This document shows, piece after piece, positions 1-64,000 of a stretch of DNA of 64,000 nt (position 1 is the stretch's first letter; each line of letters opens with the position of its first letter). Location: IMG/VR virus record IMGVR_UViG_3300021963_007290, positions 38,867 to 102,866 of that record. One strand, given 5' to 3'. Under the pieces are notes generated by a model. It ran no database searches. It was not told where the DNA came from and saw only the letters and a program-made list of their open reading frames with translations. The stretch comes from a virus. The translations under genes and the position numbers were made by a program.

Positions 1-160
1 TATATCTATCAAAGAAAGTAACTTCCTGATAAATGTCATCTCTCAATCTAACTCTTGTAAAAAGATTTTTAACTTTAACATAATCAGATATTCCTATTTT
101 ATCTGGACCTCTTACAATATATTCAAAATCTGGGATTTGTTGAAAATAGTTTCTACTCAT
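1..160 (-). CDS. 53: Baseplate wedge protein gp53-like (partial, C-terminus outside window)
   Basis: Only the first 53 codons are inside the window. The ATG is at 158-160 on the minus strand and the frame is open to position 1. The start of the protein reads MSRNYFQQIPDFEYI, followed by a charged stretch with KVKNLFTRVRLRD. This resembles the N-terminus of cyanophage gp53 proteins, which in T4 complete the baseplate wedge and bring wedges together around the hub. It lies one base after the stop codon of the gp48-like gene, so the two are probably co-transcribed from the minus-strand late promoter upstream of gp48. The frame is too short to show up among long open frames. The assignment rests on the N-terminal pattern and on the neighbours gp48 and gp4. 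Confidence 0.72.
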   Translation of the reverse strand, partial: MSRNYFQQIPDFEYIVRGPDKIGISDYVKVKNLFTRVRLRDDIYQEVTFFDRY

Positions 161-161
161 T

Positions 162-1454
162 TTAGTAACCTATTAAGTGATCTTTTCCGAATCCTTCTGT
201 ATAATCGGTATCATAAAGAGGTTCAATTTCTTGGAATTGCATATTTAATTCATAACAAACCATAGTTCCCGCACTATCATTATATGTGGCATAATTTCCT
301 AAGGGAGTGTAATTAACTGAACATGCAATTAATGCAGCAGCTTTTGTTTCACCCGATGGTTCTGGACTGATTAAATTCATTGACGGATGTATTTCACTGC
401 CTTTTAAATATTGAATCGTAAAAACATGTGGTGCTTTTAAAAATAATGCAGTATTATCCTTTCTTACAGCCATGTGCCTTTTGAAATATTTAATGATGAA
501 TTTAATTGCAGTAGCTTCATCCTCATCCCTCGCACTCATTTTAAAACTAAACTGAAATGGTCTTAATTGTGGTCCTTGAAAAAGCAGCTCAAGGTTTGGG
601 TTTAAAACTTTTGTTTTTGTTCTTGATAAGATATCAGGAATAGATGCTGCTTGTCCAGCAAGATAATCTTTAAGTTCTTGTTGACTGGCATCTAAATTTT
701 TAAAAAGATCTCCTATCATATCACCAGCACCTTGCCCACCCTCTTTACTCATCATCTCTCTTGATGCGTTAAATACAAAAGCGTCGATAGCAGATAGTTT
801 TCCTTCACCCCATTGGGCAGTATTTGTATCACTTATTGGTCCTTGTATTGCCATATAAATTGAGCTGTCAACTTTTTTATATGTAACATTGGGACTTGAA
901 AAACTACTTACTCCACCCGCACTTGTTGGGGCATTAAATTGTCCTTTTTCAATTTCAACCGCAGTAAATTTAATTTTATCTTGTTGATCGGACATTTGTA
1001 GTGGATATTGTAATCTACCATTAAAAGTTTTTCCAACGGGAAAAAATGCAGCAACTCCACTTGATGCATCATCAGTTGCTCTATATCCTTTATCAGATTC
1101 TATTTGCGAATCAAGAGTATTTGTGGCAGATTTATATTGTTCTTTTTGCTTAATTGATTCTTTTTGTTCTGCTGTTCCTCTGTCTTGTATTAATTTATAA
1201 GTGTTATCTCTTGTAGAAGTTGATATAGCACTCTTTGTATTTTGATCAAGTTGATTCCAGCTATTATCTTTTGCTTGAAAATCTTTTTGATCTGCAGTTC
1301 TTGTTGCAATCACCTTTCCAGATTTATCTACAATTTCTTGAGATCCATCTAATTTTGCGTTTACTGTCCATGGATTTTCACTTGTTCCTCCTGGTGTTCT
1401 TTGACTATATGAGGTAACTTTTCCAGATGAATCTTTATTTTCAGTCCAAGACAT
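162..1454 (-). CDS. 48: Baseplate tail-tube cap protein gp48-like
   Basis: A 430-residue protein. In T4, gp48 sits on the hub together with gp54 and starts tail-tube assembly. The N-terminal third (about residues 1-140) is polar and rich in K, D, Q and S. The C-terminal half carries the conserved-looking core, with segments such as PFQFSFKMSARDEDEA and KAPHVFTIQYLKG and the ending YDTDYTEGFGKDHLIGY; this is the tube-protein-like fold expected for the family. It is slightly longer than T4 gp48, as usual in cyanophages. A late promoter (1489-1496, minus) lies about 35 bases before the ATG. gp53 follows directly and gp4 precedes it on the same strand. A segment resembling a viral 3C protease site (LELLFQGP) is present and is taken as coincidence. 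Confidence 0.82.
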   Translation of the reverse strand: MSWTENKDSSGKVTSYSQRTPGGTSENPWTVNAKLDGSQEIVDKSGKVIATRTADQKDFQAKDNSWNQLDQNTKSAISTSTRDNTYKLIQDRGTAEQKESIKQKEQYKSATNTLDSQIESDKGYRATDDASSGVAAFFPVGKTFNGRLQYPLQMSDQQDKIKFTAVEIEKGQFNAPTSAGGVSSFSSPNVTYKKVDSSIYMAIQGPISDTNTAQWGEGKLSAIDAFVFNASREMMSKEGGQGAGDMIGDLFKNLDASQQELKDYLAGQAASIPDILSRTKTKVLNPNLELLFQGPQLRPFQFSFKMSARDEDEATAIKFIIKYFKRHMAVRKDNTALFLKAPHVFTIQYLKGSEIHPSMNLISPEPSGETKAAALIACSVNYTPLGNYATYNDSAGTMVCYELNMQFQEIEPLYDTDYTEGFGKDHLIGY

Positions 1455-1488
1455 GAGGAAGGTTTAGATTGGTGGTTGTTCGTAATTA

Positions 1489-1496
1489 TATTTATA
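1489..1496 (-). promoter_or_regulatory. T4-type late promoter for gp48-gp53
   Basis: The minus strand reads TATAAATA, an exact match to the T4 late -10 element. It sits about 35 bases upstream of the gp48 ATG. The TAA stop codon of the preceding gp4 gene (1492-1494) lies inside the element, so promoter and coding end share bases. Confidence 0.75.
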
Positions 1497-1947
1497 GACC
1501 AAGTTCATCTTCCGTAATTATCATAAACTTGATCAATCTGTCTTCGCAAAATTGCTCTGCTGCTTTCCATTTAGCTTTATTTTTTTCATATGTCAACACC
1601 TCATTAATGTAGGTTTTATTTCTTTTTTTTACTGTTCTTTGTGGTTTAATTGTTTGCTTTTTTGGTTTTACTTCAACAATATACCTAACGGTCGTTCCAC
1701 TTGATTCTTTAATTTTCATATAAAAATCTGGAAAGTATCTACGAACTCTTTCTGTAGTTGGGTCAAAATATGGAATGAAAAATTCTTCACTTCCCCATTC
1801 AAGTATATCTTCTTTTCTATCACAGTATCTCATGAACTTTAATTCCCATGAAGATCTGTATATAATATTGTTTACATCACCCTTGTATTTTTCTGGGTTT
1901 CTTGGATGAAATTTTCCTTGATGATATTTTCCTTCATTACTTCGCAT
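1492..1947 (-). CDS. 4: Head completion protein gp4-like
   Basis: A 151-residue protein, close to the T4 gp4 (gp50/4) length of about 150. In T4 this protein acts on filled heads before tail attachment; loss gives heads that cannot join tails. The family signature is clear: a basic N-terminus with YHQGKFHPRNPEKYKGD, then NIIYRSSWELKFMRYCD, then ILEWGSEEFFIPY. The middle shows RRYFPDFYMKI, followed by YIVEVKPKKQ. The F-P-D-F and E-V-K elements match the active-site pattern of PD-(D/E)XK nuclease folds proposed for this family. It is transcribed away from gp54, with 31 bases between the two starts and a minus-strand late promoter in that gap. The stop codon overlaps the next late promoter. Confidence 0.92.
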   Translation of the reverse strand: MRSNEGKYHQGKFHPRNPEKYKGDVNNIIYRSSWELKFMRYCDRKEDILEWGSEEFFIPYFDPTTERVRRYFPDFYMKIKESSGTTVRYIVEVKPKKQTIKPQRTVKKRNKTYINEVLTYEKNKAKWKAAEQFCEDRLIKFMIITEDELGL

Positions 1948-1969
1948 ACATATTATATAAAGCTTTTTA

Positions 1970-1977
1970 TATTTATA
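1970..1977 (-). promoter_or_regulatory. T4-type late promoter for gp4
   Basis: TATAAATA on the minus strand, 23 bases upstream of the gp4 ATG at 1947 and inside the short divergent gap to gp54. It is the only exact late element in this gap; no equally good plus-strand element for gp54 is visible there. Confidence 0.7.
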
Positions 1978-1978
1978 A

Positions 1979-2800
1979 ATGGCACAAAATAAAAATCTTC
2001 AACCAATTAAATCTGCTTCAAAGGCATACCGATTAAGAGACATATTTCAAAAGCCCGCATTAACTTCTTTTTATCAGTGTTGGTTTTATCCCACTCAAAA
2101 ATCAAGAGATTGGATTTCTCAAAGAGGGTATGAATTTACGACTGCTGTTGAAAATATATCTTTACTTTGCTGTGAGGCATCATTGCCCGGATCTTCTTTA
2201 GTAACTAATGAAATTACAAGTGATTATACTGGAGTTACGGAGAAGCATCCATATAGAAGGCAGTTTATGGAAGCTGATTTTACTTTTTATGTTGATCATA
2301 ACGGAGCGGATGGTGGAAAGAGTCATGAAATAATTTGGTTCTTTGAGAATTGGATAGGTCACATCGCAAATGAATCCGTTACTGGATTAACCGATGGTAG
2401 ACCAGATAGTACAAAATCAAATTATTTTTACCGATTTGAATTTCCAAAAAACTACCAAACTGATATTTACATTAATAAGTTTGAAAGAGATTATCTGGGA
2501 ACATATTTGCAATACAACTTCTTACAGGCATATCCATTAACAATCCAAGCTATGCCTGTATCCTATGATTCTTCACAATTACTAAAATGTACGGTTACTT
2601 TTAGTTACACAAGATATAATGTTTATAGAGAATATAACTATGGAATAGTTGGTAAATTGAGAAACAATCGCGTAGTAACTGATCCATTTGCTTACTTTAA
2701 TCCATTTGCTACAACTGAAAGTGAAACTATATTTGATACTTTAAGAAAGGTGGGTGGTGGAGCTTTAGAAACTTTTGGATTAGACGATACAAATTATTGA
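1979..2800 (+). CDS. 54: Baseplate tail-tube initiator gp54-like
   Basis: A 273-residue protein placed directly beside gp4/gp48 and before gp26, the expected setting for cyanophage gp54. In T4, gp54 binds the hub and, with gp48, nucleates polymerisation of the gp19 tube. Visible features are an N-terminal basic stretch, the segment FQKPALTSFYQCWFYPT, a tube-protein-like middle (ADFTFYVDHNG, then IIWFFENWIGHI), and a beta-rich C-terminal half with LKCTVTFSYTRYNVYREY. The alternation of aromatic and polar residues in that strand is typical of tube-type beta-barrel proteins. T4 gp54 is somewhat longer (about 320). The family call depends partly on position; another tube-like structural protein is the main alternative. 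Confidence 0.7.
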   Translation: MAQNKNLQPIKSASKAYRLRDIFQKPALTSFYQCWFYPTQKSRDWISQRGYEFTTAVENISLLCCEASLPGSSLVTNEITSDYTGVTEKHPYRRQFMEADFTFYVDHNGADGGKSHEIIWFFENWIGHIANESVTGLTDGRPDSTKSNYFYRFEFPKNYQTDIYINKFERDYLGTYLQYNFLQAYPLTIQAMPVSYDSSQLLKCTVTFSYTRYNVYREYNYGIVGKLRNNRVVTDPFAYFNPFATTESETIFDTLRKVGGGALETFGLDDTNY

Positions 2801-2833
2801 TATATATACTATAACTGATTTGCATAAAAGATC

Positions 2834-3556
2834 ATGCCTTTACCTAAAATTAGTACCCCGACTTATGAACTAATTCTTCCTTCAACAGAAGAGACGGTTA
2901 CTTACAGACCATTCTTAGTCAAGGAAGAAAAATTACTTGTTCTTGCATTAGAAACGGAAGACACAAAACAAATTACTACAGCAATTAAAACAGTAATTAA
3001 AAATTGTATCGAGTCACCTAAAAATGTCAAGGTAGAAACTCTACCTACATTTGATATTGAATATCTATTTTTAAATATTCGTGGAAAATCTGTAGGAGAA
3101 GAATTGGAAGTTAATATCATCGCACCAGACGATCAGGTTACTGAAATTCCGGTTAAAATTGCCATTGATGATATTAAAGTAAATACCAACGAAAAGCACT
3201 CTCGTCAAATAAAAGTTGATGACAGTATTACAATGGAAATGAAATATCCTTCATTGGATGAATTTATTAAATCAAATTTTGATGTCAATCAAAGAACTAA
3301 TGTAGATCAATCATTTGATTTAATTGCTTCTTGTATTGATAGAATTTATACATCAGAAGAGGTTTGGGATTCTTCCGATGTAACGAAGAAAGAATTAGTT
3401 GAATTTCTTGAAGATATGAATTCAATTCAATTTAAACAAATTGAAACTTTCTTTGAAACTATGCCTAAACTTTCTCATAAATTAAAAATTAAAAATCCAA
3501 AGACAAAAGTAGAAAGTGAAATTGTATTAGAAGGACTTTCAAGTTTTTTCGCATAG
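2834..3556 (+). CDS. 26: Baseplate hub subunit gp26-like
   Basis: A 240-residue protein beginning MPLPKISTPTYELILPST. The N-terminal motif with TYRPFLVKEEKLLVLALE is characteristic of the T4 gp26 hub-protein family (T4_baseplate type). In T4, gp26 is needed for formation of the central hub. The rest shows alternating strands and helices, ending in KLSHKLKIKNP and a terminal LEGLSSFFA. It lies 33 bases after gp54 and two bases before gp51, the usual cyanophage order. The length fits the family (about 210-240). No promoter is seen in the gap before it; it is probably read through from gp54. Confidence 0.88.
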   Translation: MPLPKISTPTYELILPSTEETVTYRPFLVKEEKLLVLALETEDTKQITTAIKTVIKNCIESPKNVKVETLPTFDIEYLFLNIRGKSVGEELEVNIIAPDDQVTEIPVKIAIDDIKVNTNEKHSRQIKVDDSITMEMKYPSLDEFIKSNFDVNQRTNVDQSFDLIASCIDRIYTSEEVWDSSDVTKKELVEFLEDMNSIQFKQIETFFETMPKLSHKLKIKNPKTKVESEIVLEGLSSFFA

Positions 3557-3558
3557 CC

Positions 3559-3741
3559 ATGTCTCACATGGATCTGGAGAATTACTTCAGATTAAATTTT
3601 GCCTTGATGCAGTTCCATAAATATTCTTTGACAGAGATTGAAAATATGATGCCTTGGGAAAGGGACATTTATGTAATGTTACTTGAAGATCATCTGGAAC
3701 AGCAGGAATTAGAGGCAAAGACTGGAAGAGGTAATGGCTGA
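3559..3741 (+). CDS. 51: Baseplate hub assembly catalyst gp51-like
   Basis: A 60-residue acidic, helical protein beginning MSHMDLENYFRLNFALMQF. It carries the segment KYSLTEIENMMPWERDIYVML and an acidic tail. T4 gp51 is a non-structural factor required for hub assembly; cyanophages have a similar small gene directly after gp26. Here it starts two bases after gp26 stops and its last eight bases overlap the start of the next giant gene (ATGGCTGA), which points to translational coupling. The helix-plus-PWERDIY pattern also resembles tail-assembly chaperones that sit just before tape-measure genes, which would suit the next gene. The two readings are not exclusive. Confidence 0.7.
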   Translation: MSHMDLENYFRLNFALMQFHKYSLTEIENMMPWERDIYVMLLEDHLEQQELEAKTGRGNG

Positions 3742-6700
3742 TTCTAACCCAACAACACAATTAGTAGATAGTAGAATTGTTTCATTGTTGGGACTCCAAG
3801 ATGATTTGGAGTTGTCTCATGAAGATTATTTTAGATCTTTAAAAGAAGCTGCACTTGCTGCCAGAATGTCTGACGGCAAGTTTTCTTCTGAAGAAGTATC
3901 ATTAATAACAGAAGAGTTAAAAAGAGTAAGAAAAGAAGATAAGAATATAAAGTTTCAGACAGAAAAGAAAAGGGCAAAAGCAAAACCAAAAACTCAAAAA
4001 GTATCTAATAAAAATACCAAAAAAACACCAAAATCTACTACTCCCAGAGCAAATACAAAAGTTACTACATTATCAACTTTTGTTCAAAAGCAACAACAAT
4101 CTCCTGCTACTGAGGCACCATCTGCATCTCCACCACAAGCAACACCAACGGTTCCTCTTCTCCCCCAACCAAAGAAAAAAACTGTCGAGGTAAAGGAGAA
4201 AAAACAAAAGATTAAAAAAGAAGGTTGTTGTGAAATTCTTGGAAAAAAATTAACCAAGATTGATTCTACTTTAGGATCTATTTTTTCAACACTTAAAGAT
4301 CAGTTTTCTTTGAGAAAAAAAGATTCTGAAAGGGAACGAAGAGGTCGTGAAAAATCTGGAAGAGAAGACGCGGAAAATAAATTAGAGAAAGGAAGTGGAA
4401 TCAAAGAAATAGTAAGTACTGCTAAAAATTTACTATCTCCCTTTCAAGATCTTTTTGATAGAATAAAACGATTCATTGTATTTACTTTACTTGGTAAAGC
4501 ATTTACGATGTTTATGGATTGGATGAAAGATCCAAAAAATAGACAGACGTTTAATACTATTGTTAAATTTTTAACAGATCATTGGGTATTAATTGTTGGA
4601 TCTTATTTGTTATTTGGAACCAAGCTCGGTGGATTTGCAAGAACAATTGGCAAACTTGTAGTAAAATTAGCAGTAAAGGCAGTATTTGCTACAGGAAAAT
4701 TAATTGCAGTTTTAGCAAAGAGTAAATGGGGTCGAGTTGCTCTTGCTGCTGGAGCTGTAACTGCGGGGGCAGTTGCTATATCCCAAAGTGGAAAAAAGAA
4801 AGATGATAAGCAAGATGTAGAATCTTATGCCGATGGTGGTATTATCGGTGGTCTTGGAAAGGCACTCAAATTCACTCCTTTGGGAATGGCATTTGAGGCA
4901 GGTAAGCATGGTGCCAAAGCATTTGGAAAAGGTGCTAAGGCAGTAGGAAAAGTTGCTTCCGGAGCAACTGACTTCTTAGGAAAGGGATTAAAAAAATCTT
5001 TAGATGTAGCAACTTTACCTTTAACTATTGGATTTAAGGGTCTTGCTGGTGCCTCTGAATTTTTAATGAATGGTCTAAAATCATTAGATCTTTTTAAACT
5101 TCTTGCAGGTCCAATACAATCAATAACAAAAAAAGGTGGGGATAAGGATCCCAAACTCCAGGCAGCTGGTGGAATTCCTGGATTAATAGGAACGATTGTA
5201 CAAAAAACTTCTGAGGGAGTTGGCAAGAACGTTAAAGATTCTAAAAAATCAAAACAAGAAAAAAAGGATAAAGGTGCGGGATATGCTAAGGGTGGATTAA
5301 TTAATCCATTAACTATGGGACTAATGGGTGCTGTCCCAGGTCTTGGAGCATTCGCACCATTGTTATCACCATTACTACAAAGTAAAAAAATTGGTGGTGA
5401 TCATGGTCTCCCAGTTTCTGGAGCAGGAAAGGATGATAGGTTATTAAAATTAAGAACTGGTGATGCAATATTAACTGAAAAAGATCAAAAACAGTTATCA
5501 TCAGGAAACTTTTTAGAAAAATTTGGTGGTCCAATTGGTGCAATGGCATCTTTCTTTTCTGGAAAAAAATCTGGAGAAGAAACAGTTGTTGCTGCTAAAA
5601 GGGGAGAAGCAGTAGTAACTCAAGAGGATCAACTTAATATATTTGAAAAAACTGGAATCAGTATACCTTCTTTATTGTCTGGAAGAAAAGCAAATAAAGT
5701 TAGTTCTGATCAATTAAAAACAAAATCTGGAAAACGTCTTCCAGGATTCTTTAATGGAGGCATAGTTGAGGGATTTGCTGGTGGTGGAATTGTAGGTGGA
5801 GATGCTGCATATGCAAATCAAAGATATCAAGAGTTATTACAAACAACAAAGAAAAGTACAATATCTTCATATAATAAAAAGTATGGTGAAGGTGCATATG
5901 AAAAGAAATTATTAGCAAAATTAAACAAAATCCATACTGGTCCAGACAAGTCAACTAAACCAAAACTACCTCCAGTAAAAACTAATGATGCTTACATGAA
6001 GTCCGTAAGAGAACGGGCTGGAAAAGGATCATCAACACTTACAGTAAATGGACTTAGGATTTTTGGAGCTGGAAAAGTACTAGACAAAATAAAAGATGTT
6101 AAAACTCCTGATATAAAAATTGAAGATGTAGCAAATAAAGCTCAATCAAAAATAAAAAAACTTGCTGCTGCAACTAAGTTCGGTGAAATGAGTGCAGAGC
6201 AAAGGGCTGATTATGAACAAGCAATAGCAAAAGAGAAGGTAGAAAGAGATAAAATTTTAAGTAGATCAAAGCAAAAAAGATCTTCTGATGAGGGCGCAAG
6301 AAAAGCATTTAGGGATATATTTGATAACCCAGACCTAAAAAATTCACTTCATGAGAAAGTGGCATTTGGTGATATGACTTATGAGCAATTTAAAAAAGTT
6401 TATTATGGAAAACAGTCAAAAGCACCGGCAAAAGGAAATAAAGGTTATACTCCATTCAAATCAAAGTTTGCTGGAGCAAGAGATGCTGCACATGCTAAAG
6501 CAAAAAACATTACTGGAGAACCTAAGAAAGGATTTGGTTCAAAGTTAAGGAGTATTTTAAAATTCAATCCAATGATTCCTTTAATGGGATCTATTAAAAC
6601 TGGATTGGAATATAGTCCTTTAGGATTGTCTGCTAAAATTGCTAAAAGAGGACTTGATACTTTAGGTCCTCTTGGCGCATCTGTTGGTGGATGGATGCAA

Positions 6701-9613
6701 GGAAGGTTTAATCAAGTATCAAAAGATTTAAAAACTCCAAAACCAAAAGCAACTCCATTTACTGGTGTAAAATCTTCAGATTTTTATCAAGCAAATTCTC
6801 AAGCAAAGGAACAAAGTTTAGCAAATTTAACTTCACAAAAACGACTCGATATATTGAGCAAAGAAGGTGGTGGAGTTAAAACTGGAAGAGGAAAAAGATT
6901 TACTACAGAGAATATTGCCAAGGAAAGAGAATGGCAAGGTCGTGGTGGTATGCTTGGTGGAATTAAAAGAGGATTCCAATCTTTCTTTGGTGGTGCTGAT
7001 GCTCAAATTAGAAATTTAAAAGCAGATAAGGCATCAGCAGCAAGAGTAAGGCAAGCTGGTGCTGCTTCTATCGGTAGATACTACTCTTCTTCTGATGGTA
7101 AGTATTACAAGGATTATGATGCTGCACAAAAAGCAAGGCAAGCAAGATTAGCAGCACCACCAGTGCCGAAACCATCTTTTTCAAAACCAATTGGTACTGG
7201 TAGTAATGGTGGAATAACTAAACCAGTTGGGTTTAAACCAGCAGCTCCAAAACCAATTATAGCGAGACCAAAACCAATTGGTACTGGTAGTAATGGTGGA
7301 TTAAGTAAGCCAAAAGGGGGAATAAAGAAAAAAGAAGGTGGAGGATTAGTTGAAAGAAGCATTAGTGAGCAAATTAGATCTTTAAGGGGATTGAGAGCAG
7401 ATTCCTTAGAAAGGCAAGGTGAAACTAATAGTGCTTATGGATTGAGAGCATTTAATCTTCAGAAAGTATTTAAAAATTTTAATACTAATGATATTTTTAA
7501 AAAATCAAAATATTCATTTAATCTTAATGATTCATTTAAAAATTATTTTGATAAATCTAAAAATACCAATGAACAAAAGAAACCAAATCCATTTGGTCCC
7601 AATTTAGGATTAAATTTAAAACCGATAAAAACAAATTATCAATTAAGTAAGACATCAAAAAATAAAGATCTTACAAAAATTGCTTTTAATCCAAATACTA
7701 ATTTAAATAATCAGAAACCTAAAAGGCAATCAATATCAGACAGCCTGAAAGAACTTCGTGCAATGAGAGCAAGATCACTTGATAGGCAAGGTGATACATT
7801 GGGTGCATTAGGGGTAAGAGCATCTAATTATAATTTACCAAAAATTGATGCAAGTAAGTTAAAAGTAGATCCTAAAAAGGCTTATGGAAGTAATTTAAAT
7901 TTTGCAACTCCACCAGTAAAAGAATTGCCTAAATTTGACCTCTCAAAAGTATCGTCAAATGTTACTACATCATTTAAACCAACACCTTCTGCACCTTTGG
8001 CAGCACCTCCTCCCCCAAAAATAGATACTGCAACAAATTTGCCAGTTAAAACAACTACTGATGCTCCACCTCCCCCAAAAATAGATACTTCGGCAATACA
8101 AAAGAAAGCTGGTGGAGGAATAATTAATAAAGTTAAATCTGGGATAGGTGGATTTTTTAAATCAAAGGAACCTATCAAAAAAAGAGATGTTGTAAAAAAA
8201 GTTGCAGGAAAAGCAGTATCTAAAGGCGATGACATAAAAAGTAATCTTGAAAAAATTACTAATAAATCGAAAGAAAAAAAGAAAGGTTTTTGGGGAGGTA
8301 TATATGATACTGTCAGTTCAATTAACACTGGAGTAAACACTGCTAAAGCATTTGCTAAAAAAATAAATCCAATCAAAACAGCTAAAAATGCTGCTAATTT
8401 TATTGGTGGAAATATTAAAAACGTAGCAAATGTAGTTAGTAAAAAGGGTTCAAGTGTGCTATCTTCAGTGGCACAAAATCCAAAGATGCTTAAAGTTAGT
8501 GGAGCACTTGGTAAATTTGGTGGAAGAATGGTTCCTGGATTGGGTGTTGCGGCAAGTGCTGCTGATGCTGCTGCAAGGGCAGAAAGGGGAGATAAATGGG
8601 GTGCTGCTTTGGCGGGGTTGGGAGCTGGTGCCGGAGCTACAACCATAGCAACCTCTGGAGCAGCAGCAACGGGAGCTGGTGCTGTTATTCCAGCAGCTGC
8701 AGAGGCAGTGTCAATGGGTGCTGATGTTGCTTTACTGGGAAAGGATATATGGGATATAATGTCATCCAAAGAGAATACCGCATCTCCACAAAAAAATAAA
8801 GTAGAACTTAGTAAAATTCAGAGCAAAAGTTCCAAAGATTTGACAACATCTAAAGTTAACATGATGCAAGGTGGTGGAATCGTTAAACTTCAAGGTGGTG
8901 GAGAATTAAAATCGCCAGCAATTTCATCTGCTCCACTTCCTCCGACAATAGATCCTGCAACAAATTTACCAGTTGTAATGACTAATGATGCTCCATCTGT
9001 ACCACCCATTAAACCAATACAACCAAAACCGTCTACTCCATTAGCACCCATAAAAAAATCTGTAATGCAACAACAAGCAGATGAACTCCGTGCTATGAGA
9101 GCAAATTCAATGGAAAGGCAAGGAAGAACTTCCGAGGCTTATGGTCAAAGAGCATTTGGATCCAAAAAAGATTTTTCATCATTCTTTACACAAGGATCCG
9201 TAACAGAAAATACTGGTATGAATATGCCAGGAGGAACTGCAGATAGACAATTAACTGCATTACAACCTGGAGAATATGTAATTCCAAAACAAACAGTAAA
9301 TTCATTTGGTGGGGCAAGTTTCTTTGATAACATGGTTGCAAAAACGGATTCGGATTCAAATGCAGCTAAGTTAGGAGCAAAAAGTAAGCCAAACGTTGGG
9401 GGTGGCATTAAGCCATATCCAATAAATAATTCCAAGAAACCTCAAGTTACTAACTTAGGATCTGCTAAAGAAGCAAGATCTGGTGCTCAACTTTCTCAGG
9501 GAAGAACTCAAAATGGAGCATCTAAAGAAGTATTCTTTGAAGCACCTTGTCAGGAAGGATCTGCACCGTCCGAAAGACAGAGAATAATGGATCTCTTAGG
9601 GGTAAATAGCTGA
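3734..9613 (+). CDS. Giant tape-measure-like virion protein (1959 aa)
   Basis: Large Lys/Gly/Ala-rich protein of the tail module. Residues 1-160 are charged, with a P/K-rich linker. Residues 165-240 have a Cys-Cys pair followed by a coiled-coil-like, highly charged stretch. Residues from about 244 hold a hydrophobic block starting IKRFIVFTLLG and continuing with several membrane-like segments. The middle repeats G-GG-rich segments, and there are tape-measure-like motifs such as LKLRTGDAILTEKDQ and, near the C-terminus, LQPGEYVIPKQTVNSFGG. Three copies of an LRAMRAxSLxRQG repeat are present (from about 7358, 7735 and 9070). The CC and FTLLG elements recur in the next gene with nearly the same spacing. 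It probably sets tail length or fills the tube. T4 gp29 is only 590 residues and no clear alignment is visible by eye, so an unnamed structural protein is possible. Confidence 0.6.
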   Translation: MADSNPTTQLVDSRIVSLLGLQDDLELSHEDYFRSLKEAALAARMSDGKFSSEEVSLITEELKRVRKEDKNIKFQTEKKRAKAKPKTQKVSNKNTKKTPKSTTPRANTKVTTLSTFVQKQQQSPATEAPSASPPQATPTVPLLPQPKKKTVEVKEKKQKIKKEGCCEILGKKLTKIDSTLGSIFSTLKDQFSLRKKDSERERRGREKSGREDAENKLEKGSGIKEIVSTAKNLLSPFQDLFDRIKRFIVFTLLGKAFTMFMDWMKDPKNRQTFNTIVKFLTDHWVLIVGSYLLFGTKLGGFARTIGKLVVKLAVKAVFATGKLIAVLAKSKWGRVALAAGAVTAGAVAISQSGKKKDDKQDVESYADGGIIGGLGKALKFTPLGMAFEAGKHGAKAFGKGAKAVGKVASGATDFLGKGLKKSLDVATLPLTIGFKGLAGASEFLMNGLKSLDLFKLLAGPIQSITKKGGDKDPKLQAAGGIPGLIGTIVQKTSEGVGKNVKDSKKSKQEKKDKGAGYAKGGLINPLTMGLMGAVPGLGAFAPLLSPLLQSKKIGGDHGLPVSGAGKDDRLLKLRTGDAILTEKDQKQLSSGNFLEKFGGPIGAMASFFSGKKSGEETVVAAKRGEAVVTQEDQLNIFEKTGISIPSLLSGRKANKVSSDQLKTKSGKRLPGFFNGGIVEGFAGGGIVGGDAAYANQRYQELLQTTKKSTISSYNKKYGEGAYEKKLLAKLNKIHTGPDKSTKPKLPPVKTNDAYMKSVRERAGKGSSTLTVNGLRIFGAGKVLDKIKDVKTPDIKIEDVANKAQSKIKKLAAATKFGEMSAEQRADYEQAIAKEKVERDKILSRSKQKRSSDEGARKAFRDIFDNPDLKNSLHEKVAFGDMTYEQFKKVYYGKQSKAPAKGNKGYTPFKSKFAGARDAAHAKAKNITGEPKKGFGSKLRSILKFNPMIPLMGSIKTGLEYSPLGLSAKIAKRGLDTLGPLGASVGGWMQGRFNQVSKDLKTPKPKATPFTGVKSSDFYQANSQAKEQSLANLTSQKRLDILSKEGGGVKTGRGKRFTTENIAKEREWQGRGGMLGGIKRGFQSFFGGADAQIRNLKADKASAARVRQAGAASIGRYYSSSDGKYYKDYDAAQKARQARLAAPPVPKPSFSKPIGTGSNGGITKPVGFKPAAPKPIIARPKPIGTGSNGGLSKPKGGIKKKEGGGLVERSISEQIRSLRGLRADSLERQGETNSAYGLRAFNLQKVFKNFNTNDIFKKSKYSFNLNDSFKNYFDKSKNTNEQKKPNPFGPNLGLNLKPIKTNYQLSKTSKNKDLTKIAFNPNTNLNNQKPKRQSISDSLKELRAMRARSLDRQGDTLGALGVRASNYNLPKIDASKLKVDPKKAYGSNLNFATPPVKELPKFDLSKVSSNVTTSFKPTPSAPLAAPPPPKIDTATNLPVKTTTDAPPPPKIDTSAIQKKAGGGIINKVKSGIGGFFKSKEPIKKRDVVKKVAGKAVSKGDDIKSNLEKITNKSKEKKKGFWGGIYDTVSSINTGVNTAKAFAKKINPIKTAKNAANFIGGNIKNVANVVSKKGSSVLSSVAQNPKMLKVSGALGKFGGRMVPGLGVAASAADAAARAERGDKWGAALAGLGAGAGATTIATSGAAATGAGAVIPAAAEAVSMGADVALLGKDIWDIMSSKENTASPQKNKVELSKIQSKSSKDLTTSKVNMMQGGGIVKLQGGGELKSPAISSAPLPPTIDPATNLPVVMTNDAPSVPPIKPIQPKPSTPLAPIKKSVMQQQADELRAMRANSMERQGRTSEAYGQRAFGSKKDFSSFFTQGSVTENTGMNMPGGTADRQLTALQPGEYVIPKQTVNSFGGASFFDNMVAKTDSDSNAAKLGAKSKPNVGGGIKPYPINNSKKPQVTNLGSAKEARSGAQLSQGRTQNGASKEVFFEAPCQEGSAPSERQRIMDLLGVNS

Positions 9614-12600
9614 TGATAACGGCAATAGTAAGAGCAGGATCTGCAATTTCAAAAGGATCAAAATTACTACCAAGAAGTGCTGCTGCAAGTAAGCCCGTTT
9701 TAGCATCTAAATCCGTTAAGTTAGCACCATCATATCCTAAAGTAGATGCCCCTAAAAGGGGAAATGGATTGGTTAAAAGATTGCCAGATGCTTTAGATTT
9801 TGCTTCTTCTTTTGCATCTGCTTTTTCAGATCCTTCTGGAATTGATACTCCCAAGCAAAAGGTAAAAACAAAGAATTGCTGCGATACACTTGTCCCTTTA
9901 GTAGATTCCATATCAAAAAAATTAGTTGATATTGATAAGTTATTAAAGGATGAACTTAAATTTGATAGAAAGAATAGTGACTATCAAAGAAAGAAGAAAG
10001 AGAAGGGTCAATATAAAAAACAAGAAGAAAAATTAGAAACTCCCAAAAAAATAAAGCCAAAAGCAAAACTTTCTCCAGGCGTTCCTGGAATTTCTCTTGG
10101 AGAAAGGATCAAAAGGTTTGTTATGTTCACCCTTTTAGGGTGGTTGGTAGATAAAATATTACCTCTTCTTCCAAAATTAGTTCCAGTTTTTAATGCTGTC
10201 GGAAAAGTAATAAACTTTGGTGTTGAATTATTTGGTGGTTTAGTTAGTGGTCTGTCTAAATTTTTAGAATTTGGAATTAAATTAACCAATGGATTGACCA
10301 AATCTTTGGGATTCATTGCTGGAGCAAGAACAGAACAAGAGTTTTCTGACTTTGAAAAGAAATTTAATAGAATGGTTGATCTTGCAATCTTAGCAGCAAT
10401 GCTGATTGGAGATAGTGGTAGTGATCTTTTTGATGGGTTTGGTAAAGGTAAAGGTAAAGGGGGAAAACCATCGGCATCAAGACCAAAGCCTGGAACTGGT
10501 GGAAGATCTAAAGTAACTACAACTGGTGGAAAAAGTGCCGGTAGATTTGGTAGAATAAAAGAAAGATTTACCGATCCATTCAGACAAAAATCAAAAGTCA
10601 CTACAAGTGGTGGAAGACAAACTGGACTTGGTGGAAGAATAAAGGATCTTCAAGATAAGATAACTCGACCTACTGCGAAAGTCACTACAAGTGGTGGAAA
10701 AAACACGGGCATTTTAGGTCAAATAGGAGAACTTGGAAATAAACTTAAGAAAACAGTTTCTCCAACTAAGATAACTGGAGCATCAACAAAACCTGGATTA
10801 TTAAAAGGTGCTACAGAAGGGACACAAAAACTACTTGCATCTGCTAATAAAAGCAAACTTGTAAAAGGTGCGTCAAGTGTATTTTCAAAAATAAAAGTTC
10901 CTCCTGCTGTCGGTAGAGCTGCTGGTCCAGTAGGAACTGTTTTATTTGCTGGTGTTGAATTTGCTGGAAGAAAAGCATCCGGACAAACAACATCTCAAGC
11001 AGCAGTGGGAACTGGAGCATCAGTTGCTGGTGGTCTTGCTGGTGCTGCAGGTGGTGCTAAAGCTGGTGCTCTTGTCGGTGCTGCAATTGGTGCTCCATTT
11101 GCTGGTGTTGGTGCTGCCCCTGGTGCTGTAATTGGTGGAATTATTGGTGGAATTCTTGGTGGACTTGGTGGATCTTGGGCGGCATCAAAGGTTGCTGATA
11201 CCGCAACAGGTGCTAACAAAGCACAACCAAAACCAGTTGCAAAGCATAATGAGGGTGGTATTGTAAAAAATACACTTGATTTAAAAGGTTCTCTTCCAAG
11301 TTGGTTTGAATCTGCAAACAAAAAGAAAGCATCTACAAAATCATCAATTAAAATTAATCTTCCCAAAAAGAAGAAAGCACAATCTGAAAAACCAGGAAAA
11401 GATATTGGTGGATATGGAGAAATAACAAAATTATTCCCAGATCCAGAAGGGAAAGTTTCTGGAACAGGATCTTCTCAAGGAGGGTCAGCAATAACTTCTG
11501 CCGCACAGAAAAAGGCAGGATTTAATGTATTCAATCCCTTTTCATGGTTTTCTAAAGCTACTTCTGGACCAGCAGCACCAGCACAACCATCTCAAAGATC
11601 ATCTCAACCAAATGCATTATTTGCATTAACAAAGGCATCACAATCACTTAAGAAAATACCTTTTGTTGGTCATTTAATGGGTGCTTCTGTTGATATTGCT
11701 ATGGGACAAAAGCCAGATCGTGATCTTTATCAGACAATGGCAGATTCTGTATTATATCTTGGACAGAAAGCAGCAGAAGGACAAAGTAAAGATATACAAA
11801 CAAATATTCAAAAATTGGCTACTGGTGGAATAGCTTCTATCGCAGAGTCATCTTCATCAATAACTTTAGATTCTGAAAAGGTAGCAACTAAAACCTTAAG
11901 AGATAGTTTAGCTGGTGCTATTGAAATAGGTGCTAATAGTGCTCTCAAGAATGTGAAAGATGAAATTATTTCTGCTAATGTTAGAGGAAATACTTCTCTG
12001 ATCCCAAATAGTACTGAACCTAATAATAATTCTAATAGCACTTTCAATGAAAATTCTAATTTTGGATATGATGACTCTGAGGATTCATCCGGTGATGGTT
12101 CTGATGGAAACTATGATGATACTCCACATGGACAACCAGGAGGTGCGGTAAAAACATCATCTGGATTTAATGCTGGTAAGGGAGATAAGAGTAGAAAAAT
12201 ATTTTTACATTGGACTGCTGGACCACACAATACACCTTTTAGTAATTACCATACAACATTTTTGGGTAACGGTAGTGCTGTTAGATATACTCCTTATGAC
12301 AAAGATAAAGGAACTCATACTGGAGGAGCAAATACAAATTCAGTAGGTCTTTCTATTGCTGCAATGGGTGGAGAAGGGACAGGTCCAAATAATTTTGGAA
12401 AATATCCCCCAACATCTGCTCAAGTAAGTGCTATGGCACTTGAGGCAGCAAGATTAGCAGCTGCTTGGGGATGGGATGAATCCACGATTGATTCAAATAT
12501 AAAAACTCATGGAGAATGGGAAAGATTTGGAACTAGTACTGGAATTCTTTCTGGGAAACCACAAAGGTGGGATTTAGATAAACTTCAACAATCTGATCCG

Positions 12601-15600
12601 GCAAATAGTGGAGGAAATAAACTCCGCAAAATGATAAAGGGATATTTTAAAAAATTAAAGCAAGGAACCACTACCGACTCATCTACTGGAACTACTAAAG
12701 TAACTTCAAGTGGTGCTACTTTACGTGAGATGTCTTTATCATCTGCTATGGAATTGACTGGAGGGACTCCAAGAACCGCAGGAGGTAAACCAGGATCTGG
12801 TGGAAATATAAGTGAATCTAATAAAAAATTACTTAGCTTTATTTCTAAAGGTGAAGGTGGATATAACTCTATGAATAGAGGGGGTGCTGGAGATAGTCCG
12901 GGGGAAGCAAAAAAATATCTTGGAAGAAATTTAACTGAAATGACAGTTGCCGAAGTAATGGCGCACCAGGCAGCTGGTAAACTTCATGCTGCAGGAAGAT
13001 ATCAAATTATTGCAACTACCATGAAATTGGCAGTTTCAAGATCTGGGGTAGACAAGCAATCTAAATTTGATCCAGCAACACAAGATAGATTGGGATTGGC
13101 GTTGATTTATAATGGACAAAGACCAAAATTATCTGCATATCTTAATGGTCGGAGTAATGATATTAATGCTGCTATGTTGGATTTTGCTAAGGAGTGGGCA
13201 TCAGTTCCCGATCCTAGAACTGGCAAATCTTTTTATGGTGGAACCAATGCTTCTCATCATAGTGTAGAATCTGTTAAGCAAGCTTTAATATCGGCCAAAA
13301 AGGGAGGAGGGTCAAGGGGGCAAGATACTGCATCTGGATCAAACACTCCATCCGGACCAGTTCAAAAAGGTCAAATCGTCCAATGGTTGCATGGAAATCC
13401 AAATCGTAAGGGATACGATTATGCTGGGCATGGTACTGCAGACAATGCACATGATCACTTTAGCTTTAAGACAAGATCGGCAGCAGTAGCAGGATTCAAA
13501 GCATTGCAAAAATCTGGATTTAAACCTTATGAGTTTGAGGGATTTGGTAAAGTTGGGAAGCATTCACCAACTGGAGGTCATTTTGGTCCTGTTGGACAAA
13601 GACCAACTTATGATGATACTACTGATGGAACTGCTTTTGATATTCCTTGGGCAACTTATGGAAGTGGTCCAATTGGACCGAAAGATTATGCCAAATCAGA
13701 TCAAGCGGGTAAGATAGTAGGGGCAGCATTTCATGGATCAGAAGTTAAAAAAGGTGGATTATGGAATCTCCATGATAATGAATTTGTTATAGATAAAGAT
13801 ACTGTTGATTTATTTGGAGCAGATTTTTTCAGAGCAGTAAACGCAGTAGAAAATAAAGTGCAACTGCAAAAAGTATATCCAACATTAATTAGTAGAATAG
13901 AAGAATCCGCCAAAGGAAAGGCATATGTCAGACCAGAAGTTTCATATAATGAAAATACATCATCTGACATGTCTTTGGGATCTGCTTCTCAATCCAAACA
14001 AACAACGAGAGATCTTGAAACTTTCAATAAAGAAAAAGAAACTAACACTGAAGAATCTCAACAGAAAGATGATGAAAAGGAAGATAAAAAGAAACAAAAA
14101 GTACAAGTAACGTCAGCAAGTCACCCCCAAACTGGAAGTGGATTTGCAATTAAAGGAGTTACTGATGGTAATGGAAGACCTTTAATTCTTTCTAAGGGTG
14201 GAATAAAGGCATTTGGTGAAATGATGCAGGACTCAAAAGGTGCTGTAAAGGGATCTGATGTTGCAAGTGGGAAGAGAAGTCCTGCTCATAATAAAAAGGT
14301 GGGTGGAGTTCCGAATTCAAATCACTTGGGTGGAAATGCTTTAGATATTCATGGAACATCAGAACCATGGATGAGAAGGAAAGGTAAAGCATATGGATGG
14401 GTTGTCAATGATTATCCAGGGTCTCATGGTGGACACTTTGATTACAAAGGAGAAAATGCCGATGATTCTGGTGATACATTTGCTGCAAGATCTGCTGACG
14501 TTGTGGATGACTCTGTAACTGATTCTCCCCCCTCCGGTGGTGGTCCTTCTGGTGGTGGTCCTTCTGGTGGTGGTCCTTCTGGTGGTGGACGTTCCCTCGG
14601 AGGTTCTTCCCCTGAAGATGGATTTGTGGATGTTGATTCGGAACCATCAGAATCTTTAGTCCCTGGAGCACCAAGACCAAAAGGTGGCAAGTTTAGTCCT
14701 GCTGCACCAATGGCTAAGGGGGCAGTGGGAGTTGATGATAAATTATTTAAAGAACTTGGGGCAAGTTCTGAAGATTGGGATATATTTAGAAATACTGTAG
14801 CACATATTGAATCTAAAGGTGCTTATGATATTGCTGGAGGAAGTGGTGGGCATTATGATGGAAGATATCAAATGGGAGAAGATGCTAAAACGGATGCCGC
14901 AAAAGTACTTGGTATCCCAAATCCTGGGCATAGTGCGGCAGATAGGGCAGCATATAGAAGTAAACCAGAACTGCAAGAAAAAATGTTTGCGGCATATACA
15001 ATAGCAAATCATAGATATTTGATGAGAAATAAAGATTATAAAAATGCATCAGTTGAAAGAAAATTGCAAATTCTTGGATATGCACATAATCAAGGAATGG
15101 GTGGAGCAGAAAAATGGTTAAGAACTGGCGAAGTTGGTGCTGATGGGTTTGGAACAAAAGGCACAAAATATACTGATGCACTTGCTGCAAACTTTAAAGC
15201 AAGAGATAAAGCAATTAAAGATGGAACATACGGCAAAGATGATAAAGATAAACCAAGTGGTAAAGATGATCCAGGTTCTACGGGATCAATTGCTGCTGGA
15301 GATTATAGTATTGACACTAAAAATGAATTTTTAAAATCTGCTGGCACTGGAAAACTTAAGCATGGTCGTGCGGGTGATGGACTGTGTACATCAAATGTTT
15401 TATACGGATTGGATAAACTCGGGCATACTTTTGCACCACAAGGAACTGCAGGAGATTCTTCAAATCCGAGAGGATTAGTATCGCAATTAGTTGGAGGCAG
15501 TGGATTTACTTCAATTCCTGGATTGGGATCTGAGCAAACTATAGAGAGTCCTTATGGAAATGTAAAGGCAAGAGTCGTTCCTTTTAAAGATTATCAAGCA

Positions 15601-16254
15601 GCTGTAGAAAAGGGACTTATTCCAAGTGGTGCATTTCTTTTTTCAACCAGATATAAAAGTTGGAATCAACAAACTGGAGGATCTTCAGGATTTGATACAG
15701 CAATTGCCAGAGAAGGAGGAAGAATTGCTTGGAATGGAACTGGATCTCAAGGAAATGCAATTTATGGAGATGCCACTCAATCTGTTATTGTATTGGTTCC
15801 AAAAACAGCAATTAAAGAAAACAAAAAACCAGGAGAAGCAGCAAAACCGGGACAAGCAGCAAAACCGGGACAAGCAGCAAAACCGGGAGGAAAACCAGGA
15901 GCACCAGCAAAACCGGGACAAGCAGCAAAACCGGGAGGAAAACCAAAACAGAATTGGCTGCAATCTGCTGCAAGTAATGTTGCTGGTTTATTGACTGGAA
16001 AGAAAAAATTGGGGGTTATAAAGGCAGAAGGTGGTGGTCAAATAGATTCATCCGGAATTATTGCAAGACCAAAAAGTCCAGACATTGGGAAGTTTGCTTC
16101 TTATGAAGATCCATCTGGACCAGCACCACACATAATTATAGTTCCTTCACCAGCAAAACAATCATCACCCGAAAAACCAAAAGGATCACCTTCGTATTCT
16201 GGAGGTCCCAAGAAATCACCACAACAAGGATATAGTTCACGTAGGAGGTCTTAA
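9613..16254 (+). CDS. Giant tail protein with stacked cell-wall-hydrolase-like domains (2213 aa)
   Basis: The ATG overlaps the previous TGA. Residues 89-90 are Cys-Cys, then a charged coiled-coil-like stretch, then IKRFVMFTLLG (166-176), paralogous to the previous protein. About residues 460-525 form a Gly/Ala-zipper membrane-like segment. Domains then follow. (1) About 858-990: zinc amidase-like, with FLHWTAG (H866), H966 and D987. (2) About 1073-1180: lysozyme/transglycosylase-like, with GEGGYNS (E1081) and AAGRYQI. (3) About 1250-1355: unassigned, with HDHFSFKTR. (4) A tape-measure-like motif, LHDNEFVIDKDTV. (5) About 1530-1615: M15 peptidase-like, with H1571, D1578 and H1608. (6) About 1725-1845: transglycosylase-like, with E1733, GRYQMG and HNQGMGG. 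(7) About 1905-2035: cysteine-peptidase-like, with C1925. Low-complexity PSGGG and AAKPGQ linkers separate some domains. It likely helps the tail cross the cyanobacterial wall. Domain names are by motif only. Confidence 0.7.
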   Translation: MITAIVRAGSAISKGSKLLPRSAAASKPVLASKSVKLAPSYPKVDAPKRGNGLVKRLPDALDFASSFASAFSDPSGIDTPKQKVKTKNCCDTLVPLVDSISKKLVDIDKLLKDELKFDRKNSDYQRKKKEKGQYKKQEEKLETPKKIKPKAKLSPGVPGISLGERIKRFVMFTLLGWLVDKILPLLPKLVPVFNAVGKVINFGVELFGGLVSGLSKFLEFGIKLTNGLTKSLGFIAGARTEQEFSDFEKKFNRMVDLAILAAMLIGDSGSDLFDGFGKGKGKGGKPSASRPKPGTGGRSKVTTTGGKSAGRFGRIKERFTDPFRQKSKVTTSGGRQTGLGGRIKDLQDKITRPTAKVTTSGGKNTGILGQIGELGNKLKKTVSPTKITGASTKPGLLKGATEGTQKLLASANKSKLVKGASSVFSKIKVPPAVGRAAGPVGTVLFAGVEFAGRKASGQTTSQAAVGTGASVAGGLAGAAGGAKAGALVGAAIGAPFAGVGAAPGAVIGGIIGGILGGLGGSWAASKVADTATGANKAQPKPVAKHNEGGIVKNTLDLKGSLPSWFESANKKKASTKSSIKINLPKKKKAQSEKPGKDIGGYGEITKLFPDPEGKVSGTGSSQGGSAITSAAQKKAGFNVFNPFSWFSKATSGPAAPAQPSQRSSQPNALFALTKASQSLKKIPFVGHLMGASVDIAMGQKPDRDLYQTMADSVLYLGQKAAEGQSKDIQTNIQKLATGGIASIAESSSSITLDSEKVATKTLRDSLAGAIEIGANSALKNVKDEIISANVRGNTSLIPNSTEPNNNSNSTFNENSNFGYDDSEDSSGDGSDGNYDDTPHGQPGGAVKTSSGFNAGKGDKSRKIFLHWTAGPHNTPFSNYHTTFLGNGSAVRYTPYDKDKGTHTGGANTNSVGLSIAAMGGEGTGPNNFGKYPPTSAQVSAMALEAARLAAAWGWDESTIDSNIKTHGEWERFGTSTGILSGKPQRWDLDKLQQSDPANSGGNKLRKMIKGYFKKLKQGTTTDSSTGTTKVTSSGATLREMSLSSAMELTGGTPRTAGGKPGSGGNISESNKKLLSFISKGEGGYNSMNRGGAGDSPGEAKKYLGRNLTEMTVAEVMAHQAAGKLHAAGRYQIIATTMKLAVSRSGVDKQSKFDPATQDRLGLALIYNGQRPKLSAYLNGRSNDINAAMLDFAKEWASVPDPRTGKSFYGGTNASHHSVESVKQALISAKKGGGSRGQDTASGSNTPSGPVQKGQIVQWLHGNPNRKGYDYAGHGTADNAHDHFSFKTRSAAVAGFKALQKSGFKPYEFEGFGKVGKHSPTGGHFGPVGQRPTYDDTTDGTAFDIPWATYGSGPIGPKDYAKSDQAGKIVGAAFHGSEVKKGGLWNLHDNEFVIDKDTVDLFGADFFRAVNAVENKVQLQKVYPTLISRIEESAKGKAYVRPEVSYNENTSSDMSLGSASQSKQTTRDLETFNKEKETNTEESQQKDDEKEDKKKQKVQVTSASHPQTGSGFAIKGVTDGNGRPLILSKGGIKAFGEMMQDSKGAVKGSDVASGKRSPAHNKKVGGVPNSNHLGGNALDIHGTSEPWMRRKGKAYGWVVNDYPGSHGGHFDYKGENADDSGDTFAARSADVVDDSVTDSPPSGGGPSGGGPSGGGPSGGGRSLGGSSPEDGFVDVDSEPSESLVPGAPRPKGGKFSPAAPMAKGAVGVDDKLFKELGASSEDWDIFRNTVAHIESKGAYDIAGGSGGHYDGRYQMGEDAKTDAAKVLGIPNPGHSAADRAAYRSKPELQEKMFAAYTIANHRYLMRNKDYKNASVERKLQILGYAHNQGMGGAEKWLRTGEVGADGFGTKGTKYTDALAANFKARDKAIKDGTYGKDDKDKPSGKDDPGSTGSIAAGDYSIDTKNEFLKSAGTGKLKHGRAGDGLCTSNVLYGLDKLGHTFAPQGTAGDSSNPRGLVSQLVGGSGFTSIPGLGSEQTIESPYGNVKARVVPFKDYQAAVEKGLIPSGAFLFSTRYKSWNQQTGGSSGFDTAIAREGGRIAWNGTGSQGNAIYGDATQSVIVLVPKTAIKENKKPGEAAKPGQAAKPGQAAKPGGKPGAPAKPGQAAKPGGKPKQNWLQSAASNVAGLLTGKKKLGVIKAEGGGQIDSSGIIARPKSPDIGKFASYEDPSGPAPHIIIVPSPAKQSSPEKPKGSPSYSGGPKKSPQQGYSSRRRS

Positions 16255-16255
16255 T

Positions 16256-17611
16256 ATGCCTAATAATATTGCAGCTCAAGGTGGAGAATCTATTATAAGA
16301 AAGTTTGAAATTACTTCAAACTATAGTGAAGAACCAACTGACATTAGTAGTGGAATTACAAATTTATCAATTTTTGAAAGTATTTTTGATAGTACTATAA
16401 GAGTAAGTGCTACTTATAGTGATACGGGATATGGAAATAAAAAAGCAAACAGTGAAGAAACATTTAATAATAGTGCTGGAGAAAAAACAGAATTAGTAAT
16501 AGAAGATGCCTTTGGAAAAAAATTGGATTTTACTGGGGATTATCAACTTAGAACTGCCAAGAATGTTAGAGAGGCATATGGTGGAGCAGATACCACAAAA
16601 ACAACCATTAGGACTTTGTTTTATTCGCAAGAATCAATTACAAATAATTATGTAGAAAAAGATGGACACTATTATAGAGTCAGTAAAAAGTACGAACGAA
16701 AAATATCCGATAACGTTTCTACAATATTAAAAGATGTTTTAAAAACACCCAAGGAAGTAGATGTTGATCCATCAAAAAATGATTACAACTTTTTCGGATG
16801 GAACGAAAAAGTATTTCATAAAATTTATTGGTTAGCAAAAAGAACCGTTCCAGAGGGAGTGGGGGGGCAAGGAATTTTAGCTGGATATTTATTTTATGAA
16901 ACTGCAAAGGGAAGTGAAGGTACTCCAGGAGGATATCATTTCAAATCTATAGATCTTTTATTTTCACAAAGTCCAGTGAGAAAGATGATCTTGACAAATA
17001 CTAATGAAATTCCAGCAGGATATTCAAATAAAATATTAAATCATGTTGAACATACAAGTGTGGATTTAGATTCTCATCTCTTAACTGGGGACTTATTTAA
17101 AAGGAAAATGGAAACATTTAATCCTTTTGATAATAAATTTGATAATAGTGATGATTTTGATTTTCAATCTCAAAATTTAGTGACTAATAATGGAGGAAAG
17201 GAATTTTGGAAAATTGCTTCTGATATGAAAGCACAAGATGTTGTAACAAGTTATAACTCAAAGATGTTTGATACTGGAACTACACCAACTGGATCAACTT
17301 GGGAAGAACAAAAAAAAGAATCGAAGGAAATTAACTTTGATATGACGGAAATCATTCGTCAATCTACCAATAGAATAAATCAAATGTTAACTATTCAAAT
17401 GACTGTGGTAATAGCACTTGATCTTGGAATTCATGCTGGTGATATGATCTTTTTAGATTTTCCAGAAATATCAAATTCTGATACTCAAGAGGTAAGTAAG
17501 AACAAAAGTGGTATATATATGGTAATGGATATACATCATAGAATAACTGCTGAAGCAAATTTCACTTCTATTCAGGTTTGCAGAGATACTATTTACAGAA
17601 AGGGAGGTTAA
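16256..17611 (+). CDS. Baseplate hub protein, gp27-like
   Basis: A 451-residue protein preceded by a strong AGGAGG ribosome-binding site that lies inside the last codons of the previous gene. It begins with QGGESIIRKFEITSN and continues through beta-rich segments such as SGITNLSIFESIFDSTIRVS. The middle carries GYLFYETAKGSEG, then GGYHFKSIDLLFSQ, a pattern seen in hub proteins of the gp27/late-control-D type that form the ring above gp5. The C-terminus has a barrel-like segment (LGIHAGDMIFLDFPEI, then GIYMVMDIHHRI) like the second barrel of such hubs. T4 gp27 is 391 residues. The position just before gp5, with one small gene between, supports a hub role. The precise T4 name is inferred, so no symbol is given. 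Confidence 0.68.
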   Translation: MPNNIAAQGGESIIRKFEITSNYSEEPTDISSGITNLSIFESIFDSTIRVSATYSDTGYGNKKANSEETFNNSAGEKTELVIEDAFGKKLDFTGDYQLRTAKNVREAYGGADTTKTTIRTLFYSQESITNNYVEKDGHYYRVSKKYERKISDNVSTILKDVLKTPKEVDVDPSKNDYNFFGWNEKVFHKIYWLAKRTVPEGVGGQGILAGYLFYETAKGSEGTPGGYHFKSIDLLFSQSPVRKMILTNTNEIPAGYSNKILNHVEHTSVDLDSHLLTGDLFKRKMETFNPFDNKFDNSDDFDFQSQNLVTNNGGKEFWKIASDMKAQDVVTSYNSKMFDTGTTPTGSTWEEQKKESKEINFDMTEIIRQSTNRINQMLTIQMTVVIALDLGIHAGDMIFLDFPEISNSDTQEVSKNKSGIYMVMDIHHRITAEANFTSIQVCRDTIYRKGG

Positions 17612-17614
17612 CCA

Positions 17615-17827
17615 ATGGATAGTATAGAAGACCATATTCAAAAAGATAAAAAAATCTTAGACGATCCAACAACTTCTCCACAAAATCGTAGACATATTGA
17701 AGACGAATTGGAGCAGTTGGAATCATATCATGAAAAACATCCAGAAGATCATCATGATCCATCATCTTTAGAATTGTATTGTGACAAAAACCCAGACGCT
17801 TTAGAGTGTAGAATTTACGAGGATTAA
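17615..17827 (+). CDS. CP12-like small protein
   Basis: A 70-residue acidic protein. The C-terminus reads SLELYCDKNPDALECRIYED, which matches the C-terminal loop of cyanobacterial CP12: two Cys separated by eight residues around N-P, then ECR-[IV]-Y-[DE]-D. CP12 is the redox linker that ties up GAPDH and phosphoribulokinase and so turns off the Calvin cycle. Cyanophages are known to carry CP12 as an auxiliary metabolic gene. The central helix also fits (DELEQLESYHEKHPE in place of the host AWDxVEELxAE segment). The N-terminal Cys pair of canonical CP12 is absent. The gene sits between the gp27-like hub and gp5 with a GGGAGG site overlapping the upstream stop, and its last base is the first of gp5. 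A structural role is not excluded given this setting. Confidence 0.75.
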   Translation: MDSIEDHIQKDKKILDDPTTSPQNRRHIEDELEQLESYHEKHPEDHHDPSSLELYCDKNPDALECRIYED

Positions 17828-20800
17828 TGTCAAAAGGTCAATTACTGTCAAATGACACAAGTGGAATTGAATTAATGTACATGTGGTTTGGTCAAATTGT
17901 TGACGATTCCACATGGAGGGGCAATTCTGCAAAGGAAGATGGATGCCATACATTGAGAACCAGAGATGATTTTCAAGGATATGGGTATAGATATAAAGTA
18001 AGAATTTTTGGAAGAGATATTCCAGATAAAGATGATCCCCAAAAAGGAGTAACTGATGATCAATTGGTAATGGCAGAAGTTGCTATGCCGGTTACTGCTG
18101 GAAGTGGTCAGGCAGGTTCTACTCAAACTCCAAATCTTAGGCAGGGAAATTATGTATTTGGATTTTACAAGGATGGTGTAGACGCTACAGAACCAATCAT
18201 TTTTGGTGTTCTTCCAAATCATGCACAAACAAGATTATTTGGTGGAGATCCTGACAAGGGATTTGTGCCAAGGACTGGATATGTTGGAACAGCAGAATCA
18301 AAACCAGTTTCAAATAAAAATATTTTAGGCGAAGGTCCTGATGGAGGAAATCCAATTAGTGAATCGACAGGATCTAATTATGTTTTAGATGTAAGAGATA
18401 TTGACGTAAGAGACGAACAAAGAAAACATTATGTTCCTAAGACATATGATTGCGATACAAGAGGTGGTGGAAAATTTTCTGCCATTTCAAAAATAATTAA
18501 TGATTTGATGAAGTTTGTAAACAAGGTTAAATCTGCATCAGAAAGTTTTTTTGGAGCAATCTCAGATACAATTAATGGATTACAATCAATAATTGAGGAT
18601 GGTGCATTATTAATAGCTGATCTCATGAAAGGAATGATAGATCAGATGAGAGGGTTTGCCTTAAATCAAATTAATAAGGGATTTTCAGCAGTTCATTCTC
18701 TTTTGCCTCCGAATAAAACTTCATTTACAAATGAAACACTTAGAGTGGCAGTTGATTTATTATTATGTGTTTTTAATAAATTAATCAAAGGTCTTTTTGA
18801 TAGTGTTTTAAAACTACTTACGGATTTAGTCAATAAAGCAGCATCTATAGCTCAATGCGTTGTTGAAAATTTTTTAGGATCTTTACTTGCGGGTATACTT
18901 GGTCCTATTGGTAGTGCATTAGATTCTATTTCTGGACTTGTTGATGGAATATCATCCTCAATATCAGGTGTTCTTAGTGGAATATTCAGTGCATTAGATA
19001 CTATTTTAGGTATTTTAGATCTACTTAATTGTGATGAAAATTTAGATTGTAGTTCTGGTGATGGATGGAGTTTTTGGTATGGGGCAGATTTCCCAACTCC
19101 ATCTCCACCAAACTTTAGTGGTGCTATTCAGGGACTTGCTGAATTTCCGGACATTGGAGAAGCAGTTGCCTCTTGTTTTGACGGTCCACTTGCATCTGGA
19201 CCTCCAAAGGTTAAATTTAATGGAGGTGGTGGAACTGGTGCAACAGGAAATGCAATAATCGGACCAAATGGGGAAATACTTGGAGTAGATATACTTGATG
19301 GTGGAAATGGATATACTTCTTCACCTACCGTAACTCTTGAATCGGATAGTGGGGATGGAAGTGGTGCAGTTTTATATGCGGTATTGCAAGATGATAATAA
19401 TTTCCTTGGAGGACAAGGTGGATCTACAAGTAGAAATCCAACGGATGATGATTTATTGTCAAAACTAAAGAATGGGGGAATATCTAAAACTCCAACAAGT
19501 GTTAAAATAAATTCAAGCGGTCCTTTACTTGTAACAGATTCTGGACAACAAGTTTATGTCGGTGGAACTGGGGGAACAACTTTAACGGCATTTAATTCAA
19601 ATGTCTCTTCCAATTCACCTGGGGTTGTTGTTCCGAGAGGAAACAGATTTACTTACAATCAAGAACCAATAACCTTAAATTTCCTTACTGAAGTTACAGA
19701 ATCTGGAGATGGAAACGAAGTCAATACTAATTTTGGTCTTTTAAAAATTGGAAGTGTTGGTGGAGTTCCGGCAAGAGTTGGTGGAACTGACGGAAACGAA
19801 GTATTTTATGTTGATCCGAATTCAAATTCTTATATCGGAATACGAGTAAATGTTGAAGAACCATTATTTGCAAATATAGATCAACCAATTATTGCTGGTC
19901 CATATAAAGGAACCTTTGAAGGAGTTGGAACATATTCAAATGGATCTTTTGCCGGAACAGGTTTATTTAAAGCAAAAGATTCTGAAGGAAAAGACATAAG
20001 ATTAACTGGAAGATTCAGTGGATTTGATAGTTCTTTATCGGGTTACGGATCTGGAACCTTTACAGGAATTGGTACAATTGAAAACGGAAGGTTTGTTGGT
20101 GATGGAATTTTTATAGCCGATGTTTCAAAAATTATCAATCTTACAGGAAAAACTGTTGATGATGGAAATGGCAATATAACATCTCCAGATGGAACAAAAA
20201 TTATTATTAATCAAGATGGAACTGGATTAGTTACATATTCGGATGGAACTCAAAGATCTGTTGCTGTTTTAAAAGCAAATTCTACAAGTGGATCGGAAGT
20301 TACTTCTGGAAATTCTGGAATATTTGTTACTGTCCCAACTTCAACATCAGGAACTGGTGCTGCAGGAACTGGAACTGGAACTGGAACTGGAGCAACTGGC
20401 GTTAGTGGTGCAGAAATTGGAACGGGAACTGGTGCTACTGGTGCTGGTTCTGGTGGAACAGGAACCACTACTCAACAAGTATTTTCTGGTGGATATGGTG
20501 GAAATCTTATAAAATTGAGTACTGAAACTGGTTCTAATATAATACCAGTGACTACTGAAGATGGTCTTCCAGTCACTATAAATGGCATTCCTGTAGTAGT
20601 AGGTTCAAAAACTGGAATACCATTAGTCATTGGGGCAGATTCTGATAAACCACCAGCATCTGTTGATAGCATTCAACTAACATCAAATGGAAATGCTGTC
20701 AGATCACCAATTAAAGTTGGTGGAGTTTCGGAAGGTGTTATTTCAAAAGGATCTTTTGCCGGTCCAAATGGATCACCAGTTCAAGAGGTAATCGTAATAG

Positions 20801-21486
20801 ATTCTGGAGTTGGTTATTTACAGGCACCGGATGGAACAACATGTGGTTCTGGTGCTAAATTATCACCGGCAGATGGTACAATTATCTTTAATGAAAATAG
20901 TGGTTATAGTGTTTATCCGCCAAATAGTACTATACCAGTTTTAACTGGGGATCTTGCATATCTACCTCCACAAACTATAGCAGAAGTTTATAATTCTGAT
21001 GGAGATTTGTTACAAACACTTACTGGTCAAGGTCAGACAAACCCCGTTGTAATAGAAAATACAGGTTTGATTACAACCCCATCTTATAATATTGAGAAGA
21101 ATAAACCAGATCCAATAAATAGTCCAGTATCTGGTGGATCTTACTTAACTTTATTGACTATCAATGATGTATTAATAGCAAACCCAGGAATTAATTATTC
21201 TCCAGATGATAAAATAACAGTTACCCCAAACAATGGTACTATATTAACTCCAAAATATGATAAATTTGGTAGATTATCTTCTGTAGTAATAGAAAATCCG
21301 GGAATAGGATTTACTGAATTTCCAAATATTAGGGTTCAATCTGTCACTGGAATTAATGGATATATAATACCTATATTTGGAGTGGCAAGACGCGGAACAG
21401 ATGTGGCAGAATTTAGTGATGTAATTCAACCAAATGCACAACTTATCGAAGTTATTGATTGCGTAGGAAAATTTTCAAGGAATTAA
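17827..21486 (+). CDS. 5: Baseplate central hub gp5-like (OB-fold; no lysozyme domain)
   Basis: A 1219-residue protein. Residues about 14-140 form the OB-fold module of gp5: MYMWFGQIVDDSTW, then RYKVRIFGRDIPDKDD, DDQLVMAEVAMPVTAGSG, NLRQGNYVFGFYKDG and EPIIFGVLPN. These segments are typical of cyanophage gp5, which sits at the tip of the tail tube. Residues about 210-405 are strongly helical and hydrophobic (nt 18470-19030). Beyond this are beta-rich repeats of the G-x-GY...P-x-V type, a MORN-like stretch (nt 19900-20135), and a Gly/Thr low-complexity tract from tandem GGAACT units (20347-20475). No lysozyme catalytic motif is seen, unlike T4 gp5; wall cutting may be done by the giant protein at 9613. 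The expected spike is encoded separately by the next gene. It starts on the last base of the CP12-like gene. Confidence 0.85.
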   Translation: MSKGQLLSNDTSGIELMYMWFGQIVDDSTWRGNSAKEDGCHTLRTRDDFQGYGYRYKVRIFGRDIPDKDDPQKGVTDDQLVMAEVAMPVTAGSGQAGSTQTPNLRQGNYVFGFYKDGVDATEPIIFGVLPNHAQTRLFGGDPDKGFVPRTGYVGTAESKPVSNKNILGEGPDGGNPISESTGSNYVLDVRDIDVRDEQRKHYVPKTYDCDTRGGGKFSAISKIINDLMKFVNKVKSASESFFGAISDTINGLQSIIEDGALLIADLMKGMIDQMRGFALNQINKGFSAVHSLLPPNKTSFTNETLRVAVDLLLCVFNKLIKGLFDSVLKLLTDLVNKAASIAQCVVENFLGSLLAGILGPIGSALDSISGLVDGISSSISGVLSGIFSALDTILGILDLLNCDENLDCSSGDGWSFWYGADFPTPSPPNFSGAIQGLAEFPDIGEAVASCFDGPLASGPPKVKFNGGGGTGATGNAIIGPNGEILGVDILDGGNGYTSSPTVTLESDSGDGSGAVLYAVLQDDNNFLGGQGGSTSRNPTDDDLLSKLKNGGISKTPTSVKINSSGPLLVTDSGQQVYVGGTGGTTLTAFNSNVSSNSPGVVVPRGNRFTYNQEPITLNFLTEVTESGDGNEVNTNFGLLKIGSVGGVPARVGGTDGNEVFYVDPNSNSYIGIRVNVEEPLFANIDQPIIAGPYKGTFEGVGTYSNGSFAGTGLFKAKDSEGKDIRLTGRFSGFDSSLSGYGSGTFTGIGTIENGRFVGDGIFIADVSKIINLTGKTVDDGNGNITSPDGTKIIINQDGTGLVTYSDGTQRSVAVLKANSTSGSEVTSGNSGIFVTVPTSTSGTGAAGTGTGTGTGATGVSGAEIGTGTGATGAGSGGTGTTTQQVFSGGYGGNLIKLSTETGSNIIPVTTEDGLPVTINGIPVVVGSKTGIPLVIGADSDKPPASVDSIQLTSNGNAVRSPIKVGGVSEGVISKGSFAGPNGSPVQEVIVIDSGVGYLQAPDGTTCGSGAKLSPADGTIIFNENSGYSVYPPNSTIPVLTGDLAYLPPQTIAEVYNSDGDLLQTLTGQGQTNPVVIENTGLITTPSYNIEKNKPDPINSPVSGGSYLTLLTINDVLIANPGINYSPDDKITVTPNNGTILTPKYDKFGRLSSVVIENPGIGFTEFPNIRVQSVTGINGYIIPIFGVARRGTDVAEFSDVIQPNAQLIEVIDCVGKFSRN

Positions 21487-21489
21487 AAT

Positions 21490-22173
21490 ATGGCGATAGA
21501 TATTGCAAGTCAAAAAAGAAGACCTTCTTCAGGGGCAAAGTGCAATCCTGAGCATGTTGTTTATGGAACTAAAGATGGGCAAATAGAATTTGGAAAACTT
21601 CATTACGGGTCAAGTTCTTCATTAGAATCTGATGTAACTTCTGGCGTTTATTTGCAGGCATATGATTCAAGACATTATATGTCCATGGACATTGATGGAG
21701 TCAGAAAAGGATGGACATCTTTTAGATCTCCTGGACCTCATCAAATATGGTGTGCATCTGATGATGCAGGAACTCCAAACGCAAGCGTAACATCTGGCAA
21801 TTGGCCCGGAGCAGGGTTTTTTCTTTTAGCAGAAAATGGTGATATAATTATTCGTGCTCCTAAAGGTAGAATTCGTATGTCCGCAATGGACATAGATATA
21901 AGAGCAGAAGGTCCAGATTTGACAAAGGGTTCTATAAACATTGATTCAAATGAATCCGTAAATATTAAAACTGGAAAATTTGATGTTAAGGCAAATAAAG
22001 GTCTTACCATGTTTACTCCGAGAAATTTGGAATTAGCAACAAATACTTCTCTAAATTTTGTTGCTAATTTTACTTGTGGATTGACAGCAGCAACTCAATA
22101 TAAACCAGATAAAGAAAATTTAGTTACAGTTTTAACATATCCGATGAAAAGTAATTATACTCCCTTTGGTTAA
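21490..22173 (+). CDS. Spike-like virion protein (gp5 C-terminal / VgrG-needle type)
   Basis: A 227-residue protein following gp5 by three bases. The second half reads as short regular strands rich in alternating I/G/D: NGDIIIRAPKGRIRMSAMDI, then SINIDSNESVNIKTGKFDV and GLTMFTPRNLELATNTSL. Regular 'G-x-I-x-I-x-A' strands are how triple-stranded beta-prism spikes look (T4 gp5 C-terminal helix; VgrG needle region). The N-terminal part has a conserved-looking segment with YLQAYDSRHYMSMDIDG and SFRSPGPHQIWCASD. I infer it forms the membrane-piercing tip attached to the gp5 trimer, so that gp5 of T4 corresponds to two genes here. A general structural protein is the alternative. Confidence 0.62.
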   Translation: MAIDIASQKRRPSSGAKCNPEHVVYGTKDGQIEFGKLHYGSSSSLESDVTSGVYLQAYDSRHYMSMDIDGVRKGWTSFRSPGPHQIWCASDDAGTPNASVTSGNWPGAGFFLLAENGDIIIRAPKGRIRMSAMDIDIRAEGPDLTKGSINIDSNESVNIKTGKFDVKANKGLTMFTPRNLELATNTSLNFVANFTCGLTAATQYKPDKENLVTVLTYPMKSNYTPFG

Positions 22174-22200
22174 TACATATTATAATCTATTATTTAAATT

Positions 22201-23022
22201 ATGGGACACGCAGTAGACGACTTATCAGCATCTCATCAGGTAACTTGTGGGGCTGGGTATCCATTCACATCCCTTCTTCTTGGACCTGCAAAAATTAGAG
22301 GATCAAGTTATATTGAAGGTCCATCAGTATTTGGTAATCCTAATATATGGCCAAATGTTTGGGCAACTGTAATGATTGGACCAAATACCAATTTAGATTC
22401 GCCACCAACATTTGCTCCAGGCGCCATGTGCTGGGGTGGTCCAGCAATTAACAATCCATATTCTTTAGCAACTATTGGAAACTCTGGTTTCTTTGGTAGT
22501 GTTGATGTTGCTGGAAATATGTGTACACAATTTAACGTTATTGCACAGGGAGAAGTTGTTTCCAGATGTGGTGCTCACATTCTTTCGTTAAAAAAGAATT
22601 TTGACATTACACATCCAACTAAAAGGGGTTGGAGATTGAGACATACTTGCCCAGAAGGACCAAGCAATGATGTTTATATTAGAGGGCAAGTTAGAAGTAA
22701 AGATTACATTGACCTCCCAGAATATTGGAAAGGTTTAGTTGATCATACAACCATTACAGTTAATCTTACTCCTATTGGTGCCCATCAAGATGTAATTGTA
22801 AAAAGAATTGGTGAAGATAAAGTTTATCTTCAATCGAAAGGAGGTATGCCAATTCATTGTTTTTATCATATTTACGGCGAAAGAAAAGATGGGGAAAGAT
22901 TAATTCCAGAATATCAAGGAGAAACTCCTGCAGATTATCCTGGAAATAATGAAGAGTACTCTATTGTTGGATGGAGTTACGATAAGAGAGAAAAAGATTT
23001 CACCAATTTAAGGAGAGCATAG
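22201..23022 (+). CDS. Virion structural protein, tandem paralogue 1
   Basis: A 273-residue protein. The N-terminal half is Gly/Pro/Asn-rich (PAKIRGSSYIEGPSVFGNPN) and resembles spike or tip proteins. The C-terminal half holds a domain with KKNFDITHPTKRGWRLRHTC, then EGPSNDVYIRGQ, IDLPEYWKGLVDHTTITVNL and TPIGAHQD. The same domain makes up most of the next gene. A related pattern (NFxIxHPxx...LxHxxxExPE...Y.G...LPxYF..L) is widespread at the ends of phage fibre proteins and in bacterial surface proteins; its function is not known to me. Strand and spacing place it in the gp5/spike operon, so a baseplate tip or short-fibre role is likely. Confidence 0.6.
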   Translation: MGHAVDDLSASHQVTCGAGYPFTSLLLGPAKIRGSSYIEGPSVFGNPNIWPNVWATVMIGPNTNLDSPPTFAPGAMCWGGPAINNPYSLATIGNSGFFGSVDVAGNMCTQFNVIAQGEVVSRCGAHILSLKKNFDITHPTKRGWRLRHTCPEGPSNDVYIRGQVRSKDYIDLPEYWKGLVDHTTITVNLTPIGAHQDVIVKRIGEDKVYLQSKGGMPIHCFYHIYGERKDGERLIPEYQGETPADYPGNNEEYSIVGWSYDKREKDFTNLRRA

Positions 23023-23024
23023 TC

Positions 23025-23651
23025 ATGTCATTTTCTTCAATGAGTCCAAGAACAGATGCAAAGGCTAATTGTAGACCTAAGCAACCATGGACTATTCCAT
23101 TTGGAAGTTGGGCAAAACCCCTCCTCCCTTATACTGGAGACGATAATTTAAAGTTTAATCCTTTTACGGGTTGTCCTTTATATTGGCACAATTATATGTA
23201 CGTTACAGACCTTAAATGGTCTGGTGGTATTTTGTCTGCAAAAGGACGTTTTTGGGATTCTAAAAAATCTTTTGATATTCCTCATCCAACAAAAGATGAG
23301 CATCGTTTAAGATACATTACCCTTGAAGGTCCAGATGCTGAGGTTTATTATCGAGGAACTTTAAAAGATAATTCCTACATTGAGCTTCCAGATTATTGGA
23401 AAGGTTTGGTAGATGAAGAAACTATTGGTGTGACTTTAACTCCAATTGGTGTCTATCAAGAATTATTTGTAGAAAGAATTGAATGGGGATCGAGAGTCAA
23501 GATTAAAAATAATGCTGGTGGTCCAATCCATTGCCATTATGTTGCCTATGGTATTAGAAAAGATACTCCTAAAAATATTCCAGAGTATCCAGGCTTGACA
23601 CCAGATGACTATCCAGGAGATAATAAAGAATATAATATTAATAGTATTTGA
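23025..23651 (+). CDS. Virion structural protein, tandem paralogue 2
   Basis: A 208-residue protein that starts two bases after its paralogue. From about residue 78 it shows KKSFDIPHPTKDEHRLRYIT, then EGPDAEVYYRGTL, IELPDYWKGLVDEETIGVTL and TPIGVYQELFVERI, matching the domain of the preceding gene almost block for block, including the closing GGPIHCHYVAYGIRKD and PEYPGLTPDDYPGDN. The N-terminal part differs (CRPKQPWTIPFGSWAKPLLP). The pair arose by duplication with exchange of the N-terminus, or diverged strongly there. The TGA stop overlaps the ATG of the oxygenase gene (TGATG), suggesting coupled translation. Confidence 0.6.
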   Translation: MSFSSMSPRTDAKANCRPKQPWTIPFGSWAKPLLPYTGDDNLKFNPFTGCPLYWHNYMYVTDLKWSGGILSAKGRFWDSKKSFDIPHPTKDEHRLRYITLEGPDAEVYYRGTLKDNSYIELPDYWKGLVDEETIGVTLTPIGVYQELFVERIEWGSRVKIKNNAGGPIHCHYVAYGIRKDTPKNIPEYPGLTPDDYPGDNKEYNINSI

Positions 23652-24328
23652 TGTATAAAGTTCATGAAATGTTTCCCCTGATTGTATATCAGGGTGAGGT
23701 TGAATGCCACCAAAAATTTAAAGAGGAACATTTAGATTCTCTGAGATCTTATTGGTTTGATGGATATCAAAATGAAAGTCCAGAATACTCTGGACGAATT
23801 TTCGCACATTTGAATTCGGAGTATAGTCCTTTCTATAAAGAACTTAGAACACACATTGACAACTATTTTCAATGTTTGAATATTGATCACACGAAATTAG
23901 ATTATCATATTATTAAATCTTGGGTTGGATATCATGCTAATGATGAAACCCCATCAATTAAACCACATACTCATAATGAATCCAATCTAAGTTTTGTTTA
24001 TTATTTGAAATCTGATGAAACTTCAGATAAACTTTGTATTGCACAGCAAGAAAATAAAAATGAATGCGTAGAGGACATTTTTCAAACGGCAATGCAGAGA
24101 AATTTAATTACGGGATATAACAAATACAACTGCAATTACTATACAGTTACTCCAATTGAAGGGACTGTCGTAATTTTTCCCAGCAATATTGGTCACTTCA
24201 CTCAAAAATTTACTGAAAGAAAGGATGAACGTATTGTAATTCCAGGTGATGTTAGGGTAACTTTGAAACGAGAGCATCCTGATTACCACCAAGGATCAAC
24301 GCATCCTTCTCAGTGGCTGGAACTTTAA
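23651..24328 (+). CDS. 2-oxoglutarate/Fe(II)-dependent oxygenase-like protein
   Basis: A 225-residue protein. I start it at the ATG at 23651, which overlaps the upstream TGA; a TTG one codon earlier is the only longer option. The fold signature is visible: IKPHTHNESNLSFVYYLK (H106 and H108 as metal-side residues), then a distal TVVIFPSNIGHFTQKF (H182), followed by DERIVIPGDVRV (R194, the likely 2-oxoglutarate anchor). This matches the small oxygenase family common in cyanophages. Substrate is unknown; host protein, nucleic acid or virion protein modification have all been suggested for such genes. The last 77 bases overlap the end of a glycosyltransferase-like gene on the other strand. It marks the start of an accessory island between two structural blocks. 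Confidence 0.78.
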   Translation: MYKVHEMFPLIVYQGEVECHQKFKEEHLDSLRSYWFDGYQNESPEYSGRIFAHLNSEYSPFYKELRTHIDNYFQCLNIDHTKLDYHIIKSWVGYHANDETPSIKPHTHNESNLSFVYYLKSDETSDKLCIAQQENKNECVEDIFQTAMQRNLITGYNKYNCNYYTVTPIEGTVVIFPSNIGHFTQKFTERKDERIVIPGDVRVTLKREHPDYHQGSTHPSQWLEL

Positions 24329-25046
24329 GCACTTGATCTGGGCAGGATTCTTCCCAGATCTTTCTGTATTCAGATGCCCACATTTCATTTCTATGCATCC
24401 AATCCATATCATAATCAAGTGATATGTGGTTGGATCCGATGTATCTATCAATATAAGATCGAATCAAAGTTTCTCCAAGAGAAATGTCTCCCCAATTATT
24501 ATTGTGCATTTCTTGTGCTTTTTCGTATAGTTTGAAATATTCTTTCATATAAGTTCCAGTTCCATATGCAAAATAATCAACATATGATTCTTCTACTTCA
24601 CATGGACCTGGATGAACTTTCCATGCAGGAATTACAATATCTTTATTTGATTTAATATTAAAATTTCTTATAGAAAAGTCACTTCTACATCTTATGACAA
24701 TATCATAATCTTCTGGATTAAATAAAAATAATCCCAGATAAACTGTGAACCATTGTTGTAAAATTCTATAGGACCATTCTCTTCCATTGATTTCAAGTCC
24801 ATTTTGTTTAAATTCAAAATCAGACAAATATTGTTTATCTTGAAATAGATGTCTTTTTGGTTTATACAGATCAATAACTCTTTTTGTGTCTATATTAACC
24901 ATTCCAGAACCTTTATAAAGTTCAGAATATTGATATGAACTTATAAATACGTCTGCATTATATTTGTCTATTATATTTTCTTTTGTATTTGGGAAGTGGG
25001 TTTCCCAGTTTCTCATGTACCCAGTAAGGACCAATGCGACTTTCAT
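24252..25046 (-). CDS. Glycosyltransferase-like protein (convergent, minus strand)
   Basis: A 264-residue protein when started at the ATG at 25044-25046 (MKVALVLTGYMRNW). An upstream extension in the same frame has atypical composition and would cross a strong plus-strand promoter, so I reject it. The opening strand (VALVLTG-x-x-R) and the later YDIVIRCRSDFSI match a glycosyltransferase-like family where a 'V-I-[RK]-x-R-x-D' element holds the nucleotide-sugar-binding acidic residue. The C-terminal part has WMHRNEMWASEYRKIW. It may modify phage or host surface glycans or virion proteins; it sits just before the fibre genes. It is convergent with the oxygenase gene and overlaps its end by 77 bases. 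It is the only minus-strand gene after gp4. Confidence 0.68.
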   Translation of the reverse strand: MKVALVLTGYMRNWETHFPNTKENIIDKYNADVFISSYQYSELYKGSGMVNIDTKRVIDLYKPKRHLFQDKQYLSDFEFKQNGLEINGREWSYRILQQWFTVYLGLFLFNPEDYDIVIRCRSDFSIRNFNIKSNKDIVIPAWKVHPGPCEVEESYVDYFAYGTGTYMKEYFKLYEKAQEMHNNNWGDISLGETLIRSYIDRYIGSNHISLDYDMDWMHRNEMWASEYRKIWEESCPDQVLKVPATEKDALILGGNQDALVSKLP

Positions 25047-25053
25047 GAGGGGC

Positions 25054-25082
25054 TTGACGACGGGCAGAGGGTGTAGTACAAT
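25054..25082 (+). promoter_or_regulatory. Host sigma70-type promoter P1 (small genes and tRNA cluster)
   Basis: TTGACG (25054-25059), a 17-base spacer, and TACAAT (25077-25082). This lies within the divergent gap after the glycosyltransferase start and 32 bases before the 54-residue gene. It is close to the bacterial consensus and unlike the phage late element, so expression before the late stage is likely. Confidence 0.68.
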
Positions 25083-25113
25083 ATGTAGGTACTCAACTGA
25101 CGGACCCCCCTCA

Positions 25114-25278
25114 ATGCAAGTGGATAGAGAAGTCAGCAATGATCTTGTCGCAATGCAAGAAGACGTAGCAGCGCATTTCACTCACGAAAATTTCCCCCTG
25201 AGTGGTGAAGCATACTGGACTATGGTAGAGTGTATTGCACATGCAAAGCTGAAACAAATTCAAGGTTTAATTGACTGA
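25114..25278 (+). CDS. Hypothetical protein (54 aa)
   Basis: I place the start at the ATG at 25114 because the longer frame in the same phase crosses the promoter and the minus-strand gene. The product is MQVDREVSNDLVAMQEDV followed by an amphipathic stretch and a C-terminal helix with MVECIAHAKLKQIQGLID. It contains two His and one Cys but no recognisable domain. No clear Shine-Dalgarno precedes the ATG. Its TGA overlaps the ATG of the next gene, so the two small genes look like a coupled pair driven by P1. Function unknown. Confidence 0.6.
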   Translation: MQVDREVSNDLVAMQEDVAAHFTHENFPLSGEAYWTMVECIAHAKLKQIQGLID

Positions 25279-25469
25279 TGGATTATAAAAGTTTAAAAGA
25301 AAACGCAGTAAAGACCACACCACAAAACGTAAAGGAAGCAAACGAAGCATTGTTTAATTGCAAAATGACTCTTCCTGCAGCAGCAAAGCATTGTGGTATG
25401 ACTCAAAAAGAAATGAAATTGACTTTCTTTGAATACTTAAAGTACAATCCTCCTACTTATTCGGATTGA
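25278..25469 (+). CDS. Hypothetical protein (63 aa), helix-turn-helix-like
   Basis: Starts on the last base of the preceding gene. The sequence MDYKSLKENAVKTTP is followed by a segment with MTLPAAAKHCGMTQKEMKLT and then FFEYLKYNPPTYSD. The 'A-A-A-K-H-C-G-M-T-Q-x-E-M' stretch has the spacing of a helix-turn-helix, as in small phage regulators, but this is a visual judgement. Being co-transcribed with the tRNA cluster from a host-type promoter fits an earlier-expressed accessory role. No further function can be assigned. Confidence 0.62.
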   Translation: MDYKSLKENAVKTTPQNVKEANEALFNCKMTLPAAAKHCGMTQKEMKLTFFEYLKYNPPTYSD

Positions 25470-25476
25470 ATTTACA

Positions 25477-25493
25477 TACTCGGTCTCCGAGTA
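25477..25493 (+). other. Short hairpin before the tRNA cluster
   Basis: TACTCGG and CCGAGTA form a perfect 7-bp stem with a 3-base TCT loop, between the 63-residue gene and the first tRNA. No U-run follows, so it does not look like a simple terminator; a processing or stabilising element for the tRNA precursor is possible. Confidence 0.5.
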
Positions 25494-25498
25494 CTCCT

Positions 25499-25574
25499 GC
25501 TCCTTTAGCTATCTGGTGAAAGCAATCGACTCATAATCGATCTCAGGTGGGTTCGATCCCCTCAAGGAGCACCA
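25499..25574 (+). tRNA. tRNA with CAU anticodon (elongator Met, or Ile2)
   Basis: Acceptor GCTCCTT pairs with AAGGAGC. The anticodon arm is ATCGA-CTCATAA-TCGAT, giving CAU at 25532-25534. The T loop is TTCGATC, with one mismatch in the T stem. The first pair is G-C, not the C-A mismatch of initiator tRNA, so it is not an initiator. Whether it is Met or a lysidine-modified Ile2 cannot be read by eye. ACCA is encoded at the 3' end and abuts the next tRNA directly. Confidence 0.85.
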
Positions 25575-25655
25575 GCCCCTGTGGTGAAACGGTAAACACA
25601 GTTGACTCAAAATCAACCGCCTACGGGTTTGTCAGTTCAAATCTGACCAGGGGCA
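25575..25655 (+). tRNA. tRNA-Leu (CAA)
   Basis: Acceptor GCCCCTG pairs with CAGGGGC. The anticodon arm GTTGA-CTCAAAA-TCAAC gives CAA. A long variable arm and the D-loop style GTGGTGAAACGGTAAACAC are typical of leucine tRNAs. The T arm is GTCAG-TTCAAAT-CTGAC. It begins on the base after the CCA of the preceding tRNA, with no spacer. It reads UUG. Confidence 0.92.
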
Positions 25656-25656
25656 C

Positions 25657-25685
25657 TTGACAATCCAAGCAAGAGCTGCTATGAT
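25657..25685 (+). promoter_or_regulatory. Host sigma70-type promoter P2 inside the tRNA cluster
   Basis: TTGACA (25657-25662), a 17-base spacer, TATGAT (25680-25685); -35 is a perfect match and -10 one base off. It lies between tRNA-Leu(CAA) and tRNA-Ile. An inverted repeat GACAATC / GATTGTC (25659-25665 and 25683-25689) overlaps both boxes and could be an operator-like dyad or an RNA hairpin from read-through transcription. Confidence 0.72.
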
Positions 25686-25702
25686 TGTCTTATACGAGAA
25701 AT

Positions 25703-25774
25703 GCTTCTGTTGCTTATTGGTTAAAGCCCTCTGCTTATAACGGAGTGAACGGGGTTCAATTCCCTGCAGAAGCA
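25703..25774 (+). tRNA. tRNA-Ile (UAU)
   Basis: Acceptor GCTTCTG pairs with CAGAAGC. The anticodon arm CTCTG-CTTATAA-CGGAG (with a T-G pair) gives UAU, reading the AUA codon. The T arm CGGGG-TTCAATT-CCCTG has one G-T pair. Discriminator A at 25774 is followed by CC but not a full CCA. AUA is usually a low-use codon in bacteria and frequent in this AT-rich phage. Confidence 0.9.
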
Positions 25775-25778
25775 CCTT

Positions 25779-25861
25779 GGGACGGTGGTGGAATCGGTAG
25801 ACACACCAGACTTAAAATCTGTCGGGCATTGCCTGTGGGGGTTCAAGTCCCCCTCGTCCTA
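25779..25861 (+). tRNA. tRNA-Leu (UAA)
   Basis: Acceptor GGGACGG pairs with TCGTCCT (G-T pairs at both ends). Anticodon loop CTTAAAA gives UAA. The D-arm pattern GTGGTGGAATCGGTAGACAC and the long variable arm are leucine features. The T arm is GGGGG-TTCAAGT-CCCCC. No CCA is encoded. The late promoter for the next gene begins two bases after the discriminator. Confidence 0.9.
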
Positions 25862-25862
25862 C

Positions 25863-25870
25863 TATAAATA
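25863..25870 (+). promoter_or_regulatory. T4-type late promoter
   Basis: Exact TATAAATA, 24 bases upstream of the ATG of the 94-residue gene. It starts two bases after tRNA-Leu(UAA), so the small gene can be switched on late independently of the tRNAs. Confidence 0.72.
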
Positions 25871-25894
25871 CTCAAAATAAGATCTAAGAATCTT

Positions 25895-26179
25895 ATGAAA
25901 TACCGAGTAAGTGCTTGTTTTTGTTGGTATGATCCACAAGAACCAGGATTAAGAAAATACGTTGTTAAAATGTATTTTATTGAAAATTATCCTTATACAT
26001 TCGATGATATTCCAGAGATATCTCTTTGGGATCCAACTTTAGAGATGGAAGCTAATAAATATAAAGTATTCACACCACATGATCTTTATATGGCTTCTTC
26101 ATATTTAATAGCAGAGGAAGCACATCCATGTTTATTTCCTATTGAAGTTGATTACCCAGATCTCGTTCCAAAAGATTAA
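25895..26179 (+). CDS. Hypothetical protein (94 aa)
   Basis: An acidic, aromatic-rich protein beginning MKYRVSACFCWYDPQEPGL. It continues with a strand-like YVVKMYFIENYPYTFDDIPE and ends in LFPIEVDYPDLVPKD. The Cys-x-Cys-Trp element near the start is notable. No known domain is recognised. It lies between two groups of tRNAs, with an exact late promoter upstream and a sigma70-type promoter just downstream of its stop. It may be a small accessory protein of the late stage. Confidence 0.65.
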   Translation: MKYRVSACFCWYDPQEPGLRKYVVKMYFIENYPYTFDDIPEISLWDPTLEMEANKYKVFTPHDLYMASSYLIAEEAHPCLFPIEVDYPDLVPKD

Positions 26180-26183
26180 GGAC

Positions 26184-26212
26184 TTGACAAAAACTCACAA
26201 GTGTCTTATAGT
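26184..26212 (+). promoter_or_regulatory. Host sigma70-type promoter P3 (Thr and Pro tRNAs)
   Basis: TTGACA (26184-26189), a 17-base spacer, TATAGT (26207-26212). It directs transcription into tRNA-Thr and tRNA-Pro and is separate from P1 and P2. An 8-base inverted repeat, GTGTCTTA (26201-26208) and TAAGACAC (26246-26253), flanks the -10 box and the start of the leader. Confidence 0.72.
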
Positions 26213-26220
26213 ATACAAGT

Positions 26221-26236
26221 AACTGAGAAATCAGTT
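26221..26236 (+). other. GNRA-tetraloop hairpin in the P3 leader
   Basis: AACTGA-GAAA-TCAGTT: a perfect 6-bp stem capped by a GAAA tetraloop, lying within a few bases of the expected start of P3 RNA (about 26218-26220). The rest of the leader to 26299 holds six G at 26256-26261 and six C at 26290-26295 that could pair. No coding frame is seen between 26180 and 26299. Confidence 0.55.
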
Positions 26237-26299
26237 GCAATCTCCTAAGACACAAGGGGGGAGTACAAAAGATCCAGTTTATACGGATGCCCCCCAATT

Positions 26300-26374
26300 G
26301 CCTCTTTAGCTCAGTGGTAGAGCAACGGTTTTGTAAACCGTTGGTCATCGGTTCAAATCCGATAGGGGGCTCCA
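26300..26374 (+). tRNA. tRNA-Thr (UGU)
   Basis: Acceptor GCCTCTT pairs with AGGGGGC using two G-T pairs. The anticodon arm ACGGT-TTTGTAA-ACCGT gives UGU (codon ACA). The T arm is ATCGG-TTCAAAT-CCGAT. Discriminator T is followed by an encoded CCA that abuts tRNA-Pro with no spacer. Confidence 0.93.
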
Positions 26375-26448
26375 CGGGATGTAGCTCAGTTTGGTAGAGC
26401 ACTCGCTTTGGGAGCGAGATGCCGTAGGTTCAAATCCTATCATCCCGA
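26375..26448 (+). tRNA. tRNA-Pro (UGG)
   Basis: Acceptor CGGGATG pairs with CATCCCG. The anticodon arm CTCGC-TTTGGGA-GCGAG gives UGG (codon CCA). The T arm is GTAGG-TTCAAAT-CCTAT. The C1-G72 pair is typical of bacterial proline tRNA. No CCA is encoded. Confidence 0.94.
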
Positions 26449-26467
26449 CTTATCAAACTATCGTCAA

Positions 26468-26626
26468 ATGAAAATTAATCTCTGGTATTGTAAAGATATG
26501 AACCTGTGGAGATGGTCTCTTATTGACGATAGAAGACCAATATGCAAACAAGAAACTGGTCAAAGAGAAGATCTTAGATTGGCAATGCAAGATATTGCCG
26601 ACACTGTAGAATATTTAATAAAGTAA
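26468..26626 (+). CDS. Hypothetical protein (52 aa)
   Basis: I start it at the ATG at 26468, beyond tRNA-Pro; a longer frame would run across the tRNA. The product is MKINLWYCKDMNLWRWSLID, then an acidic helix with LRLAMQDIADTVEYLIK. It is Trp-rich at the N-terminus and looks like a small two-strand plus helix protein. No domain is recognised. It is probably transcribed with the tRNAs from P3. A late element lies 26 bases after its stop for the next gene. Confidence 0.6.
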   Translation: MKINLWYCKDMNLWRWSLIDDRRPICKQETGQREDLRLAMQDIADTVEYLIK

Positions 26627-26651
26627 AAATAACTTTCTATTTTATTTTCGA

Positions 26652-26659
26652 CTAAATAA
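26652..26659 (+). promoter_or_regulatory. Late promoter (variant CTAAATAA)
   Basis: CTAAATAA, 30 bases upstream of the ATG at 26689, in the only spacer before the first giant fibre gene. It differs by one base from the ATAAATA core seen elsewhere in the window; this variant fits the loose late consensus of cyanophages. Confidence 0.55.
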
Positions 26660-26688
26660 TCAGTAACGAAAACAAGTACGTTAATAAA

Positions 26689-29600
26689 ATGGGTCTCTCT
26701 AGATTAAGCAATTTTCTGAAGAATGTAAAGGGAAATATCATTTATGTGGATCCAAATAGTTTAGATTCTACAGATAGTACTGAAAATCAAGGAAACTCTT
26801 TAACAAGACCTTTTAAAACAATACAAAGGGCACTTATTGAAGCAGCAAGATTTTCCTATCAAAGAGGGAAAAGAAACGATAGATTCTTAAAAACTACTAT
26901 TTTATTATATCCTGGAGAACACTACATTGATAATAGACCTGGATGGATTCCATCTGGTCAAGATGTATTTACAATTAGAAATGGACTCACAGTAAATGGA
27001 AGCCTTGAATGGGATTTCCAAACAAATTTTGATATCTTCGATTCAACCAATGATCTTTATAAATTAAATAGCGTTTATGGTGGTGTTATAGTTCCAAGGG
27101 GAACTTCTATTGTTGGAATGGATCTTAGAAAAACAAAACTAAGACCTCTTTATATTCCAAATCCAGAACTTGATGATGTAGCAAGAACTGCCTTGTTTAG
27201 AGTAACTGGTGGATGTTATTTCTGGCAATTTACTGTTTTGGATGGAGATCCAAATGGATTTTGCTTTAAAGATTATACTTCAAATCAAACCGTACCAAAT
27301 TATTCTCACCATAAATTAACAGTATTTGAATATGCTGATGGTGTAAATTCTGTAAAAATTGATGATGAATTTTTAACATATTCAACCGATAGATCTGATC
27401 TTGAAATATATTATCAAAAAGTCGGATTAGTTTATGGTCAAGGAAATGGTAGGCCAATTAGTCCAGATTATCCAGAAGAAGTTGATATTGATGCGGTAAT
27501 TGATGAATATAGAGTTGTTGGTACGAAGGGTCTTGAGGTTGGAATCACAAGTATAAGATCTGGAAATGGAATTGTAGGAACAACTGAAGTTACTGTATTT
27601 TTAGATTCTGCTATTAATGAACTAAGCGTTGATACACCAATTCAAATTAGAGGTGTATCTGAACCTGGATATGTGGGGCAATATGCAGTCGCAGAAGTTA
27701 TAGATGAGCAAACATTTAAATATATTATTTCATCAGTTCCAGATGAAATAAATCCAGATGCTTCTGGAGCAACTTTGAATATTACTGTTGATACAGTAAG
27801 TTCTGCATCTCCATACATATTCAACTGTTCATTGCGATCAGTTTTTGGTATGTGTGGTTTACATGCCGATGGAAATAGTGCCACTGGATTTAAGAGTATG
27901 GTTGTGGCACAATATACTGGCATTGGTCTACAAAAGGATGACAAAGCTTTTGTTAGGTATGATAAAACTTCTGGAATTTACATTGAAGGAGATACCGGAG
28001 ATAATTCTCATAATAATTCATTATCGAGATTTAAACCTGAGTACGAAAACTATCATATTAAAGCATCTAACAATGCTTTCTTACAGTTAGTTTCTGTTTT
28101 TGCTATTGGTTTTGCCAATCATTTTCTTGCCGAATCTGGTGGTGATCATTCAATTACAAACTCCAACTCAAACTTTGGAGCCAAATCACTTGTTTCAAAG
28201 GGATTTAGAAATGAATCATTTGTTAGAGATGACTGTGGATATATAACTCACATTGTAACTCCAAAATCTATTGATTCTAATGAAGAAACTATTTCCTTCC
28301 TGCCAATAGATATTGAAAAAACGGTATCTAATGGACTTCCAGAAAGATTATATTTGTATAATGAAACAAATAAAAATAATCCCCCAAACATCGTATTAGA
28401 TGGTTATAGGGTTGGAGGATCAAATAGTGAGAAATTGTATTTGCAAATTATAGATCCTGTTTCTGGTCCTTCTGTTTATTCTGCAGATGTCATAATGGGA
28501 GGCACTGAGAATAATCCAGGTAATAATACTGTAGGAAGAAACATTTATAATATCAGTGGAGAAAAAAGATATAGAGTAGGTAGAAGTTCTTCTGGAATTA
28601 ATACTATTACGAATAATACTTTCTACATGAATGAGGAGCATTCATTTAAATCTGGAGAATCTGTATATGTTGTTCCATCTTCTTCTGGAGGTTTACCTGA
28701 TGGAATAAAACCAGGAATTAAATACTATGCTACTGTGGTAGATGCCTTAAATCCAAATTTTGAATTCAGATTATCGACTACAGAAAAATCAGCTGAGCTT
28801 GGTGTTGATATAGTTTCAGTAAATAATAAAGGTGGAATTCTTGATATTATTAGTAGAGCAGTAGATAAACTTCCTGGACAAACTGGTTCTCCAATTCAAT
28901 GGGATGGAACTCAATGGTACATAGTATGTAACCCTGTTACCAATTCAATTTTCTCTAAGTTGGATGATTTATATCCAAATACATCAGCATCATCTTCAAA
29001 AACATTCATAAAAAGAATAAAAGATAATAGAGATAATACGGATAAAATTTATAAATTGAGGTATGTAATTCCAAAAGAAAATATATTTACATGTAGACCA
29101 CCATTAGATGGATATATTATTCAAGAATCATCGAGTACTGGATTATCCGACAGTCAGGAATCATCCTTATATTTTGCCACAGGAACACAAACTTTAACCA
29201 ACCCAACATTATTAAGAAATCCAAAATTTATTGCAAGTTCTTCCTGGGGTTCTAACTTAGTAACTATAACTACAGAACTCCCACATGATTTAAAAGTTGG
29301 ATCTGAGGTTTCAATTTATAATATAGTAAGTACAAATAATTTAGATGGCTCTGATAATTTAGGATATAATGGAACTTTTGTAGTATTTTCTGTACTAAAT
29401 TCAAAGCAATTTACTTATACTCTGAAAGAAAATCCTGGAACATTTGGAAATGATGTGAATCAAAGATCAAATCCAGATTTACTTCCAAGATTTGTAAATA
29501 GATCATTTAAAACAACGTATCAAATTTATAAGACAGAAGAAATTCAACAATATGAACAAAATAGTAAGGATGGAATTTATTACCTGACTGTAATAAATTG

Positions 29601-32600
29601 CTCAAACAATCCATCAGTAACTCCATTTATTAGTGAAAGTTTTTCTCAACCCATTCAGTATCTTTATCCTCAATTAAATAGAGATAATCCAGAATCCAAT
29701 CCACAATCTTCCATTTCTTTTGCACTCCCAGATCCAATAGGGGAAGTATCTATTAATGATCCAAGAAGAAGCATTACCAAAGAAACGTTAAACAAATCAA
29801 TATTGGATTTAAATATTGGTATTGGAATAACTGATATTACTTCTTCATCCGGAACAGCTCATACAATATATACAGAAAAAGAACATAATTTAAATTCAAT
29901 TACAAATTTAAATATTTCTAATGCTGGTCAATATTATCAAAATGGAACCTACTACAATATTCCTTTAGTATCAGCAGCTAATTCTACCACTGGATCAAAT
30001 GCTACTGCCATAATTACAATAAGTGCTGGAGGTGCTGTCTCATCTATTAGAATTATGGATGGGGGAAGTGCTTATGGAATTGGAAATACATTGACTCCAG
30101 TAGGATTAACAACTTTACCAAATAGCCTTTGGACTTCAGCAAATACTCCATATTTTACTGTCACTGGAATAAACACATGTGTTGGAAGTGTTCTATCAAT
30201 TTCCGGTATTTCAACACATAATGATGTAAAATTCCCAGGAATTAAGGAATATAATTTAAACTACATTATAACTTCAATCCCAGTAGGTGGTACGAAATCT
30301 ATCGTAGTACAATCCGAAAAGACAATACCAAATTATTTACCTAGAATTGGACAGGCATGTAATAATGCAATTGCGGTAAACATAGGAACAAGAACACCTG
30401 TATCTAGTATACAATATACTCCATCCACAGGAATAGCAACTGTTGGATTTACAACTAGTCATACTTATAGAGTAGGATCTCTAATCTCATTATATGGTGC
30501 TAGTGATTCATTCTATAATAATAAAAACTTCTATGTTACAGATTTAAATAGTCAGTTATCTGTAAGAGTGGATATGGGCAAATCTACTACCACTCCAACA
30601 AGTGGTGGAACTATATTTGCTTTACCTTCTGGATTTAATGCTAATAGGGGAGACATTGTTCCAGAAAGAGAAATAAAATCTGCAAGGTTGATGTATTACT
30701 ATGATAATTTCAAGACCAATGTAAGAAATCAATTGAATAGCAACTCATCATCAGATCTTGAAGTTTATAGTGTATCAAATAGTGGATTGAAGGTAGGTGA
30801 TTATCTTTTAGTTTCTGGATCAGATCCTGCAGATTCAAATTCTGATAGTTATGAAATAATGAGAATTGCAAAGCCAGTTTCTGGAACTCAAATTAATGTT
30901 ATTAGAGGTCTTTTGGGGACAAAAAGAAAAACTCATAATGTCAATGATGTTGTCGAACGAATTAAAATTAAACCTGTAGAGTTTAGACGCAATTCAATTA
31001 TTCGTGCATCTGGACATACATTTGAATACTTGGGATTTGGTCCAGGTAATTATTCTACAGGACTTCCAGAAAGACAAGATAGAATTCTTTCTCCGCAAGA
31101 AGAAATTCTTTCTCAATCTACTAAGGTAAATGGTGGAACAATTTTATATTCTGCCATGAATAGTGATGGTGATTTTTATAATAATAATAGAAAATTAACT
31201 AGTAGTGGAAAGGATCAGATATTTGAAACTCCAATACCAACAGTATCTGGAGAAGAGCCTTTAGAATTAATCACCGAAGGTGGTTACAATCTAGTAACTT
31301 CGGAAGAAACTATAATATCGAGATCATTAAAAGTTTCAGGAGGTCCAGAATCAAACTTAATTTCTGAATTTAGTGGTCCTGTAGTTTTTAATAAAAAAAT
31401 ATCTTCCAATTCTGAAGATGGAGTAGAAGCTAAGAAAATATCATTAAAGGGAGAATTGGATATTCCAAGAGAAATAGGAATATCAACATCTATTCCCGTT
31501 TTACCAGGAACAGTCGGTGACATAACATATAATGCTTCTCCAAAATTAAATGATAACGTTGGATGGATCTACACGGAAGATGATAAATGGGAAAAATTTG
31601 GATGGGTAAATGATGAATTATATGGTGTGGTTGCTGGTGTTGGAAACGATATAAATCCATCACAAGTTTTACAATTTGCAGGAAATGGAATATCAGTTGC
31701 AAATGCGTATGATTCAAATACTGGAATAACTACTGTAACATTTTCTTCCGATTTAGAAGCTGCAAACCAAATTGGACTTGTTACTGGAACGGACAGTCAA
31801 ACATATCCAGATAGTTCAAGTTCTGGTGGCAATTGGGTTGATTCTTCATCAGGATCTCCAGTTATTAATAATCAGTATCAAGTTCCTATTATAAAATTTG
31901 TCGGATCTGATGTTGGTTTTGGATTTAAAATCACTTCAGAGTATGGATTTGTAAATGGAGTTGGTGTTGGAACTGTTAAATTTGAAAGTCCACTCAGACC
32001 TTTAAATTTTGGAAGATCTACTAATCTAGCAGATTATCCAAGCGGTGGTCTTGGACTTCCTACAATAAACACATTTAGTGTAGGAACAAGAATAATCTTA
32101 GATAATACTTTAAATAGTGCATCTACAAATTATGCGATTGGAAGAAATTCTTCCGACCTTTGGTTTAGCACATCTGATTTTGGAGCTACAACTCCAAGTG
32201 GATATAGATTTTATACAGGAACAACTCAATTAGCATATTTGGCATCTTCTACTGTCAGTTCATCAGTAGGAGGAGGAGTAACATTCTCCGTATTTGGAGA
32301 CATATATGCATATGGAAGATCAGGTAGCAATGCTGGAAATATTGTTGCATCTGGTGCATTAGTATCGAGAATAGAAGGTGCTAATGAACCAGTAAGTGTT
32401 GCCTCTTCTTTCTTATGTGATACATTAAACGTTGCGTATCTTAATGGATATCCAGCAGGAACTCCCAATGTACAAAATACAATACCAGTGAGAACTGTTG
32501 ATATCAATACAAGAATAATAGAAGGTGTTACTGTTCAACCAAATCAAACGGTAATAGCAGGAGTTTCTACTGGATTAATTGATAGTGCCGGATTTGCTAG

Positions 32601-33096
32601 AAATGGAGCATTCTTCCAAAATATTTTAAATATAACTGGATATCAAGTTTTTAAAAGGGAGGGTGATTATTCAAGTGGAGTTTCAACCTTTACTAATGTA
32701 TGTGAAATAACTAACGTAGTTCCAACATCGACAACTCCAGATGTAAATGGAATTATAAATTTAAATTATAGAGATGGGGCGGTTGCTAGATATTCTGGAA
32801 ATGGATTCAGTAGTTTTAATATTTTAAATATTACTAATGTTCCTGGATCTGGTGGAGTAGCTCCAAATAGATCATTTAATTTTACTTTAATCGTAGATCC
32901 TACGACTTCAACAACGCTTCCAACTGCATTAAGAATAGATAATACTAATGTTACAAACTTGAGATGGTTAAATGGTAACAAACCACCTTCTTCTGGAAAT
33001 TCTCCCGGATTATCTTATGTTATTGGATTTACAATAACAATTACTTCATCTGGTGGAACATCAGCTCTTGGAGTGTATAGTTCATACTCCGTCTAA
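26689..33096 (+). CDS. Giant virion structural / tail-fibre-type protein (2135 aa)
   Basis: The start MGLSRLSNFLKNVKGNIIYV is followed by a beta-helix entry module: NQGNSLTRPFKTIQRALIEA, then TILLYPGEHYIDNRPGW. This 'set of coordinates, period, list of events' layout (YVDPN...RPFKTIQRAL...YPGxH) also opens three later fibre genes. Then come a right-handed-helix-like region (GGCYFWQFTVLDG) and many beta repeats of the 'G-x-x-V-x-V' kind with IYNG/YNGTFVV features. The C-terminus (about residues 2060-2135) reads like a small fibre-tip domain, with RSFNFTLIVDPT and LRIDNTNVTNLRWLNG. It is probably a large baseplate-attached adhesin. I cannot give it a T4 number. It is preceded by a CTAAATAA late element and followed after 34 bases by another giant gene. 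Confidence 0.65.
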   Translation: MGLSRLSNFLKNVKGNIIYVDPNSLDSTDSTENQGNSLTRPFKTIQRALIEAARFSYQRGKRNDRFLKTTILLYPGEHYIDNRPGWIPSGQDVFTIRNGLTVNGSLEWDFQTNFDIFDSTNDLYKLNSVYGGVIVPRGTSIVGMDLRKTKLRPLYIPNPELDDVARTALFRVTGGCYFWQFTVLDGDPNGFCFKDYTSNQTVPNYSHHKLTVFEYADGVNSVKIDDEFLTYSTDRSDLEIYYQKVGLVYGQGNGRPISPDYPEEVDIDAVIDEYRVVGTKGLEVGITSIRSGNGIVGTTEVTVFLDSAINELSVDTPIQIRGVSEPGYVGQYAVAEVIDEQTFKYIISSVPDEINPDASGATLNITVDTVSSASPYIFNCSLRSVFGMCGLHADGNSATGFKSMVVAQYTGIGLQKDDKAFVRYDKTSGIYIEGDTGDNSHNNSLSRFKPEYENYHIKASNNAFLQLVSVFAIGFANHFLAESGGDHSITNSNSNFGAKSLVSKGFRNESFVRDDCGYITHIVTPKSIDSNEETISFLPIDIEKTVSNGLPERLYLYNETNKNNPPNIVLDGYRVGGSNSEKLYLQIIDPVSGPSVYSADVIMGGTENNPGNNTVGRNIYNISGEKRYRVGRSSSGINTITNNTFYMNEEHSFKSGESVYVVPSSSGGLPDGIKPGIKYYATVVDALNPNFEFRLSTTEKSAELGVDIVSVNNKGGILDIISRAVDKLPGQTGSPIQWDGTQWYIVCNPVTNSIFSKLDDLYPNTSASSSKTFIKRIKDNRDNTDKIYKLRYVIPKENIFTCRPPLDGYIIQESSSTGLSDSQESSLYFATGTQTLTNPTLLRNPKFIASSSWGSNLVTITTELPHDLKVGSEVSIYNIVSTNNLDGSDNLGYNGTFVVFSVLNSKQFTYTLKENPGTFGNDVNQRSNPDLLPRFVNRSFKTTYQIYKTEEIQQYEQNSKDGIYYLTVINCSNNPSVTPFISESFSQPIQYLYPQLNRDNPESNPQSSISFALPDPIGEVSINDPRRSITKETLNKSILDLNIGIGITDITSSSGTAHTIYTEKEHNLNSITNLNISNAGQYYQNGTYYNIPLVSAANSTTGSNATAIITISAGGAVSSIRIMDGGSAYGIGNTLTPVGLTTLPNSLWTSANTPYFTVTGINTCVGSVLSISGISTHNDVKFPGIKEYNLNYIITSIPVGGTKSIVVQSEKTIPNYLPRIGQACNNAIAVNIGTRTPVSSIQYTPSTGIATVGFTTSHTYRVGSLISLYGASDSFYNNKNFYVTDLNSQLSVRVDMGKSTTTPTSGGTIFALPSGFNANRGDIVPEREIKSARLMYYYDNFKTNVRNQLNSNSSSDLEVYSVSNSGLKVGDYLLVSGSDPADSNSDSYEIMRIAKPVSGTQINVIRGLLGTKRKTHNVNDVVERIKIKPVEFRRNSIIRASGHTFEYLGFGPGNYSTGLPERQDRILSPQEEILSQSTKVNGGTILYSAMNSDGDFYNNNRKLTSSGKDQIFETPIPTVSGEEPLELITEGGYNLVTSEETIISRSLKVSGGPESNLISEFSGPVVFNKKISSNSEDGVEAKKISLKGELDIPREIGISTSIPVLPGTVGDITYNASPKLNDNVGWIYTEDDKWEKFGWVNDELYGVVAGVGNDINPSQVLQFAGNGISVANAYDSNTGITTVTFSSDLEAANQIGLVTGTDSQTYPDSSSSGGNWVDSSSGSPVINNQYQVPIIKFVGSDVGFGFKITSEYGFVNGVGVGTVKFESPLRPLNFGRSTNLADYPSGGLGLPTINTFSVGTRIILDNTLNSASTNYAIGRNSSDLWFSTSDFGATTPSGYRFYTGTTQLAYLASSTVSSSVGGGVTFSVFGDIYAYGRSGSNAGNIVASGALVSRIEGANEPVSVASSFLCDTLNVAYLNGYPAGTPNVQNTIPVRTVDINTRIIEGVTVQPNQTVIAGVSTGLIDSAGFARNGAFFQNILNITGYQVFKREGDYSSGVSTFTNVCEITNVVPTSTTPDVNGIINLNYRDGAVARYSGNGFSSFNILNITNVPGSGGVAPNRSFNFTLIVDPTTSTTLPTALRIDNTNVTNLRWLNGNKPPSSGNSPGLSYVIGFTITITSSGGTSALGVYSSYSV

Positions 33097-33130
33097 AATC
33101 AATAATATATAATATAAATTAAGAGATAAA

Positions 33131-36100
33131 ATGGCTTTTTACGGTTCTGCCTCAGCGAATTTATCACCAATTTTATTTAAAGGAAATTTATTTTCTGAGG
33201 GTGTAAATATTGTAATGCATAGTGATGTTTCACTATCAATGAGTATCCCCTCGCCAATATCTGCTGCTAGTACTAATTATACAATAGCACCAAGAACAAC
33301 AGGAAATTTTGATAATTTTTCGGCAAATTATAGAAACAGTCCTTTTTATGATGGAATATTTCCAGCATATTTGCAGCAATATTTAATTAAAAATAAAGTT
33401 GGTGATTCTTCCAGATCTCCAAATTTATATTCATATTTCGATTCGTCTCCAAGAAGAATTCCAGCATCTGATGGGACAGATCTTTCACCAAAACAATTTA
33501 CAGTAGAAAATACAGAGAATTATACATTTTCAGATGCTTCGATACTTGCAAGAGATACTATATCGGTAGCAAATTATCCAAATTTAGGAAATTTAAAAGA
33601 TACAAAAACATTTTACGACTTTTGGAGAAACAGATATATTGATATAAATTTTAGATCTGCGAGTCAAAGTTTTACATCGACTTATCCATTCAATATAGCA
33701 GCTTTTAACTCTAGATTGTCAGGAGTTGATAGTGTTCAATCATCTATAACATTATATGATAGCACCGTAAATAATAATTCTGCAAGATTATCATATTATT
33801 CCGAAGACGTTCAAGGAAATATTCTATCAATTTATTATAGTGGAATTAGTTCTTCTCCCTCAGTGAAAATCCAAGGTACTGAATTAATTGAAGGAGACAT
33901 TAGTAAATCTCTTATAGGTGGTGATTTATACAAAATACCTAGAAGAAAATTACCAACGTATTTAATTACAGCTTCTAATGAACAAGATAATGCTGCAGCA
34001 GACATAAGTTCTACTACATTTCAAGCAAGATCTAATGTTGGTTATTCTACAGATAAATATGGATTTAGTTCTCAGGGATTATATGCTAGGAGATACAGAG
34101 GTTGTATAGCAAACGTAACTTGGAACTCGGTAATTAAAAAATCGGGAAATGATTATCAAGCTGGAAGTGAACAATATCAAGCATGGATTAACGAATATGC
34201 AGTTCCTCTCCCATTTGGATCTATTACTTCTGGCATAGGAGAAGATGCTTATGGTGTAAATTGGTTTAATAATGGTAGAACTATATCTAGTAATCCATCA
34301 TATACTGGAAATGTTAGATTCACACTTGATATTGGAGGAACTTCACAAGTTCAATATTATTATCAAAGTGGATCTAATTATTTTTATGAGCCAACATATC
34401 CCACAAATACTAGCAATACCGATGTTGAATTTCCCAATGCATATGTTCCCCCCTTCTTGAAGACACTTGCAAATTATGATGTTAATTTTAATCCAGCAGC
34501 AACCGGCACCTCAACTAATTTAACTCAACGAGCAGTAACGGACAGAAACAGATACGGTGCATTTTGGGGACCATTTAATTCTATTGATAGAATAAGATCC
34601 GATATTCAAAATTATACAATAATGATTATTGGATATTTTAGACCTCCTTCTAGTGGAATTTATAAATTTAAACTGACTAATTGCGGACCATGTGCAATTT
34701 GGATTTCAAGTGACGCAAGATTAGTTCCATCAGGAACTACTTGGACTACTGCATCTAGTGTTTTAAATGATGAAGATGTATACAGTAGATGGAATAATCC
34801 ATCTACTGCGACACTTGCTTCTCCTCAAACTACAGCAGCTAGATATTTGGCATCTAATCCAGGACCATCAGATTCAATTGATGATTGGAACTCTGTCTAT
34901 GGATCTGATCCGCAAATCGTAAGTGATTATCTTGAAATGACGGGAGGAAGATATTATCCAATAAGAATTATATTTTCAAATCCTGGAAATGAGCTTCTAA
35001 CGGGGTCTGATAGTAATGGATTCTCAGTACCAAACTCTGCAGGAGAGATAAGTTGCGATGGTACTGCATTATCGTCACAACTCAACCCAAGCTTTTTAAG
35101 ATTATTGGTTTCAAATGCAAAAACAAAACCAGACCCTACTCAATCTTTACCTTCAATTCTTGATACTGAATGGAATCTTAGTACTATAGGCGGAACACCA
35201 ATTTTCTATGGTGGATTGGATGTATGGAAGTATGGGTCTCCATTTTTTCCATTACCTGTAACTCCTATTAATAAAACTATTAAATCTGAAATAGTCGAAA
35301 GAAATTTAAGAGTAATATCACTATCCTCTTATGATTCTGATGATGGTTATGATGGAGTATTTTTCCTTGAAAAACCAGAAGTTTCGGCAGAAAATCAAAG
35401 ATATAGATATATAACTTTATCTGGAGATGATTATAAAAAATCTGATCGTCCTAATCCACCTTCAGATACAAACTGGAGATTTGGAAAATACTTTACTCCA
35501 ATCACATATTCCATAAGTAATCCAACAATAGTAAGTGGTTCTGGTGCTAATTTATCTTTAAATGTTACAAGATTAAATGATAGATATTTAACCTCTGCAT
35601 CTTCTGGTGGAGTGGGATTTAAAACCGGAGATAGAATAAGAGTTTCTAATACCTCTCTTGGAGGAAATGCTGCATTAAATGATCTATTGCTATCGGTTTC
35701 AAATGTAGTTTCTGAATCATATACAGAAACAGGAAATCTTGAAGGTAGTACAAGAACCGATTTACCTTCATTTTTTGTATTTAAAAATGAAGATGGCAAC
35801 AATGTTGCAGATTATACTGTAAAAGTTAATACAGCAGACGCAGGATCTGGTTATTCTGTTGGAGATAGATTAATTATATCTGGAAATCTTCTTGATGGTA
35901 GCAGTGTTAATGATATTAACATAAGAGTTGATCAAGTTGGTGCTGGTGGAACAATCATTGCCATAACACCTATTTTGGGAGCAACAAATTATGGAAGTCC
36001 CACAAACAGAATTGGATACACTGTCGATTTAAATGAATTCAATCCAATAGGATATTCATCAGTTTCATTCAGTTACAATCCATGTACAATTGGATATAGA

Positions 36101-39100
36101 TTTAATAATATATCTGGAGCTGCATATTCAACTGCATCCATAACAGGAATTTCTTATACAACTCTTCCAGTAACTGGTGCTGCTTATAGTTCATTTTCAA
36201 TAACTGGGATTGCATATACTACTGGAAGTATTGTAAGTATTGGATATTCTACTGCAGACATAGTTAGTATTGCATATACATCAAGAAGTATCACAAGTAT
36301 TGGATATTCTGCCGTCAGTATAACTGGAATTGCTTATACAAATGCCGATATTGTTTCAATAGGATATAGTTCTGCTTCTGTAACTGCCATAGGATACACC
36401 TCTCCCCAGGTTGTGAGTATTGGATATACCGCATTTGGAGTTGATAATATTTCATATCCAGAATCTATTACTATATCATCTATAGTTGATACGGGTGGAA
36501 ATCCTGGAAATACAAATGTTGAAATTACTTTAACTGGTGCTCCAGATTTGCAAGTAAATCCAATCGTATCCCCTAACGGATTTGTGATTATTTCCGGAAC
36601 AGGAGATTCAAGAATTGACGGAAGAAGAGAGGTAGCATCTATTGTTAATGCCAATACACTTGAAATTATACCACAAACTCCAATAACTTCAACATTATTA
36701 ATATCTCCTTTATTTGCAAAATTAATAGTTGAAGATGATAATATTGCAGGAAATCCAGTAGGATATGGATCAACAGCATTATTAACAACAACAACTAATC
36801 ATACTTTTAATGTTGGCGACTCTATTATTGTAAGAGGAGTTCAAAACCCACAGTATACGAGTTGGAATTCTACCTTTGTTATTGAAGGAGTAGACAGTCC
36901 AACTTCAGTTTGGCTGCAAAATACAGGAACGGTGGGATTATTTACTGCAACAACTCTTGGGCAAGAAGTTGGAGTAGGTCTTACCGTTGGATATGACCAG
37001 TCAGAATTGCAATTAGAAATAGAAAGACCAGTTCCATATCAACTTGAAGTTGGAATGGGAATAACTGTTTTTGGTGTTACGGGAGAATCGGCAATTTATA
37101 ATAATGGTTATGTAGTCAGATCTATTTTAGCGTCTGATGGAAGCGGTCCATATAAGTTTGATCTTCTTCAAGATCAAACTCCAACACAACTTGCATTATC
37201 AGGAAGCACTGGAAGAGTAGGAATTCATACAATCTCTGGAATTGCAACGGTAACATCTACATCTGTATTTGGAATTCCTGGAGATTTAATTAACTTAAAA
37301 ATAGAAAATTCTCCAAGTTCTTTCTTCAATCAAGTATTTGATGGTGCTGTTATTCTCGATTCATCAAGAATCCTTCTGGGACCTGATAGCTATAGAAATT
37401 CAACAACACCAAATCCACAAGAATATGCAAGCATCAATACTAATCCCTCCACTCTTTCTGGTAGAGTAGGATCACCTTTACAAATTATATACAATAATTT
37501 AACAGCAGGATATACATTTAAGGTTAATGATACAATAGATGTATATAATTGCTCCGAACCATCATATAATACGGTTCCAAATAGTATTCCAATATCTTAT
37601 TATACTATCAGTTCAATTGATAGTATCTTTGGTCAATCAGTTCTGACTTTAACTAAGGTTTCGACAGCAAGCACAATATTCTCTTCAGTTGGACTAAGTG
37701 GCAAAATAGGTGTCAGAGGATTACCTCCAATTGTCACAACGTCTACAGTAAGCGGATTATCAACTGTCTTTGGATCTGTTGGACAAAATATTCAATTTGC
37801 AATTAAAAATTCGTTAAAACAAAATTTAAATTCAGATTTGATCACTTACAATGGAAGAATAATCTCATCCGATCAAATTTTAGTGACTTCTCCAGCAGCT
37901 GCAAATCCTCTTGAACGAAATGATAATTATAACGTAGTAGGATCTGGAGGAACAGTTGGTCTTTCTGGCGCAAAATTGAGGGTTATAACTTCCACTAATC
38001 ATGGATTTGTCGTGGGAAATTCTGTAAGGTTACAGAACATTGCAGATCAACCAATATATAACGGAACTTATATTGTAGATAGAATTGTAAATTCCAATAC
38101 TTTTGAGGTTGATACAACACCATCTACAACTTGGACTCCTAGCACTACTTATGACCGTGCAGGAACTTCTGGACTGGTTGGATTACGTGCCAATGCTGTA
38201 GTTACAACCTTAGCAAGTCATCCATTTATTAATGGCAATGAAGTCAAAATTCAAAGTACAGGAAACTCGGACTTTGATAATAAGACATATTTCGTTCAAA
38301 TTATAGATTCGACTAAATTTACTTTACAATCAACTTCTGCTGATCCTTATACTGATGACTTTACAACTGCTGGGGCACTTAATGGAATAGTGGGTCTTTT
38401 AAACTATCCAGCTACAGTGCAATATAGTTCATCATATGTTTTTAATACTAATGACAAAGTTTCAATCGCAAATACTACAAAAACATATGGAACTTCAAAC
38501 GGAAGATATACAATAACCAGAATTGACAATTCAAGATTTACCTTAGACGTTAATGCAGACAGTGCTACTGATATATCATCTAAGGATACATCTGGACTAA
38601 TTGGATTAATGAATGCAAGACCTGTTGTAACTTATGTTACTAATCATTTCGGAAATATAAACACAGATTTAAAAATAAAAACTAATGATAGTATAAAAAT
38701 TCAATCAACTGGATTATCTCAATTTGACAATATAGTATTTACAGCAACTTTAATTGCAAATGGAGATCCAAATGGAACGTTTGGAATATCTGGTAATAAT
38801 ATTGAAAATTCTTTTACAAGTTTATCTCAACCCAATTTCACCTCTTTCACTGGATCCGCTATTGGTGGATTAATAGGATCAAGATTAAGAATTAGATCTG
38901 TTGGTCACAATTTAAGTGCTACTGGAACAGTAAGAATCCAAGGAACACAATCTAATCAATTTGATGGAAATGCTACCTATACTGTTTTTGATTCCAATAA
39001 TATTGATTTAACTAATAATTCTAGTGATAGCACCACTGATTTTACTAAAACTGAGGGAAGTTCCTCTCTTGCAAGATTGGGTCCGCATGGATATCCTGCT

Positions 39101-41689
39101 ATAGCAACATTTACTAGTTCTTTGCCGGATTCATTTATTACTGGATCTCAAGTTAAAATAGAAGGATCTACTGTAGGATTTAATACAAATCGACTCTATA
39201 CAATAAATCGATATGATAATACTAGAGTTGGATTGGCCGAATCTGTTATAGGGAGTATATATCCCACAGATATCACCCGTGTTGAAAATAGCCCAACTTT
39301 ATATGCTGGATTAGCAGATTCTCCAGTAAGATTGGCTGTTACGGACACTTCAGTTTTTGGTACAGTTGGATCAATTGTGAGAGTAAATGTTTCTGGAATG
39401 AACAATTTCTTTAATGGAACACAAGATGCAAGGATTTCTTCATCAAGTATTTTAGAGTTAATTAATAGAACTAATCCGCACACACAAATTTCATATATTC
39501 CATATAATTTATCTAACATTGATACTACTGGTGTGGTTGGATTGGCAAATGCATTTAGAGTTGTTACTGTTCCCACTGGACACAATTTAGGATCTCCTGG
39601 CAATCAAAGCATTGGAGGATTGATTTATATGAGATCTTCCATACCAACTACAAACAACCCAATATCTTATGATGGAAGGTTTACAATTAGAGAAATTTTG
39701 GATGGTAATAGATTTACAATTGATCAAACTACAAGCAGTACTGCAACACAAAATCCAGGAGATTATGCTATAGTAGACACAAATGCATATTACGTTGGAG
39801 TTAACAGTGGTGCAAGAGTAACTACAACTTCAACTCATTTGCTAAGAAATTCTGATACGGTGACTCTTTTAGATAATCAGTCAGTTTTCCTAAGTCAAGA
39901 TTATACTGTGTCTGCAGTATATTCACCAACAATTGTTAGTTTAACTAATACGTATCCCACTTCAAATGAAAATACATTCAATTTCAAACAGTCATCGACA
40001 AATGGAAATATAACTCCAAAGAGACCAACTGGATCAACTACCGCAAAAATTAAAGTAAATAGAGTTCTTAATACATCAACTGGTGCCGGACAGTATTTAC
40101 TTCCAGGAACAACATCATCTACTGATTTTGTATCTGTTTCTGGCAACAATTATAGAACTGGTCAAAGATTTTTAGTTAGTGGTGGATTGTTGGGAGGGTC
40201 TAATCCCAATAATAATTTGATAGTTACTATAGGATCTGTAAGTAATTTAGGCGAACTTGTGTATATTAATGGAGATACTGCAGGTCTTGGCACATTGCCA
40301 ACGTATCAGGGGGATGCTGATAATACCCTCGACTATTCATTAAATGGATCTCTCATTGCGATAGAATCTAATGATTTTACTGGTGGTGGAATTGGTGCTC
40401 GGTTTAATATTGTCAGAAGTGGGACAAGAACTCCTGCCGGAATACCAACATATTCAAGTGTAACTATCGATAATGGTGGAAATAATTATACTCAAAGTAG
40501 TACTATTAGAATTCGTGGAGATCTTCTTGATGGACTTACTCCACTTAATGATCTTTATGTGAAAATTTTAAGTGTGAACGCTAGTGGAACAATTAATGGT
40601 ATTGCAATTACTGGCATTGCCTCAGATTCTTATGCAGTGTCTGGATTTAGCACAATTTATTATGATGGAACCACCAACGTATCAAGACCATATGGATTAG
40701 AAAGAACTGGAGATTTTGGATCACCTACAAGTCCTTCTTTACCTCCAACTCAAGGTGCATATTTGGAACAAAGACAAGATATGTTGTCTTTGGCTAGAGA
40801 AAATTTTGGTGGAGTTATAAAAATTGGTAAAGTTTATAGTGTTGGAAATCCTGAAAAATCTGCTTCTATTACATCATTATTTGTTTATGGAAATATGTGG
40901 CATAGTAATAATGCTGATGCTGTTGAGTATAATTTTGATAAAGTAACAAATACGGGAATTTGTACAATATATCTAGATGATGATAATGATGATGGTCTTC
41001 CCTTTAGAAATATGTCTGTACTTGATAGAGTTTTTATATATGATTCGGGAAGTCCATATTTAGATTATCCATTGGTCGGGTATGCACATACTATAATTCA
41101 GGTAAATAGTGTTGGTGGCAATGCAACCGGAACTAGAGATTTCATTGTAATAAATACGAAAAATTATAATGCAACAGCAAGTGATGACGATGGAGTAGGG
41201 GCTGGAGGATCTCCAATTAATTTAAAAATCATAAAAACAAATAATCCATTAATAGTACATGCACCCAATCATGGATTTTCAAATGATGAAAGAGTTATCA
41301 TTGGAATTACTACAGATAGATTCGGTCTCCCATACGGAACAAGTACTGGATTGGGAAATACAACTTATAGTATAACAAATGCAAACACAAATACATTTCA
41401 AGTTTACAATGATTCTGGAATAATTAACGCTGAATCACTTTTGAATGGTTCTACAACTCCTTTGGTTAATTATTGGTATGATTTTATTAGAGGAACAGAA
41501 ACTGGATTAAATGGCGAGGTTCAAGGAGTTGTTGGTAGTAACACTAACGATGGAAACAGGGCTCCTTTTGCTCAAATCATCTTAGCAAAAGGAGGAAGAG
41601 CGTCTGTCGTAGGAACAGGAGTTACTCCAGTTGATAATAGAATAGGATTAGCAAAAGCAATTTCGGATTTTATAGTAGAAACTATATAA
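33131..41689 (+). CDS. Giant virion adhesin-like protein (2852 aa) with PA14-like domain and repeats
   Basis: The largest gene in the window. The N-terminus (MAFYGSASANLSPILFKGNL) resembles cyanophage structural proteins. About residues 483-540 read like a PA14/GLEYA lectin-type domain: IMIIGYFRPPSSGIYKFKL, then NCGPCAIWIS. Residues 994-1113 are twelve tandem 10-residue repeats. From about residue 1150 to 2250 a domain of about 70-80 residues recurs many times, with TNHTFNVGDSIIVRG, QFDN and S-x-x-F-x-L elements, as in phage fibre modules. Four copies of an LxGGSxxNDL-type motif occur at nt 35600-35690, 35840-35930, 40140-40230 and 40480-40580. It probably forms a long multi-domain fibre or baseplate plate. 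Its size is far above T4 fibre proteins. It has no exact late promoter directly before it. Confidence 0.62.
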   Translation: MAFYGSASANLSPILFKGNLFSEGVNIVMHSDVSLSMSIPSPISAASTNYTIAPRTTGNFDNFSANYRNSPFYDGIFPAYLQQYLIKNKVGDSSRSPNLYSYFDSSPRRIPASDGTDLSPKQFTVENTENYTFSDASILARDTISVANYPNLGNLKDTKTFYDFWRNRYIDINFRSASQSFTSTYPFNIAAFNSRLSGVDSVQSSITLYDSTVNNNSARLSYYSEDVQGNILSIYYSGISSSPSVKIQGTELIEGDISKSLIGGDLYKIPRRKLPTYLITASNEQDNAAADISSTTFQARSNVGYSTDKYGFSSQGLYARRYRGCIANVTWNSVIKKSGNDYQAGSEQYQAWINEYAVPLPFGSITSGIGEDAYGVNWFNNGRTISSNPSYTGNVRFTLDIGGTSQVQYYYQSGSNYFYEPTYPTNTSNTDVEFPNAYVPPFLKTLANYDVNFNPAATGTSTNLTQRAVTDRNRYGAFWGPFNSIDRIRSDIQNYTIMIIGYFRPPSSGIYKFKLTNCGPCAIWISSDARLVPSGTTWTTASSVLNDEDVYSRWNNPSTATLASPQTTAARYLASNPGPSDSIDDWNSVYGSDPQIVSDYLEMTGGRYYPIRIIFSNPGNELLTGSDSNGFSVPNSAGEISCDGTALSSQLNPSFLRLLVSNAKTKPDPTQSLPSILDTEWNLSTIGGTPIFYGGLDVWKYGSPFFPLPVTPINKTIKSEIVERNLRVISLSSYDSDDGYDGVFFLEKPEVSAENQRYRYITLSGDDYKKSDRPNPPSDTNWRFGKYFTPITYSISNPTIVSGSGANLSLNVTRLNDRYLTSASSGGVGFKTGDRIRVSNTSLGGNAALNDLLLSVSNVVSESYTETGNLEGSTRTDLPSFFVFKNEDGNNVADYTVKVNTADAGSGYSVGDRLIISGNLLDGSSVNDINIRVDQVGAGGTIIAITPILGATNYGSPTNRIGYTVDLNEFNPIGYSSVSFSYNPCTIGYRFNNISGAAYSTASITGISYTTLPVTGAAYSSFSITGIAYTTGSIVSIGYSTADIVSIAYTSRSITSIGYSAVSITGIAYTNADIVSIGYSSASVTAIGYTSPQVVSIGYTAFGVDNISYPESITISSIVDTGGNPGNTNVEITLTGAPDLQVNPIVSPNGFVIISGTGDSRIDGRREVASIVNANTLEIIPQTPITSTLLISPLFAKLIVEDDNIAGNPVGYGSTALLTTTTNHTFNVGDSIIVRGVQNPQYTSWNSTFVIEGVDSPTSVWLQNTGTVGLFTATTLGQEVGVGLTVGYDQSELQLEIERPVPYQLEVGMGITVFGVTGESAIYNNGYVVRSILASDGSGPYKFDLLQDQTPTQLALSGSTGRVGIHTISGIATVTSTSVFGIPGDLINLKIENSPSSFFNQVFDGAVILDSSRILLGPDSYRNSTTPNPQEYASINTNPSTLSGRVGSPLQIIYNNLTAGYTFKVNDTIDVYNCSEPSYNTVPNSIPISYYTISSIDSIFGQSVLTLTKVSTASTIFSSVGLSGKIGVRGLPPIVTTSTVSGLSTVFGSVGQNIQFAIKNSLKQNLNSDLITYNGRIISSDQILVTSPAAANPLERNDNYNVVGSGGTVGLSGAKLRVITSTNHGFVVGNSVRLQNIADQPIYNGTYIVDRIVNSNTFEVDTTPSTTWTPSTTYDRAGTSGLVGLRANAVVTTLASHPFINGNEVKIQSTGNSDFDNKTYFVQIIDSTKFTLQSTSADPYTDDFTTAGALNGIVGLLNYPATVQYSSSYVFNTNDKVSIANTTKTYGTSNGRYTITRIDNSRFTLDVNADSATDISSKDTSGLIGLMNARPVVTYVTNHFGNINTDLKIKTNDSIKIQSTGLSQFDNIVFTATLIANGDPNGTFGISGNNIENSFTSLSQPNFTSFTGSAIGGLIGSRLRIRSVGHNLSATGTVRIQGTQSNQFDGNATYTVFDSNNIDLTNNSSDSTTDFTKTEGSSSLARLGPHGYPAIATFTSSLPDSFITGSQVKIEGSTVGFNTNRLYTINRYDNTRVGLAESVIGSIYPTDITRVENSPTLYAGLADSPVRLAVTDTSVFGTVGSIVRVNVSGMNNFFNGTQDARISSSSILELINRTNPHTQISYIPYNLSNIDTTGVVGLANAFRVVTVPTGHNLGSPGNQSIGGLIYMRSSIPTTNNPISYDGRFTIREILDGNRFTIDQTTSSTATQNPGDYAIVDTNAYYVGVNSGARVTTTSTHLLRNSDTVTLLDNQSVFLSQDYTVSAVYSPTIVSLTNTYPTSNENTFNFKQSSTNGNITPKRPTGSTTAKIKVNRVLNTSTGAGQYLLPGTTSSTDFVSVSGNNYRTGQRFLVSGGLLGGSNPNNNLIVTIGSVSNLGELVYINGDTAGLGTLPTYQGDADNTLDYSLNGSLIAIESNDFTGGGIGARFNIVRSGTRTPAGIPTYSSVTIDNGGNNYTQSSTIRIRGDLLDGLTPLNDLYVKILSVNASGTINGIAITGIASDSYAVSGFSTIYYDGTTNVSRPYGLERTGDFGSPTSPSLPPTQGAYLEQRQDMLSLARENFGGVIKIGKVYSVGNPEKSASITSLFVYGNMWHSNNADAVEYNFDKVTNTGICTIYLDDDNDDGLPFRNMSVLDRVFIYDSGSPYLDYPLVGYAHTIIQVNSVGGNATGTRDFIVINTKNYNATASDDDGVGAGGSPINLKIIKTNNPLIVHAPNHGFSNDERVIIGITTDRFGLPYGTSTGLGNTTYSITNANTNTFQVYNDSGIINAESLLNGSTTPLVNYWYDFIRGTETGLNGEVQGVVGSNTNDGNRAPFAQIILAKGGRASVVGTGVTPVDNRIGLAKAISDFIVETI
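36110..36469 (+). repeat. Twelve tandem 30-bp / 10-aa repeats
   Basis: Residues 994-1113 of the 2852-residue protein. Each unit follows the pattern [IV]-x-x-[IA]-x-Y-[ST]-x-x-x, for example ITGIAYTTGS, IVSIGYSTAD, IVSIAYTSRS and VTAIGYTSPQ. The register holds for all twelve units without insertion. One Tyr at the same position per unit suggests a stacked beta-roll or beta-solenoid with a tyrosine ladder. Confidence 0.85.
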
Positions 41690-41707
41690 TCTCAAAATAA
41701 TAAATTC

Positions 41708-41714
41708 ATAAATA
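41708..41714 (+). promoter_or_regulatory. Late promoter core ATAAATA
   Basis: ATAAATA preceded by C, 38 bases before the ATG of the first beta-helix fibre gene. The leader carries a GGGT / ACCC pairing (41734-41751 region) but no convincing terminator. Confidence 0.62.
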
Positions 41715-41751
41715 ACTAATAAGAAGATAAAAAGGGTGGATAGGGAAACCC

Positions 41752-44700
41752 ATGGCCTCAATCAATAAGAATTTTGTTGTAAGAAATGGTCTTGAGGTAA
41801 ATAACAGTTTAATTTATGCTGAAATAACTAATAGAAGAGTTGGTATTGGTATAACAACTCCTATTAGAAGGTTGCACGTAAAGGGTGGTGCATATTTTGA
41901 TCCTGGCCTTGAAGTTTTAGGAATTGTAACTTCCAGTGGATTAGTTGTAGGTGGAACTGGAACAATTCAAGATCTGATTGTTCCTACTAGTGGTATAATA
42001 AACAATTTAACTGTAGGAAATTTAGATGTAGCATTTAATGCTGAAGTAGGGCAGGATCTTACGGTAGGGGGAAGATTATTTGTAGATCAATATTATGGAA
42101 ATGGTGACACATTAAGTGGAATTGTTACTCAAATTGTTGCTGGTGCTGGAATTTCGATTACAGCAACTCAAGAACCAGGAAAAGGCATTGTAACAATTGA
42201 TGCATTTTCTCCTGTAGGGAAAACAGTATTTGTAACCCAAAATGGAAACGATAATAATACAGGATTGAGTTTAGATGATGCTAAAAAAACAATTAAGGCA
42301 GCTGCAGCAACTGCATTAACAAGAGATACTATTAAAGTTTATCCTGGTGTTTATGTAGAAGATAATCCTATCATCTTAAATGAACTTGTTTCAATGGAGG
42401 GTGGTGAATTAAGAAACGTAGTTATAACTCCAAGATTCCCAGAACGAGATATGTTCTATGTGAATAATGGATGTCACGTAACAGACATGAGTTTTATTGG
42501 TGTTCCAGCAAGAGATGGAGCAGCAATGGTTGCTTTAGAACAACTTCGTGGAGTAAAGGAAGATAGATATTTTGATGCTGCACGAATGATCCGATTTAAT
42601 TTGGATTATATTGCAAGAGAATCGGTTGGATTTTTGACTAGTGGGTATAGTGGATTTGCTGGAGATCACCTCGCACAAGATGCTGCTAAAAAAATAGATG
42701 CGAATATCAATTTTATTGCCGCAGAAACGATTGGATTTTTAACCAGCACTGCATATTTAAATCCACCATTTATAATTACAAATGCCATAGGTGTTGCAAC
42801 TCATCCAATTAATTGTGAAGATGATATTAAAGATATTCTTAGATCTTTATCTAATGATTTAAAAGCAGGAAGCAATAAAAAAATAATAGGAGCAGGTTTA
42901 TCTTATTATAGTGATGAAACTCTATTGCATATCACTGGAGATGATCCAAATGGAAATTCAATATTAAATGCAACTGTAGAGGCAATAAATTATGCAGTAG
43001 GTATTGTTACAACTATTGTTAGAGATAGAGATTGGGCACTTCAATCTGGAGTAACAACTTATGCTGCATCTAGAGAAATATATCAAGATTTTTCTTATAG
43101 TCCACTTCCGGGAAATTGTGCTGGAACAATTTCAATAATTGAAAATGAAAGAGATACTTTACTTACAATACTTCAAGATGGTCCAAATTCTGCATTTAAT
43201 GTTACAGGAATAACAACTGTTTATGGAGTAAACCTTGAAGTAAAAGAAGATTGTGTTGATGATGTTAAAAATGTTTGGAAGCAAATTGTATTTGATTTAA
43301 CCCGAGGTGGAAATAGCAAAGTAGTAGAAGCAGGAAAAATTTATTTTGATGATAATGGAACATCTACATGGGATTTAAAACCTTTATTAAAAAATCCAAG
43401 TGAAGTAGAACAAACAATAGTAACATTAGAACATTCACTTGAGATAGCAAAATCAGTTGTTAATAATAATTGTTTTGGTCAATTTGGAGCATATTTTGCA
43501 GGAATTACTACATATCCAAAACTATATGTTTTAGATGCATGGTATGATAATCATTGCGGTCTTATGACTGTTTTTGTAGGTGATTCTGATGGAACTCCAG
43601 TTCCGATGCAAGAAGCTGGATTATTACCTGGAGACCCTGTTTATTTTAAAGATTTGGTATTTGGTTGCGGTAGTGGAACAGTAGGACCAAACGCATTTAG
43701 CACAGCAGTATTCCCATCAAAAGAAGCACAAACAGAATATGGTGGAAATTATTATGGCAATACTTTCTGCGTATGGACTGTAGATCCTGACATTCAAGAT
43801 CAATTTGGAAGTAATACATTCCAAGTTCTTGTAGGACCTTCAACAATCAGTCATTATTATTCAAATGACACTACAACTACCCCACCATCGGTAATTAGTG
43901 ATTGGGATAGCACTCAAACAATTAATCATGGATATAATTCTGGAATTGTTGAAAGAAAGACCAATTTCCAGAAAGAATATACACAAATAAAAGATCTTGC
44001 AATACAAAAAGATCCGACAATTGGATGTGAAGAATTTTATCCACAAGGATTTAATGAATCTGTTGCTGGATGTAAAAATGTTATTTCATCATTAACTTCA
44101 TTAGTAGGAGTCGTGACTTCAATTTTAGGATATGGGGCAACGAGTGGAATCTCTACTTCATATCCTGGAAATAGAGGGGAAGGAATTCCATCATCTAACT
44201 TAAAGTATGTAAGCACTGCTGCATATGATAATATTAAAGGAAAAGTAATTGTTACTGTTCCAGGATTAAATGCGGTAAAAGGTGATAGAATAGAACTTCG
44301 CGATCTGACATTCTCATGTAACTCAGGTGGTCCAACAAGTTCTCAAAAATTCCCATCAGGAACTTATGGATACAGTTTTTATATTGACAAAAAGATTGGA
44401 GATAACTATACATTAAACGTTGGAACGTCAACGTTGCCCCATACTTATGAAGGTGGTGGATATGTAATTGATAGAACTTTTGATATAGCAACTGCTCCTT
44501 ATAATCATACAACAGGCATTGTCACAATAACTGCACCAGGAGCTTATGTATCCAGGGGGGATATTGTTACGATCAGAGATTTATTATACAATTGTGGAGG
44601 ACCCTCTGCGGTAACTTTCCCAAATGAGGCAGTTCAGACGGAATATGGTGGCAAATTCTATGGAAACAATTTCACTGTAGTTGATATCGTTTCGGATCGT

Positions 44701-46227
44701 GTTTATGACGCAGTTGATTGTCAATATACACATACGACAGGATTAACAACAATAACTGTTATTAATCCAAATTTCTCAGTATCTGAAGGAGATCTTGTAG
44801 AGATAAGAAATTTTGAATTTGATTGTACAAGTGGAGCAGCAACAACTACAATCTATCCAACAGGAAATAGTGGTGGATTTGTATTTAAAGTTTATGCTGT
44901 TTCTGGAGACGACTTTGAAATTTATACAGGTGAAGGTCCATTCCCCCACACTTATGTCCAAGGTGGAACGGTAAGAAATGTCACTCAAAGAAAGAGCAGT
45001 ACATTTACTTTGGATGTTGGAATTTCAACAATACCTCATACTTATGTTGGTCCTTCTGGATATATAATTCCCCCATATTCTCCAGGTGTTGGTCCCATTA
45101 CTCAAGGTCCATATATTAGAAACTGTACTAACTTTGTTGCTAATAGTATTGGAATGAAAGTTGACGGTTTTGATGCTGAACCAGGAAATGAAGATGACAT
45201 TGGTGTAACTGGTACAATGAGTGTTGACTCATATACTCAGTATAATCAAGGTGGTATTGGAGTTTCAATTACTAACGGTGGATACGCTCAGTTGGTTTCT
45301 ATCTTTACCATTTGCGATGACATTGCAATTTATACTGGATCTGGTGGACAATGTGACCTTACAAACTCAAATGCTTCTTTTGGTAACTATGGATTGTATT
45401 CAAATGGAGTTGGTGATGCTAGAAGTAAATCAATTTATCATACAACGGGATTTGTTGCTGAACAAGCTTTAGTTGAGCAAGATAGAATAATTATTGCCGG
45501 TGTAGGAACATATAGACCTTATGATGGACAAGCTTTATACTTTGGTGAATTATTTAAGAGTGTTAAAAAATTAACGGTATTGAATGGAGGAAGTGGATAT
45601 AGTGCTTTAGTTCCACCAAATGTAACTGTTGAAGAACCACCAGCAGATGCAAGAGGTATTAAAGCTGAAGGTAGTGTCAACGTCGATCCATCTACTGGAG
45701 CGATAACTTCAATTGACGTAATTAGTGAAGGTAGTCAGTATAGAGGTGTCCCAATAGTTACCATTGATCCTCCACCACCTGGAGGAACTCAAGCTACTGC
45801 ACAAGCAGAAATGGAGCCAATATATTATTATATTGAAAGTGCCACAATTCCTTATAATAATGGTATCACAGGAATTTCAACAGTTGTCCTAACTCAGAAT
45901 CTAAATAATACAATAGAAAGAGATACTACAGTATATTTTTCTAGATTAAGTTTGCAAATTGCAACAACTATTTCATTTGAATGGGTTGGTGCAGGAACAA
46001 ACATCAACAAAGCAAAGCCTGCACTTGGAGGCGTAACAATTGCCGAAAATGAAGTTGTTAAATTGAATGGTGGTCAGGTTGTATTTACAAGTACAAACCA
46101 AGCAGGTAACTTTAGAATTGGAACTGATTTAACTATTAATCAGTTGACTGGAACAATCACTGGTCGAGCATTTAGTCAAAGTTTATTACAAACAGTAACT
46201 CCACTCATCATCGCATTAGGTAAGTAA
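41752..46227 (+). CDS. Tail-fibre-type protein with beta-helix module (1491 aa), cassette 1
   Basis: The N-terminus has a fibre-style opening (MASINKNFVVRNGLEVNNSL, then RRVGIGITTPIRRLHVKGG), as in trimeric phage fibres. Residues about 155-235 form the beta-helix entry module: VTQNGNDNNTGLSLDDAKKT, VYPGVYVEDNPIIL, then a GxL...VxITP stretch. The middle repeats 'T-x-T-x-P-G-x-x-x-x-x-G-D-x-x-x-I-R-D-L' modules. A helical insertion (about 258-300) is also present. Near the C-terminus is a G-x-GY...V-x-V-x-x-P motif (GGSGYSALVPPNVTVEEP), and the end reads FTSTNQAGNFRIG with TITGRAFSQSLL. The same C-terminal block closes the protein at 52714. It is followed by the 122-residue and collagen-like genes. 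Confidence 0.66.
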   Translation: MASINKNFVVRNGLEVNNSLIYAEITNRRVGIGITTPIRRLHVKGGAYFDPGLEVLGIVTSSGLVVGGTGTIQDLIVPTSGIINNLTVGNLDVAFNAEVGQDLTVGGRLFVDQYYGNGDTLSGIVTQIVAGAGISITATQEPGKGIVTIDAFSPVGKTVFVTQNGNDNNTGLSLDDAKKTIKAAAATALTRDTIKVYPGVYVEDNPIILNELVSMEGGELRNVVITPRFPERDMFYVNNGCHVTDMSFIGVPARDGAAMVALEQLRGVKEDRYFDAARMIRFNLDYIARESVGFLTSGYSGFAGDHLAQDAAKKIDANINFIAAETIGFLTSTAYLNPPFIITNAIGVATHPINCEDDIKDILRSLSNDLKAGSNKKIIGAGLSYYSDETLLHITGDDPNGNSILNATVEAINYAVGIVTTIVRDRDWALQSGVTTYAASREIYQDFSYSPLPGNCAGTISIIENERDTLLTILQDGPNSAFNVTGITTVYGVNLEVKEDCVDDVKNVWKQIVFDLTRGGNSKVVEAGKIYFDDNGTSTWDLKPLLKNPSEVEQTIVTLEHSLEIAKSVVNNNCFGQFGAYFAGITTYPKLYVLDAWYDNHCGLMTVFVGDSDGTPVPMQEAGLLPGDPVYFKDLVFGCGSGTVGPNAFSTAVFPSKEAQTEYGGNYYGNTFCVWTVDPDIQDQFGSNTFQVLVGPSTISHYYSNDTTTTPPSVISDWDSTQTINHGYNSGIVERKTNFQKEYTQIKDLAIQKDPTIGCEEFYPQGFNESVAGCKNVISSLTSLVGVVTSILGYGATSGISTSYPGNRGEGIPSSNLKYVSTAAYDNIKGKVIVTVPGLNAVKGDRIELRDLTFSCNSGGPTSSQKFPSGTYGYSFYIDKKIGDNYTLNVGTSTLPHTYEGGGYVIDRTFDIATAPYNHTTGIVTITAPGAYVSRGDIVTIRDLLYNCGGPSAVTFPNEAVQTEYGGKFYGNNFTVVDIVSDRVYDAVDCQYTHTTGLTTITVINPNFSVSEGDLVEIRNFEFDCTSGAATTTIYPTGNSGGFVFKVYAVSGDDFEIYTGEGPFPHTYVQGGTVRNVTQRKSSTFTLDVGISTIPHTYVGPSGYIIPPYSPGVGPITQGPYIRNCTNFVANSIGMKVDGFDAEPGNEDDIGVTGTMSVDSYTQYNQGGIGVSITNGGYAQLVSIFTICDDIAIYTGSGGQCDLTNSNASFGNYGLYSNGVGDARSKSIYHTTGFVAEQALVEQDRIIIAGVGTYRPYDGQALYFGELFKSVKKLTVLNGGSGYSALVPPNVTVEEPPADARGIKAEGSVNVDPSTGAITSIDVISEGSQYRGVPIVTIDPPPPGGTQATAQAEMEPIYYYIESATIPYNNGITGISTVVLTQNLNNTIERDTTVYFSRLSLQIATTISFEWVGAGTNINKAKPALGGVTIAENEVVKLNGGQVVFTSTNQAGNFRIGTDLTINQLTGTITGRAFSQSLLQTVTPLIIALGK

Positions 46228-46228
46228 A

Positions 46229-46597
46229 ATGGCAGCAATTGCACTTAATAAATTTAGAACAATTAGAACAAGAATCACATCTAATAATGTTGGCATTTAT
46301 ACTTGTCCTATTGGTGTTGCTAGTATTATTATTAATTGGCAAATTACTAACGTTTCTACAGGTAGTTCAGTAGGAATTGCAAGTATAACTGCAATACATG
46401 CAAGAGATCCAGATCCAATTACTGGAATTGTAAGTTTTAAAATGGCCAACCAAATAATTATACCTCCAAATGATGGATATAATATCGTTGGCGATGGACG
46501 ACTTGCATTAGAAACCAATGATGTCCTTTTCATTTCTGCATCAGAAAATTGGAAACTTGAGTCAATTTTAAGCGTATTGGAAACTGCTAAACAGTAA
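46229..46597 (+). CDS. Small structural protein (122 aa), cassette 1
   Basis: Begins with MAAIALNKFRTIRTRIT and ends with ENWKLESILSVLETAK. The pattern matches the 109-residue protein at 54583: both start M-A-x-[IL]-A-L-N-x-F-[RK]-T and end L-x-[FS]-I-x-S-[IV]-L-E-T. Both lie between a beta-helix fibre gene and a collagen-like fibre gene. The beta-rich middle (GIYTCPIGVASIIINWQI) suggests a compact beta-sandwich that may link or cap fibre parts. Function is inferred only from position. It begins one base after the preceding stop codon. Confidence 0.58.
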   Translation: MAAIALNKFRTIRTRITSNNVGIYTCPIGVASIIINWQITNVSTGSSVGIASITAIHARDPDPITGIVSFKMANQIIIPPNDGYNIVGDGRLALETNDVLFISASENWKLESILSVLETAKQ

Positions 46598-46602
46598 GAT
46601 AA

Positions 46603-49539
46603 ATGACACGTAACAGATATAACACCGGAAGATCACTTAGAAAAGAACCAACTGGAATTTCCAGTGATAGATACCAGTATATTGGTTTAGATCAAACTGA
46701 ACCATCTCTTGGTGATCCTTTGGTTGGAATTTCTTCCATTTTATATAATCCCTCGGGAGTATCTACTGGCATAAGTAGCAGTGGAACCTATGTCTTAGTC
46801 ACAAAAGCAGGTGATCCAAAACGATATTGGCTCGATCCTTTCCAATTAGATACTGACGGTATTCAAGGAACTCAGGGAACTCAAGGTGTTCAAGGAACTC
46901 AGGGAACTCAAGGTGTTCAAAATGCTCAGGGAACTCAAGGTGCTTTAAGTAATTTCCAAGGAACTCAGGGCGTTCAAGGTCAGCAAGGACCTCAGGGTGT
47001 TCAGGGTCTTCAGGGTCTTCAGGGCATTCAGGGTCCATTAAGTAACTTTCAAGGTGTTCAGGGTTCCGCAGCAACACAAGGAACACAAGGTCTTCAAGGT
47101 GTCCAAGGTAGTCAAGGAAACCAAGGACTTCAAGCATCTCAAGGAACCCAAGGAACAACCGGAACTCAAGGAAGGCAAGGAAATCAAGGACTATCTAACC
47201 AAGGTATTAGTGGTCAACAAGGACTTCAAGGTGCTTTAAGCAATTTCCAGGGAACTCAAGCAAATCAGGGAGTTCAGGGAACTCAAGGTGTTCAAGGATT
47301 AAGTAATCAGGGAGTTCAGGGTGTTTCTGGGCAAGCAGTATTTAAAGGAGATCAAGGAACTCAAGGTCTTCAAGGTGTTCAAGGTCCGTTAAGTAATTTC
47401 CAAGGAACTCAAGGACTTCAAGGTGATCAAGGAACTCAAGCAAATCAGGGAGTTCAGGGAAATCAAGGTGTTCAAGGATTACAAGGTTGTCAAGGATTCC
47501 CTGGTTCAGCACAAGGAGATCAAGGTCTTCAAGGTGTTCAAGGACCATTAAGTAATTTCCAAGGAACGCAGGGCGTTCAGGGAATGCAAGGAAACCAAGG
47601 AGTTCAAGGAAGATCAAATCAAGGTCTTCAAGGACCTCAGGGTACACAAGGTCTCCAAGGAATGCAAGGGTTTGCTGGTTCAGCACAAGGAGAACAAGGA
47701 CTTCAAGGAAATCAAGGAGTTCAAGGACCATTAAGTAATTTCCAAGGAACACAAGGAAATCAAGGGGTCTCTGGATTTGCTCAGGGTAATCAGGGTATTC
47801 AAGGAACTCAAAATGCCCAAGGAAATCAAGGTCTCCAGGGAATGCAAGGATTTGCTGGTTCAGCACAAGGAGAACAAGGACTTCAAGGACTTCAAGGAAT
47901 ACAAGGACCATTAAGTAATTTCCAAGGAACACAAGGAAATCAAGGTTTACAAGGATATGCCGGAGCATCACAAGGACTTCAGGGAGATCAAGGAGTTCAA
48001 GGCCTTCAAGGTGTTCAGGGTCTTCAAGGAAGACAAGGAACTCAAGGTGTTCAGGGACATCAAGGAGTACAAGGATTTTTAAGTAATTTCCAAGGAACAC
48101 AAGGAAATCAAGGTTTACAAGGATATGCCGGAGCATCACAAGGACTTCAGGGAGATCAAGGAGTTCAAGGCCTTCAAGGTGTTCAGGGTCTTCAAGGAAG
48201 ACAAGGAACTCAAGGTGTTCAGGGTCTTCAAGGAAGACAAGGTGTTCAAGGATTCCAAGGTCTTCAAGCAACTCAAGGTTTACAGGGAAATCAAGGAGTA
48301 CAAGGTGTTCAAGGTATAATTGGTAGCAGCATTAAACTTGTAGCGGCAGATTCGGATGTTGTTACAAATGCTGGTGGATTAGGCAACGTAGATTCTTATC
48401 TAACAACTACTTATGTCAATCAAGCCCCATTTGCTCAGGTTGGAAATGGAATTGTTGATTCATCAAATAGAAATATTTGGATATATCAAGGTGGTGGTGA
48501 TTGGACTAATGTTGGGGATCTTTCTGTACAAGGAATTCAGGGAACACAGGCAGTTCAAGGTCTTCAGGGAAGACAGGGAACTCAAGGTCTTCAAGGAAAT
48601 CAAGGACTTGCGGCAGCAAAACAACTTGGTGGAGATTTAATTTATGCACCTGGAACAACTGGTTCAGTTCCAACAACTCAAGGACAATTTAAATTTACAA
48701 GAGTTGCTTCAGTTGCAGCAGATCCATCTGCTCCATCAGATCTTGGTGCATATGATAGATGGTTAGTTAATATTACAGATGCTCTTGGCCAATCTTTAGC
48801 TGGTATTTTTAGTGTAATTGATGCCGTAGATAATCCACAAAGAGCAGTTGTAACAATATCCGAAAAAGGAAATACTGCAATATTTACAAGTTTCTTAGTT
48901 GTTGCACCAGATAGCGTATTAACTTCAAATTATAGAACGTTTACTGTAAGTGAAGTAGCTTCCAGTGCAAGTCCCAATGTATTTACAAGTGGAAATCAAT
49001 ATACACTTACAGTTTCACTGGTTGGTGCTCAAGGAATTCAAGGAGTTCAAGGAGTTCAAGGAGTTCAAGGAGTTCAAGGAGTTCAAGCAAATCAAGGTCT
49101 TCAGGGTGGAAATTCTGAGACATCAATCATTGTTGCTCTTGGTGATGAATTTACAAATATCGGAATTGGAACAAGTGTCGTAATATTCAGAGCACCATTT
49201 AGATTTAGAATGACTGAACCACCTACGATTTCACTTTCTCAAGCAGCAACAGTTGGAATTACAAGTGTTAATATTTGGTATCAAGCACGACTTTCAAATC
49301 CAGTTTCTGGAATCTGGACAAGTGTATTTCAATCTAATACGCAAGTAGCTAACATTGCAGTAGGACAATATGATAGTTTTGATAGTCCAGCTGTAACTCC
49401 TGCTCTTAAATCAACCGGAGATGCCACATTCCCCGGAAACATAATCAATAGAAATGATAAGATCAGATTCGACATTACTGGAATAGGAACTGCAGGAAAG
49501 GGATTAAAGGCAACTATATACTATTCAAGAATACCATAA
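46603..49539 (+). CDS. Collagen-like tail fibre (978 aa), cassette 1
   Basis: Residues 1-85 form a globular N-terminus (RYQYIGLDQTEPSLGDPLVG). Residues about 86-570 are a Gly-X-Gln tract broken by repeated interruptions: eight copies of LSNFQG, plus GFAGSAQG and GYAGASQG inserts. Two short Gly-X-Gln tracts follow (near 48529-48606 and 49024-49104). The C-terminal 150 residues are a jelly-roll-like domain: VALGDEFTNIGIGTSVVIF, RAPFRFRMTEPPTISL and TGIGTAGKGLKATIYY; this block type closes many phage fibres and would start or end trimerisation. Open frames on the opposite strand and in the other phase over this tract are produced by the repeats. It probably forms a triple-stranded fibre. Confidence 0.72.
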   Translation: MTRNRYNTGRSLRKEPTGISSDRYQYIGLDQTEPSLGDPLVGISSILYNPSGVSTGISSSGTYVLVTKAGDPKRYWLDPFQLDTDGIQGTQGTQGVQGTQGTQGVQNAQGTQGALSNFQGTQGVQGQQGPQGVQGLQGLQGIQGPLSNFQGVQGSAATQGTQGLQGVQGSQGNQGLQASQGTQGTTGTQGRQGNQGLSNQGISGQQGLQGALSNFQGTQANQGVQGTQGVQGLSNQGVQGVSGQAVFKGDQGTQGLQGVQGPLSNFQGTQGLQGDQGTQANQGVQGNQGVQGLQGCQGFPGSAQGDQGLQGVQGPLSNFQGTQGVQGMQGNQGVQGRSNQGLQGPQGTQGLQGMQGFAGSAQGEQGLQGNQGVQGPLSNFQGTQGNQGVSGFAQGNQGIQGTQNAQGNQGLQGMQGFAGSAQGEQGLQGLQGIQGPLSNFQGTQGNQGLQGYAGASQGLQGDQGVQGLQGVQGLQGRQGTQGVQGHQGVQGFLSNFQGTQGNQGLQGYAGASQGLQGDQGVQGLQGVQGLQGRQGTQGVQGLQGRQGVQGFQGLQATQGLQGNQGVQGVQGIIGSSIKLVAADSDVVTNAGGLGNVDSYLTTTYVNQAPFAQVGNGIVDSSNRNIWIYQGGGDWTNVGDLSVQGIQGTQAVQGLQGRQGTQGLQGNQGLAAAKQLGGDLIYAPGTTGSVPTTQGQFKFTRVASVAADPSAPSDLGAYDRWLVNITDALGQSLAGIFSVIDAVDNPQRAVVTISEKGNTAIFTSFLVVAPDSVLTSNYRTFTVSEVASSASPNVFTSGNQYTLTVSLVGAQGIQGVQGVQGVQGVQGVQANQGLQGGNSETSIIVALGDEFTNIGIGTSVVIFRAPFRFRMTEPPTISLSQAATVGITSVNIWYQARLSNPVSGIWTSVFQSNTQVANIAVGQYDSFDSPAVTPALKSTGDATFPGNIINRNDKIRFDITGIGTAGKGLKATIYYSRIP
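46858..48312 (+). repeat. Interrupted Gly-X-Gln tract of cassette-1 fibre
   Basis: About 485 residues of 9-base units coding G-X-Q, with X mostly T, V, L, N or D. Eight LSNFQG inserts interrupt it. It is distinct from the uninterrupted tracts of the two later fibres. Confidence 0.85.
47911..48224 (+). repeat. 146-bp perfect direct repeat with 168-bp period
   Basis: Bases 47911-48056 and 48079-48224 are identical. The offset is 168 bases (56 residues), so the reading frame is kept. The two copies end where the flanking inserts differ. This is the longest exact repeat that I followed by eye in the window and suggests recent unequal exchange or slippage. Confidence 0.82.
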
Positions 49540-49562
49540 TATTATAATTTGGGAGAATTTTT

Positions 49563-50942
49563 ATGACGGCATTTCCATATAATAGTTCTGCTCAAGGTGG
49601 ATTTCAATATTTACTTGATACTTTTAAATTTCCAGTTTATGGGGAAATAGATTTTTATTGCACTGAAATTTGGGGTGAAGAGCAACGTTGGTCAGTTCCT
49701 ATAGGTGTTACCAGCATTTCTGCTGTTTTGATTGGAGGTGGAGGTTCTGGTGGTTTAGGTGAAAATCAGAGGGAGCAAGATGGTGGTGGTGGAGGCGGAT
49801 TAAGATATATTAACGGAATGCCAGTTACTCCAGGAGAACAATTAAGAATATGCGTAGGTCTTGGTGGAACTGCATGGACAGATGCGTATTTGATTGCTAA
49901 TGGACTTTCAGAAAAAGGTCCTGGTCCTGGAGGAATAACTTACATTTCATCATTAAACAATTCTTCAGTACCTGGAAGAACAGGAATTGGTGGTACTATT
50001 ATAGTATTTGCTGGAGCAGGAAGCACTCAAAGTGTTACTTTTACGTCTACTAGTGGTGGTGAAGTGAGAACTACTGCTGGTGGTGGGGGTGGTGGAACTA
50101 CACCAGGAAATTATGCTTGGGGAACAATTGGAGGTGGAAATGGTGGATATGGCGGTCCCCAATCAAACAAAGGTGGTGGTGCTACCGATGGTGGTGGTGG
50201 TGGTGCAGCTGGATGGTCGAATGGAACTACTGGCGGAAATGGAGCTTTCTTTTCGTTAGCACAAGGAAACCCAAATGATCCACCTACTAATGGAGCGGCT
50301 GGTGGTGGAGGAGGAGGTATGTACACTGCTGGTGGTGGTGGAAATGGAGCTGGTGGAGGAGGTGGAACTGGCGTTATTTGGGGACAAGGACCAAGTGGAA
50401 ACGGAGCACAAAATAATGTTCCTCTCACTACAACAGAATTTCTTAGTTGGGGAGGGCAAGGAGGATCTTATGGACCAGATGGATTTGCGGTTGGAACCGA
50501 GACATTTACAACGGCAAACTGGACAACGATAACAGGTACTTATACAAACCCTCCTGCCAACCCCTGGAATTATAATAATCTCAGTCGTGGAAATGGAGTA
50601 AGAGGATTTAATAATAATATTGGAGATGACAGTGGAGCGGGAGTTTTTCCTCCAAGGCAAGGTTCTGGTGGTTATTATGGTGGTGGAGGAGGTGGAGCAG
50701 ATATTACTGGACAGGGAACACCACAATCTGGAGCTGGTGCTTGTGGAGTTGTAAGAATTATATACTCTGGAAGATCTACAATACAAAGAAATTATCCGTC
50801 ACCTAATAATTTGTCTAATCCGTTGAGTAATTGGGGATTTCCTACAAGTCCATTTGCCGCAGGCGGACCGTCAATGTATAATAGTCCAAATTTAGTTGGA
50901 TCTTTAACTCCACTTGCACAAGATACTTCAAGAGCATATTAA
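49563..50942 (+). CDS. Glycine-rich adhesin-like protein (459 aa)
   Basis: A GGGAG ribosome-binding site lies before the ATG. After a short N-terminus it shows WSVPIGVTSISAVLIGGGG, the start of a glycine-rich fold seen in phage tip adhesins and Gly-rich surface proteins. The centre has many (G)4-6 runs separated by variable hydrophilic segments (about residues 60-390), and it closes with GACGVVRIIYSGR. Such Gly-rich layouts form layered polyglycine-type sheets with variable loops, as in the T4-type adhesin gp38 of some phages. It is therefore a candidate receptor-binding tip. It sits after the cassette-1 collagen-like fibre. Homology to gp38 is structural analogy only. Confidence 0.62.
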   Translation: MTAFPYNSSAQGGFQYLLDTFKFPVYGEIDFYCTEIWGEEQRWSVPIGVTSISAVLIGGGGSGGLGENQREQDGGGGGGLRYINGMPVTPGEQLRICVGLGGTAWTDAYLIANGLSEKGPGPGGITYISSLNNSSVPGRTGIGGTIIVFAGAGSTQSVTFTSTSGGEVRTTAGGGGGGTTPGNYAWGTIGGGNGGYGGPQSNKGGGATDGGGGGAAGWSNGTTGGNGAFFSLAQGNPNDPPTNGAAGGGGGGMYTAGGGGNGAGGGGGTGVIWGQGPSGNGAQNNVPLTTTEFLSWGGQGGSYGPDGFAVGTETFTTANWTTITGTYTNPPANPWNYNNLSRGNGVRGFNNNIGDDSGAGVFPPRQGSGGYYGGGGGGADITGQGTPQSGAGACGVVRIIYSGRSTIQRNYPSPNNLSNPLSNWGFPTSPFAAGGPSMYNSPNLVGSLTPLAQDTSRAY

Positions 50943-50946
50943 TAGA

Positions 50947-50953
50947 ATAAATA
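50947..50953 (+). promoter_or_regulatory. Late promoter core ATAAATA
   Basis: GAATAAATAA just after the Gly-rich gene stop, 21 bases before the ATG at 50974. It starts the small-protein operon 50974-52459. Confidence 0.65.
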
Positions 50954-50973
50954 ATTAAAATCTATTTAAACTC

Positions 50974-51309
50974 ATGTCAGTTGCTGTTGTAAATCTTAAT
51001 CTTGAAAAGGGAACTGACTTTGAAGCAACTTTTAATATTTTTGGTCCAGATAATGGTCCAGTTTCTCTTAATAATTATGATGGAATTTCAAAAATAAGAA
51101 AGCATCCAACTTCTGTAAAATCGAAGTCATTTGATGTTGAAATTATTACTGCCGACAAATCAGTAAAAATCAGTATGGGAAGAACTGACACACTCGATTT
51201 ATCATCTGGAAGAAATTATTTTGATGTATTTCTTCAAGATTCATCGAACGGAAGTACTATTAAAGTTATAGAAGGGTCTATTATTGTTTCGGATAGTATC
51301 TCGATATGA
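50974..51309 (+). CDS. Small virion protein (111 aa), beta-sandwich-like
   Basis: Begins MSVAVVNLNLEKGTDFEATF and contains GISKIRKHPTSVKSKSF, then LSSGRNYFDVFLQD and VIEGSIIVSDSISI. The 'K-G-T-D-F ... K-I-R-K-H-P ... G-x-x-x-F/Y-D-V' pattern is familiar from small cyanophage structural proteins found with fibre genes. The regular strands suggest an Ig-like or BppU-type N-terminal fold, used to join baseplate and fibre. Its stop overlaps the next start by four bases. Exact role unknown. Confidence 0.62.
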   Translation: MSVAVVNLNLEKGTDFEATFNIFGPDNGPVSLNNYDGISKIRKHPTSVKSKSFDVEIITADKSVKISMGRTDTLDLSSGRNYFDVFLQDSSNGSTIKVIEGSIIVSDSISI

Positions 51310-51617
51310 CAGATTTTAACATAAAACTTAATAGAAATAATAAGTTTAAAGTTACCGTAAAAACTGGAGGTGTTGGTGTGCCCGCAAGATTTTCAGATTT
51401 AATTGATTTCGATGGTCAGGATACTAATGACCAATACGTTATGATGTATAATGGAGCAACAGGAAAATGGACAGCAGTAAATCCAGATAAAGTATTTACC
51501 GCAGCTGCAGAAACGGAACCAACGCAACCAGGATTTGTTGGTTATGCAACTTCCTTTATTGATCGCATGGATCAGGATCTTGATGATAAGATCGATGTAG
51601 ATGCTGGAGGATTCTAA
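51306..51617 (+). CDS. Small virion protein (103 aa)
   Basis: Its ATG overlaps the previous stop (ATGA). It opens with two strands (MTDFNIKLNRNNKFKVTVK), then a short segment reading QYVMMYNGATGKWTAVNPD, which resembles the 'x-x-x-L-x-Y-[DN]-x-x-x-x-W-x-x' element common in fibre proteins. The C-terminus is an acidic helix (FIDRMDQDLDDKIDVDAGGF). Probably a fibre-linker protein made with its neighbours. It begins a coupled set of three small genes. Confidence 0.58.
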   Translation: MTDFNIKLNRNNKFKVTVKTGGVGVPARFSDLIDFDGQDTNDQYVMMYNGATGKWTAVNPDKVFTAAAETEPTQPGFVGYATSFIDRMDQDLDDKIDVDAGGF

Positions 51618-51619
51618 TT

Positions 51620-52459
51620 ATGACAACTCCAGTTATTCAGATTAAAAGGGGGTCTATAAACAACCTCCCTGCATTAGCTGCAGGAGAACCTGGATTTACC
51701 ACCGATACAAGTGAATTTTATATTGGTTTAGATGGAACACTAGCAGGCAATAAATTTATAAGTGCTTCAAGATATTGGAGAAGAGAAAGTAGTGGAGCTG
51801 GTGGTGGAGTAAATTTATATGAATCTACAGTCAATGGTTCAAACTATATTGGTCTTAGGGCACCATTAAATGTTCCTGCAAATTTAAATTATACTCTTCC
51901 ATCAGAACCAATTAATGGTTATTTTTTAAAGACCAATAGTACTGGAACTTTATCTTGGTCGAATGAGATTGAAAATTTAATCGTAACCGGAACAATTCAA
52001 AACCAAGGTAATGTTAATATTGATGGAAATCTTACAGTAAATAATAATTTTCAAGTATCTGGAATTGTAACAGGAAGTTATATAACTTTTGATACACAAG
52101 AATTTGAAAGTGGGGCAAGATTATTAAACGTTGGAATTCCCACAAACCCACCTTCAACAACAACTTGGGATTCTGGAGTAATTTTTAATTACTTCAAATC
52201 TGGAACAAGATATAGATCTGGTATATTCTGGGATGATAGTACTGGAAGAATAGGATTAGCGTCTCATATTTCAAATATTTTTAATGAAGTTGGATTAACA
52301 TCCGATTCCCCCATTATTGACACTACTACATTAACATGGGCACCATTAGAAATAAGATCATTATGGATTAATGACTGTGCAGGTCAATCTGAAGTTATTT
52401 CTTGTTCTGGTTCAGAAAGAACTTTAGAAAATATTTCAATTGATGGTGGTTTTTATTGA
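51620..52459 (+). CDS. Tail-fibre-type protein (279 aa)
   Basis: The N-terminus, TPVIQIKRGSINNLPALAAG, followed by EPGFTTDTSEFYIGLDGTLA, is the 'I-x-I-K-R-G-S ... L-A-x-G-E-x-x-x-x-x-D-x-x-x-x-Y-[IV]-G' opening found on many trimeric phage fibres. The central part has strand-turn repeats (NINIDGNLTVNNNFQVSG-type), ending in a cysteine-bearing tip region with SLWINDCAGQSEVISCSGS. The same opening pattern begins the protein at 52714. Short fibre or linker role likely. It ends one base before the next late promoter begins. Confidence 0.65.
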   Translation: MTTPVIQIKRGSINNLPALAAGEPGFTTDTSEFYIGLDGTLAGNKFISASRYWRRESSGAGGGVNLYESTVNGSNYIGLRAPLNVPANLNYTLPSEPINGYFLKTNSTGTLSWSNEIENLIVTGTIQNQGNVNIDGNLTVNNNFQVSGIVTGSYITFDTQEFESGARLLNVGIPTNPPSTTTWDSGVIFNYFKSGTRYRSGIFWDDSTGRIGLASHISNIFNEVGLTSDSPIIDTTTLTWAPLEIRSLWINDCAGQSEVISCSGSERTLENISIDGGFY

Positions 52460-52466
52460 ATAAATA
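52460..52466 (+). promoter_or_regulatory. Late promoter core ATAAATA
   Basis: GAATAAATAAC immediately after the stop of the 279-residue gene, 24 bases before the ATG of the 52-residue gene. Confidence 0.62.
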
Positions 52467-52490
52467 ACGTGTATTTTATTTTATATTACT

Positions 52491-52649
52491 ATGTCTGAAG
52501 AAGATTATAAGTCAATCATTGCAGTATATCAACAAAGATCTTTTGAGTTATTTAACAACAATGTAATGTTGGAAACGCAAATTGCACAATTAAAATCAAA
52601 AGTAGAAGAGCTTACTAAAAAATTAGAAACTACCACCGATGATTTTTGA
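52491..52649 (+). CDS. Small coiled-coil protein (52 aa)
   Basis: The product starts MSEEDYKSIIAVYQQRSFEL and continues with a heptad-rich stretch (LETQIAQLKSKVEELTKKLE), ending TTTDDF. Leu/Ile/Val at regular a/d positions indicate a coiled coil. Similar short proteins occur among cyanophage fibre genes, but the role is unknown; chaperone or oligomerisation factor would fit. An exact late core precedes it and the next late core overlaps its stop. It is shorter than usual gene-finder cut-offs. Confidence 0.7.
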   Translation: MSEEDYKSIIAVYQQRSFELFNNNVMLETQIAQLKSKVEELTKKLETTTDDF

Positions 52650-52655
52650 TAAATA
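52649..52655 (+). promoter_or_regulatory. Late promoter core ATAAATA
   Basis: GATAAATAAT; its first bases overlap the TGA stop of the 52-residue gene. Expected RNA start is near 52661, just at the beginning of the hairpin at 52663. Confidence 0.65.
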
Positions 52656-52662
52656 ATAAAAA

Positions 52663-52690
52663 CTCTTTAAAATAAAGCAATTTTAAAGAG
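52663..52690 (+). other. 5'-terminal hairpin in the leader of cassette 2
   Basis: CTCTTTAAAAT and ATTTTAAAGAG form a perfect 11-bp stem around a 6-base AAAGCA loop. It lies a few bases after the late promoter core and 23 bases before the ATG at 52714. A perfect stem at the very 5' end of an mRNA would be expected to protect it from decay. It has no U-run, so a terminator is unlikely. Confidence 0.65.
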
Positions 52691-52713
52691 AACATAGCCT
52701 TAAGAGGTTTTGA

Positions 52714-54576
52714 ATGGCAAGACCGATAATCAGAATCAAAAGATCATCTACGGCTGGAAGAAAGCCTGATGTAAATCAACTTCAGGCTGGTGAAATAGCT
52801 TTAAACATTTCTGACGCCGAGTTATATACAAGAAGAGAACGTATAGGGTTTTCTCCAGACGTAGTAAGATTAGGTTCTGGTTCAACAGTTACAAATATTT
52901 TATATGTCACAGAAGATGGAAGCGACACCAATACAGGAAGAAAACTTGGAGATGCAAAACGAACAGTCGGAGCAGCACTCTCAGAAGCAACAACAGGAAC
53001 AGTTATTAAGATTAGTGCTGGATCTTATATAGAAAATAATCCTTTAATTATACCAGAACAGGTATCAATTGTTGGAGATAGTTTGAGAGAAGTATCTTTA
53101 TCTCCACAAAATTCTAATAAAGATTTATTTTATGTTTCAAATGGAAATTATATTGCGGAAATGTCTTATACAGGATCTTTGAATCCAGGTAAGGCAATTT
53201 TTGCATTTAACCCAGATGAAGTAGGATATTTCAATCAATCTCCATATATTCAAAATTGTACCAATTTTATTCCAAATAGCATCGGATTAAAAATTGATGG
53301 GTCAAAAGCAATCGGACCATTAAAATCTATGGTCTTAGATTCATTTACTCAATACAATCAAGCAGGAATAGGTTGTTCTATTACCAACGAAGGTTATGCA
53401 CAATTAGTTTCTCTTTTTACTATCTGCAATGATATTTCAGTATTCTGTGGATCTGGTGGTGCTTGCGATTTAACCAACTCAAATTCTTCTTTTGGAAATT
53501 ATGCATTAGTTGCTGATGGAGTAGGTCCATTAAAATATACTGGAATAATTACAAGTTCAGAATCACCAAATTCGGATACATTTATTTTAGATTTAAACGT
53601 TCCCACTTTAAATGTAACTGGTGCAGTTTACGATAATGTCACTGGACTTACTACAATTACTTTAGATTCCAACCATAACTTTAATATTGGAATGGGAGTT
53701 TCAATTTCTGGACTTGGATTTACCTGCCCATCGGGACCAGGAACTGTAACCTTTCCATCGGGCAACAAAGGATATATTTTTGAAGTTTCTACAATTACCT
53801 CACCAAGTTCTTTTGAAACTTATGTGGGAACTTCTACTCTTCCGCATACATATTCTTCAGGTGGAACTGTAAATATAAATGTAATAAGACCATTTGATGG
53901 TCAAGTAGTTTATTTTGGAAATTTATATTACACTATTGGTGGCATTACTATTGGTGCTGGTGGAACCGGATATACTGGAAACGTAGATATTACTATTGAC
54001 TCACCTTCTACAGATTGGGGAATTCCAGCAACGGCAGTTGCAGAAGTTAAAAATGGAACCGTAATTTCCGTAGAAATGATTTCAAATGGAAGAGGATATA
54101 CTTCACAACCAAATGTAATTTTTAGTGCTCCTGATATTGGACTAAATACTGCAGTAGGATCTGCAAATTTGATTCCAACTTACTATGCAATTAAGAGTTC
54201 TACTCCAATTTCTTCTGGAATTTGCACGATTACAATCAACGATAATGTTCCATATGATGTTAGTGCTGGAACGCAAGTTCCATTTTTTAAACAAAGTAGA
54301 GTATTAGCAACTGGACATTCACTTGAATATATTGGTTCTGGAACAGATATTGCAACTGCGTTGCCATCTGCTGGTGGAGTTCCAATTCAAGAACAAGAAA
54401 CTGATAAAAAGAATGGTGGTTTAGTTGTATATACTTCGACTGACCAAGCTGGAAATTTTAGAATTGGTGACGGTGTTGTTGTTAATCAACAAGAAGGAAC
54501 AATTAGTGGGACATTTTATTCTAAAAGTTTATTTTCTACACTAACACCATTTATGCTTGCACTAGGAGGAGATTAA
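52714..54576 (+). CDS. Tail-fibre-type protein with beta-helix module (620 aa), cassette 2
   Basis: Starts ARPIIRIKRSSTAGRKPDV, then LQAGEIALNISDAELYTRRE, the fibre N-terminus type. From about residue 70 it has the entry module LYVTEDGSDTNTGRKLGDAK, then SAGSYIENNPLIIP and VSIVGDSLREVSL. A helix body follows, with FTQYNQAGIGCSITNEGYAQ and CDLTNSNSSFGNYALVADG, which match the 1491-residue protein of cassette 1 (YTQYNQGGIGVSIT, CDLTNSNASFGNYGLYSNG). The end (YTSTDQAGNFRIGDG, TISGTFYSKSLFSTLTPFML) also matches. It is thus a shorter paralogue of the gene at 41752. It lies under the 52649 late promoter and the leader hairpin. Confidence 0.7.
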   Translation: MARPIIRIKRSSTAGRKPDVNQLQAGEIALNISDAELYTRRERIGFSPDVVRLGSGSTVTNILYVTEDGSDTNTGRKLGDAKRTVGAALSEATTGTVIKISAGSYIENNPLIIPEQVSIVGDSLREVSLSPQNSNKDLFYVSNGNYIAEMSYTGSLNPGKAIFAFNPDEVGYFNQSPYIQNCTNFIPNSIGLKIDGSKAIGPLKSMVLDSFTQYNQAGIGCSITNEGYAQLVSLFTICNDISVFCGSGGACDLTNSNSSFGNYALVADGVGPLKYTGIITSSESPNSDTFILDLNVPTLNVTGAVYDNVTGLTTITLDSNHNFNIGMGVSISGLGFTCPSGPGTVTFPSGNKGYIFEVSTITSPSSFETYVGTSTLPHTYSSGGTVNINVIRPFDGQVVYFGNLYYTIGGITIGAGGTGYTGNVDITIDSPSTDWGIPATAVAEVKNGTVISVEMISNGRGYTSQPNVIFSAPDIGLNTAVGSANLIPTYYAIKSSTPISSGICTITINDNVPYDVSAGTQVPFFKQSRVLATGHSLEYIGSGTDIATALPSAGGVPIQEQETDKKNGGLVVYTSTDQAGNFRIGDGVVVNQQEGTISGTFYSKSLFSTLTPFMLALGGD

Positions 54577-54582
54577 TAAAAA

Positions 54583-54912
54583 ATGGCTTTAGCACTTAAT
54601 GTATTTAAAACTGTTACAGCAGTAGTAAGCACGACACCAACAGTAATTTATACGGCACCAGTTGGTTATACCGGCGTTATTCTTTTGGCACAAGTTGCAA
54701 ACATTGGATTAAATTCTCAAGATGTCACTTTTATTCACCGCAGAAGTGCGGTTGATACTGAATTATTACAAAATTATCCAATTTCTGGAAACGATACTGC
54801 AAATCTTCTTGCAGGAAAATTGGTTCTACAAAGTGGAGATAGAATTGTATTGTCGGGAAGTAACCCAACAGATTTGAAATTTATTGCAAGTATTTTAGAA
54901 ACACTCAATTAA
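54583..54912 (+). CDS. Small structural protein (109 aa), cassette 2
   Basis: Paralogue by position and ends of the 122-residue protein at 46229: it starts MALALNVFKTVTAVVSTTPT and finishes LKFIASILETLN. The middle has IYTAPVGYTGVILLAQVANI and the closing 'L-x-x-G-D-R-I-V-L-S-G' strand pair. A beta-sandwich cap or linker between the beta-helix fibre and the collagen-like fibre is the likely role. It has no recognised domain name. Confidence 0.58.
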   Translation: MALALNVFKTVTAVVSTTPTVIYTAPVGYTGVILLAQVANIGLNSQDVTFIHRRSAVDTELLQNYPISGNDTANLLAGKLVLQSGDRIVLSGSNPTDLKFIASILETLN

Positions 54913-54921
54913 TACTAAGAG

Positions 54922-57900
54922 ATGGCCAAATATATCAGTAACCGTCAAAAAGACCTAAAAATTGGCATTAATTCTTATACTGAAAATCAAACAGTATTAG
55001 AGGTTACTGGAAAAGTTGGCATTGGAACTGATCAAGCAACTGCCGATTTAGATGTTGCTGGATCTATAAAATCATCAACTATAGAAGTTGGTGGATCATC
55101 TGGAATAACAATTAATTCCAATACAATTACTGGACCTTCTGAGATAATAATTGATCCAGCGACTGTAGGAGATGAAACTGGAATTATAAGAGTAAGGGGA
55201 GATTTATACGTTGATGGTACAACTACTACCATTAATTCAACCGTAGTTGATATCGCTGACAAGCAGGTAGGAATTGCAACGTCAGTATCAAGCAATATAC
55301 TTCTAGATGGAGCTGGAATTGGAATTGGTTCTGAAAATATTCGTAAAACTTTTGTTTATAATCCATCAAGTGATTCTTTAAAATCTAGTGAAAATATAGA
55401 TTTAAATAATAATAAAGTATATAAAATTAATGAAATTGAGGTTCTTTCTTCGACCACGTTGGGATCTGGAGTTACAAATTCCAGCATAAGAAATGTACAT
55501 CCCGGATTGATATCGGATAGAGATAACGTCTCTGCAACTCCAAATGATTATATTTTATATTATGACTCTGCCGATGGTCAATTAAAAAAATCAACAATCT
55601 TAGAAGCAGCTCTTCAGGGCATACAAGGTCTCCAAGGAAATCAAGGAAATCAAGGTGTTCAGGGATGGCAAGGTCTGCAAGGTGTCCAAGGTCTTCAAGG
55701 TGATCAGGGAGTTCAGGGAGTTCAGGGTTTACAAGGTAATCAAGGTAATCAAGGTCTTCAAGGAGATCAAGGAGTTCAGGGATTACAAGGTCTCCAAGGC
55801 AATCAAGGACTACAAGGTAATCAAGGTCTTCAAGGAGATCAAGGAGTTCAGGGATTACAAGGTCTCCAGGGTAACCAAGGAGTTCAAGGTCTTCAGGGTG
55901 ATCAGGGAGTCCAAGGAGTTCAGGGATTACAAGGTCTCCAGGGTAACCAAGGAGTTCAAGGTCTTCAGGGTGATCAGGGAGTCCAAGGAGTCCAAGGTCT
56001 GCAGGGCAATCAGGGTCTTCAGGGTGATCAGGGAGTTCAAGGAGTCCAAGGTCTGCAGGGCAATCAAGGAGTTCAAGGTCTGCAGGGCAATCAAGGAGTC
56101 CAAGGTCTTCAAGGTGATCAGGGAGTCCAAGGAGTCCAAGGTCTTCAGGGCAATCAAGGAAACCAAGGAGTTCAAGGACTTCAAGGACTTCAAGGCGATC
56201 AAGGAGTTCAAGGACTTCAAGGTGATCAAGGAGTCCAAGGATTACAAGGTCTTCAAGGAAATCAGGGAGTTCAAGGTCTTCAGGCAAATCAAGGTCTCCA
56301 AGGTCTCCAAGGTGATCAAGGAGTTCAAGGAGTCCAAGGACTCCAAGCAAATCAAGGTTTGCAAGGTCTTCAAGGCGATCAAGGAGTTCAGGGTCTTCAA
56401 GGTCTCCAAGGTGATCAAGGAGTTCAAGGAGTCCAAGGTCTTCAAGCTAATCAAGGTGTACAAGGTCTTCAAGGCAATCAAGGAGTTCAAGGTCTCCAAG
56501 GCGATCAAGGAGTCCAAGGAGTTCAAGGATTACAAGGTAATCAAGGTCTCCAGGGGGTTCAAGGTCTTCAAGGAGATCAAGGAGTTCAGGGTGTTCAAGG
56601 TCTACAAGGTCTCCAAGGAAATCAGGGAGTTCAAGGACTCCAAGCAAATCAAGGTTTGCAAGGTCTCCAAGGTGATCAAGGAGTCCAAGGTCTTCAGGCA
56701 AATCAAGGTCTTCAAGGTCTCCAAGGTGATCAAGGAGTCCAAGGATTGCAAGGTCTCCAGGGAAATCAAGGAGTTCAAGGAAATCAAGGTCTTCAAGGGG
56801 ATCAGGGAGTCCAAGGATTGCAAGGTCTCCAAGGAGTTCAAGGACTCCAAGCAAATCAAGGAGTCCAGGGATTACAGGGTCTTCAAGGGGATCAGGGAGT
56901 CCAAGGTCTTCAGGCAAATCAAGGTCTCCAAGGTCTCCAAGGTGATCAGGGAGTTCAGGGTCTTCAAGGTAATCAAGGAAACCAAGGAGTTCAAGGTCTT
57001 CAAGCAACTCAAGGTGTTCAAGGCAATCAAGGCAATCAAGGAGTTCAAGGAAATCAAGGTCTCCAGGGAGATCAAGGAGTACAAGGATTGCAAGGTCTCC
57101 AAGGTGATCAAGGAGTCCAAGGTCTTCAGGCAAATCAAGGTCTTCAAGGTCTCCAGGGAGATCAAGGAGTACAAGGATTGCAAGGTCTTCAAGGCAACCA
57201 AGGAGTCCAAGGTCTTCAGGGTAATCAAGGTCTTCAAGGTGATCAGGGAGTACAAGGTCTTCAAGGCAACCAGGGCAACCAAGGAGTACAAGGTCTTCAG
57301 GCCAATCAAGGTCTTCAAGGTTTACAAGGTAATCAAGGAGTACAAGGTCTTCAGGCAAATCAAGGTCTCCAAGGTCTCCAGGGTGATCAAGGTGTTCAGG
57401 GATTACAAGGTCTCCAAGGCAATCAAGGAGTTCAAGGTCTTCAAGGTGATCAGGGAGTTCAGGGGGTTCAAGGTCTTCAAGGCAATCAGGGAAACCAAGG
57501 ATTACAAGGTCTTCAAGGTGATCAGGGAGTACAAGGTCTTCAAGGCAACCAGGGCAACCAAGGAGTACAAGGTCTTCAGGCTAATCAAGGTCTTCAAGGT
57601 TTACAAGGTAATCAAGGAGTACAAGGTCTTCAGGCAAATCAAGGTGTACAAGGTCTACAAGGCAATCAGGGAGTCCAAGGTGTACAAGGTCTCCAAGGCA
57701 ATCAGGGAGTCCAAGGTCTTCAAGCAAATCAAGGAGTCCAGGGATTACAGGGTCTTCAGGGCAACCAAGGAGTACAAGGTCTTCAAGCAAATCAAGGTGT
57801 ACAAGGTCTCCAAGGAAATCAAGGAGTACAAGGATTACAAGGAAATCAAGGAGTTCAAGGTCTACAAGGTCTAATCGGACCAATTGCTGGTACTGATGGT

Positions 57901-58134
57901 CAAGTCATTTACAATGATAATGGAGTTTCTGGTGGTGCATCAGGTCTCAACTATGACGATGTAAATGTGAGAGTTGGTATTGGAACATCATCACCACAAT
58001 TCCGTGCTGATATTGCTGGAGATCTTCGTATTACCGATTCAAATAAATTGAGATTTGGTGGAACTTCTTCATCCACCAATTTCTATATACAATATAACTC
58101 ATCTACAAATAGTTTAGATTTCATATCGGGTTAA
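54922..58134 (+). CDS. Collagen-like tail fibre with 250 Gly-X-Gln triplets (1070 aa), cassette 2
   Basis: Residues 1-232 are a globular, repeat-bearing N-terminus ([20 protein letters not shown], then [19 protein letters not shown]). Residues 233-982 are a tract of exactly 250 triplets: 55618-57867 is 2250 bases. X is almost always L, V, N or D (I and W are rare) and Y is always Gln. About fifteen triplets begin with Ala in place of Gly, always in LQANQ or LQATQ. No Pro occurs in the tract. Residues 983-1070 form a C-terminal domain with [20 protein letters not shown] and [19 protein letters not shown], also present after the tract of the fibre at 61293. The tract is likely a long rod. Large frames on both strands over it are by-products of the 9-base repeat. 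Confidence 0.75.
55618..57867 (+). repeat. Uninterrupted Gly-X-Gln tract (250 triplets)
   Basis: 2250 bases in units of nine. Typical units are caaggtctt, caaggtgat, caaggagtt and caaggaaat (phase-shifted copies of G-X-Q). Codon choice alternates between GGT/GGA and CAA/CAG. Ala-for-Gly changes come from GCA, GCT or GCC at the first codon, always before Asn or Thr. Confidence 0.88.
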
Positions 58135-58138
58135 TACT

Positions 58139-58435
58139 ATGGCAATTGTAGGAAGGTTAGATCAATATGCATCTATGCTTGCTGGAGAGTTTGATGAAAC
58201 AACAGAAAATAATGTAGGTATTACTGGATTTGGGACTTATTATGCATCAGAATTTTCCGAAAATGTTGGAATTGAAACCACACTTACTGCAAATGTTTTT
58301 CCACCTTATGACTCCGTATATGATGAATTTGGCGGAACTTTATTTGGATCTGGACAAGGAAGATACATGAGGCAATATACGGATAAAACAGTTATTGTTT
58401 ATAATGAAATTGATGAAGTTACTCCCATTTTATAA
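58139..58435 (+). CDS. Hypothetical virion-associated protein (98 aa)
   Basis: Opens with MAIVGRLDQYASMLAGEFDE and reads on through ITGFGTYYASEFSENVGIE to a C-terminus with FGSGQGRYMRQYTDKTVIVY. It resembles small conserved proteins near cyanophage fibre genes. Four bases separate it from the collagen-like fibre stop. No recognisable domain. A fibre-attachment or assembly role is only suggested by location. A late promoter begins just after it. Confidence 0.58.
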   Translation: MAIVGRLDQYASMLAGEFDETTENNVGITGFGTYYASEFSENVGIETTLTANVFPPYDSVYDEFGGTLFGSGQGRYMRQYTDKTVIVYNEIDEVTPIL

Positions 58436-58438
58436 TGA

Positions 58439-58445
58439 ATAAATA
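58439..58445 (+). promoter_or_regulatory. Late promoter core ATAAATA
   Basis: GAATAAATATA directly after the stop of the 98-residue gene, 21 bases before the ATG at 58467. Confidence 0.65.
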
Positions 58446-58466
58446 TAAAAAAGGTATCAACTAATA

Positions 58467-61289
58467 ATGGCTAGACAGGTACTGCTTGAAACAAATTACA
58501 CATTTACACCTTCAACCAAAACGGTAGTAATTCCTCGTGCCGTACCAAGAGAAAGATTAATATTAATTACAAATGTAACCACAAATCAAGTAATTTATAA
58601 TTTTTCGGATGTCAATTTAACAGCAGGCACTTATACTGTAAATGGAATTGCAGATACAACTACGGTTGTCTTAAATTATGATACTACTGGAATGAGTAGT
58701 GCTGATAAACTTCAATTCGTTGTAGATGATCACGAACAATATATAACTCCATCAGAAACTTTGATGGACCCCGTGGGTAAGATGCGAGTTTCTACACCAC
58801 AGGCACTAATTGATACTGACTTTGAATATGGAACTCAACCAACTAAATGGGAAACTACAACACTTTTAAACAATAGACCCTCCACATTTTATGATGCAAC
58901 AACACCATATACGATTACTAACGTTACTGGAAATGGCACAAGAACTGTCACTGTAACATCAACTGCTAATCCCGGTGTTGGAGTTCCTATTTTTGTTCAA
59001 GATACTGAAGATCCTATTGCAAATGGATGGCAACTTACGGAAACGAGTTCTGTAAGTAGCTTTACTTATGTTGCAAGAGCAAACGTATTTAATGGACAAA
59101 TATATGATGCGTCAAGAACTTATGTTTTTGGTGGAAGTTTCTTTACTGGTGCTCCAATTACTGTAAGTTCTACTGGTGGAGCAGCATTCACTAATGTATC
59201 AACTTTAGTCACTTGCACAACCACTGGTCCTCACGGTCTCTCTGTTGGTGATGGAATTTTTGTAAGAAACACAACAGCATCAACCAACCCACCAAACGGA
59301 GCATTTTTTGTAAAGACAACTCCAACATCAAATACATTTACTTTTGATGTTGACCTAGCACCTACAGGAACAATTACCGCAACGGGTGGAACACAAAATC
59401 TTTACACAAGACCTTATACATCATCTGTTCATAGACCCTTTGATGGTGGTGTAAGTTTTAGCACTGGTACTCCATATAATGGCAATCAATTAATTCGTCA
59501 AACAAGAAGATATTTCCGTTATCAATCCGGTAAAGGTGTTCAGTTCAGTACTGGATCAAATCTTAAGGCAACATTTTCAGTTGATAATGTTACTTCATCA
59601 GGAACAACTGTTACTGTAACTTGTAAGTTTCCTCATAATTTAGGTCCTGGAGCAGTTGTTATTGTTTCTGGTGCAATTCAAAGTGCATATAACGGAATAT
59701 TTACGGTTGCAACAGTGCCAACAGATTTAACATTTACTTATACTGCACTGTCAACACCTTCCGCATCTCCCGCAACAGGATTCCCAATTTCCGTTGCACC
59801 ATATAGTTGGTATGGTGCAAAAATACGTGTTGGGATGTTTGATGAACAAAACGGATTCTTTTATGAGTACGACGGACAAAATTTATATGCGGTAAGACGT
59901 TCAAGTACAGAACAATTATCTGGGGGAGTATCAGTTACTGCTGGATCGGCAACCGTAACTGGAACAAATACTAAATTTTCTTCTCAATTAAAGCCTGGAG
60001 ATTATGTAACAATTCGTGGAATGTCTTATATGATTCTTTCAATTGCAAGTGATACTTCTATGTTCATTTCTCCGGAATATAGAGGAACAACCATTACAAG
60101 TGGTTCAGTAATTGTAACAAAAAGAACTGATACGAAAGTTCCTCAATCTCAATTCAATCTCGATAAATGTGATGGTAATGGACCATCTGGATTTAATCTT
60201 GATTTGAATAAAATGCAGATGCTTTATATTGATTATTCTTGGTATGGTGCCGGAGCAATTCGTTATGGATTCAAGAACCAAAGAGGTGAAGTCATTTATG
60301 CTCATCGAACTGCAAATGCTAACTATAGAACAGAAGCATATATGCGTTCTGGAAACCTTCCGGCAAGATATGAATGTAATACAATTCCACCTAGTACATA
60401 TCTCACAGCAACGCTTACCTCTGGTGTTACTGCATCGGTTTCTGTGAATGATACATCAGAGTTTCCATCATCAGGAACTTTAGTGGTAAGAGCTGCTGGG
60501 GGAACTGGTGCGGCAATCGAATATATAAATTATACTGGAAAAACTGCATCTTCATTTACAGGATTAACAAGAAATATAACTAACTTGACTGGTCCTGGTG
60601 GATTAACTGGTGGTGGTGGAACTGCATCTGCAACTACATTTACCTTTAGTGCAACAGCACCAATTTCAGTTGAACTTCATTCACCACAAACATCCTCAAC
60701 TATAGCTCACTGGGGTTCTTCAGTGATGATGGATGGAAGATATGATGATGATAAATCTTTCCTATTTACCTCTGGCATGAGCAGTTCTCTTAATATTACC
60801 AATGGACAAACTAATGCCTTGATTTCTCTTCGTCTTGCTCCGAGTGTAGATTCTGGGTTAACCGGACTGTTAGGAGCAAGAGATTTGATTAATCGAATGC
60901 AATTGACTCTTCGTGAAATTGGTGTTCTTTCTGGAGGAACTTTCTTAGTTAATATTGTTTTGAACGGAAGAGTAAGTGCTGGAACTTATGCTGCTGCTGG
61001 AGGATCTTCTCTTGCTCAAGTTTGCCTCCATACTTCAAATACCACAGTTACTGGCGGAGAAATAATTTATTCATTCCTTACAGGATCTGGAACTGTGGGT
61101 AAAGATTTGACTCTCGTTCGTGATTTGGGCAATTCAATTCTTGGTGGTGGTAACTCGTTAACTGCACCAACAACAGTAAATAATATATACCCTGACGGTC
61201 CAGATACAATTACTATCACAGCAAGAAATATTGGTGGCGCACAGGCAACGATTAACGCAAGAATTTCTTGGACGGAGGCACAGGCATAA
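58467..61289 (+). CDS. Virion structural protein, fibre/baseplate-type (940 aa)
   Basis: Begins RQVLLETNYTFTPSTKTVVI, then VPRERLILITNVTTNQVIYN, a distinctive opening of cyanophage structural proteins. Residues about 250-440 have at least two copies of a 'HGLSVGD-x-V ... NG-x-F-x-V ... T-F-T-F' module (GPHGLSVGDGIFVRNTTAST, HNLGPGAVVIVSGAIQSAYN). Similar modules fill the giant protein at 33131. The C-terminal third includes a region with APFSVELHSPQTSSTIAHWG-type aromatic segments and DDDKSFLFTSGMSSSLNI, then a strand-rich closing domain. Probable adhesin or baseplate plate protein; the exact T4 counterpart cannot be named. It has its own late promoter. Confidence 0.62.
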   Translation: MARQVLLETNYTFTPSTKTVVIPRAVPRERLILITNVTTNQVIYNFSDVNLTAGTYTVNGIADTTTVVLNYDTTGMSSADKLQFVVDDHEQYITPSETLMDPVGKMRVSTPQALIDTDFEYGTQPTKWETTTLLNNRPSTFYDATTPYTITNVTGNGTRTVTVTSTANPGVGVPIFVQDTEDPIANGWQLTETSSVSSFTYVARANVFNGQIYDASRTYVFGGSFFTGAPITVSSTGGAAFTNVSTLVTCTTTGPHGLSVGDGIFVRNTTASTNPPNGAFFVKTTPTSNTFTFDVDLAPTGTITATGGTQNLYTRPYTSSVHRPFDGGVSFSTGTPYNGNQLIRQTRRYFRYQSGKGVQFSTGSNLKATFSVDNVTSSGTTVTVTCKFPHNLGPGAVVIVSGAIQSAYNGIFTVATVPTDLTFTYTALSTPSASPATGFPISVAPYSWYGAKIRVGMFDEQNGFFYEYDGQNLYAVRRSSTEQLSGGVSVTAGSATVTGTNTKFSSQLKPGDYVTIRGMSYMILSIASDTSMFISPEYRGTTITSGSVIVTKRTDTKVPQSQFNLDKCDGNGPSGFNLDLNKMQMLYIDYSWYGAGAIRYGFKNQRGEVIYAHRTANANYRTEAYMRSGNLPARYECNTIPPSTYLTATLTSGVTASVSVNDTSEFPSSGTLVVRAAGGTGAAIEYINYTGKTASSFTGLTRNITNLTGPGGLTGGGGTASATTFTFSATAPISVELHSPQTSSTIAHWGSSVMMDGRYDDDKSFLFTSGMSSSLNITNGQTNALISLRLAPSVDSGLTGLLGARDLINRMQLTLREIGVLSGGTFLVNIVLNGRVSAGTYAAAGGSSLAQVCLHTSNTTVTGGEIIYSFLTGSGTVGKDLTLVRDLGNSILGGGNSLTAPTTVNNIYPDGPDTITITARNIGGAQATINARISWTEAQA

Positions 61290-61292
61290 GAG

Positions 61293-64000
61293 ATGGCAAA
61301 ACTTAAAGGTGGGACAAGAATATATGGAGCCGTCAAAATCGACGGTGGAATTTATGACAGTTCTAATCAAATAGGAATAGGTGGTTCAATATTAGTATCA
61401 ACTGGAGTTGGTATTAGTTGGACAGAACCTTATGCCGCAGGTCTCCAAGGAAATCAAGGTCTCCAAGGTCTACAAGGTCTACAAGGAAATCAAGGAGTTC
61501 AGGGACTACAAGGTAATCAAGGTGTCCAAGGTCTTCAAGCAAATCAGGGTGTTCAAGGTCTCCAAGGAAATCAGGGAGTTCAAGGGTTGCAGGGCAACCA
61601 AGGAAATCAAGGAGTTCAAGGTCTTCAAGGCAATCAAGGTAATCAAGGAGTTCAAGGTCTTCAAGCAAATCAAGGTGTACAAGGTTTACAAGGTAATCAG
61701 GGAGTTCAGGGACTTCAAGGAAATCAAGGTCTTCAGGGAGATCAAGGAGTACAAGGCCTTCAAGGCAACCAAGGAGTTCAAGGAAATCAAGGTCTTCAGG
61801 GAGATCAAGGAGTACAAGGCCTTCAAGGCAACCAAGGAGTTCAAGGAAATCAAGGTCTTCAAGGAAACCAGGGAGTTCAAGGAAATCAAGGTCTTCAAGG
61901 AAACCAGGGAGTTCAAGGAAATCAAGGTCTTCAAGGCAATCAAGGAGTACAAGGAAATCAAGGTCTCCAGGGAGATCAAGGTCTCCAAGGTCTCCAAGGA
62001 AATCAAGGACTTCAGGGTGTTCAAGGTCTCCAAGGAAATCAAGGACTTCAAGGAAATCAAGGTGTTCAGGGAACAATTGGACCAGTTGCAGGATCAAATA
62101 GTCAAATAATCTTCAATCAAAATAATGTTTCTGCTGGTGCTACTGACTTTGTTTATATTGCTTCTACAGAAAATGTTGGAATTGGATCAACATTACCTCA
62201 AGCAAAATTAACAGTTGGTGGAGATGTAAGTATCAGTGGAGTAGTAACTGCTTCAAGATTTGATGGTAACTTAAATGCACTTGGTAAAACTTATTATGTC
62301 TCCACAAATGGAAGTGATTCCAATAGTGGAACAAACATCAATGAACCATTTGCAACATTATCCCATGCCTTAGGTGTTGCTTCTACTGGAGATATAATTT
62401 CTCTGGAATCTGGAACATATACCGAAGTATTCCCACTTACAGTTCCTTCGGCAGTTACAGTTAGAGGTGCTGGAATTCGTGCGACATTCATTCAGCCGAC
62501 AAATGGAACAAAGCAGAATGATGGTTTCTTATTGAATGGTGAAGTTTCGATTGAAGATCTGAGTATCGGAAACTTCTTTGAACCTGGAGTTGGATTTAAG
62601 TTTGCTAATAATGCAAAAACAACCACTCGTTCTCCATATATTCAAAGAGTTACAGTTTTAAACAAGGGATCTGTAACTTCTGCAACAGATCCTTATGGAT
62701 TTGATACCGCACATGCTCCACCGACATCATATAAAGCAGGCCGTGGTGCCTTAATTGACGGTAGTGTTGTTCAACCAACAACATTAGAACCAGCAATATT
62801 GTTTAATGAATGTACATTCATTTGCCCAGACAACATTGCACTGGAAATGACCAATGGTGCAAGAACTGAATGGGTAAACTGCTTTACATATTTTGCAGAT
62901 ACTGCCATTTATGCACATGACGGAACTGTTGGTCTTGCAAGCACTGGTTATGTAAGAGTTAAAACTTCTGGACTGACTGGATCAACTCCTGGAGCAAATG
63001 ATGAACTTTACTATCTTGAAGCAAACTCACAATCTGGAACTTATGATCAAGTAGGAACTGCACTTACAATCACAAGAGTTGGTCATGGATTAACTGTTGG
63101 AGATAGAGTTTTTGCTGACTTTACTTCTGGAACAGCATCTGATGGATTTTATAGTGTATCCGAATACGTTGGAATTAATACGTTTGCGGTTACGATGGGT
63201 GGTTCTGCAACCACAAGTGGAAATGTATCTTATAAGGAAGCACTTGGATTTGGTACAGTTAGAAGTTACGATACAAGCTCTGGACTTTCTTCTATTACTG
63301 CAAAGGGTGAAGGTTTATTTGAATTACCTTCATCAAGATTAGGTAAGACAGTTACTGCATTTGGAAATGCTCAACTGACAACATCACCTAAGAAGTTTGG
63401 CACTGCTTCGTTAAGTTTGGATGGAACAGGTGATTATATTAGATGTGAAGGTGGATCTGATTTCTTATTTGTAACTGATTTTACAGCAGAACTTTGGATT
63501 TATCCAACAACGGTAACTGGCACTCAGTACTTATTCTCACTCGGAACTGAGACAACTGGCAGATATAACCTTTATTTGGCAAGTGGAGTTGTAACTGGCA
63601 ATTTCTACGGAGGTGCATCAACAACCTTTGGTGGATCAATCGTTGCAAACAATTGGACAAAGATCGCATTAGTTCGTTCTGGATCCACAATTACTGCTTA
63701 TGTTAACGGCACAGCACTTGGAACTACTGAAACAAATTCATCCACCATTGGCAATACTGGACAATTAACAATTGGTGCAGATACAAGTGGTGCCAGTACT
63801 TTTAATGGATATATTGATGAATTCAGATTGTCCAGTAATGCAAGATATACTGGAAACTTCACTCCAGAAACATCTCAATTTAATTCTGATGGAAATGATA
63901 AGATTTTACTGCACTTTAATGGTGTAACGGGAAGTGCATCATTTGTCGATAGTACAGTTCCAAGACAAGATGTTCGTTGGGTAAGAAGTGGTGTAGGAAT
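61293..64000 (+). CDS. Collagen-like tail fibre with beta-helix and laminin-G-like domains (partial, 902 aa visible)
   Basis: The frame opens at the ATG at 61293 and continues past the window end; no stop is visible. Residues 1-49: AKLKGGTRIYGAVKIDGGIY and a short globular part. Residues 50-259: 70 Gly-X-Gln triplets (61440-62069). Residues about 260-330: GPVAGSNSQIIFNQNNVSAG, matching the post-tract block of the 54922 fibre, then a beta-helix entry module (YYVSTNGSDSNSGTNINEP, LESGTYTEVFPLTVPSAVTV). From about residue 700 a concanavalin/laminin-G-like domain is clear: SLSLDGTGDYIRCEGG, DFTAELWIYPTT, NWTKIALVRSGSTITAYVNG and GYIDEFRLSSNARY. This suggests a glycan-binding fibre. Length of the full protein is not known. 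Confidence 0.76.
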   Translation, partial: MAKLKGGTRIYGAVKIDGGIYDSSNQIGIGGSILVSTGVGISWTEPYAAGLQGNQGLQGLQGLQGNQGVQGLQGNQGVQGLQANQGVQGLQGNQGVQGLQGNQGNQGVQGLQGNQGNQGVQGLQANQGVQGLQGNQGVQGLQGNQGLQGDQGVQGLQGNQGVQGNQGLQGDQGVQGLQGNQGVQGNQGLQGNQGVQGNQGLQGNQGVQGNQGLQGNQGVQGNQGLQGDQGLQGLQGNQGLQGVQGLQGNQGLQGNQGVQGTIGPVAGSNSQIIFNQNNVSAGATDFVYIASTENVGIGSTLPQAKLTVGGDVSISGVVTASRFDGNLNALGKTYYVSTNGSDSNSGTNINEPFATLSHALGVASTGDIISLESGTYTEVFPLTVPSAVTVRGAGIRATFIQPTNGTKQNDGFLLNGEVSIEDLSIGNFFEPGVGFKFANNAKTTTRSPYIQRVTVLNKGSVTSATDPYGFDTAHAPPTSYKAGRGALIDGSVVQPTTLEPAILFNECTFICPDNIALEMTNGARTEWVNCFTYFADTAIYAHDGTVGLASTGYVRVKTSGLTGSTPGANDELYYLEANSQSGTYDQVGTALTITRVGHGLTVGDRVFADFTSGTASDGFYSVSEYVGINTFAVTMGGSATTSGNVSYKEALGFGTVRSYDTSSGLSSITAKGEGLFELPSSRLGKTVTAFGNAQLTTSPKKFGTASLSLDGTGDYIRCEGGSDFLFVTDFTAELWIYPTTVTGTQYLFSLGTETTGRYNLYLASGVVTGNFYGGASTTFGGSIVANNWTKIALVRSGSTITAYVNGTALGTTETNSSTIGNTGQLTIGADTSGASTFNGYIDEFRLSSNARYTGNFTPETSQFNSDGNDKILLHFNGVTGSASFVDSTVPRQDVRWVRSGVG
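61440..62069 (+). repeat. Gly-X-Gln tract (70 triplets)
   Basis: 630 bases of 9-base units. It includes a 63-bp tandem block (starting near 61721 and again at 61784), and two or more Ala-for-Gly triplets in the LQANQ context. Confidence 0.86.

Follow-up and report, generated by a model that had tools for sequence, protein, structure and literature searches.

The locus analysed here, a 64,000-nucleotide stretch of viral DNA (hereafter the window), raises the question of what a tail-cluster protein bearing a series of wall-cutting-like domains does for its phage: does it open the host wall at entry, release progeny at the end of infection, or measure the tail? The protein, which we term X2, is encoded by a plus-strand ORF (9613-16254; 2213 aa) with six compact modules C-terminal of residue 858 (Table 1). 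A preliminary description of the DNA had seen at least four such domains at 12170-15810; Pfam, PHROG and PDB-profile matches together with kept catalytic residues bear out that number in one protein of the tail cluster, and the boundaries are corrected to 12184-15810 (residues 858-2066). We consider it likely that X2 is a virion baseplate-hub/tail-tube protein of a T4-like cyanophage, whose C-terminal chain of wall-cutting modules would open the murein.

Table 1. Genes, modules and linker of the X1/X2 region, with coordinates in the window.
Feature	Coordinates	Strand	Evidence or remark
gp26-like baseplate hub gene	2834..3556	+	PF12322 T4_baseplate, E 2.2e-71; phrog_150 baseplate hub; upstream border of the X1/X2 pair
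X1, 1959 aa	3734..9613	+	Paralogous to X2 in the N-terminal module, E 3.8e-38
X2, 2213 aa, multi-enzyme tail protein	9613..16254	+	ORF, Pfam and PHROG evidence
N-terminal module common to the X1 and X2 families	9847..10476	+	Profile search and alignment
Slot 1, N-acetylmuramoyl-L-alanine amidase (Amidase_2), residues 858-1012	12184..12648	+	PF01510; Zn ligands; fold
Slot 2, TG1, lambda-lysozyme-type glycosidase, residues 1061-1228	12793..13296	+	1am7 match; fold; E1081
Slot 3, HDH domain, proposed (permuted) LAS metallopeptidase, residues 1248-1371	13354..13725	+	H/D set; permutation test
Linker (FHGS...NLHDNEFVIDKD...), residues 1373-1435	13729..13917	+	Conserved, 55-61% identity to both L004 and L027
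Slot 4, M15 peptidase, residues 1502-1615	14116..14457	+	PF08291; 1lbu; alignment
Slot 5, TG2, lytic-transglycosylase-like, residues 1702-1866	14716..15210	+	Fold match to MltE; E1733
Slot 6, Cys domain, residues 1899-2066	15307..15810	+	Alignment, secondary structure
gp27-like tail/hub gene	16256..17611	+	phrog_350, E 2.4e-54; downstream border of the X1/X2 pair
gp5 spike, 1219 aa	17827..21486	+	Pfam and PHROG scans

Genomic place of the X1/X2 pair

In Kyanoviridae the X1/X2 pair lies between gp26 and gp27, with identical placing in nine isolate regions. A profile of the N-terminal module matches 53/53 X1 and 51/53 X2 proteins, and both carry a hydrophobic segment within it, at about residues 169-187 of the protein. 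No wall-cutting domain was recognised in the X1 of the window, for which Pfam gave no match at E<=1. X2 itself matches phrog_5867, annotated 'endolysin' ('lysis'), with an E-value of 1.5e-90, the best-matching stretch being TG2. This annotation, and the name 'endolysin' given in many records, would make the X2 family enzymes of release at the end of infection, a role that we regard as very improbable for a 2213-aa protein whose N-terminal module is conserved, whose gene lies in the hub cluster and which has a paralogue in tandem. Virion proteomics also argues against it: ORF208 and ORF209 of S-CREM2, which occupy the same position as X1 and X2, were abundant in the virion by mass spectrometry (Table 3 of PMC10665884, with 73 and 71 unique peptides). 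The S-CREM2 X1 has the N-terminal module (E 3.5e-9) and carries a GH19 domain, and its X2 carries Phage_lysozyme; together with the S-WAM1 and S-RIM50 pairs, likewise labelled 'endolysin', the S-CREM2 pair resembles that of the window in place, N-terminal module and domain families. A glucosaminidase and a DD-carboxypeptidase are further reported from the S-SCSM1 virion proteome (PMC9602691, excerpt).

X1 and X2 might instead be tape measure proteins, with C-terminal enzymes carried along as passengers and brought to the wall once the tape measure exits the tube. Theirs are the large genes in the hub cluster, the hydrophobic segment is present in both, no tape measure gene was recognised among the window ORFs scanned, and S-CREM2, with its 418-nm tail, has long X1 and X2 proteins (1565 and 1456 aa). 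Mycobacteriophage TM4 offers a precedent in the excerpted account of its tape measure protein (PMC1796659): as in X2, a wall-cutting part, there a hydrolase motif, lies inside a long tail protein, whereas TM4 is another phage type and has one motif. On the other hand, much of the extra length in the window is enzyme rather than tape, the weak tape-measure PHROG hits fall on gp5 and not on X2, and the N-terminal module profile found no convincing match in the PDB, and none to a tape measure. We regard this reading as less likely than not; it is compatible with, rather than exclusive of, a hub/tube protein that brings wall-cutting modules to the host.

Six modules and their predicted activities

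From the N-terminal side the modules are ordered amidase_2, TG1, HDH, M15 peptidase, TG2 and Cys domain. The domain-profile search that the preliminary description had proposed as a check placed both Amidase_2 (PF01510; 27.7 bits vs a cut-off of 26) and Peptidase_M15_3 (PF08291; 28.1 bits vs 23.2) above the Pfam cut-offs. The residues it had named were found at their positions and are kept across relatives in the alignment rows: the amidase zinc ligands H866, H966 and D987 (6/6), the catalytic glutamate E1081 of TG1 before the GRYQ motif (63/63), H1571 and D1578 (17/17) and H1608 (16/17) of the M15 domain, and E1733 of TG2 (15/15). Profile searches of the PDB recovered lambda lysozyme for TG1 (1am7, E 2.3e-4), a kinship for which the whole single sequence as query gave no match, and 1lbu for the M15 domain (E 3e-4). 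Among predicted folds, the amidase matched 8c4d (Z 9.5), and TG1 matched both the hub of Anabaena phage A-1(L) (8kea; Z 12.3, rmsd 4.5, 159 residues aligned) and 3d3d (Z 10.7). TG2 resembles MltE (6ghy; Z 10.1, rmsd 3.6, 144 aligned), a score to be read knowing that TG2 is helical and that helical models can reach Z of about 10 without kinship; all of its best 24 fold matches fall on lytic transglycosylases or on a phage lysin. The Pfam SLT profile gave no match to TG2 at E<=1, and Foldseek searches of the PDB with predicted structures gave none with E<=0.001 (TG2, E 0.046). Judged by domain families and catalytic residues, the predicted cutters of amide, glycan and peptide bonds thus do stand together in one chain, as had been proposed.

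Slot 3 had been left as an unassigned domain containing HDHFS; its motif and a permutation test now point to a probable LAS-type zinc metallopeptidase. H1280, H1282, H1317, H1323 and D1343 are kept in 5/5 rows, and the motif tested comprised H...G.A.D plus an H.H zinc set, in permuted order. By pairwise scoring, the permuted alignment was best when cut at residue 45, immediately before SAAVAG, and 0/60 and 0/300 shuffles were as good, with fewer cuts tried for the shuffles than for the real sequence; M23 also outscored its 80 shuffles in this comparison, at a different cut. The domain is perhaps circularly permuted, for which these scores are suggestive only. Pfam gave no match over this part of X2, M15, M23 and LAS families included, the profile search of the PDB was likewise empty, and hhalign of its native, doubled and 27 rotated forms returned no significant match. 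AlphaFold confidence is low over this stretch, so we make no claim as to fold. The HDH domain occurs in viral contigs (two loci in a first scan, five in a second), and none was found in the phages searched or in the genome contigs.

The weakest of the six as an enzyme is the Cys module, which the preliminary description had read as a cysteine peptidase. Its C1925 is kept in 14/14 rows; the expected histidine is absent from all 14, and D2028 stands (14/14) at the strand where a papain-like enzyme would have it, so activity is doubtful and the domain has at most a papain-like topology lacking the catalytic histidine. None of 15 members matched an NlpC/P60 or CHAP-type Pfam family (only three unrelated weak families appeared), the PDB profile search yielded no useful match, fold matches covered only TG2, and the matches in a viral library were other cyanophage proteins without function. 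We find no support for an active cysteine peptidase in slot 6 and retain the module as doubtful. Degenerate hydrolases often act as binders, and this module would suit an X2 in which several modules bind the wall rather than cut it, forming a murein anchor or ratchet with one or two active enzymes. We think this unlikely, the catalytic residues of the amidase, TG1, M15 and TG2 domains being kept in all rows or all but one.

Exchange of single modules among relatives

We compared X2 slot by slot with its two closest relatives, L004 and L027 (identities given in that order). Identity is 91 and 29% for the amidase, 23 and 16% for TG1, 19 and 20% for HDH, 93 and 88% for M15, 22 and 75% for TG2, and 24 and 23% for the Cys domain; within one ORF it swings from module to module between 75-93% and about 20%. 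Outside the modules it is mostly 33-69% to L004 and 24-61% to L027, and the conserved linker (Table 1) adjoins the replaced slot 3. The replacing domains in L004 are Hydrolase_2, M23 and GH24; those in L027 are a TG1-like domain and a peptidase with the LAS motif. Hydrolase_2, which we take to be glycan-specific, scores 20.9 in L004, under the Pfam cut-off of 27, and slot 6 of both relatives is M23-like by eye only, with no match in Pfam or in phages. Going by these alignments, single modules seem to have been swapped for unrelated ones, glycan cutters for glycan cutters and peptidases for peptidases, an exchange that would preserve the class of bond cut.

While the kinds of enzyme in X2 are already known, the number of modules and their mosaicism are unusual, and the slot pattern is a new point of this analysis. 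The hub protein gp15 of A-1(L) (8kea; PMC10966104) has, in the excerpted account, a lysozyme, an endoglucanase and a peptidase domain, of which the latter two were shown to be active. Like X2 it is a cyanophage baseplate protein with several wall-cutting domains, and its lysozyme domain is the closest fold to TG1; unlike X2 it has its enzyme domains, three in number, on the hub barrel, whereas X2 has six and belongs to a separate paralogous pair. The excerpted text describes no slot exchange of the kind seen here in X2 relatives.

As a tentative idea about which we remain doubtful, X2 may be a six-slot cassette selected at each slot for bond class rather than family, with same-class non-homologous swaps answering to the murein of its hosts and a permuted LAS enzyme in slot 3. 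If so, single swaps would fit X2 to the murein of changing cyanobacterial hosts. X2-type chains with singly swapped modules would constitute a natural library of enzyme combinations that open the cyanobacterial wall, one that would allow asking whether the host range of marine phages follows murein chemistry.

Proposed role of the pair at entry and its domain combinations

Building on the gene, its conserved place, its predicted domain families and catalytic residues and the module exchanges, we infer where in the tail X2 sits, when it acts and what each module does. The N-terminal half, with the module common to X1, would anchor the protein in the tail, and the C-terminal half would consist of wall-cutting modules strung on low-complexity linkers, a chain that tail contraction would release or expose in the periplasm. 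There TG1 and TG2 would cut glycan strands, the amidase the amide bond to the stem peptide, and M15, probably with HDH, peptide bonds; local opening of the murein mesh would let the tube pass. Tail enzymes usually need only make a small hole.

The tail lysozyme gp5 of T4 is a wall cutter brought by the tail tip, with its enzyme on the spike; in the window the enzymes are off gp5. The preliminary description had suggested a transfer of lysozyme activity from the spike to X2. Pfam indeed finds no lysozyme domain in the gp5 of the window; it finds one in 0/10 gp5 proteins scanned from Kyanoviridae isolates, and the shift is therefore family-wide rather than special to this virus. Throughout the Kyanoviridae loci compared, the X1/X2 pair carries the enzymes, so that the entry enzymes of abundant T4-like cyanophages are likely to lie on X1/X2 and not on gp5, often named 'tail lysozyme' in records.

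For domain combinations, 70 loci gave 59 distinct gp26-gp27 intervals and 54 pairs, the window being added by hand with both genes. Five intervals (L019, L021, L029, L108 and L174) were left out because their number of long ORFs was not two, and L027 and L072 stand outside the count, gp26 being missing from the locus. The loci were picked for carrying one of the modules and are therefore not a random sample. The X1 of the window entered the count without a domain, in line with a scan of that ORF that gave no domain hit. Both genes have a recognised domain in 21 pairs, and 20 of these combine a glycan cutter with a peptide or amide cutter, a class that was taken to include the amidase and also the Cys domain, doubtful as it is. 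Shuffling gave a mean of 15.8 (P 0.008, in a test that ignores relatedness); collapsed to 16 architectures, the figure is 15/16 (P 0.02). The one pair of the 21 not mixing classes among its recognised domains is that of S-CREM2, the pair with proteomics. Pfam on nine partner proteins found one VanY peptidase, left out of the count. Only a single recognised domain is present in 27/54 pairs, and 51/54 have one to three, as against six in the window and seven in L023.

Predicted wall-degrading domains of X2 and their genomic setting

The virus record, of which the window is a part, is 102,866 bases long and contains two Photo_RC (photosystem reaction-centre family) genes, and we therefore identified the virus as a cyanophage. 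Gene order together with matches of gp26, gp27 and gp5 places it with the T4-like Kyanoviridae. A lysozyme domain was found neither in its gp5 nor in any of the 10 other gp5 proteins scanned.

Genes of the window and its record (window positions unless stated)
Feature	Position	Length	Observation
X1	3734-9613	1959 aa	with X2 between gp26 and the gp27-like gene
X2	9613-16254	2213 aa	directly after X1
gp5	17827-21486	1219 aa	longer than in ten isolates (694-910 aa); profiles of virion structural proteins match its C-terminal part
Adjoining ORFs	22201-23022; 23025-23651		both match phrog_17490; apparent duplication
ORF of tail fibre region	33131-41689	2852 aa	no PHROG match at E<=1e-5
Photo_RC genes	G000:C1 24704-26900 (window's own record)		two, adjacent; likewise in the L004 record

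The preliminary description had read X2 as a stack of at least four wall-cutting-like domains, an observation borne out by Pfam, a PDB profile match, model alignments and conserved residues. Amidase_2 (residues 859-967) and Peptidase_M15_3 (1550-1583) were recovered above the Pfam cut-off, and a profile of the glycosidase domain TG1 matched lambda lysozyme (PDB; E 2e-4). An AlphaFold model of residues 850-1441, with a pLDDT near 90 over most of TG1, could be aligned to the A-1(L) hub's lysozyme domain (Z 12.3, rmsd 4.5, 159 residues) and also to lambda lysozyme (Z 10.7, rmsd 4.0, 136 residues); its amidase part aligned with amidases (best Z 9.5, rmsd 3.7, 138 residues). MltE and other lytic transglycosylases likewise aligned with the TG2 domain in a model of residues 1690-2074 (Z 10.1, rmsd 3.6, 144 residues); Foldseek E-values for both models were 0.026 or worse. 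A TG2-like domain was also detected, weakly (E 5e-4 to 4e-3), in 'tail lysozyme' records of two phages, PTm1 of Tenacibaculum and Atu_ph04 of Agrobacterium. The amidase, TG1, M15 and TG2 modules retain their catalytic residues in every aligned row or in all rows except one.

The interpretation given there was for the most part correct: the amidase, M15 and lysozyme/transglycosylase-like assignments stood, and an active cysteine peptidase was not supported. In the second model C1925 immediately precedes a helix, and D2028 opens a strand at the position where papain-like wall enzymes carry a His; Asp occupies it in 14/14 aligned rows.

Module exchange between relatives

The nearest relatives found were the loci L003/L004, which encode one protein with a single difference, and L027/L072. 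The window's X2 aligns with its L004 counterpart end-to-end and with its L027 counterpart in two long blocks, and its identity to them shifts abruptly between modules: with L004 it is 91% in the amidase and 93% in M15, and 23%, 19%, 22% and 24% in TG1, the HDHFS domain (HDH), TG2 and Cys, respectively; with L027 it is 88% in M15, 75% in TG2 and 16-29% in the remaining modules. Between L004 and L027, slot 6 is 92% and slot 5 23% identical. The unrelated fillers are Hydrolase_2, M23 and Phage_lysozyme in L004, and a TG1-like domain (29%, BLAST) and a LAS-motif domain in L027. Judged by family, slots 2 and 5 are thus occupied by glycan cutters, and slots 3 and 4 by peptidases, in the window, L004 and L027 alike.

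Modules also appear to move between the two genes. In S-WAM1 the Cys domain lies on X1, with the amidase and TG2 on X2, and S-RIM50 has M15 on X1. In L051, HDH (72-73% identical to that of the window) is present on both genes (1473-4673 and 4689-8570), which suggests that it has moved between the paralogues.

The HDH domain

H1280, H1282, H1317, H1323 and D1343 of HDH are fully conserved (5/5 rows). In L027 the corresponding slot is filled by a domain bearing the motifs HSGRGHYEGRAIDV and HPTHLHVE, whose family profile shows a weak likeness (E 0.36) to the zinc motif of hedgehog N-domains, which are members of the LAS fold. Both motifs are present in HDH, with their order exchanged. When HDH was rotated immediately ahead of SAAVAG, its mean alignment score to the L027-domain family rose from 35.2 to 44.0, above 300/300 shuffles (mean 32.7, sd 2.7); profile-profile comparison gave no significant match. 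The evidence for a permuted kinship of HDH to the LAS-motif domain is suggestive.

The X1/X2 pair across phages

Among 54 two-gene gp26-gp27 intervals, we recognised one domain in 27 pairs, two in 16, three in eight and four in one, the highest counts being those of the window (6) and L023 (7). The interval does not always hold two genes, with one long ORF in S-BM3 and three in S-MbCM6. An N-terminal module is common to X1 (53/53 pairs) and X2 (51/53) in searches with a two-round profile derived from the same loci. Where both genes carry a domain, a glycan cutter is combined with a peptide/amide cutter in 20/21 pairs (shuffle mean 15.8, P 0.008), or 15/16 counted by architecture (P 0.02), the sole exception among the 21 being S-CREM2.

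Two cluster C phages, S-CREM2 and S-B68, have a chitinase-like GH19 domain on X1 (L176 3484-8181, L016 7894-10413); matches are weaker in X1 of L004 and L027, and there is none in the window's X1.

The enzymes of X2 are of known kinds. The S-SCSM1 virion proteome includes a glucosaminidase and a DD-carboxypeptidase (PMC9602691). The A-1(L) hub combines a lysozyme domain with an endoglucanase and a peptidase domain, and these last two act on cells (PMC10966104). In the open literature, for the terms searched and among the entries listed, we came across no phage tail protein described as having six wall-cutting domains. Specialist interest would lie in how many domains one chain carries, in the separate ancestry of its slots and in the pairing of glycan with peptide cutters across X1/X2. 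The S-CREM2 account gives a tail of about 418 nm and a virion holding the 'endolysin' proteins ORF208 and ORF209 (73 and 71 unique peptides), proposed by its authors to be packaged inside the capsid (PMC10665884). Unlike that view, the place of their genes suggests that both proteins reside in the tail hub.

Follow-up and report, generated by a model that had tools for sequence, protein, structure and literature searches.

Classical CP12 forms a GAPDH/CP12/PRK complex (PMC3906501). The proteins of Thermosynechococcus (6gfo) and Arabidopsis (CP12-2, 6kez) are of this type, with an N-terminal Cys pair, an AWD_VEE region and a C-terminal GAPDH-binding segment. Marine picoplankton are an exception among cyanobacteria, having no classical CP12, and phage CP12 proteins are similar to the C-terminal part of CP12 (review, PMC3906501). 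In cyanophages, the positions of talC and cp12 are variable (including «near gp5») and often close to tRNAs (Sullivan et al. 2010, PMC3037559). Annotations of S-WAM2, S-SSM7, S-RSM4 and S-SCSM1 show the order hub gene T4-GC15, cp12, gp5. In Syn9, P-SSM3, P-SSM4 and S-SZBM1, cp12 is also at the hub, with cpeT or other small genes before gp5. In P-HM1 it lies directly upstream of talC.

The DNA analyzed here (the window, 64,000 nt) belongs to a 102.9-kb virus record. Since psbA (85% identity to P-HM1) is present in this record too, together with a psbD-like gene, the phage infects cyanobacteria. A search of the record for talC, made without positive control on what is possibly a fragment, found none. 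The features of the cp12 locus are the following, with coordinates of the window:

1979..23651, + strand: co-oriented run of tail/baseplate genes containing cp12, with gaps of 33 nt at most (ORF map, motif scan)
16256..17611, + strand: gp27-like tail/hub gene of 451 aa, counterpart of cyanophage T4-GC15 (phrog_350 «tail protein», 2.4e-54)
17602..17607, + strand: GGGAGG within the final codons of the upstream hub gene; it likely serves cp12 as ribosome-binding site (from sequence)
17615..17827, + strand: cp12, 70-aa CP12-family protein (Pfam PF02672, E=1.7e-14; PDB 6gfo, E=2.7e-7)
17762..17824, + strand: C-terminal 21 residues (SSLELYCDKNPDALECRIYED), corresponding to the CP12 peptide that binds GAPDH in 3zdf/3b1j (aligned by phmmer with 3zdf_C and 6gfo_E)
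17819..17822, + strand: GAGG within the final codons of cp12; it likely serves gp5 as ribosome-binding site (from sequence)
17827..21486, + strand: gp5, baseplate hub subunit and tail lysozyme, 1219 aa (phrog_1922, 4.8e-71)

The PHROG matches confirm both neighbours of cp12 named in the initial annotation. The overlapping ends that it described hold at the 3' end, where the cp12 stop and the gp5 start overlap as TAATG (17825-17829, 1 nt shared), and not at the 5' end, where a gap of 3 nt separates the hub gene from cp12. Elsewhere in the 1979-23651 run, PHROG matches point to the tail tube, the baseplate hub and a hub assembly catalyst.

An ORF with a CP12 loop had been placed at 17615-17827, and this is exact. 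It starts with ATG and encodes 70 aa (MDSIEDHIQK...YCDKNPDALECRIYED; full translation of the + strand, MDSIEDHIQKDKKILDDPTTSPQNRRHIEDELEQLESYHEKHPEDHHDPSSLELYCDKNPDALECRIYED), i.e., an acidic protein of 8.4 kDa. Cys56 and Cys65 have 8 residues between them, with N59-P60 inside, and are followed by the ending ...ECRIYED. They form the CP12 C-terminal pair (Y/F)C..NP...EC.(V/I)Y(D/E)D, invariant across the fetched members. A scan for C..[NEH]P...EC found this motif a single time in the six frames of the window and in none of 50 shuffled windows. The Pfam match (54.8 bits) is above the curated cut-off of PF02672 (22.7 bits); it had been foreseen over the C-terminal 40 residues and extends in fact over residues 2-69. 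The PDB sequence matches are CP12 chains only, 6gfo being the best and the GAPDH-bound peptide 3zdf being included. A profile built from 24 phage and host sequences retrieves the same seven PDB CP12 sequences, with 6gfo aligned end to end. On these sequence grounds (Pfam match, CP12-only PDB matches and a motif absent from shuffled windows), the window protein is a true CP12 and chance resemblance is set aside. Its status as a cyanophage auxiliary metabolic gene is supported by Pfam, PDB and the phage grouping in the tree described below.

An AlphaFold2 model (input of 24 sequences, phage-database rows left out) has helices at residues 4-16, 22-41 and 51-58, with a mean pLDDT of 91. Its best PDB fold match is 6gfo_F, full-length CP12 with GAPDH, although this match is weak (E=0.038, prob 0.92).

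No Cys is found before residue 56, thus the N-terminal Cys pair of classical CP12 is absent, as had been reported. The AWD_VEE core motif is absent too, IEDELEQLES without Trp being found at that place. The resemblance to the classical proteins therefore bears on the C-terminal GAPDH-binding segment, together with the whole-length alignment to 6gfo in the profile search. The initial annotation took the missing pair as a loss by the phage. A phage-specific loss is ruled out, since the CP12s of picocyanobacterial hosts equally lack the pair. An N-terminal Cys was found neither in any phage locus nor in any of 74 genome-derived loci outside the hub slot, and the C-terminal pair is present in all; it must be noticed that these genome loci were fetched by the C-terminal motif pattern, which biases them towards the C-terminal-pair-only form, and that they include one phage contig (L190, psbA adjoining cp12). 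In a whole-genome profile search, three Prochlorococcus genomes have a single CP12 each, of the C-terminal-pair form, and one Cyanobium genome has a second one.

The window protein shares with the CP12s of Prochlorococcus, marine Synechococcus and Cyanobium: (i) the C-terminal Cys pair only, without AWD_VEE; (ii) the conserved DP, E53, C56, P60, E64, C65 and Y68. Its N-terminal half is spaced differently. In a tree of 107 rows (75 columns, inner order weak), host CP12s form one group apart from the phage rows (100/100, 28 rows). The window protein groups with the phage rows, and the lone other «host» row is the phage contig L190. As judged from host loci, genome profile search and the review cited above (PMC3906501), the phage carries CP12 of its hosts' kind, i.e., the picocyanobacterial form (C-terminal pair only) found in all fetched loci.

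This bears on the idea that phage CP12 is a decoy, which would compete with host CP12 and part GAPDH from PRK, leaving the Calvin cycle active or redox-insensitive. The missing Cys pair and AWD_VEE motif are both linked to PRK-containing complexes (PMC3906501) and agree with it. However, the CP12 of the hosts is itself of this reduced form, therefore the phage copy is no truncated antagonist of a fuller host protein; moreover CO2 fixation falls during infection (PMC5082946, PMC10452541). A decoy is thus highly improbable.

The reading that we hold very probable is that of a cyanomyovirus cp12 auxiliary metabolic gene of picocyanobacterial type, inserted at the hub, inhibiting host GAPDH and transcribed mainly late with the structural operon. 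The C-terminal helix and the disulfide-capable tail of CP12 would enter the active-site region of the host photosynthetic GAPDH (Gap2), and Gap2 would be inhibited. NADPH would then be spared and carbon diverted into the pentose phosphate pathway, where it would serve nucleotide synthesis. From its sequence, the window CP12 is predicted to bind GAPDH; its binding to PRK is expected to be reduced or absent because it has neither the N-terminal Cys pair nor AWD_VEE. By analogy with the CP12 family, GAPDH inhibition and a shift of carbon into the pentose phosphate pathway may be inferred. In the literature surveyed, no binding or inhibition experiment on this or any other phage CP12 was found, and the comparison of S-RSM4 with S-PM2 is confounded by other genes.

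The location is one of the usual ones and not, as first thought, an unusual one, since the isolate annotations and Sullivan et al. 2010 (PMC3037559) already show the hub slot. The homologue search gave 372 phage records with a CP12 homologue (one place each). Of 174 phage-type loci, 137 lie at the hub (cpeT being present in 24 of these) and 9 adjoin talC; the other 28 have another position or are on contigs whose length does not allow a decision. All 174 were chosen by similarity to the window and P-HM1 proteins, thus 137/174 is no population estimate. Cyanophage CP12 T4-GC337/63, annotated «carbon metabolic regulator» (P-SSM4 PSSM4_018, S-SSM7 SSSM7_015, S-RSM4 SRSM4_226, S-SCSM1 SSCSM1_216), is of the same family and length class, occupies the slot after T4-GC15 and before gp5, and has no N-terminal cysteines. 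The window CP12 differs from isolate phage CP12s by its sequence (76% identity at most) and belongs to the tight-gap subset without TAAATA upstream. The talC-adjoining CP12 of P-HM1 is of the phage CP12 family (63% identity to the window CP12), but lies among other metabolic genes and has TAAATA in its upstream region. The find is therefore largely ordinary: a well-known cyanophage gene in one usual place, common to many related phages. On the whole, the initial annotation stands for a CP12 auxiliary metabolic gene between hub genes and falls for the unusual place, the phage-specific Cys loss and the virion part (see below). With the window gene, it is confirmed that many cyanomyoviruses stably carry a regulator of carbon fixation inside their tail operon.

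In the tree, the hub, talC and other positions are intermixed, the hub label needing 17 changes, thus cp12 moves between sites. The gp5 region is a known insertion hot spot (PMC3037559), with cpeT and a tRNA in Syn9, and a decaying passenger gene could be expected near gp5 and tRNAs. Nevertheless, the window ORF is intact with good translation signals, the motif cysteines of CP12 are invariant, and dN/dS is about 0.20 for hub-located cp12 as a class, i.e., well below 1, which makes a decaying passenger extremely unlikely. Purifying selection on cp12 is clear and strongest at the C-terminus (dN/dS falls from 0.26 in residues 1-46 to 0.11 in residues 47-70).

A second question raised by the location is whether CP12 was co-opted as a virion or baseplate-hub component, either structural or carried in and injected. 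The gene lies between two hub genes, is translationally packed with gp5, and many of its operon neighbours encode virion proteins. However, in phage B23 the homologues of the two hub genes (42-43% identity; 42% between the window gp27-like hub protein and B23 gp11) lie only 24 nt apart, and the whole 243.6-kb record of B23 contains no CP12, therefore the hub assembles without CP12. In the virion proteome of S-SZBM1, the flanking products S-SZBM1_65 and S-SZBM1_61 are detected and S-SZBM1_64 (CP12) is not listed; it must be noticed that an acidic CP12 of 8.4 kDa gives few tryptic peptides and that some hub proteins are also undetected. In the GenBank notes of S-SCSM1, the nearby gp5 and lysozyme genes are «virion protein» and CP12 is unmarked, as is the hub protein just upstream of it. 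The freedom of cp12 to move between hub, talC and other sites, as well as the constraint being strongest on the GAPDH-binding end, also stand against co-option. The suggestion of a CP12-derived virion part is thus unsupported and is set aside, on the basis of the empty site of B23 and of proteomes with the neighbours but not CP12: a virion role is unlikely, and co-option as such a component is judged highly improbable. That CP12 in or on the hub enters the cell with the DNA and blocks host GAPDH before phage gene expression is barely credible.

For targeted mass spectrometry, suitable peptides of the window CP12 are KILDDPTTSPQNR.

Cyanophage late promoters are given as NATAAATA (PMC2984593). 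The hexamer TAAATA is found 15-48 nt upstream of phage cp12 in 85 of 122 distinct upstream regions, and in 2 of 70 for host cp12. By place, the values are 44/81 (hub), 16/16 (hub with cpeT), 6/6 (talC) and 19/19 (other). For comparison, it is found at 5/83 gp5 starts in hub loci, 23/66 hub-gene starts and 2.2% of random stretches. Fisher tests are strong, but ignore relatedness among loci. Among hub loci, TAAATA is missing where the gap does not exceed 18 nt, as in the window (3 nt). The full T4 consensus TATAAATA was also tried upstream of hub cp12 and rejected, being at chance level only (5/160), while the shorter TAAATA core is enriched. A new, modest observation is thus that phage cp12 usually travels with a late-promoter-like TAAATA, and that a tight-operon subset, to which the window belongs, does without it.

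The window cp12 has no late promoter immediately before it, given the 3-nt gap and the absence of TAAATA within 300 nt. Within the 1979-23651 run, the motif scan found no TAAATA-type site between genes. Lacking any promoter-like site and being translationally packed with the hub genes, the window cp12 is expected to share the transcripts of the structural operon. Late expression with the hub genes, as first proposed, is a reasonable inference from this packing.

TAAATA is not in itself a proof of late timing, because talC-located cp12 also has it (6/6) and the P-HM2 cp12, a relative of the P-HM1 gene, falls in the middle transcript cluster, being highly transcribed in light infection (PMC5082946). 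In the literature surveyed, transcript timing of cp12 was found for P-HM2 alone, where the gene is in the middle class and not in the late one. Early and late promoters that overlap may drive middle transcription in cyanomyoviruses (PMC2984593). The question of timing is thus that of the middle cp12 of P-HM2 versus the tight-operon copies (window, S-SCSM1, S-SSM7), which have little or no room for their own promoter. If they do differ, carbon-fixation shutdown would come later in some phages than in others, which bears on carbon-flow models of infected picocyanobacteria.

Elsewhere in the window, intergenic TAAATA is found at 25865, 26653, 41709, 50948, 52461, 52650 and 58440, with ORFs 26-64 nt downstream, many of which are large and likely structural genes. 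These sites (25865-58440) are likely late promoters.

Within the tail operon, a middle stretch of about 460 residues in the window gp5 is absent from B23 gp12 (L249:6951-9251), and portions of this stretch have matches among the «virion structural» and «head closure» PHROG families. The adjacent ORFs 22201-23022 and 23025-23651 match the same PHROG families (phrog_17490, phrog_28536), thus they look like a tandem duplication.

Three observations concern other contigs. (i) The viral contig IMGVR_UViG_3300006345_000684 has two different CP12 genes (L118:2678-2905 and L118:8428-8655), while isolate phages have one copy; a copy of the same small gene lies upstream of each, which suggests a duplicated module. 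(ii) Contigs filed as Euryarchaeota, Anaerolineales and Rhodopirellula (L165-L169, L171) have cp12 in a cyanophage hub neighbourhood, with gp5 in L165-L169 and cpeT in L171; they are cyanophage contigs binned into wrong genomes. (iii) A contig of 189 kb that is filed under the Prochlorococcus single cell AG-418-C09 (L190:1740-3801) has psbA and a phage-type cp12 in a row that continues with an oxygenase-like gene and a glutaredoxin-like gene; it is probably a cyanophage genome caught in a Prochlorococcus cell.
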